The notes under the pieces: model-generated | What the model saw: the letters and a program-made list of their open reading frames with translations, nothing else | Database searches by the model: none | What the model was told of the DNA's origin: nothing | Shown here: piece by piece, positions 1-64,000 of the stretch | How positions within the stretch are numbered: position 1 is the first letter of the stretch | How the letters are laid out: each line of letters begins with the position of its first letter | Made by a program: the position numbers and the translations under genes | From: Candidatus Thiodiazotropha endolucinida | GTDB taxonomy: Bacteria > Pseudomonadota > Gammaproteobacteria > Chromatiales > Chromatiaceae | Length of the DNA stretch: 64,000 bases | NCBI RefSeq assembly: GCF_001715975.1 | Contig: NZ_MARB01000007.1 | Coordinates: forward strand, 124,001 to 188,000 | Reading direction: 5' to 3'

Positions 1-810
1 CGCGCTCTGCGGTTTCAACAGCCCCCTCAGTTTGGACCAGCGGTCAACGGCATCCTGGTAATCGGTCCGCTGGTAGGCGACTATACCGGCGATCCAGAGC
101 ACATTGGGATTGTCGGGCTCCAGTTGAAATGCCTTTTCGACCATCGGTGCCGCCCGTCCGGTGAAGTCATTACCAGCGTTCGAGGCTATGGCCTCGGCAT
201 ATGCGAGCAGCAGACCCACGTTTTTATCACTGATCTCCATGGCGCGATCGAAGGCATTGATGGCAGCTGACGGATCGTTCATCGCCATATAGCTGCGCCC
301 CAGCATAATCCAGCCCTCCTGGTTATCCGGCTGTTCCTGCATTTTGGCGGCGAGTCGTTTGACAAGTTCCTCCATCGGCGGCAGGTTCTGGGTTGAGCGG
401 CCTTGGGATTGCGCTGAAGCCGTGTGCGTGGCTGCAGGTTGATTGGCCAAACGCGATATAATCTCCGGGGAGCCTATAAACTGGTATAACAGCAGCGCTG
501 CCAGTGGTATCACCAGGGCTGACAATGCCATTTTATGTCCGGTTCCTCCGGATTCCGCCGGTCGAGATTGATCGGATACATCAGACAGCAGTTCTTTTTC
601 CAGATCCCTGCGCGCTGCGTCATAACGTGTCTGGTCCAGCGCACCTGATTTCAGGTCGCTGTCCAATTCAGCAAGCTGCTGTTTAAAGACAGCCAGGTTG
701 AGTTCATCGGAAGTGATGCCACTGGTAACCTGCTTACGCATCAATGGCAATGCGACAAATCCCATGGCCAGGAGTGAGAACCCGGCGATAATAATCCAGA
801 ATAGGGTCAT
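1..810 (-). CDS. ccmI: CcmI, cytochrome c biogenesis TPR protein (partial)
   Basis: Last gene of the ccm operon, cut by the left edge of the window, so the C-terminus is missing. CcmI holds apocytochrome c and delivers it to the CcmF/H haem ligation complex at the periplasmic face of the inner membrane. The start ATG at 810 overlaps the ccmH stop as ATGA. The visible N-terminus has a hydrophobic segment (MTLFWIIIAGFSLLAM), then the family's conserved stretch with FKQQLAELDSDL and a typical DYxxARRDLE-like segment. Further on, between about 330 and 1, there are TPR-like repeats. Identity rests on operon position plus these N-terminal features. Confidence 0.9.
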   Translation of the reverse strand, partial: MTLFWIIIAGFSLLAMGFVALPLMRKQVTSGITSDELNLAVFKQQLAELDSDLKSGALDQTRYDAARRDLEKELLSDVSDQSRPAESGGTGHKMALSALVIPLAALLLYQFIGSPEIISRLANQPAATHTASAQSQGRSTQNLPPMEELVKRLAAKMQEQPDNQEGWIMLGRSYMAMNDPSAAINAFDRAMEISDKNVGLLLAYAEAIASNAGNDFTGRAAPMVEKAFQLEPDNPNVLWIAGIVAYQRTDYQDAVDRWSKLRGLLKPQSA

Positions 811-1286
811 TGATCAGCGTCTCTGTGGTCGTTCGACTGGTTTAACAAGCGATTGAGTCGTTGTTCCTCTTCTGCAGAAAGCTCTGTCTCCCGGGCAACG
901 CTTTTACGCTTTAGAATACGGAATAGAACCACCCCGCCGACAAGAAAAACGATAAGGGGGCCAAACCATATCGGATAGGTCGTGGGTTTGAGGGGTGGAC
1001 TGTAGAGCACGAAATCCCCGTAGCGGGCAACCATGAAATTGATGATATCCTCTTTCTCCTGGCCACTCTTCATCATCTCATAGATCTCGTTACGCAGATC
1101 GATAGCGAGTTCGGCGTTGGATCCGGCCAGGGATTCGTTCTGACATACCAGGCATCGCATCTCTTCGATAATATCGCGGAAGTCCTCTGCCTTTCCCGGC
1201 TCATCGAAGCTGTAGTCAGCCAGTGTCGCGGCCTGTACGGCGGGCGGGGCGAACAACAGGGTGAAAATCAATACAAACAGGCGCAC
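807..1286 (-). CDS. ccmH: CcmH, apocytochrome c thiol-disulfide reductase
   Basis: 159 residues. CcmH is a periplasm-facing membrane protein that reduces the CXXCH cysteines of apocytochrome c before haem ligation. The sequence has a cleavable signal peptide (cleavage near VQAA), the hallmark LRCLVCQN-type motif (here MRCLVCQN, about residues 43-50) and the conserved helix that follows. A transmembrane segment (about 105-125) and a short charged cytoplasmic tail end the protein. It is the short CcmH form, with CcmI encoded separately. It lies 4 bp after ccmG and overlaps ccmI by 4 bp, which points to translational coupling. Confidence 0.95.
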   Translation of the reverse strand: MRLFVLIFTLLFAPPAVQAATLADYSFDEPGKAEDFRDIIEEMRCLVCQNESLAGSNAELAIDLRNEIYEMMKSGQEKEDIINFMVARYGDFVLYSPPLKPTTYPIWFGPLIVFLVGGVVLFRILKRKSVARETELSAEEEQRLNRLLNQSNDHRDADQ

Positions 1287-1290
1287 GTCG

Positions 1291-1830
1291 CTATCCTTTA
1301 GGCTTTAAATCTTCAATCAGGGGCAGTAATGTCTCATTGAACAGTTGCATGGTCATCGGCCCTGCATGTTTGTAGTGGATAATGCCTTTACTGTCCACCA
1401 AAAACGTCTCCGGAGCGCCATACACCCCAAGATCGATCGCGGTGCGTCCCTTCTTGTCGAATATGTTGATGCTGTAGGGATCACCGAGCTGGCGCAGCCA
1501 TACCTGTGCCTTATCCCGTTCGTCTTTCCAGTTTAAGCCGACGATATCCACTTTGCCGGAGCGGGAGAGTTGCACCAGGGTCTCATGCTCGGCACGGCAT
1601 GAGACACACCAGGTGGCCCATACATTGAGCAGATAGACCTTACCCTGCAGATCACTCGTTTTTACGATCGTGTCGGGACTTTCCACGGTAGGGAGAGCAA
1701 ACTCAGGTACCGATTTGCCAATCAAAGGGGATGGAATCTCGCGTGGATTCATACCCAAACCTTTGAACAGGAAGGCAGCGATCACTGCAAAAACGATGAG
1801 GGGTATGGAATAGCGTAGATATCGATTCAT
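1291..1830 (-). CDS. ccmG: CcmG/DsbE, thioredoxin-like thiol:disulfide interchange protein
   Basis: 179 residues: a single N-terminal membrane anchor (about 8-25) and a periplasmic thioredoxin fold. The active site is WATWCVSC (CXXC), preceded by the typical YLLNVWATWC strand. The family's cis-proline region is visible as YGAPETFLVD. CcmG passes electrons from DsbD to CcmH and apocytochrome c to keep the haem-binding cysteines reduced. It sits between ccmF and ccmH with 8-bp and 4-bp gaps. Confidence 0.95.
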   Translation of the reverse strand: MNRYLRYSIPLIVFAVIAAFLFKGLGMNPREIPSPLIGKSVPEFALPTVESPDTIVKTSDLQGKVYLLNVWATWCVSCRAEHETLVQLSRSGKVDIVGLNWKDERDKAQVWLRQLGDPYSINIFDKKGRTAIDLGVYGAPETFLVDSKGIIHYKHAGPMTMQLFNETLLPLIEDLKPKG

Positions 1831-1838
1831 GGTTGATT

Positions 1839-3836
1839 TTAACTCCCTGACGATGCCGGTGCGGCATCGGCAGTGTTGACCTGCTGAGAGGATCTTACTT
1901 TGGCGGTACGATAACGCCGGTCAGTGACGGCAAGAATGCCCCCCAGCCCCATCAACAGTCCGCCCAACCATATCCAACGCACGTAGGGTTTGTAGTAGAG
2001 GCGGAGGCTCCAGTCACCAGCGCCAAGGGGCTCACCCAGCGATACATAGAGGTCTCGGGTCAGTCCCCAATCGATTGCAGCCTCGGTCATCGGCTTGGTC
2101 TGGACGAAGTAGGTACGCTTTTCCGGTTCCAGGGTGGTCATGTGTTCACCGTCTTTTGAGACCTGGAAGCTGCCGCGATGGGCATTGTAGTTCGGGCCTG
2201 GTGTGCGTTTCACGCCTTCGAACTTGAAGCTGTAACCGGCAATGTCACTCACATCGCCAGGACTCATGCGAACATCAGACTCGATGCCGTAGTTGCTGAC
2301 CATGGTCACGCCGACGATGAACATCGCCACCCCCAGGTGGGCGAGGATCATACCGTAATAACTGCGTCCACCGGTTTTCAGATCGAGCCAAAAGCCGGAA
2401 AAACCCTGCTTGTGCTTCAGCCGGTCCCTGAGATTGACCACATGGGAGGTCGCAATCCACATTGCCAATCCCATGCCGAGTCCAACCAGCCAGTTCCCTC
2501 CTGAAAACATGGGCAGGAGGCTGAGCAGACCGAACGCCAGGCTGACAATGAAGGCGGCTCTCAGCTGCTTGACCAGCTGAGACGGTTCGGCATGTTTCCA
2601 GCGTGCCAGTGTTCCCATTCCCATGAGCAGTGCGAGAAATGGGGTTGTCAGCAGGAACATCTTGTTAAACCAGGGAAAGCCCACCGAGATCTTGCCCATG
2701 TCGAGGGCGTCATAGATCAGGGGTGCCAGCGTGCCAATCAGAACCAAAGCGGCGAATACCGAGAACAAAAGGTTATTGCCCAAGAGGAATGTCTCCCGGG
2801 ATACCAGATCGAACCGACCACCCCCCGATATATAGGGTGCGCGCCAGGTATAGAGCAGCAGTGATCCGCCAATGACAATCAGCAGAAAAATCAGGATGAA
2901 GACGCCGCGTGCCGGATCCGAGGCGAAGGAGTGTACCGAGGTCAGTACGCCGGAGCGTACTAAAAAGGTGCCCAACAGACTCAGGGAGAAGGCTGAAATG
3001 GCGAGCAATACAGTCCAGCTTTTGAATGCACCGCGCTTTTCGGTAACCGCCAGGGAGTGGATCAATGCAGTCCCTACCAGCCACGGCATGAAGGAAGCGT
3101 TTTCCACCGGATCCCAGAACCACCAGCCGCCCCAACCCAGTTCATAGTAGGCCCACCAGCTTCCCAGGGCGATGCCCAGCGTGAGAAAGACCCAGGCGAT
3201 GGTTGTCCAGGGACGGGACCAGCGTGCCCAGGAGGCATCGAGCCGTCCACCGAGAAGGGCGGCGATAGCGAAAGCGAAGGCAACGGAAAACCCCACGTAC
3301 CCCATATAGAGCATGGGAGGATGGATCGCCAGGCCGGGATCCTGAAGCATGGGATTCAGCTCTCCGCCCTCCATGGGGGCTGGGAAGGTTCTGGCAAACG
3401 GATTTGACGTCAATAGCATAAAGAGCAGAAAGCCGATGCTGATCATACCCATTACGGAGAGTACCCGGGAAACCATCTCGAGGTGCAGGTTGCGGCTGAA
3501 AACGGCAATTGCAACACTCCAACTTGCGAGGAAAAAGGCCCAAAGCAGCAGAGAACCCTCATGGCCCCCCCAAACCGCTGATATTTTATAGATGTCGGGC
3601 AGCTTGGTATTGCCATGCTGGGCAACGTAGATCACAGAGAAATCGTTACTCAAGAATGCATTGGTAAGAATGATCAGGGAAATACCCAAAAAAACGAACT
3701 GACCCCAGGCGAGAGAGCGTGATGCAGCCATCCACGAGGACGTGCGGGTATAGGATCCGACCAGGGGCACCACCGCCTGAGTGATGGCCAGACAGAGCGC
3801 GAGGATGAGTGCGAAATGGCCGAGTTCAGGAATCAT
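1839..3836 (-). CDS. ccmF: CcmF, haem lyase subunit
   Basis: 665 residues, a full-length polytopic membrane protein of the CcmF/NrfE/CcsA superfamily. It carries the tryptophan-rich WWD haem-binding motif (WGWGGWWFWDPVENAS) in a periplasmic loop, and many hydrophobic helices. With CcmH and CcmI it forms the complex that attaches haem b to the CXXCH motif. Its start overlaps the ccmE stop (ATGA, 3833-3836). A C-terminal periplasmic domain (about 480-620) precedes the last helix, as usual for the family. Confidence 0.96.
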   Translation of the reverse strand: MIPELGHFALILALCLAITQAVVPLVGSYTRTSSWMAASRSLAWGQFVFLGISLIILTNAFLSNDFSVIYVAQHGNTKLPDIYKISAVWGGHEGSLLLWAFFLASWSVAIAVFSRNLHLEMVSRVLSVMGMISIGFLLFMLLTSNPFARTFPAPMEGGELNPMLQDPGLAIHPPMLYMGYVGFSVAFAFAIAALLGGRLDASWARWSRPWTTIAWVFLTLGIALGSWWAYYELGWGGWWFWDPVENASFMPWLVGTALIHSLAVTEKRGAFKSWTVLLAISAFSLSLLGTFLVRSGVLTSVHSFASDPARGVFILIFLLIVIGGSLLLYTWRAPYISGGGRFDLVSRETFLLGNNLLFSVFAALVLIGTLAPLIYDALDMGKISVGFPWFNKMFLLTTPFLALLMGMGTLARWKHAEPSQLVKQLRAAFIVSLAFGLLSLLPMFSGGNWLVGLGMGLAMWIATSHVVNLRDRLKHKQGFSGFWLDLKTGGRSYYGMILAHLGVAMFIVGVTMVSNYGIESDVRMSPGDVSDIAGYSFKFEGVKRTPGPNYNAHRGSFQVSKDGEHMTTLEPEKRTYFVQTKPMTEAAIDWGLTRDLYVSLGEPLGAGDWSLRLYYKPYVRWIWLGGLLMGLGGILAVTDRRYRTAKVRSSQQVNTADAAPASSGS

Positions 3837-4294
3837 TGGACTTTCGACTGCATGTTGCTGACCCCCTCGTCATGAGCGGTCTTCAGTGAAGCCGCGACTT
3901 CGGGCGGCATATAGTTCTCGTCATGCTTGGCGAGCACCTCGCTGGCGATGAAGATGCCCGATTCGTTCAGCTGTCCCATGGCAACGATACCCTGTCCCTC
4001 GCGGAACAGATCGGGCAGGATGCCTGTGTACTCCACGGTGACGGCCTCGGCATTATCGGTGACCGAGAATGCGGTAGTCAGCCCATCGGGTTTACGCTTT
4101 ACACTATTGGCTTCGACCAGACCGCCGATGCGAAACGGATGGGCGGTCGGTGCTTTACCCTCGGCCACTTCCGAAGGGGAAAAGAAGAACATCAGGTTTT
4201 CGTCAAAGGCGTTGAGGGCCAACCAAGTGGCCACGCCAATTCCGGCAACCATCAGGCCTATCAGGGTCAGTCGTTTCTTGCGTATCGGATTCAT
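3833..4294 (-). CDS. ccmE: CcmE, haem chaperone
   Basis: 153 residues. CcmE binds haem covalently through a histidine and hands it from CcmABCD to CcmF. The start MNPIRKKRLTLIG is chosen by homology and because it overlaps the ccmD stop as ATGA; the reading frame is open further upstream but overlaps ccmD and ccmC there. One membrane anchor (about 8-28) is followed by the OB-fold beta-barrel. The haem-binding motif is LAKHDENYMP, with the histidine at about residue 126 and the conserved tyrosine four residues later. Confidence 0.95.
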   Translation of the reverse strand: MNPIRKKRLTLIGLMVAGIGVATWLALNAFDENLMFFFSPSEVAEGKAPTAHPFRIGGLVEANSVKRKPDGLTTAFSVTDNAEAVTVEYTGILPDLFREGQGIVAMGQLNESGIFIASEVLAKHDENYMPPEVAASLKTAHDEGVSNMQSKVQ

Positions 4295-4458
4295 CTCTGT
4301 TCTTTCCTGGCCCGACGGAGTTTTCGGGCAATATCTTTCAAAACTCGTTTGCGTTGTTGCATCGGTGCAACCACGTTGGCGACAAGGACAATCAGCGCCA
4401 GCAAAAAGGAGGGCCAAACGTAGACGGCATACCCGCCCATGGCGAAGAACTCTCTCAT
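4291..4458 (-). CDS. ccmD: CcmD, small haem exporter subunit
   Basis: 55 residues, easily missed. The start ATG at 4458 overlaps the ccmC stop, and its stop overlaps the ccmE start, both as ATGA. It begins MREFFAMGGYAVYVWPSF, has one transmembrane helix (about 14-33), and ends in a basic cytoplasmic tail. This is the standard CcmD design (FxMGGYAxYVWxSY). CcmD stabilises the CcmABC-CcmE complex and is needed to release haem-loaded CcmE. Confidence 0.92.
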   Translation of the reverse strand: MREFFAMGGYAVYVWPSFLLALIVLVANVVAPMQQRKRVLKDIARKLRRARKEQR

Positions 4459-5201
4459 ACCGCCTCCTGCTCGACCATTTCCTGCACCCAGCGTGAATTG
4501 CGCTCACGCTCGACAATTTCCGCGCGCGCGCGCATTAAGACCACAGCGCCATAGTAAAGTTTAAATGAGATGGCCATGGTGAGCAGCGGAATCAACATAC
4601 TCATATCCATTGATGGTTTGTCGAATTTTGTCACCGATGCTGGCTGATGCAGCGTGTTCCACCATTCAACCGAATAGTGAATGATGGGGATGTTGACCAC
4701 GCCAACCAGGGCCAGAATCGAAACTGCGCGGGCAGCCACGCGTTTGTCCTCGATAGCACTGTGCAGGGCGATAATGCCGAGGTAGAGAAACAGCAACAGA
4801 AGCTCAGACGTCAGTCGCGCATCCCAAACCCACCAGGTCCCCCACATCGGTTTGCCCCACAGAGAGCCGGTGGCAAGGGCTAAGAACGTAAACGAGGCCC
4901 CCACAGCGGCACTGCTGATGACGATGATTTCCGTCATTTTGATACGCCATACCAGACTGATCAGGCCGGAGACAGCCATCACCACATAGATAAACATCGA
5001 CATCCATGCGGCGGGTACGTGGATATACATGATGCGATAGCTTTCTCCCTGCTGGTAATCAGTGGGGGCGATGAAAAGGCCATTGTAGAGACCCCATACC
5101 AGGGTGATCAGAAAGCTGACCATGAACCAGGGGATTAATTTTCCGGCCACATTATAGAAGTAGCGTGGCGAACCCATTTGATGAAAGAAGCGAATGATCA
5201 T
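4455..5201 (-). CDS. ccmC: CcmC, haem delivery membrane protein
   Basis: 248 residues with six predicted membrane helices. The WWD signature is visible as GKPMWGTWWVWDARLTSE. CcmC presents haem to CcmE at the periplasmic face. It is 1 bp from ccmB and overlaps ccmD by 4 bp. The length and motif order match the family, and nothing unusual is seen. Confidence 0.96.
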   Translation of the reverse strand: MIIRFFHQMGSPRYFYNVAGKLIPWFMVSFLITLVWGLYNGLFIAPTDYQQGESYRIMYIHVPAAWMSMFIYVVMAVSGLISLVWRIKMTEIIVISSAAVGASFTFLALATGSLWGKPMWGTWWVWDARLTSELLLLFLYLGIIALHSAIEDKRVAARAVSILALVGVVNIPIIHYSVEWWNTLHQPASVTKFDKPSMDMSMLIPLLTMAISFKLYYGAVVLMRARAEIVERERNSRWVQEMVEQEAV

Positions 5202-5202
5202 A

Positions 5203-5886
5203 TCAACTCAGACTGATTCTCAATGATGCGGCAGTAGCCATTGGGGCCAGTACCAGTGAACCCACCAGCATGGCGGACAAAATGGACAGTTGCGCTGTCG
5301 TCGGTATGCCGACAATAGCAGTTTTGACAGCATCCGTGGCAAAGATCAATACCGGCACGTACAGAGGCAGCACCAGGAGTGAAAGTATCATACCCCCCCG
5401 GCGAAGGCCTACCGTCAGGGCCACACCCACGGACCCGATCAGGCTCAGCACCGGGGTCCCCAGTAGCAGGGTCAGCATCAGGGTGGGAACGGCGGAACTC
5501 GGGATGTGCAGCAATACTGCCAGCAAGGGTGCGATGATGAAAAGCGGGAGTCCGGTTACCAGCCAGTGAGCCAATATCTTCGCCAGGACGAGGATCGATA
5601 CCGGATGGGCACTCAACATGAACTGTTCCAATGAACCGTCATCGTAATCGGAGCGGAACATGCTGTCCAGAGAGAGCAGGGCGGCGAGCAGGGCAGCTAC
5701 CCAGATCACCCCGGGACCGACCGCTTCTATGAGTTTGGGATCGTTGCCGATCCCCAATGGAAACATGGCTGTGACCAGAATGAAGAAGAGCATCGGATTG
5801 GCCAGTTCCGCCCGACGGCGATAGGCCAGCACCAGGTCCCTTTTAAGGAGCAGGCTGAAAGCGCTTGAGAGGGAGAGGGTACTCAT
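5203..5886 (-). CDS. ccmB: CcmB, ABC-type haem exporter permease
   Basis: 227 residues, six hydrophobic helices. It pairs with the ATPase CcmA. The CcmAB complex drives release of haem-loaded CcmE from CcmC. Family-like stretches include LELANPMLFFILV-type N-terminal sequence (here RRRAELANPMLFFI) and SDYDDGSLEQFMLS. It overlaps ccmA by 4 bp. Confidence 0.94.
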   Translation of the reverse strand: MSTLSLSSAFSLLLKRDLVLAYRRRAELANPMLFFILVTAMFPLGIGNDPKLIEAVGPGVIWVAALLAALLSLDSMFRSDYDDGSLEQFMLSAHPVSILVLAKILAHWLVTGLPLFIIAPLLAVLLHIPSSAVPTLMLTLLLGTPVLSLIGSVGVALTVGLRRGGMILSLLVLPLYVPVLIFATDAVKTAIVGIPTTAQLSILSAMLVGSLVLAPMATAASLRISLS

Positions 5887-6533
5887 CGATCAGACAGATT
5901 TACACGTATCAGCTGGATTTCATCCTTGAAGCCAATCCGGTGATGGGTGGTCATGGCTGCCATGCCTCCTCGGTGTAGGTGTGCCTCGAACAGGCGCTCC
6001 ATATGCTCGATACCTTTGCGATCGAGGGAGGTGAAGGGTTCATCCAGTATCCAGAGTTTCGCATCGGTGACCAAAAGTCTTGCTATCGCCAGACGACGCT
6101 GTTGGCCTGCCGAGAGGTTACGTGTCGGTATATCCTCGAAGCCGTATAAACCGACCTGATCCAACGCATCATCCAGATCAATTCCCGCTTGTGCCTTGCC
6201 GAGTCCACGGGCGATGCGGAGATTTTCCAAAGGTGTCAGATCGAGCTTGGAACCATCCTTGTGACCCAAATAGGCGATATGCTCATGGAATTCGGGCCCT
6301 AGTCGAAAAATATCTTTCCCCTCCCACAACAGAGCGCCCGATTCCGGCAGGCGTATGCCGCAGAGAATGCGAAGCAGTGAGGTCTTTCCACTACCGTTGC
6401 GACCTTCCAGTACCAGCGCCTGACCTGGGTTGATACTGAAGCTCAGGTCTTCGAACAGTACCCTGTCGTCTCGTATGCAGAGCAGCGAGCGTGCTTCGTA
6501 GGTGATGGGGGAGGATGTGCTTGATGCTGTCAC
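5883..6533 (-). CDS. ccmA: CcmA, haem exporter ATP-binding protein
   Basis: 216 residues, first gene of the ccm operon. It is a compact ABC ATPase with Walker A (GRNGSGKTSLLR), the signature NLSAGQQRRLAIAR, Walker B (LWILDEPFTSLD) and an H-loop (TTHH). It powers the CcmABCD-E step of haem handling. All nine ccm genes run on the minus strand from here with no gap over 10 bp, so one transcript is expected. Confidence 0.95.
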   Translation of the reverse strand: MTASSTSSPITYEARSLLCIRDDRVLFEDLSFSINPGQALVLEGRNGSGKTSLLRILCGIRLPESGALLWEGKDIFRLGPEFHEHIAYLGHKDGSKLDLTPLENLRIARGLGKAQAGIDLDDALDQVGLYGFEDIPTRNLSAGQQRRLAIARLLVTDAKLWILDEPFTSLDRKGIEHMERLFEAHLHRGGMAAMTTHHRIGFKDEIQLIRVNLSDR

Positions 6534-6886
6534 AAGTTCACTGTCGTTTTATCGTTATCACGCTGTTCATGGCGTGGAGAACAAAGCCCTGGCAAAGTTG
6601 GCAAAGTGGACAACCTTACCCGATCTCACTCCATAGCCTCAACAAAAATCGAACGCTATCGAATATGGGAACGATCTCCTTATAAAATAATGGGAATTAT
6701 TTCCCGTCAATAGCCATTAGACACTATTATTGATGCCCATTCAGCAAACTGATTCCCATTTGTAATCAGCACGCTGTCACGAAATCGTCTGGTTGAGATA
6801 GCACTCTGCGGATTCTTAAGATTTGCTTAAGAATGCAATTGGAAAGTGTCCGACTTAGATGAGTCTAAAGGGTATGTCTTTAGCTG
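6534..6886. other. Non-coding region upstream of ccmA with inverted repeats
   Basis: AT-rich spacer that should contain the ccm promoter or be its leader. A perfect 9-bp inverted repeat lies at 6812-6834 (ATTCTTAAG, 5-bp spacer, CTTAAGAAT) with no T tract on either strand, so it looks more like a protein site than a terminator. Three ATGGGAA-like motifs (about 6665, 6692, and inverted near 6755) and a GGGAA/TTTCCC dyad near 6693 may be regulatory. No reading frame I would defend was seen here. Confidence 0.4.
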
Positions 6887-7024
6887 TCAGGTGGCCTGCG
6901 GTTTTTTTATAATAACCTGTTCCTGCTCAAAACTTTGCAGATTGGGGGTACGTTCAGCAATATTGGATGTTTGCCATGCCAGGGTCAAACAGAAAGCGAT
7001 AACCAATACGAAAATATATTTCAC
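6887..7024 (-). CDS. Candidate 45-residue exported or membrane-anchored peptide
   Basis: GTG start at 7022-7024 preceded by a GGGGG run about 12 bases upstream. The product begins VKYIFVLVIAFCLTLAW, a short basic end followed by a hydrophobic stretch like a signal peptide or anchor. A polar tail ends in a basic and proline-containing stretch. An FNR-like box and a TATATT -10-like element lie upstream on the same strand. It precedes the ccm operon in the same direction but is separated from it by about 350 bp. No family is recognised. The case rests on the hydrophobic N-terminus and the promoter context, so it is tentative. Confidence 0.4.
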   Translation of the reverse strand: MKYIFVLVIAFCLTLAWQTSNIAERTPNLQSFEQEQVIIKKPQAT

Positions 7025-7100
7025 CGGACATGTCCCCCGGAAATTAACTTGGTGGTGAAATTGTGGCGCCCTTGTGAGCAGTTATTTTTTTAAAGGGTGG

Positions 7101-7163
7101 AATATATAGGAATTACCCTAGGTTCGCTAGTCCAGGAATGAGTGTATTTTTGATCTAGATCAC
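7101..7163 (-). promoter_or_regulatory. FNR/ANR-like box with a possible -10 element
   Basis: TTGATCTAGATCAC at 7150-7163 matches the FNR consensus TTGAT-N4-ATCAA in nine of ten fixed positions. A TATATT -10-like hexamer on the minus strand (7101-7106) would put the start near 7095 and the box near -61.5, a classical class I position. The likely targets are the small peptide gene (start 7024) and possibly the ccm operon. FNR control of ccm genes is known in enterics; here it is inference. Confidence 0.45.
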
Positions 7164-7183
7164 CTAAACACCTCCTGCCAGGG

Positions 7184-7504
7184 CTATTCTACATGCAGAT
7201 AGATAAGATCAGAACTGATTTTAGTCGGATAGGTTTTAATAGGTTCTGTTGCAGGTTCGTCCAATGGCTCACCGCTTTTCAGGCTGAAACGACTGCCGTG
7301 CAGTGAGCATTTTATGCTATCCCCTTCGATACAGCCCAGATAGAGAGAGACCTCTTCGTGACTGCAGAGGTCATCGACGGCATAGATCCGGCCGTCGGCG
7401 TTCACTATCAGATAGCGCCGGCCGTCAATATCGACGCGCTTCATCCTGCCTGGCTGCAGCTCATCACAACGTGCTACTTGTACCCAATCATTCACCGTCG
7501 CCAC
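7184..7504 (-). CDS. Rieske [2Fe-2S] ferredoxin-like protein
   Basis: 106 residues from a GTG at 7504 that overlaps the upstream stop as TAGTG; a second GTG at 7495 is possible. The cluster ligands are clear: CSH at one loop and CSLH sixteen residues later (C-X-H...C-X2-H), in a short NirD/BphF-type Rieske fold (NDWVQVARCDELQPG at the start). It has no signal peptide or membrane anchor, so it is a soluble cytoplasmic electron carrier or a small subunit. Tight coupling to the TrpD2-like gene suggests a joint role, which is unknown. Confidence 0.85.
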   Translation of the reverse strand: MATVNDWVQVARCDELQPGRMKRVDIDGRRYLIVNADGRIYAVDDLCSHEEVSLYLGCIEGDSIKCSLHGSRFSLKSGEPLDEPATEPIKTYPTKISSDLIYLHVE

Positions 7505-8610
7505 TACCTGATTCGTTGATGGGCACGGCCCGAGTCGAGAACCTGACGAACCTGGTCGGCAGCGGATACGATTGTGCTGCAAACCCCGGCATGCCAGAGA
7601 ATCAGGGCGCAGCTATAGACCAGTGAATCGTAGGCCGGGCCTTGCTCGCCATGGAGAGCTCGCATGCCTGTTTCGGCGGCGGCTGAAGCTGCACCGCCGA
7701 TATCCTTAATGCGGGCGACTTCATCCCCACCGATTCTGATGGCATCGTCCTCAGGAAGTGGAACGGCTCGGAGGGTCTGGTTGATTCCGAGGCTCTCCGG
7801 TGTGATCTCGACAGGTTGCTCATCACCCAGGTCATCATAACGGTAGACCATTCCCTGTTGTCTCAGGGAGGGGATAACGCCTCCTTCGATACCACGCACC
7901 AGCAAACAACCCTCAAAACCGGCGAAACGGGCCAGTGAAGCATATTTTGCGGGATAAGGCTTATGCACATATCCGGTTACCAGGTGGGTCTTGCTTCGGG
8001 CGACAAGAGGCTTAGCCAGTACCTCGACTGTGGTCAGGACCTGTCGCTTGATTATCTTTTGTCTCAAATCGGTCAAATTGTGCAGGCCCGGGCAAAAAGT
8101 ACGCTGATCCACATAGGCCCATCCCAACTCCGGATCCTCCAACCGAGAAGCGGCGCTATCGAGGTCAAGATCCACACCGATACCGGCAGCCTGCAGTACA
8201 TGGCGGTGAGTGACACCGAATTTCGGACCCACGGTATCGAGGCCATGACTTACGCAGGGCAGGCCGCAGGCAGCCAATACAGCGGGTATAAAAGGTGATA
8301 CGGGAAGATTTCGGTTGACACCGTCATAGGGGTCAGCCAGGGAGATCAACTGGTCAATCTCGACCTGACGACTTTGTGAGATGTTAAGGATTGCCTCCAG
8401 TGCGCCTTTGTTTTCGTCATCAGTCTCTCGTTTCATACGAAGCGCAATAAGGAAAATTGCCGCCTGTACCTCGTCGATTTCGCCTCTCAGAATGGCCGCC
8501 ATACCTTTGCTGGCCTCCTCAAGGGAGATGTCCTTGCTCAGTTCCGGTCCGGTGGCTATGCGCTGAATGATCGAATGCATCAACGCTTGAGAGGTCATAG
8601 TGTCAGTCAT
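7504..8610 (-). CDS. TrpD2/YbiB-like glycosyltransferase family 3 protein
   Basis: 368 residues with the two-part fold of anthranilate phosphoribosyltransferase: an N-terminal helical domain (MHSIIQRIATG..., EEASKGMAAILRGE) and an alpha/beta domain. The PRPP-binding GTGGD motif of true TrpD is replaced by DPYDGVNRNLPVSPF. The later VSHGLDTVGPKFGVT segment replaces the usual KHGNR region. So it is unlikely to make phosphoribosyl-anthranilate. It resembles YbiB/TrpD2 proteins, which bind nucleic acids in E. coli. It has a good promoter (8646-8674) and is followed without gap by the Rieske gene. It is often annotated simply as 'glycosyl transferase family protein'. Confidence 0.8.
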   Translation of the reverse strand: MTDTMTSQALMHSIIQRIATGPELSKDISLEEASKGMAAILRGEIDEVQAAIFLIALRMKRETDDENKGALEAILNISQSRQVEIDQLISLADPYDGVNRNLPVSPFIPAVLAACGLPCVSHGLDTVGPKFGVTHRHVLQAAGIGVDLDLDSAASRLEDPELGWAYVDQRTFCPGLHNLTDLRQKIIKRQVLTTVEVLAKPLVARSKTHLVTGYVHKPYPAKYASLARFAGFEGCLLVRGIEGGVIPSLRQQGMVYRYDDLGDEQPVEITPESLGINQTLRAVPLPEDDAIRIGGDEVARIKDIGGAASAAAETGMRALHGEQGPAYDSLVYSCALILWHAGVCSTIVSAADQVRQVLDSGRAHQRIR

Positions 8611-8645
8611 GAAATACTACCTGATTGAGTGACTTGATGGAGCGC

Positions 8646-8674
8646 AGTATAAATAACATAGTAAAAATGTCAAG
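8646..8674 (-). promoter_or_regulatory. Sigma70-type promoter for the trpD2-Rieske pair
   Basis: On the minus strand TTGACA (8669-8674) and TATACT (8646-8651) are separated by 16 bp. This is close to consensus, with a predicted start near 8639, about 30 bases before the ATG at 8610. Confidence 0.6.
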
Positions 8675-8982
8675 AATTACCCGGTAAGTGCGAAGTTTAA
8701 TATACAAATTCAATTTTTGATGGCCAGTAATCTGACACGATGCAGCAGATTAGCCTGGTAAGGCTGGACCCCATCCTACGTAATGTGTGTGCTGCCAAGG
8801 GTGGTCTAAGGGGGGTAAGGCGGTATTAACTATGGAACAACAATATATGACGCTGCAGCGGATATGGTGTGATAGGCAGCATCTCCAGCTATGCACCCCG
8901 GTCGCTTACCGAGGCACATTTGCCCTTCAGTTTTAGTGAAGTTTGACCAGTCCGGATAGAAGGCGCTTGTGTCGCCTGGCCC
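8675..8982. other. Intergenic spacer without a clear gene
   Basis: About 300 bases between the trpD2 promoter and the next gene's stop. Two weak hairpins are visible: 8925-8941 (CTTCA/TGAAG) and 8961-8977 (AGGCG/CGCCT). The second could end the minus-strand gene at 8983. No RNA gene or supported reading frame was seen. Confidence 0.3.
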
Positions 8983-9273
8983 TCAGCGATGCAAGACGGA
9001 TGTCAGAACTAAATCGTGTTCAAAGAACACAGAATAGCTGCTGTAGTCCCATCGGGTGATCGGTGGCTCGCCGACACTGGGATGAGCGGCCAATGGCTGG
9101 CCGTATCGCTGGCTGACCTGATCCATAGACATGCTGCGCGTCGGACGGGGGATACCCTCCTCACTGTTGATGGGTGCCGAATGGATTGATTCGATCAATA
9201 GCACATCGGCGGAGACCGGCAGTGAGAGCATGCAGATTAGTGTGGCGGATAGGGTGGTGATACGAAAAGTCAT
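8983..9273 (-). CDS. Small exported protein of unknown function, BamE-like motif
   Basis: 96 residues with a clear signal peptide (cleavage near PVSA-DV). The mature part contains RPTRSMSMDQVSQRYG, followed by GEPPITRWDY and a C-terminal segment VFFEHDLVLTSVLHR. This M-x-Q-V-x-x-x-(Y/F)-G then ITRWDY pattern is common in short gammaproteobacterial periplasmic proteins and recalls the SmpA/BamE fold. The function is unknown. It stands alone, divergent from lolC. Confidence 0.7.
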   Translation of the reverse strand: MTFRITTLSATLICMLSLPVSADVLLIESIHSAPINSEEGIPRPTRSMSMDQVSQRYGQPLAAHPSVGEPPITRWDYSSYSVFFEHDLVLTSVLHR

Positions 9274-9549
9274 CTGGGTAACTCCGAATTTATCTCTTCA
9301 GGAATGAATATAGCACTCTTATCTAAGTATAGAAATTAAAAAGTTTTTCTTTAATCCTGTCAGTTGCTTTTCACGGCTCTGATGTATAGTGGCGGTGGAT
9401 GGTTGGATGATCTTTCCGGAATTGGAAAAATATGGCCGCTATTCCCGCCTATTTTTGTTAGGCTATCCGATTCGAGGAGCAACCCCCAGCGACGCTAAAA
9501 AATTCCGCAGGTTTGGGTGCTAACAAAACAGGATTTATTCGCCAGAAAA

Positions 9550-10797
9550 ATGTTCAAACCGATCGAATTTTATATCGGCCTGCGCTATACACGCGCCAAG
9601 CGGCGTAATCACTTTATCTCCTTCATATCGCTGATCTCGATGTTGGGAATCATGTTGGGTGTGGTGGCGTTAATCGTCGTCTTATCAGTTATGAACGGGT
9701 TTCACAAAGAAGTCCGTGAACGAATTCTCGGTATGACATCACATGCCACGATTTCCGGTGTCAATGGAGAACTGGAGAATTGGCCTGAGGTACAGGCCGA
9801 GGCCGCAACGTTTCCGCACGTGATAGGAGAGGCGCCCTATGTGGAGGGGCAGGGGATGTTGATCAGCGGGCAGAAGGTCAGCGGTGTATTGTTGCGGGGC
9901 ATATTGCCGGACCAGGAAGGCAAGGTATCCGAAGTGATTTCAGCCATCACGAATGGCTCCATCGAGGCCCTCCAGCCGGGTGAATACGGTCTGATTCTCG
10001 GACGAGAACTGGCCTTGGTATTAGGGGTCGGGGTTGGTGATCGTGTCACCCTGGTGACACCCCAGGTCAATGTTACGCCCGCCGGTATCATGCCGCGCCT
10101 GAAACGCTTTACCGTGGCAGCGATATTCCAGGTGGGAATGGGGGAGTACGACAGAGGGGTTGCCATCATGCATATGGAGGATGCGGCCAAATTGATGCGC
10201 CTCGAGTCGGGGGCGAGCGGGATCCGCCTGAAGCTGGACGACCTCTATTTGGCCCCACAGATATCGAGAGAGCTGGCGCTGAAGATGGGTGGTTACTATC
10301 GCATCAGTGATTGGACCATGCAGCATCGCAATTTTTTTGCCGCGTTGCAGACGGAAAAACGCATGATGAGCATCATTCTTTCTCTGATCGTGGCCGTAGC
10401 GGCCTTCAATATCGTTTCCACCATGGTGATGGTGGTGACCGATAAACAGTCGGATATCGCTATTCTTCGCACCCTGGGGGCATCACCAAGCTCCATAATG
10501 GGCATCTTCATGGTGCAGGGCGCCACCATCGGTATCGTCGGCAACATACTCGGCATGATCGGCGGGGTGTTGCTGGCGATCAACGTGGAGGAGATTGTCA
10601 GTTGGATCGAGTCGGTTTTCGAGATCGATTTCTTGGATCCCAGTATCTACTACATCACCAAGTTGCCTTCCGAACCGCATCTCTCCGATGTATTGCTGAT
10701 AGGGTTTACCGCTTTCATCATCACCCTTGCTGCAACCCTCTATCCCGCCTGGAAGGCATCACGTACCCAGCCCGCCGAGGCATTGCGCTATGAGTGA
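9550..10797 (+). CDS. lolC: LolC/LolE-family lipoprotein-releasing ABC permease
   Basis: 415 residues from the ATG at 9550, chosen because the family starts with MF(K/R)P-x-E-x-(F/Y)IGLRY. A GTG at 9517 with a closer ribosome site would add 11 residues. The protein extracts mature lipoproteins from the inner membrane and passes them to LolA. It has one N-terminal helix ([24 protein letters not shown]), a large periplasmic domain, and three C-terminal helices with the FtsX-like [11 protein letters not shown] motif. The only permease gene seen here sits directly before lolD, so it may act as a LolF-type homodimer. Confidence 0.9.
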
Positions 10798-11491
10798 TAC
10801 CGGGATTGTCCTGCAGGCGAACAACCTGGTGAGATCTTTCACCCAGGGCGATCTTCATGTGGAAGTGTTGCAAGGGGTCGATCTATCCATAAAAAAAGGC
10901 GAACGAGTGGCGATCATCGGTGCATCGGGCTCAGGTAAAAGCACACTGCTGCACTGTCTGGGTGGATTGGACCAGCCAGATTCGGGGGAGGTGATGCTGC
11001 ATGGCAATGACCTGCTGATCATGAATGAACGGGATAAGGGTCTGCTCAGAAATCGGCATATGGGTTTTGTCTACCAGTTTCACCATCTGTTGCCTGAATT
11101 CACGGCACTGGAAAATGTTGCGATGCCGCTGTTGATCGGTGGTGAATCGGCAACCGACGCAAGGGCGGCGGCCAAGGCGATGTTACAGCAGGTTGGTTTG
11201 GAAGCGCGGGTCGAGCACAAGCCGAATGAACTCTCGGGCGGAGAAAGGCAAAGGGCTGCACTGGCGAGGGCAATGGTCCACCAGCCGGATTGTGTATTGG
11301 CGGATGAGCCGACAGGAAACCTCGACAGAAGAAGTGCTGAACAGGTCTATGAATTGATGCTGCAATTCAACCGGGAGAGCAACACCAGCTTTGTGGTGGT
11401 TACCCATGACCATGAACTGGCGGCAAGAATGGATCATACATGGCAGTTGGTGGATGGAAAGCTGTCAAGGCCTGAGCCGCTGACGGGATAG
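10790..11491 (+). CDS. lolD: LolD, lipoprotein-releasing ABC ATPase
   Basis: 233 residues; start [17 protein letters not shown] at 10790, overlapping the lolC stop by 8 bp. Walker A is GASGSGKST, the signature is [14 protein letters not shown], and Walker B is [11 protein letters not shown]. The LolD-specific stretch [19 protein letters not shown] is present. It energises LolC-mediated release of outer-membrane lipoproteins. Confidence 0.95.
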
Positions 11492-11556
11492 CTGCTTATT
11501 TCAGATTGATTTCAGGGGATGAATAGTCAGACTGATGTGGATGTTGATAATCAGGT

Positions 11557-12096
11557 CTAGGGTGTGGTGGGTGAACGGCGGGTTTTCTTTCGCAGGCGAC
11601 GGGCCTTCCATTTCTCCACCGCATGCCAGCGCCATATCCATAAAATCAGGCTGTAACCCAGTATGGATGAGACCGTGGCACAGAACAAGCTGCCGATGAG
11701 CAATGGGACCCAGATCTCGACCCCAACATTCTGTACCCATTCCCAACTGAAATGGAAAGGCCCCAATGTGGCTGTTTCGCCGGTGATCAATGTTCCCACC
11801 CAATAAGCGAATAAAAACATGGGAGGAATGGTGATCGGATTGGTGATCCAGACCAGGACTACCGACAGAGGGAGATTAACACGAAAAAAGATGGCTGCCG
11901 CTGCAGCGAGCACCATTTGAAACGGGATCGGAATGAAGGCCATAAAAAGGCCTACCGCAAATGCACCTGAGACGGAGTGCCTGTTGAGATGCCACAGATT
12001 TGCGTCATGCATCAGCGTGCCGAAAATCCTCAAATGCTTATGGTTACGTACCGTGTCGTGGTGGGGTAACAGGCTTTTAATAAATCTCTTGGGCAT
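11557..12096 (-). CDS. DUF2062 membrane protein
   Basis: 179 residues with three hydrophobic segments and the typical DUF2062 signatures: LWHLNRHSVSGAFAVGLFMAFIP-like start and VLVWITNPITIPPMF-like core. It is an inner-membrane protein of unknown function, usually found near lol/comEC/exb genes in gammaproteobacteria as here. It is convergent with lolD and divergent from comEC. Confidence 0.85.
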   Translation of the reverse strand: MPKRFIKSLLPHHDTVRNHKHLRIFGTLMHDANLWHLNRHSVSGAFAVGLFMAFIPIPFQMVLAAAAAIFFRVNLPLSVVLVWITNPITIPPMFLFAYWVGTLITGETATLGPFHFSWEWVQNVGVEIWVPLLIGSLFCATVSSILGYSLILWIWRWHAVEKWKARRLRKKTRRSPTTP

Positions 12097-12248
12097 GAGT
12101 CATTGAAATTATCTGCACAAGCCGCTGATGACGTTCATATTGAGGGTATACCTGAATCGACACCAATACTGAAGCATGTTAAAGCATAGTACAACTTAGA
12201 TTAATGGAAGAGACAATTACACAATAGAGATAAGAGACAGGGAATGTC

Positions 12249-14531
12249 GTGAATTTAGTTCTGATCGCATTTGTGGTCGGTGCAACACTATTTCATCAGC
12301 TTCAGATCCTGCCTGAAATATGGTGGATGGCTGCACTCGCACCACTGGCCTTTTTCTGGCGTGTCCGTAGTCTGCGGCCATGGATTGCATTTCTGCTCGG
12401 GGGAGGGTGGACGCTGCTTTTCGCTCTCAATCACCTGCAGCACAGGCTTCCAGCCGAATTGGAAGGCCGGGATATGGTGGTGGAGGCTGTTATTGCATCC
12501 CTGCCAAAGCGTCAGGGCCGATTGACACGATTTCAAGCAGATGTGAACCAGCTGTTTGACAGTCATGGCAATGTGGTGCCACTGACCCGTCTGCAACTCA
12601 GTTGGTATGGCCTACGCGATACACTTCGTGTCGGTGAAACCTGGCGCTTGAAGGTCAGGTTGAAACGACCAAGAGGCATGCAAAACCCGGCAGGGGCGGA
12701 CCTCGAACGGTGGATGTTCAGCCGGGGAGTGCAGGCCAAGGGATATGTCAGAAAGTGGCACGGCAACCGGATCCTGGAAAGCGGGACGCACCATGCGTGG
12801 ATAGACAGGTTGCGCCAGACCATAGCGCTGCAGCTGGATCAACGGGTTCGACAGCCTGACGCGGTGTCCCTTTTAAAGGCCTTGGCGATAGGGGACAAGC
12901 GGGGTATCGGAACCGAACAATGGCGTGTATTCAGTACCACCGGCACCAACCACCTAGTGGCCATATCAGGACTCCACATAGGCATAGTTGCCGGATGGTT
13001 GCTGTTCGTCAGCCAGTGGCTGTGGCGCCGTAGCGAGCGCCTGACTCTCAGAATCCCCGCCATCAAGGCAGGATCGGTCGTCGCATTGGCCGGGGCATTC
13101 ATCTATGCCGCACTGGCTGGGTTTTCACTCCCCACTCAACGTGCCCTGCTGATGCTGTTCACGACCCTTGGCAGCGTCATACTCGGACAGAGGGTTCAGC
13201 CGGGCAGAAGTCTTGTACTGGCCATGTTCATGGTGGTGTTACTGGATCCCATGGCGACCCTGTCGGCTGGATTTTGGCTCTCCTTCGGCGCAGTCGCTGT
13301 GATTATCATGAGTGTTGGCGGACGCATCGATTGCTGGACAGGGTGGCGGCAGATGATACGGGTGCAGTGGTTCGTTACCTTGGGATTGGTGCCTGTTCTA
13401 TTGCTGTTTTTCGACCAGGCGTCATTGATATCGCTGATCGTGAATTTGGTTATGGTGCCCTGGTTTACCCTGATCCTGGTACCCATGGTATTGTTCGGTC
13501 TGCCACTGCTGACGGTACCGTTTATGGCCGGTTGGTGGTTTGACCTGCTTGGATGGCTGGCTGCCCATACCTATCAGTTACTGGTCTGGTTCTCCACGCT
13601 CCCCTATGCAATGTTCACCCTGCCTGATGCTGCTGTTTGGTGCTGGATCGTGGCAATTATCGGTTTTCTGCTGCTCCTGATCCCCGCAGGAATACCGGCA
13701 CGCGGATTGGCGATCTGGTTGATCGCCCCCTTGATTCTCGTTAAGCCGGTTCGCCCTGCCCATGGAGAGCTTTGGTTTACACTGTTGGATGTTGGACAGG
13801 GTCTGGCCTGTGTCATTGAAACAGAGCGTCATGTTATGGTCTACGATACGGGGCCCGCGTACGCAACAGGATTCAATACAGCGGAATCGGTGCTTATTCC
13901 GTATTTAAGATCACGAGGATACGCTAGGGTCGACCGGCTGGTGCTGAGTAATGGTGATCGTGACCATGCCGGAGGCTATAGCGCACTGAAACAGGCAGTG
14001 GAGGTTGCTGACAGCCTGGCGGGAGAACCCGAACGTATAGCGCAGGTACGGGAGTGCCAGGCAGGTGAGAAGTGGCATTGGGATGGTGTGTCATTCACTG
14101 TGCTGCATCCGGACCGGAGTGAAAGATTCAATCTTGCAAACGATCGCTCCTGTGTGGTGCAGGTAGCTGTAGGTGATTGGCGTATATTGCTGCCGGGTGA
14201 TATCGAGGAGCGGGGCGAAGGGGCATTGTTGAGACACCATGCCGGGGATCTGGCGTCAGATATTGTGGTTGCGCCTCATCATGGCTCGGCGACATCCTCA
14301 ACACTGCCGTTTGTGAATGCTGTGGCGCCTGACTGGGTGCTTGTCTCAAGTGGTTATAGAAACAGCTATGGTTTCCCGAAAAATGAGGTGGTTCAGCGTT
14401 GGCGGCAACAGGGTGCAGTTATACTGAATACAGCTGAAACGGGGGCGATACAGTTTCGTATCAGCAGGGAACAGCAGGAGATCGAGCCACGCCTCTATCG
14501 CAAACATAACAGCCGCTATTGGAGTGAATGA
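12249..14531 (+). CDS. comEC: ComEC/Rec2, DNA uptake channel protein
   Basis: 760 residues from a GTG start with an ACAGGG-type ribosome site. It has an N-terminal DUF4131-like domain, a central competence domain with many helices (HLVAISGLHIGIVAG signature about residues 236-250), and a C-terminal metallo-beta-lactamase-like domain (LDVGQGLACVIE, SNGDRDHAGGY, LLPGDIE, APHHGS). All hallmarks are intact, so it should be functional in moving single-stranded DNA across the inner membrane during transformation. Confidence 0.95.
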   Translation: MNLVLIAFVVGATLFHQLQILPEIWWMAALAPLAFFWRVRSLRPWIAFLLGGGWTLLFALNHLQHRLPAELEGRDMVVEAVIASLPKRQGRLTRFQADVNQLFDSHGNVVPLTRLQLSWYGLRDTLRVGETWRLKVRLKRPRGMQNPAGADLERWMFSRGVQAKGYVRKWHGNRILESGTHHAWIDRLRQTIALQLDQRVRQPDAVSLLKALAIGDKRGIGTEQWRVFSTTGTNHLVAISGLHIGIVAGWLLFVSQWLWRRSERLTLRIPAIKAGSVVALAGAFIYAALAGFSLPTQRALLMLFTTLGSVILGQRVQPGRSLVLAMFMVVLLDPMATLSAGFWLSFGAVAVIIMSVGGRIDCWTGWRQMIRVQWFVTLGLVPVLLLFFDQASLISLIVNLVMVPWFTLILVPMVLFGLPLLTVPFMAGWWFDLLGWLAAHTYQLLVWFSTLPYAMFTLPDAAVWCWIVAIIGFLLLLIPAGIPARGLAIWLIAPLILVKPVRPAHGELWFTLLDVGQGLACVIETERHVMVYDTGPAYATGFNTAESVLIPYLRSRGYARVDRLVLSNGDRDHAGGYSALKQAVEVADSLAGEPERIAQVRECQAGEKWHWDGVSFTVLHPDRSERFNLANDRSCVVQVAVGDWRILLPGDIEERGEGALLRHHAGDLASDIVVAPHHGSATSSTLPFVNAVAPDWVLVSSGYRNSYGFPKNEVVQRWRQQGAVILNTAETGAIQFRISREQQEIEPRLYRKHNSRYWSE

Positions 14532-14569
14532 ATTGCTTTAGACGGTGTTCCACATTCGCTGCGGTATGA

Positions 14570-14598
14570 AAAGGGTATCAGTTTGCGACCCTTTGTTT
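14570..14598 (+). terminator. Weak hairpin after comEC
   Basis: AAAGGGT at 14570-14576 pairs with ACCCTTT at 14588-14594, with an 11-base loop and GTTT after it. The stem is short and the T tract poor, so termination is uncertain. It is the only such structure between comEC and exbB. Confidence 0.3.
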
Positions 14599-14677
14599 CA
14601 GATTGCACGACGCATCAAGTATGATAAGCAACAGGGATTTATATTACTTCATATCAAGAATATAGGACGCAGAAAAG

Positions 14678-15292
14678 GTGCTAGAACTGGTAAAGTCCGG
14701 CGGATGGCTCATGCTGCCCATCATCGCGTGCTCCATTGTTGCGCTGGGGATCGTTTTGGAGAGGTTGTGGTCGCTACAGCGAAAGCGGGTCATGCCCGAA
14801 TACCTGATGCGGCAGATCCTGCAACTGCATAAGGATGACAAGCTCAATCTGGCGGATCTCGATAAACTGAAAGACAGCTCTCCCCTGGGGAAGATCCTGG
14901 CTGCCGGATTGATCAACCGGGATCACAGCAAAGAGGTGATGAAGGAAGCCATCGAAGAGGTCGGGCGGCAGGTGGTGCATGAACTCGAACGCTATCTCAA
15001 CACCCTTGGTACCATAGCTTCGATCTCACCATTGCTCGGTCTGTTGGGTACCGTAATCGGGATGATCAAAGTGTTCAGCGTCATCGTGACTGCGGGGGTC
15101 GGCGATCCCGGGGTCTTGGCGGGTGGTATATCCGAGGCACTGATCACCACTGCCGCCGGCCTCTCAGTGGCTATACCGAGTTTGATGTTTCATCGATATT
15201 TCAGTGGCCTGATCGACCGGTTTGTGATCGGCATGGAAGAGCAGGCGCTAAAACTGGTCGAGGTGATCCATGGGGAGCGGGAGCTGAGATGA
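14678..15292 (+). CDS. exbB: ExbB/TolQ-type proton channel protein
   Basis: 204 residues from a GTG with AGGA about 10 bases upstream. MotA/TolQ/ExbB family: one N-terminal helix (GGWLMLPIIACSIVALGIVLE-like) and two C-terminal helices, including the conserved LGTIASISPLLGLLGTVIGM segment and the GGISEALITTAAGL motif. It forms the proton-driven motor with ExbD. The operon exbB-exbD-lpxK-ycaR-kdsB is a familiar gammaproteobacterial arrangement. No tonB is nearby, so its energy partner lies elsewhere. Confidence 0.92.
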   Translation: MLELVKSGGWLMLPIIACSIVALGIVLERLWSLQRKRVMPEYLMRQILQLHKDDKLNLADLDKLKDSSPLGKILAAGLINRDHSKEVMKEAIEEVGRQVVHELERYLNTLGTIASISPLLGLLGTVIGMIKVFSVIVTAGVGDPGVLAGGISEALITTAAGLSVAIPSLMFHRYFSGLIDRFVIGMEEQALKLVEVIHGERELR

Positions 15293-15708
15293 ATCTCCGG
15301 CCGTCGCCGCGTAAATCACCCGGTGTGGATATTACGCCGCTTATCGATGTGGTCTTTCTGCTGCTGATATTTTTCATGGTCTCCACGACTTTCGAGCGTG
15401 AAAGTCAGATCATGATCGAGCTCCCCGAAGCGACAGGAGAGGAAGTCGAACACAAAAAAGACGAACTGGACATCACCATCAATATATCCGGTACCTTTTT
15501 CGTCAATCAGCGTGAAGTCGTCAATACGGAAATAGAAACCCTCAAACAAGCCATCAGAAATGCGATTGGTGATCAACACGATCTTCCGGTTATCATCAAT
15601 GCCGACGCCAGAACGCCGCACCAATCGGTGATGACGGCAATGGATGCGGCAAGCCAGTTGGGGCTGACGAAGATGACCTTTTCCGCCCATCGTCCGGTCA
15701 GCGAGTGA
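15289..15708 (+). CDS. exbD: ExbD/TolR-type protein
   Basis: 139 residues; start overlaps the exbB stop (ATGA). One transmembrane helix carries the functional aspartate (ITPLIDVVFLLLIFFMV), followed by a periplasmic domain with DGxxxxN-like peptidoglycan/partner-binding features. It completes the ExbBD proton channel. Confidence 0.92.
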   Translation: MNLRPSPRKSPGVDITPLIDVVFLLLIFFMVSTTFERESQIMIELPEATGEEVEHKKDELDITINISGTFFVNQREVVNTEIETLKQAIRNAIGDQHDLPVIINADARTPHQSVMTAMDAASQLGLTKMTFSAHRPVSE

Positions 15709-15721
15709 GGAAGGCCGGCGC

Positions 15722-16717
15722 TTGAACGCAATAGAGGCATCCTGGCGTGGCTGGAGCGGCCTGACCCTGTTGTTGCTCCCACTGTCCGGGATCTTCTGTC
15801 TCGTCAGCGCTATCCGTCGCCTGTTTTTTCGTGTCGGGCTATTGAGTAGCGTTTCTCTCGAGGTGCCGGTCATTGTGGTCGGTAACATCACCGTGGGAGG
15901 GACAGGAAAGACACCGCTGGTGATCTGGTTGGCCAAAAAATTACAGCAGTGGGGATACAAACCGGGCATCGTCACCAGGGGATATGGTGGTGGTTCGGAC
16001 CGATGGCCCTGTGAAGTCAACCAGAACACTTCCGCCAAACAGGTGGGCGACGAGGCTGTTTTACTCAAACGGCGGAGCGGTTGTCCGGTTTACGCCGGGC
16101 CGGATCGACCGGCAGCAGCACGGCAGTTGTTGACCGATCACCAGTGCGATCTGATTATCTCCGATGACGGTCTGCAGCACTATGCTTTGGCAAGAGATCT
16201 GGAGATTGTGGTCATCGATGGGGAGCGCTGGTTCGGTAATGGTCTCTGTCTTCCGGCAGGGCCTCTGCGCGAAAGAAGAGGACGGCTTGCCGAAGCCGGT
16301 CTGGTGATCGTCAATGGTGCCTCGAAGGGGTGTGAATACCGTATGCATCTGAAGGCTACCGATGCGGTCGCACTGGATCACCGTGGTGAATCGAAGGCGT
16401 TGATCCAATTCAAAAATGATCGCATGCATGCGATCGCCGGAATCGGCTATCCTGACAGATTTTTCAATATGCTGGAAGGACTCGGACTGAAACTCGAGCG
16501 CCACCCTTTCCCTGATCACCACGCCTTCACCCCCGACGATTTAAAGCCTTTTTCAAGTCAGACTGTTCTCATGACAGAGAAAGATGCGGTAAAGTGCGAG
16601 CTATTCGCACAACCAAGCCACTGGTACGTGCCGGTCGTGGCTGATGTGGATAATGGTTTTGAGGAAGCACTGATGACACTGACGAAAAGGCTGAAAGATG
16701 GACAGAAAACTGCTTGA
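15722..16717 (+). CDS. lpxK: LpxK, tetraacyldisaccharide 4'-kinase
   Basis: 331 residues. The start appears to be TTG at 15722, with GAGGAAGG upstream. LpxK phosphorylates the lipid A precursor at the 4' position at the inner membrane. An N-terminal hydrophobic helix is followed by [13 protein letters not shown] (Walker A), SRGYGG-like TRGYGG, GDEA and the DDGLQH motif. It overlaps ycaR by 20 bp. Confidence 0.94.
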
Positions 16718-16895
16718 TATTCTGGTTTGCCCGCTGTGCAAGGGAAAACTTACTTATCAAAAAAAAGCCGCCGAGCTGATCTGTCCTGTAGACCGGCTGG
16801 CGTTTCCGATTCGGGATGATATACCGGTTATGCTGGAAGATGAGGCCAGAAAACTGCCCGAGGACGAGGAGATTACCGCAGAAGGCCGCAGCTGA
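16698..16895 (+). CDS. ycaR: YcaR/Trm112-family zinc-ribbon protein
   Basis: 65 residues: [18 protein letters not shown], with two CXXC-like halves (CPLC and the later CPVDR, where the second cysteine is missing as in many bacterial members). The family usually sits between lpxK and kdsB, as here. It overlaps lpxK by 20 bp and kdsB by 1 bp. The cellular role is unclear. Confidence 0.92.
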
Positions 16896-17650
16896 TGCAG
16901 TTCAAAGTCGTCATTCCGGCACGCTATGCCTCTGTCCGGCTTCCCGGTAAACCCTTATTGGAGCTGGCGGGCAAGCCAATGATTCAGCATGTTTTCCAGC
17001 GCGGGGTCGAGAGTGGCGCCAGTGAAGTGGTAATCGCCACAGACGATCAACGAATTGCCGATGTATGCCGCAGTTTTTCCGCCGATGTCTGCATGACTTC
17101 AGACGACCATCGCAGTGGTTCGGATCGGATCGCAGAGGTGGTATCGATACGGGGCTGGGCAGACGATGAAATCATCGTCAATCTGCAGGGTGACGAACCC
17201 TGTATGCCGGCCGAGTTACTGCATCAGGTTGCACAGGATATGGACAGCCATGATGCGGCCGCAGTGACAACGCTTTCCACAGGCATCACCGATCGCAATA
17301 AACTGTTCGATCCTCATGTGGTCAAGGTCGTCACTGACGCTCAAGGCTATGCACTCTATTTCAGTCGGGCGCCAATTCCCTGGCACCGGGATGAGTTTAT
17401 CAACAGCGACACGCCCTTACCCGCCAATATCGGGTTTGCCCGACATATAGGTCTATATGCCTATCGATCCGGTTACCTCACCCGTTTTGTCACCCTGGAT
17501 CATGCCCCGATAGAGCGGGCGGAGTCACTGGAACAGTTAAGGGTCCTGTGGCACGGTGACCGGATTCATGTAAGTGAGGCAATGATTGAACCTGGCCACG
17601 GTGTCGATACTCACGATGATCTGAGGCGGGTTTCCGAGCTTCTGGTATAG
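16895..17650 (+). CDS. kdsB: KdsB, CMP-Kdo synthetase
   Basis: 251 residues. It activates Kdo with CTP for lipopolysaccharide core synthesis in the cytoplasm. N-terminal nucleotide-binding motif VVIPARYASVRLPGKPL, then GSDRIAEV, VNLQGDEP and YFSRAPIPW are all family signatures. It is the last gene of the exbB-kdsB operon. Confidence 0.96.
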   Translation: MQFKVVIPARYASVRLPGKPLLELAGKPMIQHVFQRGVESGASEVVIATDDQRIADVCRSFSADVCMTSDDHRSGSDRIAEVVSIRGWADDEIIVNLQGDEPCMPAELLHQVAQDMDSHDAAAVTTLSTGITDRNKLFDPHVVKVVTDAQGYALYFSRAPIPWHRDEFINSDTPLPANIGFARHIGLYAYRSGYLTRFVTLDHAPIERAESLEQLRVLWHGDRIHVSEAMIEPGHGVDTHDDLRRVSELLV

Positions 17651-18035
17651 TTGCCGTTCTCCTCAGATCGGCGTCACCGGTCAGCTTTGAAATGTCATAC
17701 GTATACGATATAAATTCCTACTATTGTCAAGTTCATCTGTCACTCTCAATTGTTTAAATTTGTAAACTTTTTCGACAGTAGTATGGAAAATGGGGTATTT
17801 CACCCATGTCATGGTAGGAGTTTACCTCCTATTTGTCGGATAATTTTACAATTGCAAATGTAAAATAATTATAAACCACATTAAAAATATTATTTAATAA
17901 ATTGTTTTAAAAGTATTATTTTATACCTGGCACAAACAGTGCTTTACTGATAAGAAAATATTGTGATTGAAATCACACTTTACCAATCACTGCGGGCTAA
18001 GGATTGGGGACTCAATTTTATGAAGGGCATTGCAG
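17651..18035 (+). promoter_or_regulatory. AT-rich regulatory region with a sigma54-like promoter and dyads
   Basis: A GG-N10-GC element at 17929-17942 (TGGCACAAACAGTGCT, 17928-17943) matches the sigma54 -24/-12 form, missing only one T of the -12 box. It is about 90 bases before the kinase start. Upstream are inverted repeats typical of regulator sites: ATTTTACA/TGTAAAAT (17843-17866, 8 bp each), TAGGAG/CTCCTA (17815-17831) and ATGGG/CCCAT (17790-17807). The tract between about 17840 and 17925 is very AT-rich, as expected for a bent or IHF-bound segment. No gene is seen here. Confidence 0.45.
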
Positions 18036-18884
18036 ATGACTTTGGTAAAAGATAAGAATCTACAATCAGTGGGGCAATCTCTCCTGACACTAACTGCCTC
18101 TTCAATTACGCCGGGAACCCCATCTTCCAATACTTCCTCATCGAAAAGTGACATGTCTTCAATCGACCAACGTCACATTGCAGGTGTTTCGGAGCTGCTC
18201 GATTTCGCTCAATTTCAGAAAAATCGAATGAGTGTCGAGGAGGAGGAGAAAAAAAGGATTTCGAGGGAGCTGCATGACGGTTTAGGGCAACTACTGACCA
18301 GCATGAATCTGCACATCCAACGATGCCTGGATGGATGTAATGATCAGAATGTTGAAGACATGCTGTATGACAAACACATCGAGTCCCTCAACGCGCTTTC
18401 GTCGATGGTCAAACTGGCGATAGATGAAATCAGGACAATTTGCAGCACGATTCGCCCCGCCATTCTGGATGACCTGGGTGTGAATGCAGCCATCACTTGG
18501 CAGTGTCGACAGATATCGCAAATCAGTACTGATTTCGATGTGGTGGCCGAACTGAGTATCGACGAATCGGAGATACCCGAAGAGCTAAAGACAGTCATCT
18601 ATCGTATTGTTCAGGAGTCACTGAACAATGCGTTGAAGTACTCGCGGGCAAAACAGGTCAAGGTCAGTCTGTGGCATACTCGCAACGCCATACAGCTGAC
18701 TGTTGAAGATGACGGTGTCGGTTTTGATCCTGTCGGGATCAAAGACAGGCTGGGCATGGGCCTGATGAGCATGCGCGAGCGGGCGGAGTCGGCAAGCGGC
18801 ACACTGCAGGTGAATGCGGAAGTGGGTCAAGGGGTAAAAATATGTGGTTCGTTTCCTGCGAAAAAGATCACTCTCAACGGCTGA
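18036..18884 (+). CDS. Soluble NarX-type sensor histidine kinase
   Basis: 282 residues from ATG 18036 (GGG eight bases upstream; a TTG two codons earlier is possible). It has no membrane segment and no recognisable sensor domain, only a polar N-terminus rich in Ser/Thr. A HisKA_3 dimerisation domain carries the phospho-acceptor in RISRELHDGLGQLL (His about 80). An intact HATPase follows (VQESLNNALKYS, DDGVGFD, GMGLMSMRERAES). It lies next to the regulator at 18874-19536 but on the opposite strand, with their 3' ends overlapping by 11 bp. Input must come from a partner or ligand. Confidence 0.88.
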   Translation: MTLVKDKNLQSVGQSLLTLTASSITPGTPSSNTSSSKSDMSSIDQRHIAGVSELLDFAQFQKNRMSVEEEEKKRISRELHDGLGQLLTSMNLHIQRCLDGCNDQNVEDMLYDKHIESLNALSSMVKLAIDEIRTICSTIRPAILDDLGVNAAITWQCRQISQISTDFDVVAELSIDESEIPEELKTVIYRIVQESLNNALKYSRAKQVKVSLWHTRNAIQLTVEDDGVGFDPVGIKDRLGMGLMSMRERAESASGTLQVNAEVGQGVKICGSFPAKKITLNG

Positions 18885-19536
18885 TGATACCCTTATCGAG
18901 GGCATAAGTCGTTAATGCCGAAACGCTGTGTAAATCGAGCTTCTTCATCAGATTTGCCCGGTGTTTCTCCACTGTCTTCACGCTGATACAGAGATACTCC
19001 GCCATGCTTTTATTGGTGTGGCCCTCGGCAATGAGCTTTAATATCTGCCGCTCTCTTTGGGTGACGGTGTCCCAGCGCGTAACCGGCTCCTGACTGATAT
19101 TGTTTGTATTGAGATAGCTGTTGACCACCTTTTCAGTGATTTCCGCACTCAAGTAGGTTTTGCCGTTTAATACCCGTTCTGCCGCCGTCATCAATTCGTT
19201 TTGTGTGGCATCCTTCAACACATAACCGTTGGCGCCGGCCTTCAGGCTGGCCAATACATATTCCTCTTCGTTGTGCACTGTCAGAACCAGTGTTTTTATA
19301 TCCGGCATGCGCTCTTTTATTTCACGTATAGCATCCATACCATTGAGACCCGGCATATTCAGGTCCATGATCACAAGATCGGGTTTGAGCTCGATGACAC
19401 GGCGTATTGCGTCACGGCCGTTATCGGCCTCTCCAACCACGTCAAACTGGGGGTTGGAGGTCAGCAGTGCTTTCAGACCGGCGCGTAAAATATTGTGGTC
19501 TTCGGCTATGACGATTGTTTTATTGTCCGTATTCAT
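18874..19536 (-). CDS. NarL/FixJ-type response regulator
   Basis: 220 residues from MNTDNKTIVIAEDHN. The receiver domain has acidic pocket E12-D13, phospho-acceptor D58 (VIMDLNMPG), and the conserved T and K (LVLTVHN, YVLKDA). The C-terminal LuxR helix-turn-helix carries the motif TQRERQILKLIAEGHTNK...SVKTVEKHRANLMKKL. It is convergent with the soluble kinase and divergent from the large secreted-protein operon, so it is a natural candidate regulator of that operon. Confidence 0.9.
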   Translation of the reverse strand: MNTDNKTIVIAEDHNILRAGLKALLTSNPQFDVVGEADNGRDAIRRVIELKPDLVIMDLNMPGLNGMDAIREIKERMPDIKTLVLTVHNEEEYVLASLKAGANGYVLKDATQNELMTAAERVLNGKTYLSAEITEKVVNSYLNTNNISQEPVTRWDTVTQRERQILKLIAEGHTNKSMAEYLCISVKTVEKHRANLMKKLDLHSVSALTTYALDKGIISR

Positions 19537-19914
19537 TGTTATCTGAAATCTATCTTCAACCCTTAAATGGTATAGTTTCAATAGCGTATTGTAATCTGAT
19601 TTTCAATTTCAACTAAGTTTAGGCCTGATTGATAGCGATGCAAATTTCATTGGATTTTATTACGCAAATGGCATCGCGGTTCCGACAAATCCACCATTAC
19701 ATAAAATAGACTTTGAATAAACCCTGTTAGCGAGTATGGAGGATGGCAGGCAGCAATTCATTTTTATTTTTCCGCTGAAGAGTTGCACGCTTTTCTTTTT
19801 GTAATGCAATCTTTTCTCTGAAAAAAACAGGTTGCTTGCATCGCATAAAAACGACTCTAAATCCTATTAACTGCACCCTACCTTTCGGGGTAGGGTTTCT
19901 GCTCCTGACAAAAT
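19537..19914. other. Divergent spacer between the regulator and the secreted-protein operon
   Basis: About 380 bases, AT-rich, without a supported gene. GCGATGC (19635-19641) and two copies of its complement GCATCGC (19671-19677 and 19838-19844) may be sites for the adjacent regulator. A hairpin CCCTACC/GGTAGGG (about 19876-19894) with a short T-rich run follows. A 66-codon minus-strand reading frame here has no ribosome site or family likeness and is not called. Confidence 0.3.
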
Positions 19915-20098
19915 ACTCAATCGTCACCTGTGCGGGTAGGTGATTGAGTAGAAAAAAAGCGTAGTTTCACGCAAAGACCCTATATATATGGCGATGTAAG
20001 CTTTGCCACTAAGTACTGGTGAAGGGGCTGGTGTGTCCGGTAAGCGGAAATCATCCCCGGGAAAGATGAATGACCATTAGGGGTCTGGAGAAAAAACC
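19915..20098 (+). promoter_or_regulatory. Structured 5' leader of the secreted-protein operon
   Basis: A strong hairpin (19915-19949: ACTCAAT-CACCT arms with a 3-base bulge) is followed by a region with two mutually exclusive pairings. GCAAAG (19971-19976) can pair with CTTTGC (20001-20006). Alternatively AGACCCTA (19975-19982) can pair with TAGGGGTCT (20078-20086), which lies directly before the GGAG ribosome site (20087-20090). A further local hairpin GACC/GGTC (20072-20085) competes for the same bases. The ATG is at 20099. This is the design of a switchable leader, but it matches no riboswitch family I can name with confidence. Confidence 0.4.
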
Positions 20099-21139
20099 AT
20101 GATAAACGAGCATCAGGGTTATACAAGCAGAAGCGTAATGTCTTTATTTGCATTGTCATTGCTGTTTCTGTCTACAAATGTTAACGCGGGTGATGTCACG
20201 CTTAATGTAGTGGGACCTGATGGCGCAGCTGTGCCGGGTTTTCGCTATATCTTTCAGGAAGACACAACCTATGCTGTCGACCCCAATAATCCTGCGACGA
20301 CCGCTGATGGCCTCTTGTCATTGGGTTTTCATGCGAGTAACCATCCACCAGCCACTCGAGATGTGGCTGGTCAGGCTGAGAACCTGAGTGGCAATGAGGA
20401 TACCAGTTCAACCACAATCACTGGTCTGCCGGACACGCGCTACTATGTTTCAGTACTCCCTTATAGCGGTCACAGCATCAGTGGCGCCCCGATAGAAGTT
20501 GTACCAGGTGCAAATGAACTGACTGTGACAGTACAGCCCCATCCGATCCCCACAGCTCAGATCTCGATCTACCTGTTTGAGGACAACCATCCCATCAACG
20601 GTGTGCCCGATCTCCCTCAAGAGGCCAATGACGGCAGTGTTGACTGGACACAGTTCTCACTGTTTCTGGAAGAGCCGGGCGGTCGTTACGGCATCGCGGG
20701 CGGCCAGGTGATTCAGGATGCCTTCGGGAATCCGCTTGGCACCGTCTATGATCAGCACTGCCTTGCCGATGGATCGCCTGCGTACCTGCGTGATGGTGCC
20801 GGCAATATCGTGATCATTGGTGGTGAGCCAGTACTTTTAATCGATCACTTCTGCTTCGATGCCGAAGGTAATCCTATCGTGCTCGAGATGGGTGACGGCA
20901 CCATGCACCCAAACCCAGACGGCACTTTGACGGTAAAAAATATCGCCCCGGGTAAATACGGTGTTGTGATCATCCCACCCACCAATCCCGACGATAATAT
21001 CGGTTGGCAGCAGACCAGCACCATCGAAGGCAGCAAGGTCATCGATGCCTGGGTCAAGGCCAATGAACCGCCGGTCTTTGTCGAGTTCGGACTGCCGGGA
21101 CCCCATGTGTGTCGTCGGTTTTGTAAAAGCTACAGCTGA
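20099..21139 (+). CDS. N-terminal part of a giant secreted protein (before an apparent frameshift)
   Basis: 346 codons as they stand. The start has a GGAG site 8 bases upstream and a signal peptide (about 1-30, cleavage near NVNA-GD). The product contains beta-sandwich segments resembling transthyretin/SdrD-type repeats (for example AQISIYLFEDNHPINGV). The frame ends in a stop at 21137-21139, but the next frame (from 21105) continues the same kind of sequence without its own signal peptide or ribosome site. Removing one C from the CCCC at 21101-21104 joins both into one protein of about 2003 residues. The last 11 codons before this stop look like out-of-frame read-through. See the next entry. 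Confidence 0.7.
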   Translation: MINEHQGYTSRSVMSLFALSLLFLSTNVNAGDVTLNVVGPDGAAVPGFRYIFQEDTTYAVDPNNPATTADGLLSLGFHASNHPPATRDVAGQAENLSGNEDTSSTTITGLPDTRYYVSVLPYSGHSISGAPIEVVPGANELTVTVQPHPIPTAQISIYLFEDNHPINGVPDLPQEANDGSVDWTQFSLFLEEPGGRYGIAGGQVIQDAFGNPLGTVYDQHCLADGSPAYLRDGAGNIVIIGGEPVLLIDHFCFDAEGNPIVLEMGDGTMHPNPDGTLTVKNIAPGKYGVVIIPPTNPDDNIGWQQTSTIEGSKVIDAWVKANEPPVFVEFGLPGPHVCRRFCKSYS

Positions 21140-24100
21140 TGGCGGTATGCCAGGTGCGCCAGGTCCGCAACCGGGTGAGCAGATAGCTACCGTGAGCGGC
21201 ACTGTCACAGATATGCATATGTCGCGCGTCACACGCCAACCGACATTCGAGTTCTTTTCCGGCCGCCCGTTCCCGGGTTGCTGGGTTGGTATCAACCAAG
21301 TGGATGCGGCCGGTGCCCTGGGTCAGGGTATCGAAGCAGCCCCCTGTGATGGGGATAGCGGTTTCTCGTTTGATCTGCCTCCCGGCAGCTATCAGCTGGC
21401 GATCTGGGATGCAAACCTGGATGTGGTCTTCGCCGCAAACCCGTTCAGCGTGGATGCCACAGGTGGTACTTGTAATGGCGGCAATAGCTGTGCCTTCGGT
21501 GAAGTAGCCGTTTTCAATTGGTTTACCCGTCTGAACGCCGGCGTTTTCCTGGACGAAGACTTGGACGGTTTCTGGGATCAGGGCGAACCAGGGCTTGGCA
21601 ACGGTGAACGGGGTATCGGCCCCGAGAGCCAGGATGTGAGCCTGCGCTGGCGCGACGGTAGCGTCTATCAGAACTTTCCAACCGACCACGAGGGTCTTGC
21701 GCCATTCGACGAGGTCTTCCCCTTCTTCCACTGGCTGGTGGCTGAGGTCAGCTTTGCCAACAAGAAGGCGACCGGCGCCACTTTTGTGGTCGATGCGGGC
21801 GGTCCAGTGGATACCGCCAATGGTGATTTCCCCGGTTTTGGTGAATTGAATCCCCAACCTCAGTTCTGTACACCGGCGATTGCCGCAAATGCGGAAGATC
21901 CTAACTTTGGATGTACTCCAGGCGATGCGCTGATCAATCCGAACACCACTGACAACCTGTCGCGTACGGAAACCGGTGCGGTGCTGACCCAGGGCTTCCA
22001 GGGCTTCCTCGGCCAGACCAGCGTGATGCAGTTCGGTAAGGTGGATTACATCTCTATTACACCGCCCTACAATGATGGAACATTCCATCCGCCTGAGTTT
22101 GTTGGCGAGAATGGCGGTATCTCCGGCATGGTCTTCTATGCCACCACCCGTGCGGAAAACGAACCGCAATTCGCCGCCGCCGAGGAGTGGGAGCCGGGTG
22201 TACCCCGGGTTCAGTTGGCCCTCTATGCCGACGGTGACATCGACTGTCCCGCCCTCGCCGGCCAGGTGAATTGTGACATCGACTGGAATAACGATGGCAC
22301 ATTGGATCCCGATGATGGTGTGGTAGAAGATATTAATGGTGTGCCCGGTATTCAGTATGCCGATGTGGACAACTATCCGCTCGGTTTTGCCGAGGGTGCA
22401 GCACCCGGTCCGGAGGATATCGACAGAAACGGCAATGGCGCATTCGATCTGGGCGACGCCCTGCAAGTGACCTGGACCGACAGCTGGGACGATAGCCTGC
22501 CCGAAGGCTGTCAGGGCCTGAACAATATCCCACCTAGCCCCGCTTTCCCGGCAGGCATCCCCGTTGAGCCGCCCATCACTGATGAGCGCTGCTTCGACGG
22601 TCTGCGCAACTTCAATCAGGTCAGGCCTGGCGTCTTCGATGGCGGATTCGCCTTTGAAGAGTATGACATGGACTACCTGGGAAGCCTGGGTAACCAGAGT
22701 GGTAACGTCACCATCCTGAACAACTTCTATGCGGATCGAATTGCAGCCGTAAGCACGGTTGCCGCAGCAACCGGAAAGGCGCTTGAACTGCCCGAACAAT
22801 GGATTCTCCCCGGTGATTATATTGTCGAGATGGCGACACCTCCGGGTTATGAAAGCCTCAAGGAGGAGCATAAGAACGTCGATTTCGGTGACGAATATAC
22901 GCCATCACTGCAGGCACTGCCCGTGGCCTGTGTGGGTGACGACCGTACGGTGCCTCAGTACCTGACCATGGTGACCAGGGACGGCAGCGGTACCGATCCG
23001 GGTGACGGCAGCAATCTTGTGGATGCCGCACTGCTGGATGACGAGGGTGTGTTTGCACCGTTCGCCAATGAGACGCGTCGTAGCTGTGATCGCAAGCTGG
23101 TGCCGCTTTCATCCGGTCAGAATGCAGCCGCTGAGTTCTTCCTCATGACCCATGTGCCGCTTGCCGGCAATGTGTCAGGTGTCGTCCTCAACGACCTGGC
23201 CAACGAGTTCAATCCGAACTCCCCGGCCTTCGGCGAAAAGTTCGCGCCGCGTAACATACCGATCGCCTTCTACGACTGGAACGGCAACGAAGTCAATCGT
23301 ATCTATGCGGATCAGTACGGCCGCTACAACCTGATGGTGCCCTCGACCTCCACGGCGAATCTGGGGATTCCATCGGGCATGTCGCCCAACATGCTGGTCT
23401 CCTGTATGAACGATGCGGGCCCGATCGATAATCCCGCTTATTTGGTCGATGCCGATAATGACGGACTCGACGACAACACGGGTGCGCCCGCCAAGATCGT
23501 CGATCCGAATTTCAAGACCCAGTACAGCCAGTTCTGCTACACCTTCCAGTACATGCCCGGCGTGATCACCTATCTGGATACGCCTGTGGTACCGGTTGCC
23601 GCACATGCGGATAGGGAGACCTTCCCGCTGGATTGTGAGCAGACCGACAAAACGCCCATGATATCGTCCATCACCCGGACGGGCGGCCTGCCCGGTCCCT
23701 TCGGTCTGGCCGGCGATACCATTCGCATCAATTCAATGGGACTGGTGGATGTGCCCAATCCCTATTGGGATGGTGTGATACCTGCTGAGAAGCTGATAAC
23801 ACGTGACTACAGATTCAATCCAGGTGTTCCAGGTATGGAATCGCGGGCATTCCTCATCGATCTGGATGATCCAACAGTGCCGATCGAGCTCTCTTCCTAC
23901 AGCGCTCGAAATGAAAATTTTCTTGAAGGCACTATCCCCGCAGTCGGTCCAGGCGAGTATCAGGTCATGGTCTCCAATGGTGATGTCAGTTCACCGGTAG
24001 GTGTCACTCTGACTGTGGGTGTTGATGTGGCCGGTCTGGGCGAGAGTGCCCCCAGGGCCAATTACAGTGCAGCAAACCAGGCAGCCACCACGTCAGCGGT

Positions 24101-26111
24101 TTGGCGCGTACCAGGTGATTTCGCCACCATTCAGGAGGCGATTGGCGATCCGGTCAACAATCCAGCCGGACCTTCCGCCGCCGCGGGTGACCTGATTCTC
24201 GTTGCGCCGGGTGACTATGAAGAGATGGTGATCATGTGGAAACCGGTCAAGCTGCAAGGTTGGGGTGCCGGTGCGGTTACCCTGAATGCCAGACAGGTAC
24301 CCACCGAAAAGGTTGCCAACTGGCGTAATCTGGCTACCACGCTGGAGTCAAATGGCTCGATCTCACTCCTGCCGGGTCAGGCCCTGGCGCCTTTCGGATT
24401 CCCCGGCCTGGGTGCGCAACTCTTCCCGACGGAAGAGGGTGCAGGTATCTTCGTGGCCGGTACCAATAGCGGTGGCAACCGTTTCGGCCATCCCAGGAAT
24501 CGTGGTGCCCGTATCGATGGTTTCACCATCATCGGTGCCAGCACCGGCGGTGGCATCGTCGCCAACGGCTATAACCAGTGGTTGAATATCTCCAACAATA
24601 AGATTACCGCCAACTCCGGTTTCTACGGTGGCGGTATCCGTGTCGGTCATCCTCAGTTGACCCATGAGATCGAGACTGAAGACGATCCGGATTTCATTGA
24701 GGAGAATGACAACTATGCGGTAGGCACGCTGGTCTATACCGACAGCCGAAACGACCGCGTCAATATCCATCACAACCTGGTACAGAAGAATGGTGTACTG
24801 AGCGGTGCAGGTGCCGGTATTTCGCTGAATACAGGCACTGATGCCTACCGGGTGAGAAACAACTGGGTATGCGGTAACTTCGCTCAAGGAAGCGGCGCCG
24901 GTATCGCTCACCTGGGTCTCAACAGGGGCGGCATCATTGAGGACAATATGGTTATCTTCAATGAGTCCTTCCAGCAGACACCGGGAACCTCGCCGGATGG
25001 CGGCGGTATCTATATCGCCGGACAGCCCGCGCTGGTGCCTGAGGCAGAGACAGGGCTGATGTTGTCACCCGGTACCGGTAACGTGACCGTCGACGCCAAC
25101 ATCATCCGCGGCAACCTGGCGGGTGCCGGTGATGGCGGCGGTATCAGCATCACCAGCGTCAATGGACAGGATATCCCACAAAGTCGCTTTGCTGCAGATG
25201 GCGAAGAGAGCGATGAATGGATCAGAGGCCGCTGGTACGGCGTCAACCTGTTCAACAACATGGTCAATAACAACGTGGCCGGCGTAGCAGGTGGTGGTTT
25301 ATCGATACTCGACTCCCCGAAGGTTGTTATTCGCAACAACACGGTGGCGAGAAACGATTCGACCTCGACCGGTTCCCAGGCGTTTGCCGATCCTGCCAAT
25401 CCGAACGAGTCGCAACCGTTGCCGGCGGGTATCGTATCGCGGACCCATAGTAATGATATGGCGCAGGCCATGGCGCTCGCGATCGACTCCTATGATGAGG
25501 ATGACAATCCGGCGCCGGGTGCAATGACGCAGAACGCAACTTACAGCAACCCAACGTTGCGTGACACCATCGTCTACCACAACCGCTCGTTCTACTGGTC
25601 CAACAACGGCGATCCGACACAGCTCACAGGCGGTCTGCTGCCGGATTGTGCCGGTTGTGCGCTGACGGACTACGAAGCCTATACCAATGATATGGGTGTG
25701 GTAACGGGTGTCACCGAGAGCGCGACGGATCTGCTGAGACCTCGTTACTGCCTGCTGCAGGATGGTACCGAGTACGACACAGTCAGCGGTACAAACGAGC
25801 TGATTACCGGTGATGTGGGATTTGTCAATCCGGTCTACAACGAAGCGACCGACAGTCTGCTGTTCCCAGAGTTCAAGGTGATACAGGCGGCCGGGGCCTT
25901 CGACGAGGGTGGCAACTTCCTGCAGGTCAGTTTCGGTCCTGTCACGCTGGTTGATTCCCTCGGTGCGCTTTATGACTATCACCTGGCGGCAGGTAATCAG
26001 GCTGACAACGAGGGTGGTCCCACCGGTGGCAGCCGTACACAGGTCGATTTCGACAATGATCCAAGACCCGCCACGGGTTCTGATATCGGCGCCGATGAAC
26101 TGGCGCCTTAG
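21105..26111 (+). CDS. Giant secreted beta-helix protein, C-terminal part (after an apparent frameshift)
   Basis: About 1668 residues in the frame following the CCCC run at 21101-21104; the frame is open from 21045 on. Visible parts: several SdrD-B/carboxypeptidase-regulatory-like beta repeats with calcium-loop sequences (DEDLDGFWD, DADNDGLDD, DRNGNGAFD). An IPT-like segment lies near residue 950. A right-handed beta-helix (about 1000-1450) has repeated N-x-I-x-x-N and GGG(I/L) rungs (GGGIRVG, GAGISLN, GGGIYIAG, GGGISIT, GGGLSIL). It ends in a DIGADE motif typical of 'choice-of-anchor Q' proteins. It looks like a surface scaffold. It lies 140 bp before the first cupredoxin gene and is probably co-transcribed. 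Confidence 0.75.
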   Translation: MCVVGFVKATADGGMPGAPGPQPGEQIATVSGTVTDMHMSRVTRQPTFEFFSGRPFPGCWVGINQVDAAGALGQGIEAAPCDGDSGFSFDLPPGSYQLAIWDANLDVVFAANPFSVDATGGTCNGGNSCAFGEVAVFNWFTRLNAGVFLDEDLDGFWDQGEPGLGNGERGIGPESQDVSLRWRDGSVYQNFPTDHEGLAPFDEVFPFFHWLVAEVSFANKKATGATFVVDAGGPVDTANGDFPGFGELNPQPQFCTPAIAANAEDPNFGCTPGDALINPNTTDNLSRTETGAVLTQGFQGFLGQTSVMQFGKVDYISITPPYNDGTFHPPEFVGENGGISGMVFYATTRAENEPQFAAAEEWEPGVPRVQLALYADGDIDCPALAGQVNCDIDWNNDGTLDPDDGVVEDINGVPGIQYADVDNYPLGFAEGAAPGPEDIDRNGNGAFDLGDALQVTWTDSWDDSLPEGCQGLNNIPPSPAFPAGIPVEPPITDERCFDGLRNFNQVRPGVFDGGFAFEEYDMDYLGSLGNQSGNVTILNNFYADRIAAVSTVAAATGKALELPEQWILPGDYIVEMATPPGYESLKEEHKNVDFGDEYTPSLQALPVACVGDDRTVPQYLTMVTRDGSGTDPGDGSNLVDAALLDDEGVFAPFANETRRSCDRKLVPLSSGQNAAAEFFLMTHVPLAGNVSGVVLNDLANEFNPNSPAFGEKFAPRNIPIAFYDWNGNEVNRIYADQYGRYNLMVPSTSTANLGIPSGMSPNMLVSCMNDAGPIDNPAYLVDADNDGLDDNTGAPAKIVDPNFKTQYSQFCYTFQYMPGVITYLDTPVVPVAAHADRETFPLDCEQTDKTPMISSITRTGGLPGPFGLAGDTIRINSMGLVDVPNPYWDGVIPAEKLITRDYRFNPGVPGMESRAFLIDLDDPTVPIELSSYSARNENFLEGTIPAVGPGEYQVMVSNGDVSSPVGVTLTVGVDVAGLGESAPRANYSAANQAATTSAVWRVPGDFATIQEAIGDPVNNPAGPSAAAGDLILVAPGDYEEMVIMWKPVKLQGWGAGAVTLNARQVPTEKVANWRNLATTLESNGSISLLPGQALAPFGFPGLGAQLFPTEEGAGIFVAGTNSGGNRFGHPRNRGARIDGFTIIGASTGGGIVANGYNQWLNISNNKITANSGFYGGGIRVGHPQLTHEIETEDDPDFIEENDNYAVGTLVYTDSRNDRVNIHHNLVQKNGVLSGAGAGISLNTGTDAYRVRNNWVCGNFAQGSGAGIAHLGLNRGGIIEDNMVIFNESFQQTPGTSPDGGGIYIAGQPALVPEAETGLMLSPGTGNVTVDANIIRGNLAGAGDGGGISITSVNGQDIPQSRFAADGEESDEWIRGRWYGVNLFNNMVNNNVAGVAGGGLSILDSPKVVIRNNTVARNDSTSTGSQAFADPANPNESQPLPAGIVSRTHSNDMAQAMALAIDSYDEDDNPAPGAMTQNATYSNPTLRDTIVYHNRSFYWSNNGDPTQLTGGLLPDCAGCALTDYEAYTNDMGVVTGVTESATDLLRPRYCLLQDGTEYDTVSGTNELITGDVGFVNPVYNEATDSLLFPEFKVIQAAGAFDEGGNFLQVSFGPVTLVDSLGALYDYHLAAGNQADNEGGPTGGSRTQVDFDNDPRPATGSDIGADELAP

Positions 26112-26250
26112 TAAAGGGTAGTGTGGCAATGAAACAGACAAAGAATCATACAAGCATCACGACCCATGCTTCCGACGTCAGATTGATTGTAGTGATGGGT
26201 CACCGAGTAATCACAAACGGCGGTTACAAGATCACGAGGAGTAACGCCCA

Positions 26251-27606
26251 ATGAAAACTTATCGTAAAAACATACTTGCAGGGGCAATTGCCCTCACGTT
26301 GTTGGGGTTCGTTGGTACCGCCAGTGCCGTGGTCAATGTTCAGTGTCCAGGCGATTTAGACGGGGACGCAACTGTCGATGTTGGACCTGGCCATCCCGAT
26401 TACAATGAGAATGCCAAATGTATGCATCTGATCGCCGGTGACAGCTTTGCAATCATGTCAGACGGCAATCCCTTGTATACCTTCGGCTTTGGTGACAAGA
26501 CAGGGAACGGCAACACGCCCGACACGGTGATCGGCAATGGTATCTTGGCGGCCGAGTGGCCCGGACCCACCATCGAACTGGATCAAGGGCAGGAGTTCTT
26601 TCTCAATCTGACCAACGTGGGTACAGTGATCCGACCCGATCTGTTCGATCCGCATACGGTTCATTTCCATGGCTTCCCCAATGCCTCAGCGGCTTTCGAC
26701 GGTGTACCCGAGGTTTCGATCTCCATCAATATGGGGTCGACACTGACCTATTACTACAACATCGTCGAGCCCGGTACCTATATCTATCACTGCCACGTGG
26801 AAGCCACTGAGCACATGGAGATGGGTATGTTGGCCAATCTCTACGTGCATCCGATTCAGGACGAGATCGGCTGTTTCGATATGGTCGATAATCCGGGTAC
26901 CGCGGAATATGACCCGGAACCTGTACCGAACGGTGGTTGTGAGCCGGGAACACGGAAAGATCCAGGCAGCACCGGCCCGACAGGTTATGTCTACAACGAT
27001 AACGACGGCTCCACGGCTTGGGATGTGGAAGTGGCGCTGCAGTTCTCAAGCTTCGATGGCAACTTCCATGATGCCAGTCTTTTCGTTCAGCCGCTGCCGT
27101 TTGCGGATCTTGAGGGTAATTATCCTCAGATCAACGGTCGAGGCTATCCGGATACGGTAAGCCCAGGCGATTTACCGGCACCTACCGATAACCTAACGCC
27201 GGTGGCAGGTCATCCTGCAGGTAAAGTGACCGGCAATCCCGGTGAAATCCTGAACAATGGCGATCCCACTCAGACGATGGATTCCGTCATTGAGGTCAAT
27301 CAGGGCGAGCGTCTCTTGCTGCGTCTGTCGAATGTGGGCCTTGACCGCTTCTGGACCATCACCGCCATGGGTCTGAAGATGAAGATCGTTGGTACCGGTG
27401 CACGTCAGATGCGCGGAAGTGATGGCAAAAATCTCTACCGTGAAACGGCATCACTCAACTTCGGTGGCGGTGAGACCACCGATGTCATCATCGATACAGC
27501 CGATGTGGCACCTGGCACCTATTTCCTCCATGCCACCGAAGTGCATCAGATGAGTAATGCGACACAGCTGGATGGCGGCATGATAACCGAGATTGTTGTC
27601 AACTGA
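26251..27606 (+). CDS. Multicopper oxidase chain A: type 1 site plus half trinuclear site
   Basis: 451 residues with GAGGAG nine bases before the ATG and a signal peptide (cleavage near ASA-VV). It has a dockerin-like calcium loop (DLDGDATVD, 36-43), then two cupredoxin domains. Domain 1 carries HTVHFHG (H135, H138, H140) and HCHVEATEHMEMGM (H180, C181, H182, H188, M193). That gives a full type 1 copper set (H135, C181, H188, M193) and four trinuclear-site histidines. The HCH-x5-H-x4-M spacing is that of MofA/OmpB-type oxidases, not of laccases (x3). Domain 2 (about 290-451) has lost the ligands apart from HATEVHQM. The other four histidines needed for a trinuclear site are absent, but chain B has them. 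Confidence 0.85.
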   Translation: MKTYRKNILAGAIALTLLGFVGTASAVVNVQCPGDLDGDATVDVGPGHPDYNENAKCMHLIAGDSFAIMSDGNPLYTFGFGDKTGNGNTPDTVIGNGILAAEWPGPTIELDQGQEFFLNLTNVGTVIRPDLFDPHTVHFHGFPNASAAFDGVPEVSISINMGSTLTYYYNIVEPGTYIYHCHVEATEHMEMGMLANLYVHPIQDEIGCFDMVDNPGTAEYDPEPVPNGGCEPGTRKDPGSTGPTGYVYNDNDGSTAWDVEVALQFSSFDGNFHDASLFVQPLPFADLEGNYPQINGRGYPDTVSPGDLPAPTDNLTPVAGHPAGKVTGNPGEILNNGDPTQTMDSVIEVNQGERLLLRLSNVGLDRFWTITAMGLKMKIVGTGARQMRGSDGKNLYRETASLNFGGGETTDVIIDTADVAPGTYFLHATEVHQMSNATQLDGGMITEIVVN

Positions 27607-27633
27607 GGCTGGCCGAACTAGGAGATGAGACTA

Positions 27634-29103
27634 ATGAAGAGCATATTCAAAAAACCTGGGCGGTTCATCAGCTTCCTTATGCTGGGCCTTGCAGGTGTCT
27701 TCAGTGCGCCGTTAACCCATGCGGCCCACGACATTCGCGGTATAACGGGTCCCACTTTCAACCTGTATGCCTATCCCTTCAATATGAACCTGCCTGAAGG
27801 CACCAGTTTATACATGTGGGGCTTTGGTGATATGGATGGCGGTGCAAACGCCACTCATGCGGCGGGTGATGGTTATGCACTACCGCAATACCCCGCACCC
27901 ACCCTGATTGTTACGGAAGGGGATAGCGTAACCATCAATATCGCCAATTATGGGGTTCCGGAGCCGGTCGGTATCGTTGTAACAGGTCATAACGCGAGTG
28001 CGGCCTGTGCACCCTTTCCCGGCGGTGGTCCAAGCACCTGCACAACAGGACTCGTGACCTCGTCCGCTAATATCAATGAGGCGGTGACATACACCTTTAC
28101 CGCAGGAACCCCAGGCACCTATATCTATCACAGCCTGGATGGCGACAATCCCGGACTGCATGCGGAAATGGGGCTGTTGGGGGTGATGATTGTGCGTCCG
28201 GCCGATTTTGGTGCAGGCCCCAATCGCACGGCCTACGGGGTAGATACCGGTACACAGTACGATCAGGAGAATCTCTATCTCATGACCGAGGTTGATCCTG
28301 AAATCCACCTGCAGATGGAGCGTGGGCACAGAAGTCATTTCACCCACTCCGACCGGCATGCCAAGATCTGGTTTATCAATGGCAGGGTCTTTCCGGATCT
28401 GTTCCAGGGGGATTACAACCCGCTCTTTCCACATCAACCTTATGAGTCGCTCGCAATCGCTCATCCGGGTGACATCGTATTGGTGCGTAATATCAATGCG
28501 GGACACGATTCCCACCCCATGCACTACCATGGCGAGAACCTCACCTTTATCGGTCGCGATGGGAAGATGTTGAGTTCAGACGGCATCGTTTCCGATCTGG
28601 GACGTTCCGACAATACCATCAACTCAGCGCCGAAACAGACTGTTGATGCACTCTGGACCTGGACCGGCAAGGGACTGAATTGGGATGTCTATGGCCCGAT
28701 TAGTAACAGCTGCACTGATGCAAATAACGACATGGCAGATGATGCCACGGGTGCACTGTGCAATGATCCCACTTGTAATGATGTTGTAAATAATCGTACC
28801 GGTGATGCAGGTTCTGACGGATTTGATGATGACAATTATCAATACTGTCCTGACCATGGCAAACCACTACCTGTGACACTGCCAGGCGTGGGCGATCTTT
28901 CACTCGGTGGCTGGTGGAGTGGTAGCCCATTCCTCGGCGATACAGGTGACCTTCCACCCGGTGAGGGCGGTCTGAATCCCTTTGGCGGCTACTTCCTGGT
29001 CTGGCACTCCCATGCGGAAAAAGAGCTGACCACATTCGACATCTTCCCCGGCGGCAGCTTGGGCTCAGTGGTGATTGTGCCTCCCGGCACACCCATCGAA
29101 TAA
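27634..29103 (+). CDS. Multicopper oxidase chain B: complementary half trinuclear site
   Basis: 489 residues. The start at 27634 is set by AGGAG at 27620-27624; an ATG at 27625 lies directly on that site. A signal peptide ends near THA-AH. It shares the N-terminal LYMWGFGD motif with chain A. Domain 1 keeps only remnants (VTGHNAS, YIYHSLDG). Domain 2 has HPMHYHG (H294, H297, H299) and WHSHAEKE (H458, S459, H460). The cysteine of the type 1 site is replaced by serine and the downstream His/Met are missing. So this chain cannot hold a type 1 copper but offers the four histidines missing in chain A. A cysteine-bearing, Asp/Asn-rich insert (about 357-410) precedes the last strand block. Confidence 0.83.
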   Translation: MKSIFKKPGRFISFLMLGLAGVFSAPLTHAAHDIRGITGPTFNLYAYPFNMNLPEGTSLYMWGFGDMDGGANATHAAGDGYALPQYPAPTLIVTEGDSVTINIANYGVPEPVGIVVTGHNASAACAPFPGGGPSTCTTGLVTSSANINEAVTYTFTAGTPGTYIYHSLDGDNPGLHAEMGLLGVMIVRPADFGAGPNRTAYGVDTGTQYDQENLYLMTEVDPEIHLQMERGHRSHFTHSDRHAKIWFINGRVFPDLFQGDYNPLFPHQPYESLAIAHPGDIVLVRNINAGHDSHPMHYHGENLTFIGRDGKMLSSDGIVSDLGRSDNTINSAPKQTVDALWTWTGKGLNWDVYGPISNSCTDANNDMADDATGALCNDPTCNDVVNNRTGDAGSDGFDDDNYQYCPDHGKPLPVTLPGVGDLSLGGWWSGSPFLGDTGDLPPGEGGLNPFGGYFLVWHSHAEKELTTFDIFPGGSLGSVVIVPPGTPIE

Positions 29104-29121
29104 GCGTGGGAGGGCACGAAC

Positions 29122-32100
29122 ATGAAAAGGTCAACAATCATGAAGCTTAGAATCAAACCCATCGTCGCCGCCTGTGCATTAGCCATGGCAGCCGGACAAG
29201 CAGGTGCTATCGACTACACCCTGGCCACAAAGGCGTACTCCAAGACTATGCCGGATGGAAGCGTTGTTCCCATGTGGGGTTATGTCATCGATCCGGATAA
29301 CGATAGTTCCGGCAGAGGTGATTGTTATGAAACAACACCAGCGCCTGCGCGACGCACCTGTGTCGACAGTCTGCCTGATCCTGTGGCGCCCGGCCCGAGG
29401 CTGGATATACCGCCGACCGATACGGCATTGCGGATTTATTTGACTAATACATTGCCTGAGCCGACATCCATTGTGATCCCAGGGCAGGAGTTGCCTTACT
29501 CAGCGGCCGATAACGGTCCCACTTGGGACGGTCCGTTCGGTGGCAATGCCATTACCGGGGGACGCCCAGCCGGCGATACAACCTTGAAGATGCGCTCTTA
29601 TGGCCGTGAAGCGAATCGCAATGGCGGTAGACGGGCGTATGTCTGGAACAATAACCGGAACAATCCTATAACGAATTCGGGCAGTTTCATTTACCACACC
29701 GGCACACATCCCCAAAAGCAACTCTACATGGGGCTCTTTGGCATGGTCACGCGTGACTCCGTTGCAGGCGAGGTCTATCCCGGCGTCACTTACAACAGCG
29801 ATACCACACTTTTCTACAGCGATATCGATCCTGAGTTCAACAAATCCGTGGTCGCACCCTATGATCCGGCTTACGCGGCATACCCGCCGTTGGAGACAGC
29901 GATCGAGCGTCATCCCACCTGGTTTTTGATCAATGGCGAGCCTTATGATCCGACCGGGACGATTAACGCCGTGGGTGCCAATACCATTACCGGTATAGAC
30001 GTCAATCAAAGCAATTTGATGCGTTTCGCCAGTGCGGCAACCGAAAATCATGTCCCGGTCTTCCAGGGGCTCTACGGCACAATCCATGGTGAGGACGGCA
30101 TGCAGTATATGTGGCAGGCCGGTGTGAGCGGCGCCGCAGCTACTGAAACGGCTGCACCCATTGAGCAGTACTCGATCGGCTTGCCGCCGCTGAAGACAAA
30201 GGATGTGATTGTCACTCCGGCTGTGCAGGGGGTCTATTCCATCTATGACGGCAACGGTTATATGACCAACCCCACCGCCAACGAAGCCACGGGCGCTGAG
30301 GATACCGTCGGCGGTATGTTCAGGAAACTGGGTGTTGCACCCGGCACCAACCAGGCGCCGGTGGCCGTGGCTGATCAGTTTACCGTTGAATACCCTGAAC
30401 TCCTGAGCAGTGATACTGAAGCGACACCTGTTGCATTTCTCTTGGATGTCATCGCCAATGACAGTGACATCAATAACGATCCGCTGACCCTTGCGTCTAC
30501 TCTAACGCCTAACCAGCAATACGGCGACGTTGCGATAACCATCGATGCGTTCTGTAATGCTGGCGATACATCTTGTTCGGTAGAGTACGGCTATACAGGA
30601 CCTGCGGGCGGTACCGAGACCTTTCATGCAACACCAGCAACCATTGCTTCTACCAACTTTGATTACGATGTGACTGACGGGAGTCTGACAAGCGGTTTGG
30701 CAACCGTCACCCTGGATTATCTGCGCAATGAGGCACCCACAGCGGCTGACCATGCGTTAGTGACGGATGCTGCGACAGAGTTGCTTTTCAACGCTTTGGA
30801 TGGCGCAGTCAATAATGAGCCGGGTGATGTACTGAACTTCTCGTATTCACCCCCATTTGATCCTGTAACCGATTTGGATCCTGCGACAGAGGGAGCGCTT
30901 GTATGCGCAGCGAACGGTGAATGTACCTTTACGCCACCTACGGACGGTGTGCCGGGACCTGACTCAGTCGTGGTTACTTTTGACTATGTAGCCCTCGACG
31001 ATATAAATACAGTCGGCAACCAGACGGGTGTTACAGCGTATGACGACAAGATCACAGGAACCGTTACCATTACCGTTGATCCGGTAAGTACCGAAGCACC
31101 TGAAGTCATCGACGACAACTATATGGCCATTGTGGATACTGACTTGGTGGTGGCTGTCGATCAGGGTGTCCTGTCGAACGATACCGAACCGCAGGGGCAG
31201 CCGATGACTGCGGCCTTTGACGGTCCCACACCGCCCGGTACGACTACGGAAGGCGGCACCGTGGTGTTGAATGCAGACGGCTCTTTCACTTATACACCGC
31301 CTGCAGGATTCTCCGGCGCGGATACCTTCACTTACATCGCCAGCGATGACAGTGCGCCTACCCCCAACGAGAGCCTACCGGCCACGGTGACCATCACGGT
31401 TGGCAATGAGGCATCCGTGGCTGTTGCCGACAGTTACAGCATGACCGAAAGCAGCATTCTCAATGAAGCCGCTCCCGGTGTGTTGGTTAACGACACGGAT
31501 GTGGATGGCCAGGCCCTTACAGCGAGTCTGGTGGCCGGTAGTGGTCCCAGCTGCGGTACCCTGACGCTGAATTCGGACGGCTCCTTTACTTACGAGCCCC
31601 AGATTGGCTGGAACAGCACACTGACGGGTGTTTGTGATCCGGGTACCGTGGACGGTTCGGATACCTTCAGCTATGTCGCCAATGATGGTCTGGTGGACAG
31701 TGCTGCGGTTAGCGTCAACATCACGGTCAATCCGCAAACCACGGCCACGGCAGTCAACGATACCTTTATCCTTGATGCGCCGTCGGTGACAGAACTCACC
31801 GCAGAAAACGGTGAATTGGTCAGTACCACTTACGTCACGGCCAGCGCACTGGATAACGATCTGGGAACCGGAACCAATCCGACTGCTACCGAAGTGAATG
31901 ATCCTGATAATCTCTCTCCTGAGATTGCGGCATCGGGTGAAGTCACTCTGGTAATCGAGGATATGGCAATGGGCACCATCGGTACACTGGAGTATCAGTT
32001 CACCAATGACGGTGGCAACACCAGTAATGTCGCCCAGGTCAGCCTGGTACGCTATCTCGGCGTGAAGAAGTCGGAGTTCAATTTGCGGGAAGATGGCGGT

Positions 32101-32442
32101 CTCGCCGGAAATCCGGACAACGACGACTGGCGTATCACCGGTAATGTCGATCCCACGGTGATTCCGCCGGGTAGTTCGATCTTCGCCTTTATCATCAGGC
32201 AGGGTGTCACCGATCCTATTCCGATCAATACCCCGGCCGACATCAACCCGAATAATGATATGGGCACGGTCTTCAATGTGGACAACTGGAGAATCCACAT
32301 CGATAACGTCGGCAGCACCGGACCACGCGGTGATATCGATCAGGCCAACGACAGGTTGCGCATAGAGGCCCACGTCGACGATGGAGTTGGTGGTACTATT
32401 ATCTACACCTATGACAATGTACCGATTCATGTACAACCATAA
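29122..32442 (+). CDS. Chain C: copper-depleted cupredoxin pair with cadherin/Ig-like repeats
   Basis: 1106 residues; GGAGGG lies before ATG 29122 (a second ATG at 29140 is possible). Signal peptide to about residue 29. It starts with the same PDGSVVPMWGY motif as chains A and B. The positions of the copper motifs hold IPGQELPYS and YHTGTHPQKQLYMGL, so only H192 and H196 remain. Residues about 405-900 are cadherin/VCBS-like beta repeats (VLSNDTEPQGQ, DGSFTYTPPAGFSGADTFTY, NDTDVDGQALTA). The last about 130 residues are a separate unknown domain (YLGVKKSEFNLRED...). It probably acts as a structural or surface-binding subunit. A strong terminator follows. Confidence 0.8.
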   Translation: MKRSTIMKLRIKPIVAACALAMAAGQAGAIDYTLATKAYSKTMPDGSVVPMWGYVIDPDNDSSGRGDCYETTPAPARRTCVDSLPDPVAPGPRLDIPPTDTALRIYLTNTLPEPTSIVIPGQELPYSAADNGPTWDGPFGGNAITGGRPAGDTTLKMRSYGREANRNGGRRAYVWNNNRNNPITNSGSFIYHTGTHPQKQLYMGLFGMVTRDSVAGEVYPGVTYNSDTTLFYSDIDPEFNKSVVAPYDPAYAAYPPLETAIERHPTWFLINGEPYDPTGTINAVGANTITGIDVNQSNLMRFASAATENHVPVFQGLYGTIHGEDGMQYMWQAGVSGAAATETAAPIEQYSIGLPPLKTKDVIVTPAVQGVYSIYDGNGYMTNPTANEATGAEDTVGGMFRKLGVAPGTNQAPVAVADQFTVEYPELLSSDTEATPVAFLLDVIANDSDINNDPLTLASTLTPNQQYGDVAITIDAFCNAGDTSCSVEYGYTGPAGGTETFHATPATIASTNFDYDVTDGSLTSGLATVTLDYLRNEAPTAADHALVTDAATELLFNALDGAVNNEPGDVLNFSYSPPFDPVTDLDPATEGALVCAANGECTFTPPTDGVPGPDSVVVTFDYVALDDINTVGNQTGVTAYDDKITGTVTITVDPVSTEAPEVIDDNYMAIVDTDLVVAVDQGVLSNDTEPQGQPMTAAFDGPTPPGTTTEGGTVVLNADGSFTYTPPAGFSGADTFTYIASDDSAPTPNESLPATVTITVGNEASVAVADSYSMTESSILNEAAPGVLVNDTDVDGQALTASLVAGSGPSCGTLTLNSDGSFTYEPQIGWNSTLTGVCDPGTVDGSDTFSYVANDGLVDSAAVSVNITVNPQTTATAVNDTFILDAPSVTELTAENGELVSTTYVTASALDNDLGTGTNPTATEVNDPDNLSPEIAASGEVTLVIEDMAMGTIGTLEYQFTNDGGNTSNVAQVSLVRYLGVKKSEFNLREDGGLAGNPDNDDWRITGNVDPTVIPPGSSIFAFIIRQGVTDPIPINTPADINPNNDMGTVFNVDNWRIHIDNVGSTGPRGDIDQANDRLRIEAHVDDGVGGTIIYTYDNVPIHVQP

Positions 32443-32449
32443 CTGAGTA

Positions 32450-32490
32450 AAAACCGCCACACCCCAATTTTGGGGTGTGGCGGTTTTCTT
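32450..32490 (+). terminator. Strong Rho-independent terminator after the oxidase genes
   Basis: Perfect 18-bp stem, 32450-32467 with 32470-32487, two-base loop, GC-rich core and A/T flanks (T-rich run CTTGTTTTT after it). It separates the oxidase operon from the following gene set and could work on both strands. Confidence 0.9.
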
Positions 32491-32516
32491 GTTTTTGAAC
32501 TTAGAAACAATAGCCT

Positions 32517-33113
32517 ATGAAAGTTGACGAGAGAAAAAGCAGCGCCCAAACACGGGATGAAGAGTTTTTACCCCAGGGCAACCCGATTATTTTGATTTTC
32601 GTGTTGTTACTGTGCCTCACTATTCTGTTTATGCTGACTTCTGCGATAGCCAACGGTGCTGAAAAAATGTTGCCGAATAAGGCAGCCGGACAAACAGCTG
32701 TCGCAAAATGGAAACCACCCGTGGCGCATAAGATCATTCAGCCTGAAATGGTTTCCTCTGATCTGGCGAATGAGATCGCCGACAAGTGGGGTATCAGATT
32801 GATCAGCTTGAGATTGACTGCCGCAGGCTACATGATCGATTTTCGATTTCGTGTTTTGAATGTGGAGAAATCAAAGAACTTTTTCGATCAAAGGGTCAAA
32901 CCACACCTGGTGGTTGAGCGTTCCAATGCTAAACTACCAATACCCATGGCGGCCAAGGTGGGCGCGTTCAGAACGACCAATCGGGGCCAGAACATCAAAC
33001 CTAACAGAACATACTATATGGTATTCGGGAATCCGGATGCCCATGTGAAGTCAGGTGAGAAAGTGACCATGGTTATCGGCGACTTCAAGGCCGAACATTT
33101 GATCGTTCACTAA
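32517..33113 (+). CDS. Membrane-anchored conserved protein of unknown function
   Basis: 198 residues. A charged cytoplasmic start is followed by one membrane helix (about 24-45) and a periplasmic domain. The core has GIRLISLRLTAAGYMIDFRFRV, RVKPHLVVE, and FRTTNRG...RTYYMVFGNP, ending VTMVIGDFKAEHLIVH. The beta-rich end looks like a small Ig-like fold. I recall similar proteins next to OmpB/MofA-type oxidase genes but cannot verify that here. It starts 27 bases after the terminator, so a promoter must lie in or near 32440-32515, or read-through occurs. Confidence 0.7.
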   Translation: MKVDERKSSAQTRDEEFLPQGNPIILIFVLLLCLTILFMLTSAIANGAEKMLPNKAAGQTAVAKWKPPVAHKIIQPEMVSSDLANEIADKWGIRLISLRLTAAGYMIDFRFRVLNVEKSKNFFDQRVKPHLVVERSNAKLPIPMAAKVGAFRTTNRGQNIKPNRTYYMVFGNPDAHVKSGEKVTMVIGDFKAEHLIVH

Positions 33114-33133
33114 TTCCACCATGAGATGTCGTT

Positions 33134-36100
33134 ATGCGTAATATTAAATCTCTCCTTCGCCTTCTAATCCTGCTTATGGCAGGCGTGTCGCTGCAGAGCA
33201 ATGCGGCGGTCACTGTCTACTGCTGCGACGCAAACGCAGAGGCGCAGTACATTCAGGACCTGGCTGCCCTGCAGTCTGTCACGGTGGATTTAACCGGTGA
33301 AAGCTTTGAAGGTGATGCCTGGACGAGCTCACGTAATACAACAGTGTTCAGTGTGACCAACCAGAACCTGACATGGGGGGGCAGTTCAACCGGTGTTGCA
33401 GGCATCCAAACCAGTATGGGCGGTGGTGATGTGCATGAGGGTGAATATCTGATGTTCGCCGTTGACGATACGAGCACCCATCTGACTCCCGATAAGATCA
33501 CCCTGACGGCCAATGGCATTACTCTGTATGGTGTCGGCGGATGGTTCAGAAGTTCCAATGGTGCAAAACTCGCATTCACCACGAATGGCGATGTGGTCGA
33601 TTTTACAGGTGCGCAAGCCACAGTCTTCGATTGGAAGTTTCTCGGTTTTATCGACGATGGAGGATTCAGCACACTGTTGGTGGAAACAGCCGATGAAGTA
33701 GGCAATGAAGTCAAGACCTTCTTTTCGGATGACTTTACCATTGCAGCCCAAGCCGGCGCTTTTCCCGGTCAGGACCTGCAATTCAGCAGTGCCAACTATT
33801 CGGTCAATGAGAATGCGGGGTCAGTTGCCGTCACGGTGAGCCGCAGCGGCGGAACAACAGGTGCGCTGTCCATAGATTATGCAACCACGGCTGACGGCAC
33901 TGCGACAGCCGGTCAGGACTTTACAGCAGTTTCAGGTACACTTGACTTCGCCGATGGGGAGACGAGTAAACAGATCACCATAAATATACTGGACGATGCC
34001 GTCTTCGAGGGCGATGAGACAGTAGGGCTGTTGCTCACCGGAACCGATGTCGGTGTCCTGAATAATGCCACCCTGACTATTATCGAGAATGACGTGCGCC
34101 CTGCAGGAAGCGTCGAGTTCAGTGGCAGCAGTTATCGCGTGAACGAAGATGCCGGTACGCTGTCGGTCACGATACAGCGTAGTGGAGGCAGCGAAGGAAG
34201 CGGTACAATCGATTATGCGATCAGTGACGGCACGGCGATCGGCGGCAGCGACTACAACGCTACTTCCGGTACTTTGGCATTCATTGACGGCCAGGTTAGC
34301 GGCACTTTTGATATCGCCATTACAGACGACGCCCTGCAAGAGGGTACGGAGTCGATTGTTCTCAATTTAAGCAATCCGGTCTCAGTGATGCTGGGTGATC
34401 GCGATATTGCCGAAGTCTCCATTATTGACAACGAAGCGTCACCGGCCATGGGGAGTATCCAGTTCAGCGGATCTACCTATAGTGTCGCCGAGAACGGCTC
34501 GGAGATAGCGTTACCGGTCGTTCGAATTAGCGGCAGCATGGGGGCTGTAAGTGTTGTCTGTACAACCTCCGATTCCAGTGCCACCGCCGGCAATGACTAT
34601 ACGGCAACACAGAATACGGTAAGTTTTGCCAATGGTGAAGTTATTCAAAACTGCCGCATACCCATCGTAGACGACAGTAGCTATGAAAATGATGAAACCT
34701 TACTGGTGACTCTCAGCTCTCCCACAAATGGTGCGGTACTGGGAACCACTTCATCCACGACAGTCACAATCGAAGACAATGATCCGGTCCCTGCGGCCGG
34801 GAGCCTTCAGTTCGACCAGACAAGTTACCAGCTGACAGAGGGTGGTTCGACAGCCAGCATTACGGTTTCCCGGAGTGGCGGCAGTAGCGGATCGGTCAAC
34901 GTTGATTACGCCACTGTGGATGGGACTGCCACAGCCGGTAGCGACTACACATCGGCCAGTGGCACTATCAATTTCGCCGCTGGCGTCACCAGTGTCAGTT
35001 TCCAGGTTACGCTCTTGGACGATGCGATTTACGAAGGTGATGAAACTGTTTCGCTTGTTTTAAGCAATCCTACCGGGGGTGCTGTGACCGGTTCGGCAGA
35101 CACAGCACAACTGACCATCCTCGATAATGAATCGGCTCCCGCTACGGGTGCCCTGGTCTTCACCGCGAGTGAATATTTTGCAGATGAGTTGGATGGCAGT
35201 ATTACCGTGAGCGTTGAGCGTCAAGGCGGCAGTACGGGTGCTGCACAAGTCAACTATATCACCAGCGATGGTACAGCGATTGCAGGTGCGGACTATGCTG
35301 TGGCTAGTGGCACTCTGGCATTCGCTGACGGTGAGGTTTCACAAAGTTTCGAGATTTTCATCAATGATGATGCCTTTTTTGAAGGAACCGAAAACCTGAG
35401 TCTTCAGCTCTCAGACCCATTTGGAGTAACTCTCGGTGACCCAGCATCATCTGTTATCACAATTGCCGATGACGACGATCCACCCGCAGCGGGTGCACTC
35501 GACTTTTCGACGAATAGTTATAGCGTTGATGAAACCGGCACCAGTATTAGCGTTACAGTAACCCGGAGTGGTGGTACGAGCGGTGCAATCTCTGTTGATT
35601 ATGCAACACTGGATGACAGCGCCACGGCATCGTCCGATTATGTTTTTGCTACGGGTACCGTAAACTTTGCCAATGGTGAGTCGGGTAGCAAAACATTCGA
35701 GGTCACAATTGTCGATGACAGTCTGTTAGAGCAGGACGAGCGTATCCGTTTGGTGCTCGCCAATGTGCAGGGTGGAGCAGTGCTGGGTGCCTTGAGTGAG
35801 TCCTTTATTACTATATCGGACGACGAGGCACAGTCCGCCTCTGCGATACTGGGCTTTTCGACAGGTTCCCTGTCCGCCAATGAAACTGCCGGTAGTGTGA
35901 ATATCACCATCACACGCAGTGTCACGGTAAGCGGTGAAATTTCGGTTGATTTGTCAGCAAGCTCAAGTGATGCAGTTGCGGGTACAGACTACAACGTAAC
36001 CACCGGAACCGTGCGGTTTGCCAATGGTGAGACGGAGAAGACCATCACTGTTGAAATTCTGGACAATACTGTCACAGATGGGAACAGAACGATTACTTTT

Positions 36101-36313
36101 GCACTGGCCAATGCCATTGGTACGGCTGTCATTGATAGTAACAGCGGTACTTTGACCCTGACAATTATTGATGATGAATCAGATTCAGGCGGTGGCGGCG
36201 GTGGTGGCAGCATGGGATCATTTCTGATGTTGTTGATGCTGTGTGCAATATACTACCTTCGGTTACGGGGATTCCGTGTTTGCACGGCATGTTCATCAGG
36301 CAGGAATAAGTAA
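33134..36313 (+). CDS. Secreted seven-Calx-beta protein with a GlyGly-CTERM-like tail
   Basis: 1059 residues. Signal peptide (cleavage near SNA-AV), an N-terminal domain of about 190 residues with no known likeness, then seven Calx-beta domains of about 110 residues each (from about 215 to 1015). Each has the pattern (Y/S)xVxE...VxVxRSGG...DYA...GTLxFxxGE...DDxxxEGDE. These bind Ca2+ between neighbouring domains. The end is a Gly run (SGGGGGGGSMG), a hydrophobic segment (FLMLLMLCAIYYL) and arginines: the layout of GlyGly-CTERM sorting signals cut by rhombosortase in type II secretion substrates. The tail after the arginines is longer than usual. It follows the previous gene by 20 bp. Confidence 0.85.
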   Translation: MRNIKSLLRLLILLMAGVSLQSNAAVTVYCCDANAEAQYIQDLAALQSVTVDLTGESFEGDAWTSSRNTTVFSVTNQNLTWGGSSTGVAGIQTSMGGGDVHEGEYLMFAVDDTSTHLTPDKITLTANGITLYGVGGWFRSSNGAKLAFTTNGDVVDFTGAQATVFDWKFLGFIDDGGFSTLLVETADEVGNEVKTFFSDDFTIAAQAGAFPGQDLQFSSANYSVNENAGSVAVTVSRSGGTTGALSIDYATTADGTATAGQDFTAVSGTLDFADGETSKQITINILDDAVFEGDETVGLLLTGTDVGVLNNATLTIIENDVRPAGSVEFSGSSYRVNEDAGTLSVTIQRSGGSEGSGTIDYAISDGTAIGGSDYNATSGTLAFIDGQVSGTFDIAITDDALQEGTESIVLNLSNPVSVMLGDRDIAEVSIIDNEASPAMGSIQFSGSTYSVAENGSEIALPVVRISGSMGAVSVVCTTSDSSATAGNDYTATQNTVSFANGEVIQNCRIPIVDDSSYENDETLLVTLSSPTNGAVLGTTSSTTVTIEDNDPVPAAGSLQFDQTSYQLTEGGSTASITVSRSGGSSGSVNVDYATVDGTATAGSDYTSASGTINFAAGVTSVSFQVTLLDDAIYEGDETVSLVLSNPTGGAVTGSADTAQLTILDNESAPATGALVFTASEYFADELDGSITVSVERQGGSTGAAQVNYITSDGTAIAGADYAVASGTLAFADGEVSQSFEIFINDDAFFEGTENLSLQLSDPFGVTLGDPASSVITIADDDDPPAAGALDFSTNSYSVDETGTSISVTVTRSGGTSGAISVDYATLDDSATASSDYVFATGTVNFANGESGSKTFEVTIVDDSLLEQDERIRLVLANVQGGAVLGALSESFITISDDEAQSASAILGFSTGSLSANETAGSVNITITRSVTVSGEISVDLSASSSDAVAGTDYNVTTGTVRFANGETEKTITVEILDNTVTDGNRTITFALANAIGTAVIDSNSGTLTLTIIDDESDSGGGGGGGSMGSFLMLLMLCAIYYLRLRGFRVCTACSSGRNK

Positions 36314-36350
36314 TACCGGCGGTTAATTACCGATTTGTGGAGCAGTAACA

Positions 36351-37142
36351 ATGTTTAACGATGTACGGGATACAGCAACACTACAGTGGTACAAACGAAT
36401 CATGCCAGCGGTATTATTGCTCCCGATGATATCGTTGATCTCGTTCAACACTCATGCTGATGAACTGCCAAGTATTGCAAAACGGGCCGAAACGGGAGAG
36501 GGCTTTACCCCCCCCTTCAAACTGGATTGCATCACGCGGCCGGGAAAAAGCAAAACCCTGGGTGAACGCTTTGAAATGCTGGCCAGTTCGGGTGATCAAG
36601 GACACGATGAGCATGCCCACCATAGAAGGATGATGATGAGCAATGATTATCAGCTGCATACAGCTGACTATACGATTCCCGATGTACAGCTGATTTCCCA
36701 TCGTGGTGAAAAAGGACGTCTCCCGGAATTGCTTGATACGGATAAGCCGGTGATGTTGAATTTCATCTTCACGACCTGCACCACGATCTGTCCTGTGTTA
36801 TCCGCAAGTTTTCATCAAGTTCAAGAGATCATGGGTGATGAGAGTGATTCCATTTCGATGATCTCGATTACCATCGATCCAGACTATGATACGCCAGAGC
36901 AACTGATGAAATATGCACGGAAGTTCAAAGCGGGTAACCAGTGGCAGTTCTACACCGGTACGTATAACGACGTCGTGAAGGTTGAAAAAGCGTTCGATAT
37001 CTTTCGTGGCTCCAAAATGAACCACGAACCCATTACTCTCATACGTAAACAAAACGAACAATCCTGGGTCAGAATAAGCGGGCTTGCAAGCGCAGAAGAT
37101 ATCGTAAAGGAATACCGTAAAACAATTACAGCAGGAAAGTAA
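36351..37142 (+). CDS. SCO1/SenC-type copper chaperone
   Basis: 263 residues with a GGAG site. An N-terminal export signal or anchor (about 17-34) precedes a thioredoxin-like fold. The copper motif CTTIC (C-x3-C in FTTCTTICPVLS) is intact, as is the third ligand histidine in NHEPITLIRK and the TIDPDYDTPEQL segment. A His/Met-rich stretch (GHDEHAHHRRMMM) before the fold may also bind copper. SCO proteins insert copper into oxidases; here it sits in the set of genes downstream of a copper oxidase, which suggests it loads that enzyme. It overlaps the next gene by one base (TAATG). Confidence 0.92.
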   Translation: MFNDVRDTATLQWYKRIMPAVLLLPMISLISFNTHADELPSIAKRAETGEGFTPPFKLDCITRPGKSKTLGERFEMLASSGDQGHDEHAHHRRMMMSNDYQLHTADYTIPDVQLISHRGEKGRLPELLDTDKPVMLNFIFTTCTTICPVLSASFHQVQEIMGDESDSISMISITIDPDYDTPEQLMKYARKFKAGNQWQFYTGTYNDVVKVEKAFDIFRGSKMNHEPITLIRKQNEQSWVRISGLASAEDIVKEYRKTITAGK

Positions 37143-38776
37143 TGAAAATAAACTTTAAGCGGCTTGCTTATCTCAGTTTCTTTATCACAGCCAGTCTCTA
37201 TTCCACACTGTCCATGAATGACGCGGATATCGACTCGCGTGCCTATACATTAGGAAAACAGTTCTACACCGAAGGACTTCAGCCAAATGGCAAGCTGGTG
37301 AAAGCCACAATCCAGGGAGACATTACGGTAGAAGGTGATCAGTTGATATGTGAAACCTGCCACAGGAAGAGCGGCATGGGATCAACGGAAGGCCAGCAGG
37401 TTGTACCGGCTGTTGCGGGGAATGTGCTGTTCAAACCGCTAAAAATACCGGTTAGCAAGCCCCCGGAGCCTCCTGTATTCCGTGAAGGTTATACGAGGGA
37501 AACTCTGATGACGGCAATCAGGGACGGTATAGATGCCAATGGTAAGCCGTTGGATCCGTTTATGCCAAGGTACGATATTGATGACGAGACGCTGGATGGC
37601 TTGATGGTGTATCTCGATACGCTGTCACAAACAGCGTCACCAGGTGTTACCGAAGATACAATACATTTCGCAACAATCGTATTATCGTCAAACAGCATGG
37701 AGAAGAATAAGGCGCTGCAGGACGTTATGGAGCAGTATGTTTTACAAAAGAATATCGAAACAAGATATGAAAGCAAAAGGGCGAAGAATGCTCCATGGCA
37801 CAAGGAGTGGTTGTTCAAGCCCTATCGAAAATGGCAAATTCATACGTGGGAGTTGAGGGGTGAAAAAGAGAGTTGGCCCGGCCAGTTGGCTGATTACTAT
37901 CAAAAACAACCAGTATTTGCTTTGATCAATGGAATTGTTCCATCAGGGTGGGAACTTGTTCATGAGTTTTGTGAACGCGAGACTATTCCATGTCTCTTCC
38001 CCACCACATCTTTACCTGTAATCGATGAAACTGATTTCTACACCATATATCTGACTAAAGGTGCAGTCCATGAGGCTGAAGCGGTTGCATCCTATATTAC
38101 TAAAACCCTTTCCGTGAAAAGCGTTATCCAGTTTATCGACAAATCATCTCAATTAAGCCTGGCGAGTGCTGATTCACTTCGTAAGGAACTGGAAAAAAAC
38201 GGTCTTGTGGTAAATGATGTTGTAGTCAGGGACCCGAGCGATTCTTCGCAGTTGCTACCTGAATTGGATAGTGAGCGTGCCGTTGTTTTATGGCTCGACC
38301 GGGGAAAGTCCGACCAGCTTATTAATGGAGCGAGCCAACAGAAAAATAGGCCACCGATAATACTCTCGACCTTACATTACGGCCATGACAGTAGCCGCAT
38401 ACCGAATGATTTAGCGAATTCTCTTGTGTTTGTTCATACGTCAGAAATGCCTGATAAGACAAACAGGCTGCTGATGCACTCAACAGGCTGGTTTAGAGCT
38501 AAGAGAATATACGACCCTAATGCAAAAGAGATTCAAGCGAATGCCTATTTTGCATTAAAGGTGGTTGGAGATGCCGTGAAACATATCCGTGGTTATTTCT
38601 ATCGAGACTACTTTATTGAAAAAATCGAGCACATGATTGACGATCTGCCCTATACTTCGATATATCCAAGAGTAAGTATGGCGCCAGATCAGCGGTTTGT
38701 ATCCCGGGGTTACTATATCGCAAAACTTGACGGAAAAGGAGGAATACGGAATATTACCGAATGGATTGCGCCGTAA
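37142..38776 (+). CDS. Cytochrome c fused to a periplasmic-binding-protein fold
   Basis: 544 residues. Export signal at 1-24, then a monohaem cytochrome c domain (about 30-165) with CETCH (C70, C73, H74) and a likely methionine ligand in PFMPRYD (M141). Residues about 170-544 resemble type 1 periplasmic binding proteins of the Leu/Ile/Val family (ALINGIVPSGWELVHEFCE, IPCLFPTTSLP, ESAAVASYI-like VHEAEAVASYITKT). No transporter genes are nearby, so it may sense or bind a ligand rather than import it, perhaps reporting to the kinase gene that follows by 40 bp. The haem would need the Ccm system. Confidence 0.82.
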   Translation: MKINFKRLAYLSFFITASLYSTLSMNDADIDSRAYTLGKQFYTEGLQPNGKLVKATIQGDITVEGDQLICETCHRKSGMGSTEGQQVVPAVAGNVLFKPLKIPVSKPPEPPVFREGYTRETLMTAIRDGIDANGKPLDPFMPRYDIDDETLDGLMVYLDTLSQTASPGVTEDTIHFATIVLSSNSMEKNKALQDVMEQYVLQKNIETRYESKRAKNAPWHKEWLFKPYRKWQIHTWELRGEKESWPGQLADYYQKQPVFALINGIVPSGWELVHEFCERETIPCLFPTTSLPVIDETDFYTIYLTKGAVHEAEAVASYITKTLSVKSVIQFIDKSSQLSLASADSLRKELEKNGLVVNDVVVRDPSDSSQLLPELDSERAVVLWLDRGKSDQLINGASQQKNRPPIILSTLHYGHDSSRIPNDLANSLVFVHTSEMPDKTNRLLMHSTGWFRAKRIYDPNAKEIQANAYFALKVVGDAVKHIRGYFYRDYFIEKIEHMIDDLPYTSIYPRVSMAPDQRFVSRGYYIAKLDGKGGIRNITEWIAP

Positions 38777-38815
38777 TGGATTGTTAGACATGCAATATAG
38801 TCTTGTCGGAGAATA

Positions 38816-40216
38816 ATGGTGTCGGAATTAGACAAAAACACTCCAACAAATACCAATGTATATAGCTACGATTATCAGCTAGCCAAACGTTACGGTATCA
38901 CAAGTTTCATTGCCATCATCCTGATAGCCGCAATTATTCTTCTCCTGTTTCGCTACGAATCATCACGCATCATTCAAGACACTGCAAAACAGAGCAACGA
39001 GTCGCTGACTATTGCCACTGAGTATGCGCTTAATGATCACTTTGTGATGTATCTGAATCTTATCAAGCTAAATAAAAAGAAACCGGGTGAGATGCCATTC
39101 GACCCATTGCTTGCGCGTGCGATACGTAAAATGATAAAGGATACCAATGTTGACAGGATAAAGCTGTACGATGTAAACGGGCGTGTAGCTTACTCATCAA
39201 AGCCTTCAGCCTACGCTGAAGAAGATGAGGATAACGATGGTTTTAAGACAGCGATGTCGGGTTATCCGAGGACTGTCTTAAACTATCGTGATAGTTTCAC
39301 TATCTTCAGTGACAATGACAGGGACGTTAACCTGGTACAGACATATGTGCCAATACGGGTAGATGAAAATTCACCAGTATTGGGAGTTATGGAGATCTAT
39401 TACGACATCAGCGGTTATGTCAGTCATGCAATGAGGACAATCATTGTTCTGATGTTGACGACGTTGCTGCTGATGCTGTTTCTCTACACTTTCTTGCTGA
39501 TGCACATTAAACGATCTGAGCGCATCATTGAAGATCAGAATCGAATCACAAGAGAAAAGAAGGTACTGCTCGAATTTCTCACTGCCAAGATGATCAATGC
39601 CCAGGAGGATGAGAAAAAGCGCATAGCCTTTGATCTCCATGAAGATGTGGTGCAGACCCTGTCCGGTGTCAAGATGCAGCTGGAAAAATACATACTGAGT
39701 CTTAGTCAGCAGGAAAAGGAGGGCGAAGTCGATCAACTCTCCACGGAAATCGTGCCGATGCTGCAGAATGCAGCTCAAAAAATCAGGGCGGTTGCTATGG
39801 ACCTGCGCCCACCGAGTCTCGACGATTTTGGTCTTAAGGCTGCCCTCAACTCAGTGGTTTCAGAGTGTCATACCGAGACAACAGGTCTGGAGGTTGAAAT
39901 TGAATTTGGACTTGAGGAAGATGATATTTCTTCGGAACGTAAGTCAATTCTGTATCGTCTGGTTAAAGACATATTACATGCCATCTGTTTTGAGCAAAAA
40001 CTGACTGCCAAGGTGCAGATTCGGTTCGATCGGGTGTTAGGCGGCCTCTGTATGAAGGTAGTGCTTACCAGTGAAAAGATTGACATTCTTTACAGAGAAG
40101 AGTTGCCTGACTATCTGACCATGATGGAGGAGCGAACGATCCTCTCTGGTGGAGAGTTCTCGAGAATGCCCAAGTACGACGACACGATTGAGGTGAAATC
40201 AATATGGACTTTCTGA
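38816..40216 (+). CDS. Membrane histidine kinase with a degenerate ATP-binding domain
   Basis: 466 residues with GGAG before the ATG. Two membrane helices (about 30-46 and 207-229) enclose a periplasmic sensor domain of about 160 residues. The HisKA_3 domain is intact (KKRIAFDLHEDVVQTLSG, His 275; AMDLRPPSLDDFGLKAAL). The following HATPase is not: the N-box reads VKDILHAICFE without the asparagine, and the DxGxGF and GxGL boxes are missing, though MEERTILSGGEF of the end remains. It may be kinase-dead, acting as a phosphatase or as a partner of the intact soluble kinase at 18036. No regulator gene is adjacent. Confidence 0.8.
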   Translation: MVSELDKNTPTNTNVYSYDYQLAKRYGITSFIAIILIAAIILLLFRYESSRIIQDTAKQSNESLTIATEYALNDHFVMYLNLIKLNKKKPGEMPFDPLLARAIRKMIKDTNVDRIKLYDVNGRVAYSSKPSAYAEEDEDNDGFKTAMSGYPRTVLNYRDSFTIFSDNDRDVNLVQTYVPIRVDENSPVLGVMEIYYDISGYVSHAMRTIIVLMLTTLLLMLFLYTFLLMHIKRSERIIEDQNRITREKKVLLEFLTAKMINAQEDEKKRIAFDLHEDVVQTLSGVKMQLEKYILSLSQQEKEGEVDQLSTEIVPMLQNAAQKIRAVAMDLRPPSLDDFGLKAALNSVVSECHTETTGLEVEIEFGLEEDDISSERKSILYRLVKDILHAICFEQKLTAKVQIRFDRVLGGLCMKVVLTSEKIDILYREELPDYLTMMEERTILSGGEFSRMPKYDDTIEVKSIWTF

Positions 40217-40237
40217 GTGACTGGTAAGGATACGAAG

Positions 40238-43171
40238 TCACTGTGGTGGAGACGATTCAGAGCTGTTCCCTAAGGGGGCGTCACTCGTTGCTTGAGGAGC
40301 AGCATCGCCGGTTGTACTATCCGCATCCACTTCTGGGAATTCTGCCACCGTTTGGACATCCTTGGAGTCTGCTGGAGCAGCAGTTTCTTTCTCATTGTCG
40401 GAGCCGCAGGCCCCCGGATCGGCAGAGATGGCAGTGCTACCGCACTCTGATTTCTTGTTATCTTCCGCATGCTTTTCAGCGTCGCCGTCCCTTGGTTGAG
40501 TTGTCACAGACGCCTCTGGCGCTTGCAGGCCTAGTCTGTCCAACAAGGCGCTACTGTCATAACCACGCAGTGAAAGATCGAAGATCTTGAGGGATGAACT
40601 GCGGTCACTACGACTGCGAGTCTGATTTTGTATGGGGTCCTGTTCCAACGCTTCTCTGTTGCTGGAAAAACGGGAAGGGAGTCCGCCGCTGCTATGGCCT
40701 GGGGATGAGTGAATTGAGACGAAGGGCAGGGCGTCATCATCTATGATTCTGACAATCGCAGCAGATGGCGTGGTGATGGTGGCATTGCCGCTTGCATCGG
40801 AGAGTACCAGTGTAAAACTGCTCTCCTCCTCGTATAGACCATCGTTAATTATCTCAATCGCTATTGTTCGACGTGTCACTCCGGCCGGAAAAGTCAGGGT
40901 GCCGCTGGTGTCAACGTAGTCACTATCCTTTATGGCTGAACCGTCGATGGTCTTATATTTAACAGATGCACTGGTCTCAAGATCACCCGATCGAATCACT
41001 GTCAAGAAGACTTGATTACTCGACTCATTGACATCATAACTGACCGCATCCAGATAGATCGTAACAGTCTCAATATCCGGATCATTATCGAGAATTGTGA
41101 CCGTGGTGGAGGCGGGTTCCGCTATCGATGCGTCCTCGCTGACTGCTGTAAGGATAATCTGAAAAGTCTCATTGTCTTCATGCAGAGTATCATCGACCAA
41201 TTCGACATGTATCTCCTTTTGCGTCTCTCCCGGTTGGAAGCGTATCGTCCCGTTATCGGCAACAAAATCGATATCGGCAGCAGCGCTTTTCGCCAGTAGC
41301 TGATACTCCACATCAACAATGCCTGTGCTGCCTCCCGTGCGAATCAGATCGATGATTGCCTGCTGTTTCGATTCGTTGACGGCATATGCGACAGCGCCAA
41401 ATGAAATGGCCCCTGTGCCGTCATTGTCCAGAATAATGACCTCTGCCTCCAAATCCTCTCCAAGCGTGGCATTGCCATCCACATTGGATAGTGCGACGTA
41501 GAAGGATTCATTCTCTTCATCCAGGTCATCATCATGGATGAATACCTCGAAACTGCGTAGCGTTTCTCCGTCATTGAATTGCAGTGTGCCCTTGCTGATG
41601 GCGTAGTCACGGCCCTGTTTTGCCTCGTCTTCAATCGTTGTGTAGTCGACGCTGGCCTCTCCTTTGCTCCCGCCTGAACGCCTCACAGTGACTATCAGTT
41701 TCTGTGTATTTTCATCCACGGAAAAGAGTGATTCATTGAACTCGATGCGGCTGTTTTCATTGGATCCGAAGTTACTCTCGAGGAGTGCATGTGCCGCAGC
41801 TACGTCCAGCAGGCCGTAACCGAAGCTATCGTCTGTACCTGCCTCGCCTAAATCGAGAGCAGAGTCATAGAGTGTGGTTTCGATCTGGGAAAGTGTGGCA
41901 TCGGGAAACGCACTTTTAAGCAGTGCCATGGCTCCGGTTACATGGGGTGCGGCGAATGAAGTGCCGGAGACGATGTTATAGGCGTTGGGCAGCAGGTCTG
42001 CGGTAAAGATCAGGCTGCCGGGTGCGGCCAGCTTGGGGAAAACGCCGCCGTCACAGGCGCCTGGCCCACGGCTGCTGAGCAGTTCTATCTCGTTGGACTG
42101 ATCCACCGATCCAACGGAGAGCGCACCTGGATCGTTGGCTGGACTGATACTGGATTCAGTGGATGGACCGAAGTTGCCGGCGGAAAATACGACACCAATG
42201 TCGGCCTCCCGCAGCAGCTTGATGTCTTCACTGAATTCCTGGAAACACTCATTGATGGTTGTGGAAAAGCCCCAAGAATTGTTGACCAGGTCGGGCGCGT
42301 CATCGGTCAGTGGATCACCGTCCGGATCGAGTAGCCACTGAAACGACTCATGAATCGCGCTCAGTGTTGACTCATTGGCGTTGTCGAAGATCTTTGCCGC
42401 TATCCACTTGGCCTCAGGTGCCATGCCGATTTGATAACCGCTCTCATCACCGCCCAGTATGATGCCGAGCGCCTGTGTACCGTGGCCCACCATATCGGCA
42501 GGTAGTTCATTCTGTTGATAGGGGTCGAACCAACTGTTAGTCCCCCCGCGCCATTTTTCGATAAGATCCGGGTGATTGAGCTCAACGCCGGAGTCCATGA
42601 TGGCGACTGTGACGCCATCGCCATCGATTCCCTGCTGCCAGAGCTGCTCGGTGTTGATGGTGATGAGATTCCACAGCGGATCTGTCGTCAGGCCTTCGAC
42701 CCTGTCATCACTCATGGTCAACTGCATATCGACTGTGATCCGTTCCACCTCTGGCATGGCGGCGATCTCATCCACCAGATTGGCTGGCAGGTCCAAGGCG
42801 ACAGCGTTGATGACCCAAAGTGATTTCAGGCGAGTTTTTACACCGTGATCACGCAATATTTTGGCGAGTTTTGCCTTTGGCTTGATGAGCTGGTCCTGCA
42901 GGCCGGTCAACAGCCTTCTGCGTAATTGCTTTTTTTGTCTCGACTGTGACTTAATGATTGCCGGTTCATATTGATGTTTTTTGCTAATAGATCTACGCAA
43001 GCCATGGATATTAATGCTTTTTTTGAATTTTACAATGACCGGGACACGGGATGTGAGATCAACCTGTGCCACAAGTTTATCAACATCGGCGGTTAATCCT
43101 GCGGCACCATTCAGCACGGGCTGATAGAACAGTCCCGCCAAGATTACGGCAGTGAATAATCGCTTAAGCAT
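40238..43171 (-). CDS. Secreted subtilisin-like (S8) protease with three Calx-beta domains
   Basis: 977 residues. Signal peptide (about 1-24), an inhibitor-I9-like propeptide (about 40-150), then the S8 domain with the triad Asp in AIMDSGVELNHPD, His in VGHGTQALG and Ser in SGTSFAAPHVTGAMAL; the oxyanion Asn is in NNSWGFS. Three Calx-beta domains (about 480-815) follow, each ending in I-x-DND/DDD. The last 150 residues are low-complexity, rich in Ser, Asp, Glu and Ala. It is convergent with the degenerate kinase gene (21-bp gap). It may process the secreted proteins of this region, but that is inference. Confidence 0.9.
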   Translation of the reverse strand: MLKRLFTAVILAGLFYQPVLNGAAGLTADVDKLVAQVDLTSRVPVIVKFKKSINIHGLRRSISKKHQYEPAIIKSQSRQKKQLRRRLLTGLQDQLIKPKAKLAKILRDHGVKTRLKSLWVINAVALDLPANLVDEIAAMPEVERITVDMQLTMSDDRVEGLTTDPLWNLITINTEQLWQQGIDGDGVTVAIMDSGVELNHPDLIEKWRGGTNSWFDPYQQNELPADMVGHGTQALGIILGGDESGYQIGMAPEAKWIAAKIFDNANESTLSAIHESFQWLLDPDGDPLTDDAPDLVNNSWGFSTTINECFQEFSEDIKLLREADIGVVFSAGNFGPSTESSISPANDPGALSVGSVDQSNEIELLSSRGPGACDGGVFPKLAAPGSLIFTADLLPNAYNIVSGTSFAAPHVTGAMALLKSAFPDATLSQIETTLYDSALDLGEAGTDDSFGYGLLDVAAAHALLESNFGSNENSRIEFNESLFSVDENTQKLIVTVRRSGGSKGEASVDYTTIEDEAKQGRDYAISKGTLQFNDGETLRSFEVFIHDDDLDEENESFYVALSNVDGNATLGEDLEAEVIILDNDGTGAISFGAVAYAVNESKQQAIIDLIRTGGSTGIVDVEYQLLAKSAAADIDFVADNGTIRFQPGETQKEIHVELVDDTLHEDNETFQIILTAVSEDASIAEPASTTVTILDNDPDIETVTIYLDAVSYDVNESSNQVFLTVIRSGDLETSASVKYKTIDGSAIKDSDYVDTSGTLTFPAGVTRRTIAIEIINDGLYEEESSFTLVLSDASGNATITTPSAAIVRIIDDDALPFVSIHSSPGHSSGGLPSRFSSNREALEQDPIQNQTRSRSDRSSSLKIFDLSLRGYDSSALLDRLGLQAPEASVTTQPRDGDAEKHAEDNKKSECGSTAISADPGACGSDNEKETAAPADSKDVQTVAEFPEVDADSTTGDAAPQATSDAPLGNSSESSPPQ

Positions 43172-43677
43172 GTTTGCCAGTCGCCTGATGGCGCGTTTAT
43201 TTCCCCAGTATGGGAATCGATGGGTAAAATATGAATAAAATCATCTGATTATCAACTATATTCCTTAATACCTCATACTTTAATGCGTGTTACTACTACC
43301 TGTTGATTAGGTATGTTACTACCATGACTGAACAGTTGAGGCAGTAGAATCCTAAATTTTTTTTGTGTCGGAAACATAGACCAAACACACTTAAAACGCT
43401 TCTTGGAAAGCTGATTTGGCTACTATAGGATTGATTATCCTATTCATTTAACAGGTAGTTCATACACTTTGAGCACGATCTGGAGGCTGGGTGATAGAGA
43501 CAGTAGAACCCATGGTAGGGTTTTTATCCATTAAAGGTATGAAATCACCCCATGCAGAAATACATCCTCCCATCAATCTCATTAATCTTGTAAATCTGCT
43601 GTTATTGTATGAAGCCATATTCAGTCCTATGTGCCTCGATTAGGATATGGAAGTTTTGTGGAACTACTGGAAATCAG
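43172..43677. other. Divergent spacer between the S8 protease and the type II secretion operon
   Basis: About 500 bases, AT-rich, no supported gene. A 7-bp inverted repeat ATAGGAT/ATCCTAT lies at 43425-43443. A small hairpin ACCC/GGGT followed by five T (about 43508-43524) could be a weak attenuator for the gsp transcript. An in-frame upstream extension of gspD to 43609 exists but lacks a signal peptide and is not favoured. Confidence 0.35.
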
Positions 43678-45903
43678 ATGAGCAAGAGTGAACCCAATCT
43701 GCTGACTCGGTTATTGCCAATGGTATTGTCCATATTGTTGGTATCATGCGCCCAGCAACCCGAAATCAACCAAACAGATGCTGGCAGACTGATTGCTCCC
43801 TATCCAGCAGAGAGACCGTCAATCACGACCTCCGGCGGCGATGATGAACAGGAGCTGGTACTCTCGCAACAGGCAGTGAAGGAACCGGAGTACTTTGTTC
43901 GTGAGGGTAGCGGTAGATTCATTAAATCTGGAAAGTCAGGTAAAAAACAGACTCAACCGGCCCGTGGCGACATAACACTCAACTTTGAGGCAGTGGATCT
44001 GCGCGAAGTGGTCAAGGTGGTCTTTGAGGAGATACTGCGGGAAAACTATCTAATCGATGACAAGGTACAGGGTCAGGTAACCATCCATACGACCTACCCG
44101 GTCAGCACCGATGCGGTATTACCGATTCTCGAGACCATTCTGCAGATGAACGGTGCCGTGATGGTGCGTAACGGCGCACTCTATAAGATTCTGCCCGCGG
44201 CTGATCTGAAGAGTATGGCCCTGAAACCCTCGGTTGGTCAGGGTAACGCGAAGATGAAAGCGGGTCAGGGTGTACAGATCGTACCATTGAGGTACATCAC
44301 AGCCGTTGAAATGAAGAAGGTTTTGGAAAGCTTTGCCTCCCCGGCAGAGCAGATTCGGGTGGACAAAGGCAGGAATCTGTTAATCCTTACAGGCTCCTAT
44401 CAACAGATCAACAATCTGTTGCAGACCATCGAAATGTTTGATGTGGACTGGCTCAGTGGTATGTCATTTGCGCTGATACCGCTCAAGGCCACTGACGCCA
44501 AAACCATTACCGAAGAACTCAAGCATCTGGTTGGAGATGGCGATGGGTCGCCATTGGCTGGAATGATCAAGCTGATTCCCATCGATCGCCTGAATGCGGT
44601 CATGGTGATCAGTCAGCAACCCAGATATATCAAGGATGTGCGCAGATTGATCAGCCAGTTTGACCAGGGCAGTGACAAATCTCCCGACCGCCGGCTTTAC
44701 GTCTATCACCTGAAAAACGGAAAAGCGGAGAATATTGCCGCGATTCTGCAGAATATATTCGGTAATGAGGTTTCAGCACCTTCCCCAAGTGTGGGATTAA
44801 GCAGCAGTGACCCGCTACTACGCTCGAATGTGCGCGCTCCCACAGCGACCGGAATCGATTTGAAGAACAGTAATGCCGACAGTGAGGCAGTTCTCACCAA
44901 GGATCAGCCTGCAGCAGCTACGGCAGCGGTAGCAAGCACCAGTATCTCTAGACAGGTGGCGCAAAAAGGATCGGATGCCACGGCGACCATCATTGCCGAC
45001 CCGGATAACAATGCCATCCTGGTGATGGCGAGCCCGAAGGACTATCAGAAGATCAAGGCGACGATCAGTCGTCTGGATGTTTCGCCCAAGCAGGTGCTCA
45101 TCGAAGCGACCATTGCCGAGGTGCAATTGAGCGATAACCTGAGCTATGGCGTACGTTGGTTCTTCAATGGTTCCACAGGGAGCGGGCGCCCCTATAAAGG
45201 CGCATTGGGGAGTCTGCCCGGGGATGTCTCCGGTGGCGACGGTTTTTCACTGGGATTGTTCAATAGTGCCAACGATCTAAAGGTCTTCTTCGATATTCTG
45301 GAGAATGAATCCTCGGTGAAGTTTCTCTCCGCACCCCAGATCATGGTGATAGACAACCAGACAGCAAGCTTCCGGGTGGGTGACCAGATACCCATTGTGA
45401 CTCGTTCGTCACAGAGTACTATCGATCCGGATGCCCCCATTGTTTCCGAGGTGCAGTTCCGCGATACGGGTACCCTGCTGCAGGTCACGCCGCGCATCAA
45501 CGAAGGGGGTATGGTGACTTTGGAGGTCAGCCAGGAGGTCAGTACCCCCGGTACCGCCCCGGCCATTGGCGGCGGTGGCAATGTCTCAATCTCCCAGCGT
45601 ACCATCGAGAGCACCGTCATCGTTCACGATGGGCAGACTGTTGTGCTGGGTGGTTTGATTCGTGAAAGCAGCTCAGGCGGCAGAACTGGGATCCCCGGTT
45701 TGATGCATCTCCCCGTCGTCGGCAACCTCTTCGGCAGCACCACCAAGGACATAAGCCGCACCGAGTTGATCGTGACATTGACACCAAAGGTGGTACGGAA
45801 TCCGCAAGAGGCCTACGATATATCTCAGGAACTGCGAGAAAAGATACGCGACGCCACCCTGTTTCATGATGACTTTCAACGGCGTCGGGCATCCAGCAAG
45901 TAA
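43678..45903 (+). CDS. gspD: GspD, type II secretion secretin
   Basis: 741 residues from ATG 43678. That start places a lipoprotein signal (ending LVSC, Cys 24) at the N-terminus; an ATG at 43609 would bury it. N0 domain (ITLNFEAVDLREVVKVVFEEIL-type), three N1-N3 repeats and the secretin core with VPIVTR-like QIPIVTRSSQ and GGLIRESSSGGRTGIPGL. It forms the outer-membrane channel. The lipid anchor suggests pilotin-independent or self-guided targeting. First gene of the gsp operon. Confidence 0.93.
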   Translation: MSKSEPNLLTRLLPMVLSILLVSCAQQPEINQTDAGRLIAPYPAERPSITTSGGDDEQELVLSQQAVKEPEYFVREGSGRFIKSGKSGKKQTQPARGDITLNFEAVDLREVVKVVFEEILRENYLIDDKVQGQVTIHTTYPVSTDAVLPILETILQMNGAVMVRNGALYKILPAADLKSMALKPSVGQGNAKMKAGQGVQIVPLRYITAVEMKKVLESFASPAEQIRVDKGRNLLILTGSYQQINNLLQTIEMFDVDWLSGMSFALIPLKATDAKTITEELKHLVGDGDGSPLAGMIKLIPIDRLNAVMVISQQPRYIKDVRRLISQFDQGSDKSPDRRLYVYHLKNGKAENIAAILQNIFGNEVSAPSPSVGLSSSDPLLRSNVRAPTATGIDLKNSNADSEAVLTKDQPAAATAAVASTSISRQVAQKGSDATATIIADPDNNAILVMASPKDYQKIKATISRLDVSPKQVLIEATIAEVQLSDNLSYGVRWFFNGSTGSGRPYKGALGSLPGDVSGGDGFSLGLFNSANDLKVFFDILENESSVKFLSAPQIMVIDNQTASFRVGDQIPIVTRSSQSTIDPDAPIVSEVQFRDTGTLLQVTPRINEGGMVTLEVSQEVSTPGTAPAIGGGGNVSISQRTIESTVIVHDGQTVVLGGLIRESSSGGRTGIPGLMHLPVVGNLFGSTTKDISRTELIVTLTPKVVRNPQEAYDISQELREKIRDATLFHDDFQRRRASSK

Positions 45904-46007
45904 TCGACAAAGAACTGGTGACTCATGCTTTTTCCACCTGGGAGTGCTGAACGGCATTGACCGACAGGCATATTGAGTCCAACCAGCCACCTGAGAGGTC
46001 ATGCGTT

Positions 46008-47753
46008 GTGAGACAGGAGATTAGCCCGATAGCCAAGGAGAATCTCTCCCCTGAGGATGATATCGGTGCACTCAGCTATATGGAGTACCCGCTATGCATC
46101 GCCCTGGTGGAGGGCGGACGACTCAATACCGCCGATGCCGAGCGTGCGGTTCGTCTGAGAGATAACCAGCAGAGTGACCAGTCGATCGGCACCATCCTGT
46201 TACAGCTGGGACTGATCTCGGACCGGGATCTTGCCATCACTCTGTCGACGCTGTGTGAAGTCCCCCTCATCGAGGCAAAGGCCTATCCCGATCTTTCCCA
46301 TATCAGCGACAATATCTCTTCCAATTTCCTCAAGGAACATCGCCTGATTGTCTATGAGGAGCAGGAGGATCATCTGGTGGCGATCATGGTCGATCCCACC
46401 GACCGGTATGTCATCGATGCGCTGGAACTGATCAGCGGCAAACAGATCAGGTTGGCCATCGGTATCGCCTCCGAAATCGACGAGGTGATCCAGACCCTGT
46501 TCAGTGAAAAGCTCAGGGAAGAGGGTGGGGAAAACGATGCGGGCATGGAACACCAACTGCTGCTCGACGATGTCGAGCAGCTCAAGGAGCTTGCCAGTGA
46601 AGCGCCTGTCATCAAGATGGTTAACCAGATCATCCAGCGGGCGGTCACTACGAAGGCATCCGATATCCATATCGAACCTTTCGAAAACAGTCTGAAGATT
46701 CGTTACCGGGTTGACGGACTGCTGCGGGAAACCGAAACGCCCTCCGTCAACCTGGCTCCGGCATTGATCTCGCGCATAAAAATCATGGCCAATCTCAATA
46801 TTGCGGAACGCCGTCTGCCGCAGGATGGGCGCTTCAAGGTCAGGGTCCACGGTTCCACCCTCGATATGCGTGTCTCCACGGTGCCGACGCTGCATGGTGA
46901 GAGTATGGTACTCAGGCTGTTACAGCGGGATCATGTCAATCTTGACTTTGCCAGCCTTGGTTTCGATAGCACGATTGAGAAGCGGCTCTTGGAGATACTG
47001 GATCGTCCCCATGGCGTCGTGGTGGTGACCGGCCCCACCGGCAGCGGCAAGACCACCTCCCTCTACGCCGCACTCAACTATCTCAATCGGCCGCAAAGAA
47101 AGATCCTGACTGTCGAGGATCCGGTGGAATACAACATCGAAGGGGTCAACCAGATCCAGGTCAAACCGAATATTGGCCTGGATTTCAGTTCGGCGCTACG
47201 CTCGATCGTGCGCCAGGACCCGGATATCATTATGATTGGCGAGATTCGTGACCAGGAGACAGCCCAGATTGCAGTGCAATCGGCCCTCACCGGCCACCTG
47301 GTTCTCTCCTCGCTGCATACCAATGATGCCGCGGGCAGTATCACCCGGTTCATTGACATGGGGATCGAGCCATTCCTGCTGACCTCAACGGTAAATCCCC
47401 TTGTAGCTCAGCGTCTGGTGCGAAATCTCTGTCCCGATTGCAAAGCACCCTACGATCCGCCGCCGGAAGTGGCGGCGCGTTTCGAAACATTCCCCGGCCG
47501 CGCCACCCTTTACCGGGCTGTCGGTTGTGAACACTGCAGCGGCAGCGGTTATCGAGGTCGTAGCGCAATCATTGAAATGATCGAGCTATCGGAAGGATTG
47601 CGCTCACTGATTCTCCAGGGTGGGGATAAGAATGTGTTGGCTGAGTGCGCGAGACGCGAGGGTGCCCGTACCATGTATGAGGACGGCGTTCAAAAAGTGA
47701 TGCGGGGCATCACCACCCTTGAAGAGGTGCTACGAGTCACTCAGGAGAGCTGA
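46008..47753 (+). CDS. gspE: GspE, type II secretion ATPase
   Basis: 581 residues from GTG 46008, chosen for its GAGAGG site nine bases upstream; a TTG at 45957 would add 17 residues. N-terminal MshEN-type domains, then the ATPase with Walker A (GPTGSGKTTSLYAAL), Asp box (TVEDPVEY), Walker B (IIMIGEIRDQETA) and His box (LVLSSLHTNDA). The zinc-binding CPDC...CEHC motif typical of GspE/PilB is intact. It drives pseudopilus assembly at the inner membrane. Confidence 0.94.
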   Translation: MRQEISPIAKENLSPEDDIGALSYMEYPLCIALVEGGRLNTADAERAVRLRDNQQSDQSIGTILLQLGLISDRDLAITLSTLCEVPLIEAKAYPDLSHISDNISSNFLKEHRLIVYEEQEDHLVAIMVDPTDRYVIDALELISGKQIRLAIGIASEIDEVIQTLFSEKLREEGGENDAGMEHQLLLDDVEQLKELASEAPVIKMVNQIIQRAVTTKASDIHIEPFENSLKIRYRVDGLLRETETPSVNLAPALISRIKIMANLNIAERRLPQDGRFKVRVHGSTLDMRVSTVPTLHGESMVLRLLQRDHVNLDFASLGFDSTIEKRLLEILDRPHGVVVVTGPTGSGKTTSLYAALNYLNRPQRKILTVEDPVEYNIEGVNQIQVKPNIGLDFSSALRSIVRQDPDIIMIGEIRDQETAQIAVQSALTGHLVLSSLHTNDAAGSITRFIDMGIEPFLLTSTVNPLVAQRLVRNLCPDCKAPYDPPPEVAARFETFPGRATLYRAVGCEHCSGSGYRGRSAIIEMIELSEGLRSLILQGGDKNVLAECARREGARTMYEDGVQKVMRGITTLEEVLRVTQES

Positions 47754-47755
47754 GC

Positions 47756-48976
47756 ATGGCCGCGTTCCTATATAAGGCTGTCGATGCAGACGGCAAGGTC
47801 GTGGAGGGAGAGCTGCAGGCGGTCAGCCGCGATCATGCCGTTAACCAGATCCACCTCAATGGACAGGTGCCGATTCGTATCGAGGAGAGTCGGCAAAAGA
47901 ACCGAGGCGCGCCACGCAGAAGCTTTCAGCGCAAATCGGTCTCTGCTGAACAGATCGCATCATTTACCCGGGAATTGGCGACACTGCTGAAATCGGGGCA
48001 ACCCCTGGATGGTGCACTGGCGATACTTATCTCCATCGCCGGTGAGGAATCACTGTTCAGCCAGCATCTGACCAGCATTCGGGACAGTCTGAAAAGCGGT
48101 AATTCGTTTGCCGATGCATTGGCGAAAGAGGGGACGCTGTTCAATAATTTCTATGTGCAGATGGTAAGGGCGGGGGAATCCGGTGGAGCGCTGGAGGGTG
48201 TCCTGGCCCGATTGGCACTGCATTTGGAGCGTGCCAAAGAGGTGCGCAGTTCACTGATATCCGCGTTGATCTACCCTGCGATCCTGCTGTTTGTCGCGAT
48301 CACTTCGATTCTGATTCTGCTGACTTATGTGATACCCCAATTCAGCGAACTGTTCAGTGATATGGGGCAGGCCCTTCCCATGTCGACACGCATCACCATG
48401 GGTATCGCCGGATTTCTTCAGGACTACGGCTGGGTATTGGCCCTGGCGGTGATACTCCTGATCTTCTTTTTCAAGTGGCAGATGAGCCGCAGGGTTAGCG
48501 CCAAGCGATGGCATGCCAGACTGCTTGTGCTGCCCGTCGTCGGTCCCATCATCAAGCAGGTTGAAGCAGCCCGTTTCTGCCGAACCCTTGGTACCTTGCT
48601 TGAGAATGGCGTGCCATTGCTGAGATCCGTGGCAATCGTGAAAGATACCATCAGTAATCATGTGATTGCCGATGGCATGGATCAGGTCGTAAACCAGCTG
48701 AAATCAGGCCGAAGATTGGCCGATCCGCTCACAGAGCATGCCCAGTTCCCCCTGTTCGCCTTGCAGATGATCCGGGTAGGCGAGGAGTCCGGACAGCTGG
48801 AACCGATGTTGATGCAGACCGCCGAGATCCTCGACCAGGAGACACAGACCCTGATCAAGCGTGCGTTGAGTCTGGTGGAACCGGTAATGATCCTGGTATT
48901 GGGCCTGATCATCGCGGGTGTGGTGATGTCGATTCTGGTTGCCATCCTGGGTGTGAATTCACTGGTTGCGTTGTGA
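47756..48976 (+). CDS. gspF: GspF, type II secretion inner-membrane platform protein
   Basis: 406 residues, two GspF domains each ending in membrane helices (IYPAILLFVAITSILILL-type and the C-terminal VMILVLGLIIAGVVMSILVA-type). N-terminal YKAVDADGKVVEGELQA is the usual family start. It follows gspE by 2 bp and is followed directly by gspH, with no gspG between them. Confidence 0.95.
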   Translation: MAAFLYKAVDADGKVVEGELQAVSRDHAVNQIHLNGQVPIRIEESRQKNRGAPRRSFQRKSVSAEQIASFTRELATLLKSGQPLDGALAILISIAGEESLFSQHLTSIRDSLKSGNSFADALAKEGTLFNNFYVQMVRAGESGGALEGVLARLALHLERAKEVRSSLISALIYPAILLFVAITSILILLTYVIPQFSELFSDMGQALPMSTRITMGIAGFLQDYGWVLALAVILLIFFFKWQMSRRVSAKRWHARLLVLPVVGPIIKQVEAARFCRTLGTLLENGVPLLRSVAIVKDTISNHVIADGMDQVVNQLKSGRRLADPLTEHAQFPLFALQMIRVGEESGQLEPMLMQTAEILDQETQTLIKRALSLVEPVMILVLGLIIAGVVMSILVAILGVNSLVAL

Positions 48977-48983
48977 GGCAGGA

Positions 48984-49490
48984 ATGAACGCGAAATTCAG
49001 TGACACGCAGACATCCGGCAAGGGTTTCACCCTGATCGAAGTCATGTTGGCACTGGTGATATTGGCAATGCTGGTCAGCCTGACACCACCACTGTTCGAG
49101 AGGGCATTCCCTTCGCTCAAACTCAAGGCCGCTACGCGGGATCTGGCCCAGGAGATCCGTTATATCCAGCAGACTGCAATCATTACCGGTGTGCCCTCGA
49201 AGGTGCAGTTCGACCTCCACAACAATGCCTACCAAAGTGATCACGTCAACAGTGGTGAAGTACGACAACTGCCCGATGGGTTACAATTTGCTCAGAAAGA
49301 ATCTGACATAGGGATAGATGGAGCTCCGATTCTGGTATTCGAATTCTTTCCGGATGGCAGCTCGACTGGAGGTATTTTGATTCTCGATAACGGCGGACAA
49401 CGCTTCGCCATTGCTGTGGACTGGCTGACAAGCCGGGTCCGGGTCTTAGATCCCGAAGAGCTTAAAGCGAATGCCCCATACCAAGTCTGA
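48984..49490 (+). CDS. gspH: GspH, minor pseudopilin
   Basis: 168 residues from ATG 48984 (GAGG six bases upstream). Prepilin leader of 14 residues cut at KG/FTLIEVMLALVIL. The globular part fits GspH rather than GspG: it lacks the GspG calcium-site end and is longer after the helix. It overlaps gspI by 20 bp. Confidence 0.85.
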   Translation: MNAKFSDTQTSGKGFTLIEVMLALVILAMLVSLTPPLFERAFPSLKLKAATRDLAQEIRYIQQTAIITGVPSKVQFDLHNNAYQSDHVNSGEVRQLPDGLQFAQKESDIGIDGAPILVFEFFPDGSSTGGILILDNGGQRFAIAVDWLTSRVRVLDPEELKANAPYQV

Positions 49491-49869
49491 AGGCATGTCG
49501 TTGATCGAGGTGCTGGTGGCGTTTGTCATTCTAAGCATGACCATGAGCGTGATTCTCAGGATCAACGCCACTACCCTGCGCAACCACCAGGTTACGACTG
49601 ACTATCTCAAGGCTGTCCAGATAGCCGAATCAAGACTGGATCAAATGGCTGTCGATCGAAGCAACAGCAACCTGAATGAACAGGGGAGCGAACAGGGTGG
49701 GTTCAGATGGCACTATCTGCGACAGCCCTATGGTGGCTGGTCAGTCGAGAAAAAACTGGCGGTACCTCTACAGCCCGTGGAAGAGACCTTCGCTATCGCT
49801 TGGGAAGCCCCTGGTGGTGAAAGGAGGCTGACATTCACATGCATTGGTCTTGTATATGATAAACCCTAA
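49471..49869 (+). CDS. gspI: GspI, minor pseudopilin
   Basis: 132 residues. Leader of eight residues cut at EG/MSLIEVLVAFVILS, the usual GspI form with Met at +1. Small globular domain with the conserved AxxIAESRLDQ-type segment (VQIAESRLDQM). With GspJ, GspK and GspH it caps the pseudopilus tip. Confidence 0.88.
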   Translation: MPHTKSEGMSLIEVLVAFVILSMTMSVILRINATTLRNHQVTTDYLKAVQIAESRLDQMAVDRSNSNLNEQGSEQGGFRWHYLRQPYGGWSVEKKLAVPLQPVEETFAIAWEAPGGERRLTFTCIGLVYDKP

Positions 49870-50575
49870 GCGAACTGTTGCTGCAAAACGGCCACGCATC
49901 GTTTTGACCGATGTGGATGGGGTTGTGAATGTGGCAGGCCATCGCAGTGGAGGCTTCACGCTGCTGGAAGTTATGGTTGCGATGTTATTGTTGGCAGTCA
50001 TCATGACAACCTCAGTGACAATGCTGTTTATCAATCTCAAAGGCTGGGAGAGTTTGACTGAGCATAGTGACGCTGTGCTTGAGGAGCACTTGATACAAAA
50101 GAGAATCACTTCCATGATTCAGCACCTTGTGCCACTGGTCTGGCGGGATCAGAAACAGCGTGTATTGGCCCTGACCGGGGAGGCGCGACAACTTCATTTC
50201 CTTTCAAAGGCCCCGCAACAGCACAGGGCCGGTGGGTTGTTCGAATATCTTCTGGTACAGGAAAATGCTTATGAGCAGGGAATCAGCCTGGTGCTCTATT
50301 TTACTCCGCTCGATCCGAATGCTTCGCAACTGACGCTGCCTGGGAATGGATCACGTCGCGTCCTGATGAGCGGGTTGGAAGAGGTTGAGTTTTCATACTT
50401 CGGCAGTAAACAGGAGCGGGAAACTGCTGGTTGGTTCGACAGTTGGGAAGCCGGCTCGACACGCTATCCAGATTTGATCCGTTTGAGCCTGCGTTATCCA
50501 GGCGATGAGGATGGAACCCAGGAACACTATTTTCGAATCCACCAAAAATATCCCATGATTGTACAACGACAGTGA
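49856..50575 (+). CDS. gspJ: GspJ, minor pseudopilin
   Basis: 239 residues from ATG 49856. The cleavage site GG/FTLLEVMVAMLLLAV lies after an unusually long 33-residue leader, so a later GTG (near 49924) may be the real start. The globular region has GspJ-like segments (LRYPGDEDG near the end). It overlaps gspI by 14 bp and touches gspK. Confidence 0.82.
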   Translation: MINPKRTVAAKRPRIVLTDVDGVVNVAGHRSGGFTLLEVMVAMLLLAVIMTTSVTMLFINLKGWESLTEHSDAVLEEHLIQKRITSMIQHLVPLVWRDQKQRVLALTGEARQLHFLSKAPQQHRAGGLFEYLLVQENAYEQGISLVLYFTPLDPNASQLTLPGNGSRRVLMSGLEEVEFSYFGSKQERETAGWFDSWEAGSTRYPDLIRLSLRYPGDEDGTQEHYFRIHQKYPMIVQRQ

Positions 50576-51453
50576 TGATGAAGGAGAGGGGGCCACATTC
50601 CGGTCAGAATGGCTTTGCACTCGTGCTGGTGCTATGGCTGGTCGCCCTGCTGACCATCGTCGCCGCCAGTTTTTCCACCCATTCCAAGGTCGAGTCCAGA
50701 TTAACAGGCAATGCAATTGATGCGCTTCATTCAAGGTTGCTGGCGGAGAGTGGCGTTAATCGGGCAATTCTTGAACTGATGGTCAAAGATGCGGCGCAAC
50801 GATGGAGCAGCAATGGTCAAATCCATCAGCTTGAATCCGATCTTGGCAATGTCAACATATCCATCCGCAACTCATCCGGTCTACTCGATCTGAACAGGGC
50901 GCCAAGAGAGTATTTGGTCAATCTGTTTGCATTGATAACTGAAGACATTCAAGATCGAGAGGTGCTTGCCGATCGCCTGGTTGACTGGCGTGACGGCGAT
51001 GATTTACGTCATCTCAATGGCGCTGAGGATGCGGATTACAGGAGTGCCGGCCATCCTTATACCACAGCGGGTCGTGACTTTGTGAGTATTGATGAGCTCG
51101 CTTATGTATTGGGATTTGATGCAGACAAGGTAGAGCGCTTACGTCCCTATATCACCCTCTATTCCAATACACAAAATGTGGATTTACGCTATGCGCCGGA
51201 GGGGTTGGTCTCGCTGCTGAAAGGTAAGGAAGCGACAGGTGAAATACTGGCGGATGTTAGCGATTACATCGACAGTGACCTGGCTGATCTCGAGATGGAA
51301 GAGGATGATGGCCAAGCTGTTGGTTCTGCCTACCGTATACAGGTTGAAGCGTCTTCATCACAGGGTGCAAGAACTCAATTGTTGGTTGATATCGACCTGA
51401 GAAGTCAAGACAGGATACCTTATTCGATTCGTTCCTGGCACGATTCGTTATGA
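50575..51453 (+). CDS. gspK: GspK, minor pseudopilin
   Basis: 292 residues from ATG 50575 (TGATG overlap with the gspJ stop; a GTG one codon earlier is equally possible). Leader cut at NG/FALVLVLWLVALL, lacking Glu at +5 as in other GspK proteins. The SAM-like helical domain is visible (LLDLNRAPREYLVNL, DRLVDWRDGDD, SIDELAYVLGF). GspK sits at the tip and limits pseudopilus length. Confidence 0.9.
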   Translation: MMKERGPHSGQNGFALVLVLWLVALLTIVAASFSTHSKVESRLTGNAIDALHSRLLAESGVNRAILELMVKDAAQRWSSNGQIHQLESDLGNVNISIRNSSGLLDLNRAPREYLVNLFALITEDIQDREVLADRLVDWRDGDDLRHLNGAEDADYRSAGHPYTTAGRDFVSIDELAYVLGFDADKVERLRPYITLYSNTQNVDLRYAPEGLVSLLKGKEATGEILADVSDYIDSDLADLEMEEDDGQAVGSAYRIQVEASSSQGARTQLLVDIDLRSQDRIPYSIRSWHDSL

Positions 51454-51479
51454 GCAACAAAACCCGTTAAAATTATCCC

Positions 51480-52556
51480 ATGGCAACACAATCCCTGAAA
51501 TATCAACTCAGTAATTTCTGGTTCTGGTGGAGTGGTGAGATCAGTATGCTCCTGCCGGAGAGAGTTCGTACGCTTATTCGGGGCGGAAAACCAGCTCAAC
51601 TGCTTTTTAAGGATGAAACACTGCGCATCGTCAACCAGGGATTGAGTGGCGAAGAGGTGGTTGAAAACTATCTCAGGACCGTTGACTTCGACGACCCTGA
51701 ACACAGAAGGGTACTCAACAACGCCAGTGAAATACGGCTCTGCCTGGAACCTAAAAAATATCTCTTCAAGAAAGTTACACTGCCCATTGAGACGGAAGAG
51801 AATCTGCGTGAGGTGCTTGCGTTCGAAATGGATCGGCAGACTCCATTTAGTGTTGAGCAGGTTTACTACGACTATGTTATCAATGCCCGCGACAAGCAGA
51901 ATCGTACTCTTGACATCACCTTGATTCTTGCGCCGATCGATAAGATTTCGCTGGCCTTGAAGCAGTTGGAGGAGAATCAGGTACGAATCAATGCCATTTC
52001 CCCGTGTGAGGAGATCGAGCATAATTTAAATGAGGTCAATCTTCTGCCTCCTGAGAAAAGGGAAAAACCATACAAACGCTATCGTCTGCTTAACCTGACC
52101 CTTTTCTTGATCCTGCTGCTGTTGTTTATCGGTAACCTGATACTCCCCCTATGGCAGAAATCCACATTACTGAAACAGCTCGAAAGTGAGCTGGAAGAGT
52201 ATAAATCGAAAGCCACCCAGGTTGCCGCGCTACGGGAACAGGTGACCTCTGCGAGAAGTGAAAACCGCTTTTTAGAAGAGAGGAAACAGGCAACCAAGTC
52301 GGTTCTCGATATAATTTTGGAATTAACACTATTGCTTCCTGATGATACTTGGGTCAGTAATTTCGAAGTCAGGGGTAATACTGTCCACTTGCACGGTCAA
52401 TCGACGGCATCCGCTTCACTGATTCCAATTCTCGAAACCTCAAATCTGTTCCAAAACGTCACCTTCAGATCGCCGGTTACGCGAAGCAAAAAAAACAACA
52501 CGGAACGTTTTCACATATCCGCGGAAATTGCTGCTGACGTGGAGGCTAAGGGTTAA
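51480..52556 (+). CDS. gspL: GspL-like type II secretion protein with PilN domain
   Basis: 358 residues. A cytoplasmic actin-like part (LCLEPKKYLFKKVTLPIETEENLREVLAFEMDRQTPF is the family core; about 90-125), one membrane helix (about 205-225), and a periplasmic PilN-type ferredoxin-like domain with a coiled coil before it. It links GspE to GspM in the platform. Confidence 0.85.
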   Translation: MATQSLKYQLSNFWFWWSGEISMLLPERVRTLIRGGKPAQLLFKDETLRIVNQGLSGEEVVENYLRTVDFDDPEHRRVLNNASEIRLCLEPKKYLFKKVTLPIETEENLREVLAFEMDRQTPFSVEQVYYDYVINARDKQNRTLDITLILAPIDKISLALKQLEENQVRINAISPCEEIEHNLNEVNLLPPEKREKPYKRYRLLNLTLFLILLLLFIGNLILPLWQKSTLLKQLESELEEYKSKATQVAALREQVTSARSENRFLEERKQATKSVLDIILELTLLLPDDTWVSNFEVRGNTVHLHGQSTASASLIPILETSNLFQNVTFRSPVTRSKKNNTERFHISAEIAADVEAKG

Positions 52557-53153
52557 ATGCTCAGCTCTTTGAATCCCAGGCAATCACGTGTATTCGCTGT
52601 ATCCATACTGCTTTTCCTGTTGGTGGTTGTGTTGCTTTTGGCGCTCTACCCGGTATGGTCAATGAATACGGTTTTTAATGAGCGGATTGAAGACACGCAA
52701 TTCCAGATACAGCGCTATCAGCAGATTGCCAAGCAGGAGCAGCGTTACCAGCTTGAATTTAATAAACTCAAGCGTGTTCAACAGACTGATTCGCGCTATC
52801 TGCAAAGCAACACCGACTCGCTGGCAAACGCAGAACTTCAGCGCAGGATCAAAAAGGTGGTTGCCGCAGGGCAGGGTGAAATCGTAAGCACTCAGACAGC
52901 GCAGATATCCCGGGAGGAGATACTTAATAAAGTCGCCATTCGCGTCAGGATGAGGAGCGCCCTGGAAAACCTCAAACAGATACTGCATCAACTCGAGACG
53001 CAAAAACCCTATCTGTTTATCGAAAACATCAGCCTTCGCAGCAGACATATTCCGAGGAGGAGGCTGCCGAAAACAAAGCAGATCGAAAAACAGATAAGAA
53101 TGCTGGATTTGGAATTTCTCGTCGTCGGCTATATCAAAAATGGTGGGACATGA
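52557..53153 (+). CDS. gspM: GspM-like protein
   Basis: 198 residues directly after gspL. One N-terminal membrane helix (about 13-34), a coiled coil with many Gln/Glu (about 45-85), and a small PilO/GspM-like alpha-beta domain. The sequence is poorly conserved; the call rests on architecture and gene order. It overlaps the next gene by 4 bp. Confidence 0.75.
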   Translation: MLSSLNPRQSRVFAVSILLFLLVVVLLLALYPVWSMNTVFNERIEDTQFQIQRYQQIAKQEQRYQLEFNKLKRVQQTDSRYLQSNTDSLANAELQRRIKKVVAAGQGEIVSTQTAQISREEILNKVAIRVRMRSALENLKQILHQLETQKPYLFIENISLRSRHIPRRRLPKTKQIEKQIRMLDLEFLVVGYIKNGGT

Positions 53154-53716
53154 ACAACTGGAAGCATAGCTTCAATGTCATGACACTCCTGCTCTTGCTG
53201 ACAATAGGCGCTATGGGCGGATACCTCTATTACCAATGGAGATCTCCCGTAGGTTACGCGAGCCCAACGATGGAACGAATGGCCGACCAGGACAATTCGC
53301 GGACAAGCGACGGCAAGGCGGGGACAACAAGGTTCGTGCCGGTTTCATTAACGGCATATGATGAAATAACTGAGAGGCCACTGTTTGTGGAAGGCAGGTT
53401 GCCTCCAGCCGAACCGGAGCAGAAATCCAATGTGACCCGAATCCCACGCAAGCCCCTTCGGCTGAAGTTGGAAGGTGTTGCCATGATGCCGGACAACAAG
53501 GTTGCAATCATTCGCGACCTGGATACCAATGAGCTGCTACGCGTGTCCCAGGGCATGAACAAGAATGATTGGAAGGTCGAGTCCGTCGACAGCAAAAGTG
53601 CGATCATCACAAGAAAGGGAGAGCGGCTGGTTCTGAAATTGGAAATAGATGACACATCGGTCAATAAGCGAAAATTGCCGCTAAGAAAGCTACCCTTCAG
53701 GCCGTCTAATCGCTGA
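53150..53716 (+). CDS. GspC-like (HR-domain) type II secretion protein
   Basis: 188 residues: one N-terminal helix (about 10-29) and a periplasmic homology-region domain with TERPLFVEGRLPP and LRLKLEGVAMMPDNKVAIIRD, the GspC/PulC pattern that contacts the secretin N0 domain. No PDZ domain follows, so it is a short GspC form. Its place at the end of the operon, where gspN often lies, leaves the name open. Confidence 0.75.
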   Translation: MNNWKHSFNVMTLLLLLTIGAMGGYLYYQWRSPVGYASPTMERMADQDNSRTSDGKAGTTRFVPVSLTAYDEITERPLFVEGRLPPAEPEQKSNVTRIPRKPLRLKLEGVAMMPDNKVAIIRDLDTNELLRVSQGMNKNDWKVESVDSKSAIITRKGERLVLKLEIDDTSVNKRKLPLRKLPFRPSNR

Positions 53717-53889
53717 TCTGCAAGGATGATATGACAGAATTCCCGACTTTGTACTGATGGATTATGCCTGTCTTCCGATCGGTGGGCTTTTCATGGGTAC
53801 TAAAAACAAAGTATCGGTTAAAATAGGGGATCTATCGAGTCGGCCGGCTCGTCGCATCGGATCGAAAAACAGGTAATGAATTTAACTCT

Positions 53890-54381
53890 ATGAATGACAA
53901 TATAAAGATTAACATTCTGTTTGTTTGCATGGGCAATATCTGTCGCTCACCCACAGCTCAGGGTGTGTTTCGTGACATCGTCGAGAAGCAGGGATTGAGT
54001 GACTATATCGCCACCGACTCTGCAGGCACCATCGATTACCATACCGGTTCCAAACCGGACCGCCGGGCACGTGAGACAGCAATCAAACGGGGGCTCGATC
54101 TAAGCGACTTACGTGCCAGGATTGTCACGTCAGAGGATTTCGAACGCTTTGACTATGTCATTGCAATGGACCGGTCCAACTATGCGGACCTGGAGGCGCT
54201 CTGTCCGCCGGGCAGGGAAGATCGGCTGCATCTGTTTCTGGATTTTGCGCCACATCAACCTGTACGTGAAGTGCCCGATCCCTATTATGGTGGCGCTGCA
54301 GGTTTTGACCGGGTATTCGATCTGGTGGAAGAGGCATCCCGAGGTCTGTTGGATAAAATCATGAGTCACCACTTCGCCTGA
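53890..54381 (+). CDS. Low-molecular-weight protein tyrosine phosphatase
   Basis: 163 residues. The P-loop VCMGNICRS (C-x5-R) lies near the N-terminus and the general-acid loop DPYYGG near the C-terminus, both intact. It hydrolyses phosphotyrosine in proteins; in bacteria it often counteracts a BY-kinase in polysaccharide export, but no such kinase is in the window. It stands alone and is convergent with rne. Confidence 0.92.
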   Translation: MNDNIKINILFVCMGNICRSPTAQGVFRDIVEKQGLSDYIATDSAGTIDYHTGSKPDRRARETAIKRGLDLSDLRARIVTSEDFERFDYVIAMDRSNYADLEALCPPGREDRLHLFLDFAPHQPVREVPDPYYGGAAGFDRVFDLVEEASRGLLDKIMSHHFA

Positions 54382-54464
54382 GGCGCTATCCTCTTTCGCC
54401 GATAAGCAAAATGGTGACCGGGCAAGAGATGTAGTGGGCAGACTATTCGCTCAATGGACAGAAA

Positions 54465-54492
54465 CTTGCTCCATCTCTATGGAGCAAGATTT
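54465..54492. terminator. Bidirectional terminator between the phosphatase gene and rne
   Basis: Perfect 10-bp stem CTTGCTCCAT/ATGGAGCAAG (54465-54474 and 54479-54488) with a 4-base loop. ATTT follows on the plus strand and TTTC on the minus strand, 11 bases past the rne stop. Confidence 0.7.
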
Positions 54493-54498
54493 GGCCGA

Positions 54499-57249
54499 TC
54501 AATCTCCATTACCGCTGTCTACGCTCTTCTCGCTCGACTTTGGCTTAGGTTCGGCAGTTGCGGTTGCCGCCTTGTCTGACTGCCCCACAACGGCAGTATG
54601 ACTGCTCTGCCGGACCCTCTCAGTGGTAACCGGTTTGCCGATTTCAGTATCAGGTTGTGCCGCTGTCGGCTTTGCGGCCGGTTTTTCAGTCCTTTTCGCG
54701 GTCTCCACCTGCTGCAATTTCGGCGTTTCCGGTTTTTTTTCGTCTGTTGCCTGTGGTCTCGGTCTTTTTTCGGCCGCTATTTGTGGTTCCGGCTTTTTTT
54801 CAACAGATGCCGGCGGATCGTCGGAAGAAACCGTCGGTTTCTTTTTCGCAGGCGCTTTTTCACCCTGTTGTGGTTTGGTTTCAATCTGAACCAGTTTTGG
54901 ACCTGGTTCAGGCGCTTGTTTTTCCTGCATGACCGTTTCCGAGACGGTCGGTGTGGCGGTCGTTTGTGTTGCCTGATCCTTCCTGGGTTTGTTTCTTGCC
55001 GCCGGTTTCTGTTTCTTGCCGGCAGCTGGTTTGTTTGCATCAGGAGTGCTCTTGGCATCTTGCCTGGTTTCACTCTTGCGTGGCGCTTCCTTCACCTCAC
55101 GCTTGGGTTCATCGACCTTTGCCCCTTTTGTCGATGGGTCCTTCTCCTCAGATACGCCGTTGGCTGTTGATTGCTCGTTGGTTTTCTCCGCATTGGCACG
55201 ACGTCTGCGACCACCTCGACGACCCCGGCGCGATGCCTTGGGCTTTGGAGTCTCGCCGTTTGCCTTATCCGCCTGAGTGTTACTCTTTTCCTGGGGCTTT
55301 TTCTCCTTGGTCTGTTTTTCAGCTGTCTTGGCCGAAGATTTCTGCGGTTTTCGTTTACCTGTTGAAGATGCTTCCTGTGTACGCCGCTCGGATCGCTCAC
55401 CGCGCCTATTTTCACCGGCGCCGCCTTTGCCACGACCGGCCGCCTGTCTTTTACGTCCTTTCCCTGCCGTTGTTGATTGGCCACGGTCAGTGCTCTGACG
55501 GGGTTTGGCGATCTTTTTTGCCGGCTCCTCTTTGGCGGGTTCATCAGACTTTGAGGTGAAGATACTGAAGATCTTCTTCAAAAAACCGCCTTCACCCGTT
55601 TCCGCCACCGCCCGGGCTGCTTCACTCCTTTGTGGGGCGGGGCTCGCGGGTGCGATGGATTTTACTGCGGGTTTTTCTGCTTGCGGTTGTCTGGCCTTGC
55701 CGAAATCCTGTACCTTCTGTTCGCTTTCGTCGGTGACCATCTTGTAACTCGATACGGTATCGTCATCCGCAGGCAGGTCACCCATCCGCACCCGCTCAAT
55801 GGTGTAATTGGGGGTATCAAGATGGATGTTGGGCACCAGCACGACATCGATCGACTGGCGCCTTTCAATGTCGTGAATCGCCTGCCGTTTCTCATTCAGC
55901 AGAAAAGTGGCAATATCGACAGGGAGCTGAGCAACAATGCGACCGGTATTCTCCTTCATCGCCTCTTCTTCGATGATGCGCAATACAGAGAGGGAGAGTG
56001 ATTCCACGCCACGGATCGTGCCATGTCCCTTGCAGCGTGGGCAGACCTGCTCACTGGCTTCACCCAGAGAGGGGCGCAGGCGCTGGCGTGACATCTCCAG
56101 CAGTCCGAAACGGGAGATTCTGCCGATTTGTACCCGTGCCCGATCCTGTTTCAATGCCTCTTTGAGTCGATTCTCCACCTCGCGTTGGTTTCGCGATGGC
56201 GTCATATCGATGAAATCGATAACGAAAAGTCCGCCCAGATCCCGCAAACGCAGCTGCCGGGCGATCTCATCCGCCGCTTCAAGGTTGGTATTCAGGGCGG
56301 TCTCCTCGATATCAGCACCCTTGGTGGCTCGGGCGGAGTTGATATCGATAGAGGTCAAGGCCTCGGTGTGATCGATCACGATAGCACCGCCGGATGGCAG
56401 GCTGACTTCCCGCTGGAAGGCCGATTCGATCTGGCTCTCGATCTGGTAGCGGCTGAAGAGCGGGACTTCGTCATCATAGTGGCGCAGCTTCTTGCTGTAT
56501 TGCGGCATCACCTGATTGATGAAGCGATCGGCCTGGCTGAAGACATCCTTGTCATCGATGACGATCTCACCGATGTCGGCGCGCAAATAGTCTCGGATGG
56601 AGCGAATGATGACATTGCTCTCCTGGTAGATCAGGAAAGGGGCCGGCTTCTCTGCAGAGTGTTCAATTGCTTGCCAAAGCTGGATCAGGTAGTCCAGGTC
56701 CCACTGCAGTTCCTCGCTGTTCTTGCCGACACCTGCAGTGCGTACGATCAATCCCATGTCATCAGGGATCTGCAGCTCGCTCATGGCTTCACGCAGTTCG
56801 GTACGATCCTGACCTTCTATTCTGCGGGATACACCTCCGGCGCGGGGATTGTTCGGCATCAGCACGAGATAGCGTCCGGCCAGAGAAATGAATGTAGTCA
56901 GGGCAGCCCCTTTGTTACCGCGTTCCTCTTTCTCGACCTGGATAATGACCTCTTGGCCCTCTTTGATCGCCTCTTGTATATTGACTCTGCCTGAGGTACT
57001 CCTGGCTTTTTCGGTGAAGTAGGTCCTGGCTATCTCCTTGAGGGGGAGGAAACCGTGGCGTTCCGAGCCGTAATCGACAAATGCAGCTTCCAGGCTGGGT
57101 TCGACGCGGGTAATGCGCCCTTTGTAGATATTGGCCTTTTTTTGCTCTCGACCGGGGACCTCTATATCCAGATTGAATAGTTTCTGGCCATCAACGATGG
57201 CAACACGCAACTCTTCAGGTTGAGTTGCGTTGATCAACATACGCTTCAT
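54499..57249 (-). CDS. rne: RNase E
   Basis: 916 residues. Endoribonuclease that starts mRNA decay and processes rRNA/tRNA. The catalytic half has the S1 domain ([26 protein letters not shown]), the catalytic aspartates in [10 protein letters not shown] and VIDFIDM, and the zinc link CPRCKGHG. The C-terminal half (about 500-916) is disordered, very rich in Lys, Glu, Pro and Ala, with Arg-rich RNA-binding stretches such as [14 protein letters not shown]. This is the usual degradosome scaffold. The start [18 protein letters not shown] is the family start. Confidence 0.96.
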
Positions 57250-57797
57250 TGTTATGTATCCATGCAGCCATCGAGTGTTATCCCCTGGCGTTACGCAGTG
57301 AACTCCTCAACGATGGAACCAGGCAATAGCCTTTCCTGCTCGTCATCTGTAGAGCATTACCACGCAAACCCGTGGAACGGGTTTCTATTCCAGGCTAGAA
57401 AACTAGCTCAGATGGCTGAAAAACTGTTAAAGTTCGCCGCTTGGGATCGGCTGCTGATCGAACTGAAAATATGGCGCCCAATGCAAAGGGAGAGCAACAT
57501 GGCCAAGATCTATCGGCCCGGCATCTATTCCCGGAGTATGGTCCTGCAACAGACACAAACTCGAAAGCTGCAATGGCGCGGAGGGTTCAGATTAAGAGCC
57601 AGATATCCAAAGGGCACCTGTGCGCTTGGCTGGGTAACCGCTTGCGCCTAAAACAATTTATTCGGCAGCAGGCGGTTACATACCGCGCGGGTACCGGCTT
57701 ATATGGCTATCCACGGGCCAGTACCTGAAAAACTGATGATGAATATAGCAACCTTCAACCCGAACATCAATCGATACGCATAAATAAACGACGCTAA
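57250..57797. promoter_or_regulatory. Long divergent rne-rluC spacer, probable rne leader
   Basis: About 550 bases between the divergent rne and rluC starts. A stem of 8 bp (GTAACCGC 57634-57641 with GCGGTTAC 57672-57679) encloses a GC-rich loop. Long structured leaders let RNase E control its own mRNA in E. coli; a similar role here is inference. Frames of up to 143 codons in this stretch have no ribosome site or family likeness. Confidence 0.4.
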
Positions 57798-58763
57798 ATG
57801 TCAGAATCAAAAAAGAATTCTCCATCGGTTCGGATTGTCGAGGTGGACTCGGAATATGCCGGACAGCGAATCGATAATTTTTTGATGGGTCAACTCAAGG
57901 GGGTACCGAAGAGTCATATCTATCGAATCTTGCGAAAAGGCGAGGTCAGGGTTAACAAGGGCAGGGTCAAGGCGCCTTATAAGATCCGGGCCGGAGATCT
58001 GGTCAGGATACCTCCGGTACGTACTGACAGAACAGAGGTTCCACCTCACCCATCGGAACAGCTGCGCACCACCCTTGAACAAGCAGTGGTGTTCGAAGAT
58101 GAGCGCCTGCTGGTGCTGAACAAACCCTCCGGGATGGCGGTACATGGGGGCAGTGGTGTGAGTAGCGGCATCATCGAGGCCCTGCGCTTGGTACGGCCGG
58201 ATGAGCGGCACTTGGAGCTTGTGCACCGATTGGATCGTGAGACTTCAGGCTGTTTGCTGATCAGTAAACGTCGCAGCAGCTTACGGATTCTGCATGAACT
58301 CATGCGTGAAAACCGGGTCGATAAGCGATATCTGGCCCTCCTGGCCGGTAGCTGGCGCAAAGGGGCGCGGGTTGTGGATATGCCCTTGAAAAAAAACACC
58401 TTACAGGGTGGGGAGAGGGTGGTCAGAGTGGATGCCGAGGGTAAACAGGCTGTAACCCGCTACAAACGACTGCAGCGTTTTAAGAATGCAACATTGGTTG
58501 ATGTGGAACTGATTACCGGGCGGACGCACCAAATCCGTGTGCATAGCGCCTGGTTGGGATCACCGATTCTGGGTGATACAAAATATGGTGAGGATAATGC
58601 CAACAAGCATATGCGGCAGATGGGTTTGAGAAGACTCTTTCTGCATGCTCATCAGGTCAGTTTCCGCTGGCCTGGAGAGAAACACGATTTAATCGCTAAT
58701 GCTCCCCTGCCTCAAGACCTGGCAGAACTCTTGGAAAAACTTAAGACAAAAGATGAAGTATGA
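57798..58763 (+). CDS. rluC: RluC, 23S rRNA pseudouridine synthase
   Basis: 321 residues: N-terminal S4 RNA-binding domain (GQRIDNFL...KSHIYRILRKGEVRVNKGRVK) and the synthase domain with the catalytic aspartate in HRLDRETSG. The divergent rne-rluC pair is the usual gammaproteobacterial order. It overlaps the next gene by 11 bp. Confidence 0.94.
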   Translation: MSESKKNSPSVRIVEVDSEYAGQRIDNFLMGQLKGVPKSHIYRILRKGEVRVNKGRVKAPYKIRAGDLVRIPPVRTDRTEVPPHPSEQLRTTLEQAVVFEDERLLVLNKPSGMAVHGGSGVSSGIIEALRLVRPDERHLELVHRLDRETSGCLLISKRRSSLRILHELMRENRVDKRYLALLAGSWRKGARVVDMPLKKNTLQGGERVVRVDAEGKQAVTRYKRLQRFKNATLVDVELITGRTHQIRVHSAWLGSPILGDTKYGEDNANKHMRQMGLRRLFLHAHQVSFRWPGEKHDLIANAPLPQDLAELLEKLKTKDEV

Positions 58764-59403
58764 ATTATTAGTCTTTGATTGGGATGGAACTTTAATGGAT
58801 TCAGAGGCGCACATAATCGAGTGTGTCGAAGCTGCGGTGAGAGACCTGAATCTGCCGGCGCCCAGCCAGGATGCGATTCGAGACATCATTGGTCTGGGAT
58901 TGCTCGAAGCAGTCAATACCTTGTTCCCTGGTGGTAGAGAGGGTCTGCATCTCGAAATCGCCGCCCGCTATCGGGTTCACTTTTTCAAGAACAACGGTTC
59001 TCCATCGCAGCTTTTTGAAGGTACCCGGGAGGTGCTCGACGAGCTGTTGCAACAGGGTTATCTGCTGGCAGTCGCTACCGGAAAGGGCCGTAAAGGATTG
59101 GATTATGCTCTTGAGTCGACCGGACTGGCCGACGTTTTTCATCTGACCCGGTGTGCCGATGAAACCTTTTCCAAACCCCATCCGGAAATGTTGAATCAGA
59201 TTCTCGCGCAGACCGGGATCGAACCCCGGCAGGCACTGATGATAGGGGATACGGAGTATGATCTTGAGATGGCCGTCAATGCCGGCATGCCCGCTTTGGG
59301 CGTGACCTATGGCACCCACAGTTTGGAGCGATTGTTAAAACATAAACCACTCGCCTGCGTGGACCGTATTACGGAGATTCCTAGATGGTTGAACAGTGGC
59401 TGA
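58753..59403 (+). CDS. HAD-family hydrolase, phosphoglycolate phosphatase-like
   Basis: 216 residues from MKYELLVFDWDGTLMDS. HAD motif I DWDGTL, motif II VATGKG, motif III Lys in SKPHPEM, and motif IV GDTEYDLEMA are intact, with a helical cap. It lies directly after rluC, as in many gammaproteobacteria. The exact substrate cannot be told. Confidence 0.9.
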   Translation: MKYELLVFDWDGTLMDSEAHIIECVEAAVRDLNLPAPSQDAIRDIIGLGLLEAVNTLFPGGREGLHLEIAARYRVHFFKNNGSPSQLFEGTREVLDELLQQGYLLAVATGKGRKGLDYALESTGLADVFHLTRCADETFSKPHPEMLNQILAQTGIEPRQALMIGDTEYDLEMAVNAGMPALGVTYGTHSLERLLKHKPLACVDRITEIPRWLNSG

Positions 59404-59497
59404 CCTGAGCTATCAGCTGTTATGAGATGATTGATTCTTAACATGAAAGCTATATTTAAAAATCCATATTTATATAATTTACTTAAGGGTATTTCTC

Positions 59498-60487
59498 ATG
59501 TCTGAAAGCAATAAGGGAGCGCATAGGAATCAGTCCGAGCCCAGTCGTTGGGAACGGGATCTGCTGAACCAGATGGTGATGGCGACGGTGACAGAAAATC
59601 GTCGCAGTCGCCGATGGGGAATCTTTTTCAAATTGCTCACATTCGGCTATCTGTTTTTGATACTAGGGGTATTTCTCTGGGGCGATAAGCTACAGGTGGC
59701 GAAAACCGACGCGGAGGAGCATACCGCACTGGTCGAAGTGAAAGGCTTGATCTCCTCTGAGACCAAGGCGAGTGCGGACAATATTGTCACCGGTCTGCGT
59801 ACTGCATTTGAGGACGAAAAGACCAGAGGGGTTATTTTAAGGATGAACACACCGGGTGGCAGTCCGGTACAATCCCGTTACATCAATCGCGAGATAACTC
59901 GATTGAAAGAGAAATACCCCAAGATTCCGGTTTATGCCGTGGTCGCGGATGTTTGTGCCTCCGGGGGCTACTATATCGCTGTTGCCGCCGATAAAATCTA
60001 TGCTGACGAGGGCAGTCTCGTCGGTTCGATCGGGGTATTGATCAATGGATTCGGCTTTGTTGACGGCATGCGGGAGCTGGGTATCGAAAGACGACTACTC
60101 ACCGCCGGCGAGAACAAGGGCATTCTTGATCCTTTCTCACCATTGGACGAGACCGATAAAGGTCATATCCAGCAGATGCTGGATCAACTCCATGAGCAGT
60201 TTATCGCTACCGTCAAGGAGGGCAGGGGAGAGCGTCTCAAGGTTACGGAATACCCGGAACTCTTCAGCGGACTTTTCTGGAACGGAGAGGAGGCCATGGA
60301 GATGGGGCTAATCGATGAGTTCGGCAGCAGCAGTTATGTGGCCCGAGAGGTCATCGGTGCGGAAGAGATAGTCGATTTTACGCCGAAAGAGGATGTTTGG
60401 GAGCGATTTGCGCGTAATATCGGCGCCGGTGCCGCGGAAGTGCTGACCACAATTGGCGGATTGGGCGGCGCTTTTTCAATCCGATAA
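59498..60487 (+). CDS. sppA: SppA, membrane serine peptidase (S49)
   Basis: 329 residues with AGGG eight bases before the ATG. A short cytoplasmic start, one membrane helix (about 42-62) and a single S49 domain, so it is the short SppA form. The nucleophile lies in DVCASGGYYIA and the general-base lysine in the ENKGILDPFSP segment. It degrades leftover signal peptides in the membrane. It is the last gene of the rluC set before the inverted-repeat element. Confidence 0.92.
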   Translation: MSESNKGAHRNQSEPSRWERDLLNQMVMATVTENRRSRRWGIFFKLLTFGYLFLILGVFLWGDKLQVAKTDAEEHTALVEVKGLISSETKASADNIVTGLRTAFEDEKTRGVILRMNTPGGSPVQSRYINREITRLKEKYPKIPVYAVVADVCASGGYYIAVAADKIYADEGSLVGSIGVLINGFGFVDGMRELGIERRLLTAGENKGILDPFSPLDETDKGHIQQMLDQLHEQFIATVKEGRGERLKVTEYPELFSGLFWNGEEAMEMGLIDEFGSSSYVAREVIGAEEIVDFTPKEDVWERFARNIGAGAAEVLTTIGGLGGAFSIR

Positions 60488-60515
60488 CGGCGGGTATAGA
60501 AAGCTGCACCAGGGT

Positions 60516-60786
60516 CTAGGGCCTGTTAACACTAATCCAATCGACTCTGCTGGAGCTGTTTTTTTACCCAGCAAGGCAGAATGAGCGAGGTTTAGCCGTG
60601 CTAAATGAGCGAATGATAACGCTGCTGGGTGGAAAAACAGCCCCAGCCCTTCGGGTTGTGCCTGAAAATGCGCCACTCGGCGTTGCTCGTCGCTCATTTG
60701 GAATCACCAAACCTCACTCCTCGCGCCTTGATTGGCGCATTTTCAGACACAACAGAGCCGATTGGATTAGTGTTAACAGGCCCTAG
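60516..60786. mobile_element. 271-bp non-coding element with perfect 28-bp terminal inverted repeats
   Basis: 60516-60543 and 60759-60786 are exact inverted copies starting CTAGGGCCTG; pairing continues inward with few mismatches to about 60553. Two further inverted repeats sit side by side inside: about 60554-60572 with 60632-60650 (GCTGTTTTT...ACCCAGCA arms, two mismatches) and about 60664-60674 with 60735-60745 (GAAAATGCGCC arms, exact). The whole could fold into a three-armed structure. It has no transposase and only meaningless short frames. It is MITE-like, and its right end supplies the hypE stop codon. Confidence 0.75.
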
Positions 60787-61796
60787 CAGATCCTGGGTAG
60801 CGGGTCATCCTCCAATTCCTCGAGGATGCGTGCCCCTCCCAGATCAGTTTCCAGGATGACATAGGGATCTTCCTGTCGCGTCTCACCGATCAATGCCGCC
60901 ATGTCGCCACCAGGCAGATTTTCCCAACGCCCCAGGGCCACGTCTGCCTGATCGGCGGCAACCGCGGCTACGACTCGTCCTTTGCAGGCCAGAAAGAGCG
61001 GATCATAGCCGAGCATCTCGCATACCGAATTGACCGGGTCGCGCACCGGAATGGCTGCCTGATCAAGCCGGACCTGTAAGCCTGTGGCCCGGCAGATTTC
61101 ATGGGCTACTGTTGCGACGCCTCCCCGTGTCGGATCGCGCATGAAACGCAGACCCGGTAAATCGAGCAGGGCTTGCGTAAATGGCAGAACTGAGCCTGCA
61201 TCGGATTTCACGTCCCCCCGCAAGCCGAACTCTTCGCGGGCGAGCATTACGGCAATACCGTGGTCACCGACGGGGCCGCTGACCAGCAGTTTGTCGCCTG
61301 GCCTGATCATACCCATACCGAGATTTATACGACCCTCGCGTAGGCCGATGCCGGTCGTTGCCAGATAGATTCCGCCACCCTCACCGCGTCGGACCACTTT
61401 GGTATCTCCGGCTACCACATGAACATCGACAGCGCTCGCTGCGTCGGCGATGCTTTTTACAATGCGTTCCAACTGCGCTACCTCGAATCCCTCTTCGATA
61501 AAGGCGTTGAGACTGAGATATTTCGGTATCGCACCGCTCACCGCGAGATCGTTGGTTGTGCCATGGACAGCCAGAGAACCGATGTCGCCACCGGGAAACT
61601 CCAGGGGTTGAACGGTAAATCCGTCGGTGGTGAAGAGCAGGTCGCCGTTTCCCAATTCGGGCAGCCTGGCGGCGTCCGCCTGGATATCCAGATTGGGATT
61701 TTTTAGAAGACGGGCAAACAGGGATTCGATCAGCTCCCGCATGTAGCGCCCGCCGTTACCATGGGCAAGCGAGATGTGTGTATCCTGAAGCGTCAT
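60783..61796 (-). CDS. hypE: HypE, hydrogenase cyanide-ligand maturation protein
   Basis: 337 residues from ATG 61796 (MTLQDTHISLAHGNGG). HypE dehydrates a carbamoyl group on its C-terminal cysteine to make the CN ligands of [NiFe] hydrogenase. PurM-like ATP-binding fold with AHGNGG, TTDGFTV, MRDPTRGG, and the essential tail PRIC at the very end. The TAG stop (60783-60785) falls inside the end of the inverted-repeat element. No other hyp or hydrogenase gene is in the window. The ribosome site GGGG lies in the 3' arm of a terminator-like hairpin. Confidence 0.95.
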   Translation of the reverse strand: MTLQDTHISLAHGNGGRYMRELIESLFARLLKNPNLDIQADAARLPELGNGDLLFTTDGFTVQPLEFPGGDIGSLAVHGTTNDLAVSGAIPKYLSLNAFIEEGFEVAQLERIVKSIADAASAVDVHVVAGDTKVVRRGEGGGIYLATTGIGLREGRINLGMGMIRPGDKLLVSGPVGDHGIAVMLAREEFGLRGDVKSDAGSVLPFTQALLDLPGLRFMRDPTRGGVATVAHEICRATGLQVRLDQAAIPVRDPVNSVCEMLGYDPLFLACKGRVVAAVAADQADVALGRWENLPGGDMAALIGETRQEDPYVILETDLGGARILEELEDDPLPRIC

Positions 61797-61832
61797 AAAA
61801 AGCCCCGCCACAGGGGCGGGGCAAGTTTTTTA
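61797..61832. terminator. GC-rich hairpin between the sulfur globule gene and hypE
   Basis: 8-bp stem GCCCCGCC/GGCGGGGC (61802-61809 and 61815-61822) with a 5-base loop. On the minus strand five T follow and then, with no gap, the hypE ATG. On the plus strand a seven-T run follows. It should end most transcripts of the upstream sulfur globule gene, while its 3' arm contains the hypE ribosome site. Confidence 0.8.
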
Positions 61833-61847
61833 TCGGTTGGATTGTCG

Positions 61848-62192
61848 TTATTGGCTTTCTGCCGGAGCCGCCGGAGCCGCCGGTGCAGCTGGAGCTACCG
61901 GAGCGGCATAGGGATAACCGTAACCATAGGCCGGATAGCCATAGCCATAGCCATAGCCGGGATAGCCATAGCCGTAGCCGGGATAGCCATAACCATAGCC
62001 GGGATAGCCATAACCATAGCCAGGATAGCCATAACCATAGCCAGGATAGCCCCAAGGTCCATATCCAGGCCCATACCAGTCGTCGTCATCAAACCAATCA
62101 AAAGGACCCCAGAATGCCTGAGCGGGTAGAGTAGTCAACAGAGCGGATCCGGCGATTGCAGCTACAGCAACAGTTTTTAAGGTTTTTTTCAT
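61848..62192 (-). CDS. Sulfur globule protein (SgpA/B-like, GYGYP repeats)
   Basis: 114 residues with AAGGAG before the ATG and a signal peptide (cleavage AQA-FW). The mature protein starts FWGPFDWFDDDDW, then carries about five GYGYGYP repeats, a YGYPYAAP segment, and an Ala/Pro tail. Allochromatium vinosum sulfur globule proteins share the FWGPF start and Gly/Tyr/Pro repeats; they coat periplasmic sulfur droplets. This supports a sulfur-storing organism. Low-complexity repeats alone would be weak evidence, but the start motif and signal peptide strengthen it. Confidence 0.82.
   Translation of the reverse strand: MKKTLKTVAVAAIAGSALLTTLPAQAFWGPFDWFDDDDWYGPGYGPWGYPGYGYGYPGYGYGYPGYGYGYPGYGYGYPGYGYGYGYPAYGYGYPYAAPVAPAAPAAPAAPAESQ
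61931..62052 (-). repeat. 21-bp tandem repeats coding for GYGYGYP
   Basis: Near-identical 21-base units (GGATAGCCATAACCATAGCC-type on the plus strand) in about five to six copies inside the sulfur globule gene. They can expand or shrink by slippage without a frameshift. Confidence 0.8.
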
Positions 62193-62392
62193 GGCACAAT
62201 GTCTCCTTCATATCACTTTCTAATATCTCGTCAGGTGGTGAGTTACCACCCAGCCTCAACACCCCATTTATTTTTGTGTCGGTTCATGGCCTGTTGTGGT
62301 GCTGTTCCTTGAACCTGTTAAATACTATATGCCAGTGATAGTTTTTTTGCTTGATTTAAATCATTAAATAATCGATCTTTAATATTCTGGTT

Positions 62393-63508
62393 CTAAAGCA
62401 GTTCCGACAGGCGTTTGAATGCCGTTTCTATCCCCTCTTCATGGTTGTAAAAATGGGGTGAGAAGCGAATTCCACCGCCACGAAATGCACACACAACCTG
62501 CTGCTGCATAAGGCCTTGATAAATGGCATGGTTATCTCTATCGGGCACGCGGAATGTTACTATTCCTGCCCGTTTCAGTGGTTCTCTCGGGGTCAGCAGT
62601 TCGAAACCTGCTGTGTCCACTTGATCGATGACAAATTCGGCATTTCTGATGATGTCTGTTGAGATTCTATTCAATCCGAGCTCGTGGATGAGACTGAGAC
62701 TTGCACGCAGTGCGTGGATACCCAGCATGTTCGAACTGCCGCATTCGAATCGTCTCGCGCTATCTGCCGGTTGCCAATCGATACGATCGAAATCCCCCAT
62801 GGATTCCACCATATGCCAGCCAAACTGGTGCAGCTTGAGTCGTGGCCGCAGCGCCGAGTCGCAATAGAAGAGAGCGACACCTTCCGGTCCCAGCATCCAT
62901 TTATGACCGTCAGCCACCACAATATCGGCATGACACTCCGACAGATCGAAGGGGAATGCACCCAGACTCTGAATGGCATCGACCACGAAGATTACATCAT
63001 GGGTCCTGCAATACTCACCCAGACCCTTCAGCTGCAGTCGCTCGCCTGCCGCATATTGAACAGAACTGACTGACAATAGTCGTGTTTTATCGTCACACAG
63101 TGCGATCAGGTCCTTTTCCGGATCTTGACTCCGATTCAGATCCAGTAACCGTAGTTCGACGCCCTGGTTCCGGAGTGATTCCCAGACGATGCGATTGGAG
63201 GGAAACTCCTGGGCGATCGACACGATATTGTCACCCGACTGCCAATCGAGGCCATATGCAATCATCGACAGGCCTTCGGATGTGCTTTTCAACAAGGCGA
63301 TGTCATTATCTGACGGCGCATTGATCAACTGCGCCAGTAAGCGGCGCAGTTCGCTCTCGACCCCCAGCCAGCGCGCATAGTGGGAGGAGCCTTTGAATCC
63401 GTTTTCCTGTGCAAATCGAACCACTTCGGCGACAGTGCGTTCCGGCCAGGGTGCGACGGCGGCATGGTTCAGGTGGATCATGGCCGGATCGAGTGAAAAT
63501 AGTGACAC
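62393..63508 (-). CDS. Class V aminotransferase (cysteine desulfurase-like fold)
   Basis: 371 residues from a GTG at 63508 with AGAGG seven bases upstream. PLP enzyme: LNHAAVAPWP start, STSEGL cofactor loop, VDAIQSLG (Asp binding the pyridine N), and the Schiff-base lysine in DGHKWMLGPEG. There is no catalytic-loop cysteine of the SufS type clearly placed; the C-terminal FRGGGIRFSPHFYN is intact. It is related to isopenicillin N epimerase/EgtE-like lyases. The substrate is unknown. Confidence 0.85.
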   Translation of the reverse strand: MSLFSLDPAMIHLNHAAVAPWPERTVAEVVRFAQENGFKGSSHYARWLGVESELRRLLAQLINAPSDNDIALLKSTSEGLSMIAYGLDWQSGDNIVSIAQEFPSNRIVWESLRNQGVELRLLDLNRSQDPEKDLIALCDDKTRLLSVSSVQYAAGERLQLKGLGEYCRTHDVIFVVDAIQSLGAFPFDLSECHADIVVADGHKWMLGPEGVALFYCDSALRPRLKLHQFGWHMVESMGDFDRIDWQPADSARRFECGSSNMLGIHALRASLSLIHELGLNRISTDIIRNAEFVIDQVDTAGFELLTPREPLKRAGIVTFRVPDRDNHAIYQGLMQQQVVCAFRGGGIRFSPHFYNHEEGIETAFKRLSELL

Positions 63509-63559
63509 AAATGACCTCTATGCTATGTTGCCGACGATATGGCTTACCCGGGAGACAAT

Positions 63560-63940
63560 ATGCAGGTAAAAATCTTACGGCATGATGCGTCAAAGGAGTA
63601 TTTTTTCCAAGAAGGCTGTTATATCAACGAACTGTCGAATCATGAGGCGGATGGCGACCTGTCGATTGCACGCGCCAGGGTTGAACCCGGCGTAACCACC
63701 CGGCTGCATCGCTTGAATCATAGCGCTGAGCGCTACTGCATCCTGAGTGGAACGGGAAGGGTAGAGGTCGAGGGTCTGCCGAAACAGATCGTTACTGCCG
63801 GGGATGTGGTGCTGATCCCCCCAGGCTGTTATCAACGGATAAGCAATACGGGCGACGAGGATTTGATATTTCTTGCGCTTTGCACACCGTGCTTCCAACG
63901 GGGAGACTATATCGAGCTGGATGAAACTGAAATCGTTTAA
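63560..63940 (+). CDS. Small cupin-domain protein
   Basis: 126 residues from ATG 63560 (GGGAG about six bases upstream; an earlier ATG at 63539 lacks a site). One cupin barrel with metal motif 1 (TTRLHRLNHSAERYCILSG, H-x4-H-x3-E type) and motif 2 (GDVVLIPPGCYQRISN), where the usual histidine is replaced by tyrosine/glutamine. It is divergent from the aminotransferase (51 bp between starts). The function is unknown. Confidence 0.85.
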   Translation: MQVKILRHDASKEYFFQEGCYINELSNHEADGDLSIARARVEPGVTTRLHRLNHSAERYCILSGTGRVEVEGLPKQIVTAGDVVLIPPGCYQRISNTGDEDLIFLALCTPCFQRGDYIELDETEIV

Positions 63941-64000
63941 AGTCGATAACAAGGCTGAACTTAAGAGGTATTAAGTATAGACAAAACAATAAGATAGATG

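Follow-up and report, generated by a model that had tools for sequence, protein, structure and literature searches.

Multicopper oxidases built from two cupredoxin domains are described as trimers whose trinuclear copper cluster takes its ligands from the first domain of one monomer and the second domain of its neighbour, and in type C of this group the type 1 copper sits in domain 1 (PMC13151041). Bacterial six-domain oxidases have the cluster at the junction of domains 2 and 3, and their type 1 copper belongs to domain 2; the same source describes ceruloplasmin and MnxG as single chains with type 1 copper in even-numbered domains and the cluster at d1:d6 or d2:d3 (PMC3600357). A third system, the iodide oxidase IOX (IoxA and IoxC) of Iodidimonas and Roseovarius, is a secreted multicopper oxidase, proposed to work as a complex of two or more proteins (PMC9415286).

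Here we describe a locus in which the ligands of one such site are divided between neighbouring genes. It lies in a stretch of 64,000 nucleotides from Candidatus Thiodiazotropha endolucinida, which we call the window. Three genes, A, B and C, follow each other on the plus strand with 18 bases between each (Table 1), and by eye the start of each product reads as a signal peptide. We are fairly confident that they encode secreted two-domain cupredoxin proteins which together make up a hetero-oligomeric multicopper oxidase; its most likely form is a 1:1:1 ring with one site between domain 1 of A and domain 2 of B (A1:B2).

Table 1. Features of the locus, with positions counted from the first letter of the window.
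Feature	Position	Strand	Basis or detail
Frame of the Up gene overlapping the main frame	20099..21139		
Up, very large protein upstream of A	21045..26111	+	relatives in 74/80 loci
Chain A, 451 aa	26251..27606	+	ORF, Pfam, 98-row alignment, fold match to two-domain oxidases and nitrite reductases
A motif HTVHFH: H135 (type 1), H138 and H140 (cluster)	26653..26670	+	96/98 rows each; exceptions L068, L082
A motif HCHVEATEHMEMGM: H180, H182 (cluster); C181, H188, M193 (type 1)	26788..26829	+	96-97/98 rows; aligned to domain 1 of 3g5w and 2zwn
Chain B, 492 aa	27625..29103	+	ORF, Pfam, alignment
B motif HPMHYH: H297, H300, H302 (H300 and H302 cluster ligands)	28513..28530	+	98/98 rows
B motif HSH: H461, H463 (cluster ligands); Ser462 at the type 1 Cys place	29005..29013	+	98/98 rows
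Chain C, 1106 aa: two cupredoxin domains without any ligand pair, then cadherin-like repeats	29122..32442	+	
D, 198 aa, one hydrophobic segment (by eye), after C	32517..33113	+	relatives in 66/80 loci
Calx-beta repeat protein	33134..36313		
SCO1/SenC-like copper-delivery protein	36351..37142	+	PF02630, 1.5e-19
Calx-beta repeat protein	40238..43171		
Type II secretion cluster	43609..53716		GspD, E, F, N-methylation-motif proteins, K, PilN-like, M, C

The layouts of A and B are complementary. In A, cupredoxin domain 1 holds the type 1 copper site and four cluster histidines and domain 2 has no ligand pairs; in B it is domain 1 that has none, and domain 2 holds four cluster histidines but no type 1 Cys. 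A sequence-only reading of the locus had described these halves, assigning HTVHFHG and a type 1 motif to A and HPMHYHG and WHSH, with Ser in place of the type 1 Cys, to B, and the residues bear this out. Its numbering of B ran about three too low, although the motifs themselves were right, and the MWGF/Y start that it ascribed to all three chains is found in B (MWGF) and C (MWGY) but not in A, which reads YTFGF without the W. Pfam finds Cu-oxidase_3 and Cu-oxidase in A, and Cu-oxidase_3 and Cu-oxidase_2 in B, all above cut-off, and in C cadherin/Big_9 repeats with a sub-threshold Cu-oxidase_3. No NCBIfam family exceeded its cut-off in the eight proteins tested. Chain C is about 330 residues long in other loci and owes its length in the window to the cadherin-like repeats that come after its two degenerate cupredoxin domains. 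The four HxH cluster motifs and the type 1 site expected of a multicopper oxidase are present only in A and B taken together.

The division of ligands between A and B is real and general, and extends beyond the genome of the window. A contig scan with a 13-row alignment of B found 154 relatives, the best 80 of which were kept. In 78 of these best 80 loci A, B and C are distinct open reading frames in this order on one strand, at a median distance of 16; the two exceptions are L068, where A is off the contig, and L089, which has an N gap. By NCBI rank the best 80 comprise 36 Pseudomonadota, 11 Thermodesulfobacteriota, nine Myxococcota (including at least one MAG that bears the name Deltaproteobacteria), five Nitrospirota, five Acidobacteriota and two Planctomycetota, with 12 loci lacking a phylum rank. 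Some match to A occurs in 36 of 146 genomes of the family, and these gave 17 loci with A and B adjacent. Together the window, the 17 family loci and the best 80 of the 154 make up a 98-row alignment, in which 13 pairs agree in all of the last 300 residues (e.g. L023/L059, L026/L047), mostly one record fetched twice, so the 98 related rows represent about 85 distinct records.

Across this alignment the eight cluster histidines are present in every row that covers them (96/98 for A, 98/98 for B), far above chance. In A, H180 is kept in 97 rows and H135, H138, H140, C181, H182, H188 and M193 in 96, the deviating rows being a 142-residue remnant at a contig end (L082) and L068, whose match to A is its own B. 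In B, H297, H300, H302, H461 and H463 are kept throughout. Further conserved histidines exist, H59 (87/98) and H273 (96/98) in A and H228 (96/98) and H411 (97/98) in B. When these are counted both chains still fall short of eight cluster histidines, since H135 and H188 are assigned to the type 1 copper, as the earlier reading had claimed for each chain alone. An aligned subset shows the same division in the ligand columns themselves: A has its own pairs in 21/21 rows and those of its partner in 0/21, the figures for B are identical, and C has none in 19. Five A rows and three B rows have stray HxH motifs in the wrong half, at places other than the ligand columns (L068 and the gapped L089 excluded). 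Furthermore, the same 10 of 369 genomes of the class hold A (E <= 1e-20) and B (E <= 2e-70), and none holds one alone. The proposal that A and B carry complementary halves is thus upheld both by the rows (96/98 and 98/98) and by this strict co-occurrence.

Some loci vary in other ways. In locus L056, from the endosymbiont of Lamellibrachia barhami, a truncated extra copy of B (8765-9205) separates A from the complete B. Three divergent A-B-C triples (L170, L171 and L172) have a type 1 motif of the form HCHITPPEHLQMGM with an unchanged division of ligands between A and B.

These counts bear on another explanation, that there is no shared site at all. A would then be an electron-transfer or copper-holding protein acting through its type 1 copper, and the histidines of B would serve copper storage or delivery, with no trinuclear cluster. 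Half-sites alone can bind copper, and an SCO-type copper gene stands nearby. We nevertheless regard this as unlikely: precisely the four cluster positions of A and the four of B are retained in several phyla, with the opposite halves lost, A and B co-occur strictly among the 369 genomes, and the compact gene pairs described below show the same pattern.

The closest structural likeness is to the type C two-domain oxidases. We take 3g5w (Nitrosomonas europaea), 2zwn (metagenome) and 3gdc to be members of this type. Domain 1 of A aligns with domain 1 of 3g5w and 2zwn with all ligand residues matched. The HPxHxHG motif of B aligns to domain 2 of both, weakly (14.1 and 12.8 bits), and its WHSH...PGG is set against FHDH...PGG of 2zwn domain 2 at a weak 1.3 bits. 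In both systems a chain has two cupredoxin domains, the type 1 copper belongs to the first of them and the cluster residues occupy the same positions; a cluster between domain 1 and domain 2 of neighbouring chains, as in the known oxidases, is predicted here. Two cupredoxin domains with type 1 copper in the first are indeed what chain A has. Known type C oxidases, however, are trimers of one complete chain, whereas here the halves lie on different genes, with a third chain that has neither. Ligands of both domains are never found in one chain of the aligned subset (partner pairs in 0/21 A and 0/21 B rows).

Structure predictions were built on artificial read-through chains, whose linkers may favour contact; with this caveat the A-B-C chain reached a pTM of 0.85. 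The A-B model of the window was mediocre (pLDDT 67.2, pTM 0.69), and its pLDDT fell below 50 in stretches close to the second B motif. For folding, only multi-chain rows were used. A 139-row alignment of single-chain and read-through rows, with 14% mean column identity and no invariant column, was taken as a stacking of A, B and C on each other and set aside. For the fold match to 6vow, the aligned domains were inferred from the two end points of the alignment.

Nitrite reductases match the fold about equally well as the two-domain oxidases do. NirK has the two-domain fold of A and B and is a trimer with inter-subunit copper, with Asp and Ala at the second positions of its HxH motifs; complete HxH pairs like those of A and B are absent from it. 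Could A be a NirK-type protein with a type 1 and one type 2 copper, and B an inactive relative? We find this scarcely credible: A has His at both second HxH positions in 96/98 rows, B retains the full partner pairs in 98/98, and the NirK equivalog TIGR02376 scores 27.3 bits for A and 29.6 bits for B, far under its cut-off of 296.3.

The earlier reading had placed the active site at the A-B subunit interface. This is the natural interpretation of the sequences, well supported by the complementary conserved halves, their co-occurrence and the alignments to two-domain oxidases. We infer the assembly, stoichiometry and activity of an A-B-C complex as follows. The ring would resemble the homotrimers of two-domain oxidases. 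Where domain 1 of each subunit faces domain 2 of the next, a single working site is expected: given the halves on A and B and this geometry, A1:B2 would be the sole interface of the mixed ring to unite eight histidines, leaving B1:C2 and C1:A2 empty. A substrate, for which a metal ion, iodide or a phenol are candidates, would reduce the type 1 copper of A (H135, C181, H188 and M193, all in domain 1). The electrons would travel along the H180-C181-H182 strap to a trinuclear cluster with H138, H140, H180 and H182 of A and H300, H302, H461 and H463 of B as ligands, where O2 would be reduced to water. Chain C is proposed as the third ring member; with all its sites lost it would close the ring, and in the window it may also add surface-binding repeats.

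The genes around A, B and C offer a comparison with IOX. PMC9415286 reports SCO1/SenC genes in the IOX cluster and gsp genes beside it, and the window likewise has an SCO1/SenC-like gene and a type II secretion cluster downstream. That source describes IoxA with all four copper-binding regions, whereas A and B have two each, the comparison being one of descriptions. Relatives of the SCO gene were found in 30 of the 80 loci within the flanking DNA examined. The secretion genes were considered as a constant neighbour and rejected, GspD or GspE relatives occurring in just 13 of the 80 loci within the same flanks. The SCO and sensor genes of the window have genes for two Calx-beta repeat proteins nearby, one of these with a subtilase domain and on the opposite strand.

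More regular companions are the genes on either side of the triple. Protein D has no Pfam match above cut-off. The Up relative is within 700 bases of A in 68 of the 74 loci that have one. In L100 it has beta-helix and SdrD_B matches above the Pfam cut-off, which the window's own Up does not. The Up gene of the window consists of two overlapping frames, either by a frameshift or by a sequencing error; in the near relatives L023 and L024 it is a single open frame of about 2000 aa. In L086, L111 and L121, which have no N gaps there, Up and A share one reading frame, and in genome G454 the open frame around A (C1, 3557517-3558824) encodes 2371 aa. Such shared frames suggest that a large surface-type protein carries the oxidase.

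How might such a set of genes have arisen? One answer, close to that of the sequence-only reading (a MofA/OmpB-type oxidase split or triplicated), is that a single six-domain oxidase of the MofA, OmpB, MnxG or ceruloplasmin kind was split into three genes. A, B and C do total six cupredoxin domains, as do ceruloplasmin and MnxG, which also have at most one trinuclear site, and a sequential local alignment with Foldseek ranks chains of factor V, ceruloplasmin, factor VIII and MnxG first. Against this, the known chains are single, whereas here there are three genes and no genuine A-B fusion among the best 80 of 154 loci, where homologues with A and B as one chain had been suggested as a check. 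An apparent fusion in L089 (an 893-aa frame) was discarded, since the end of A is hidden there by a run of 10 N (1183-1192). The type 1 site is in domain 1 of A and not in an even-numbered domain, a polarity opposite to that of the bacterial six-domain oxidases as given in PMC3600357. In gene order the A-B-C model gave no superposition on ceruloplasmin or MnxG (TMq about 0.21). No six-domain chain was among the top 50 fold matches listed by VIA, an absence that is no proof. With A also grouping, weakly, with a complete single chain (below), descent by splitting appears highly unlikely on these comparisons with ceruloplasmin and MnxG, and the claim is not supported, given the position of the type 1 copper and the missing fusion.

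Duplication of a two-domain chain fits better. There is also a second arrangement. The class search also matched adjacent chains of about 340 aa, which we call A' and B'. Among the 18 adjacent full pairs examined (L041, 4862-6875; L042, 7521-9657; and L153-L168), 17 are complementary, with the HxH pairs of A' in domain 1 beside a type 1 site (HCHxxxxxHxEMGM) and those of B' in domain 2; in the ligand columns the partner pairs are absent from 17/17 A' and 17/17 B'. The exception, L168, stands at a contig end and has two A-type chains with type 1 sites. A further pair, L169, has an A' cut by the end of the stretch and a B' fused to a repeat region. Type-specific profiles gave strong matches to both types (E <= 1e-54) in 21 of the 23 genomes, among 369, that have either. 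The other two are G469, with B' only, and G460, with A' only and two in-frame TGA codons. Their genes start 293 and 95 bases from the first base of the contig, and this near edge is the side where the partner would stand. In G181 the two types are on different contigs. Beside the compact pairs of L041 and L042 no third chain was found among the six neighbouring ORFs tested, so that 1:1:1 is a tentative stoichiometry.

A tree built with masked ligand columns sets off each of the five groups A, B, C, A' and B' by a starred branch. B joins C; A lies with A' and B' and joins, weakly (83/94, not starred), L040 (6654-8129), a single chain of 491 aa that carries the complete set of four copper motifs as well as a type 1 site. 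L040 may be IoxA-like. This topology favours duplication of a complete two-domain ancestor with complementary loss later. The split may have arisen once or twice: the best tree parts B, with C, from B', with A, A' and the complete chain, and constraining B and B' together gives a p-AU of 0.345, by which one common split is not rejected.

On balance, we think it probable that these genes represent an unrecognised, widespread class of multicopper oxidase whose cluster is formed by two different polypeptides. It would include the Up-A-B-C-D operon in several phyla and the compact B'-A' pairs in Gammaproteobacteria, perhaps split twice independently, with a homotrimeric type C ancestor duplicated in each case and complementary half-sites lost afterwards. 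Among the open-licence papers listed in literature searches, no title or abstract reported a hetero-oligomeric oxidase with its cluster ligands split between genes.

A trinuclear cluster from two genes, if true, would be a clear case of a symmetric homo-oligomer turning into an obligate hetero-oligomer by loss of a half-site in each copy. Losses of this kind are presumed in the ancestry of ceruloplasmin and other six-domain oxidases, where they are known only inside one fused chain. There is also a practical consequence. A or B alone resembles a partial laccase, and annotation protein by protein would therefore miss an oxidase of lineages that cycle sulfur, sulfate and nitrite.
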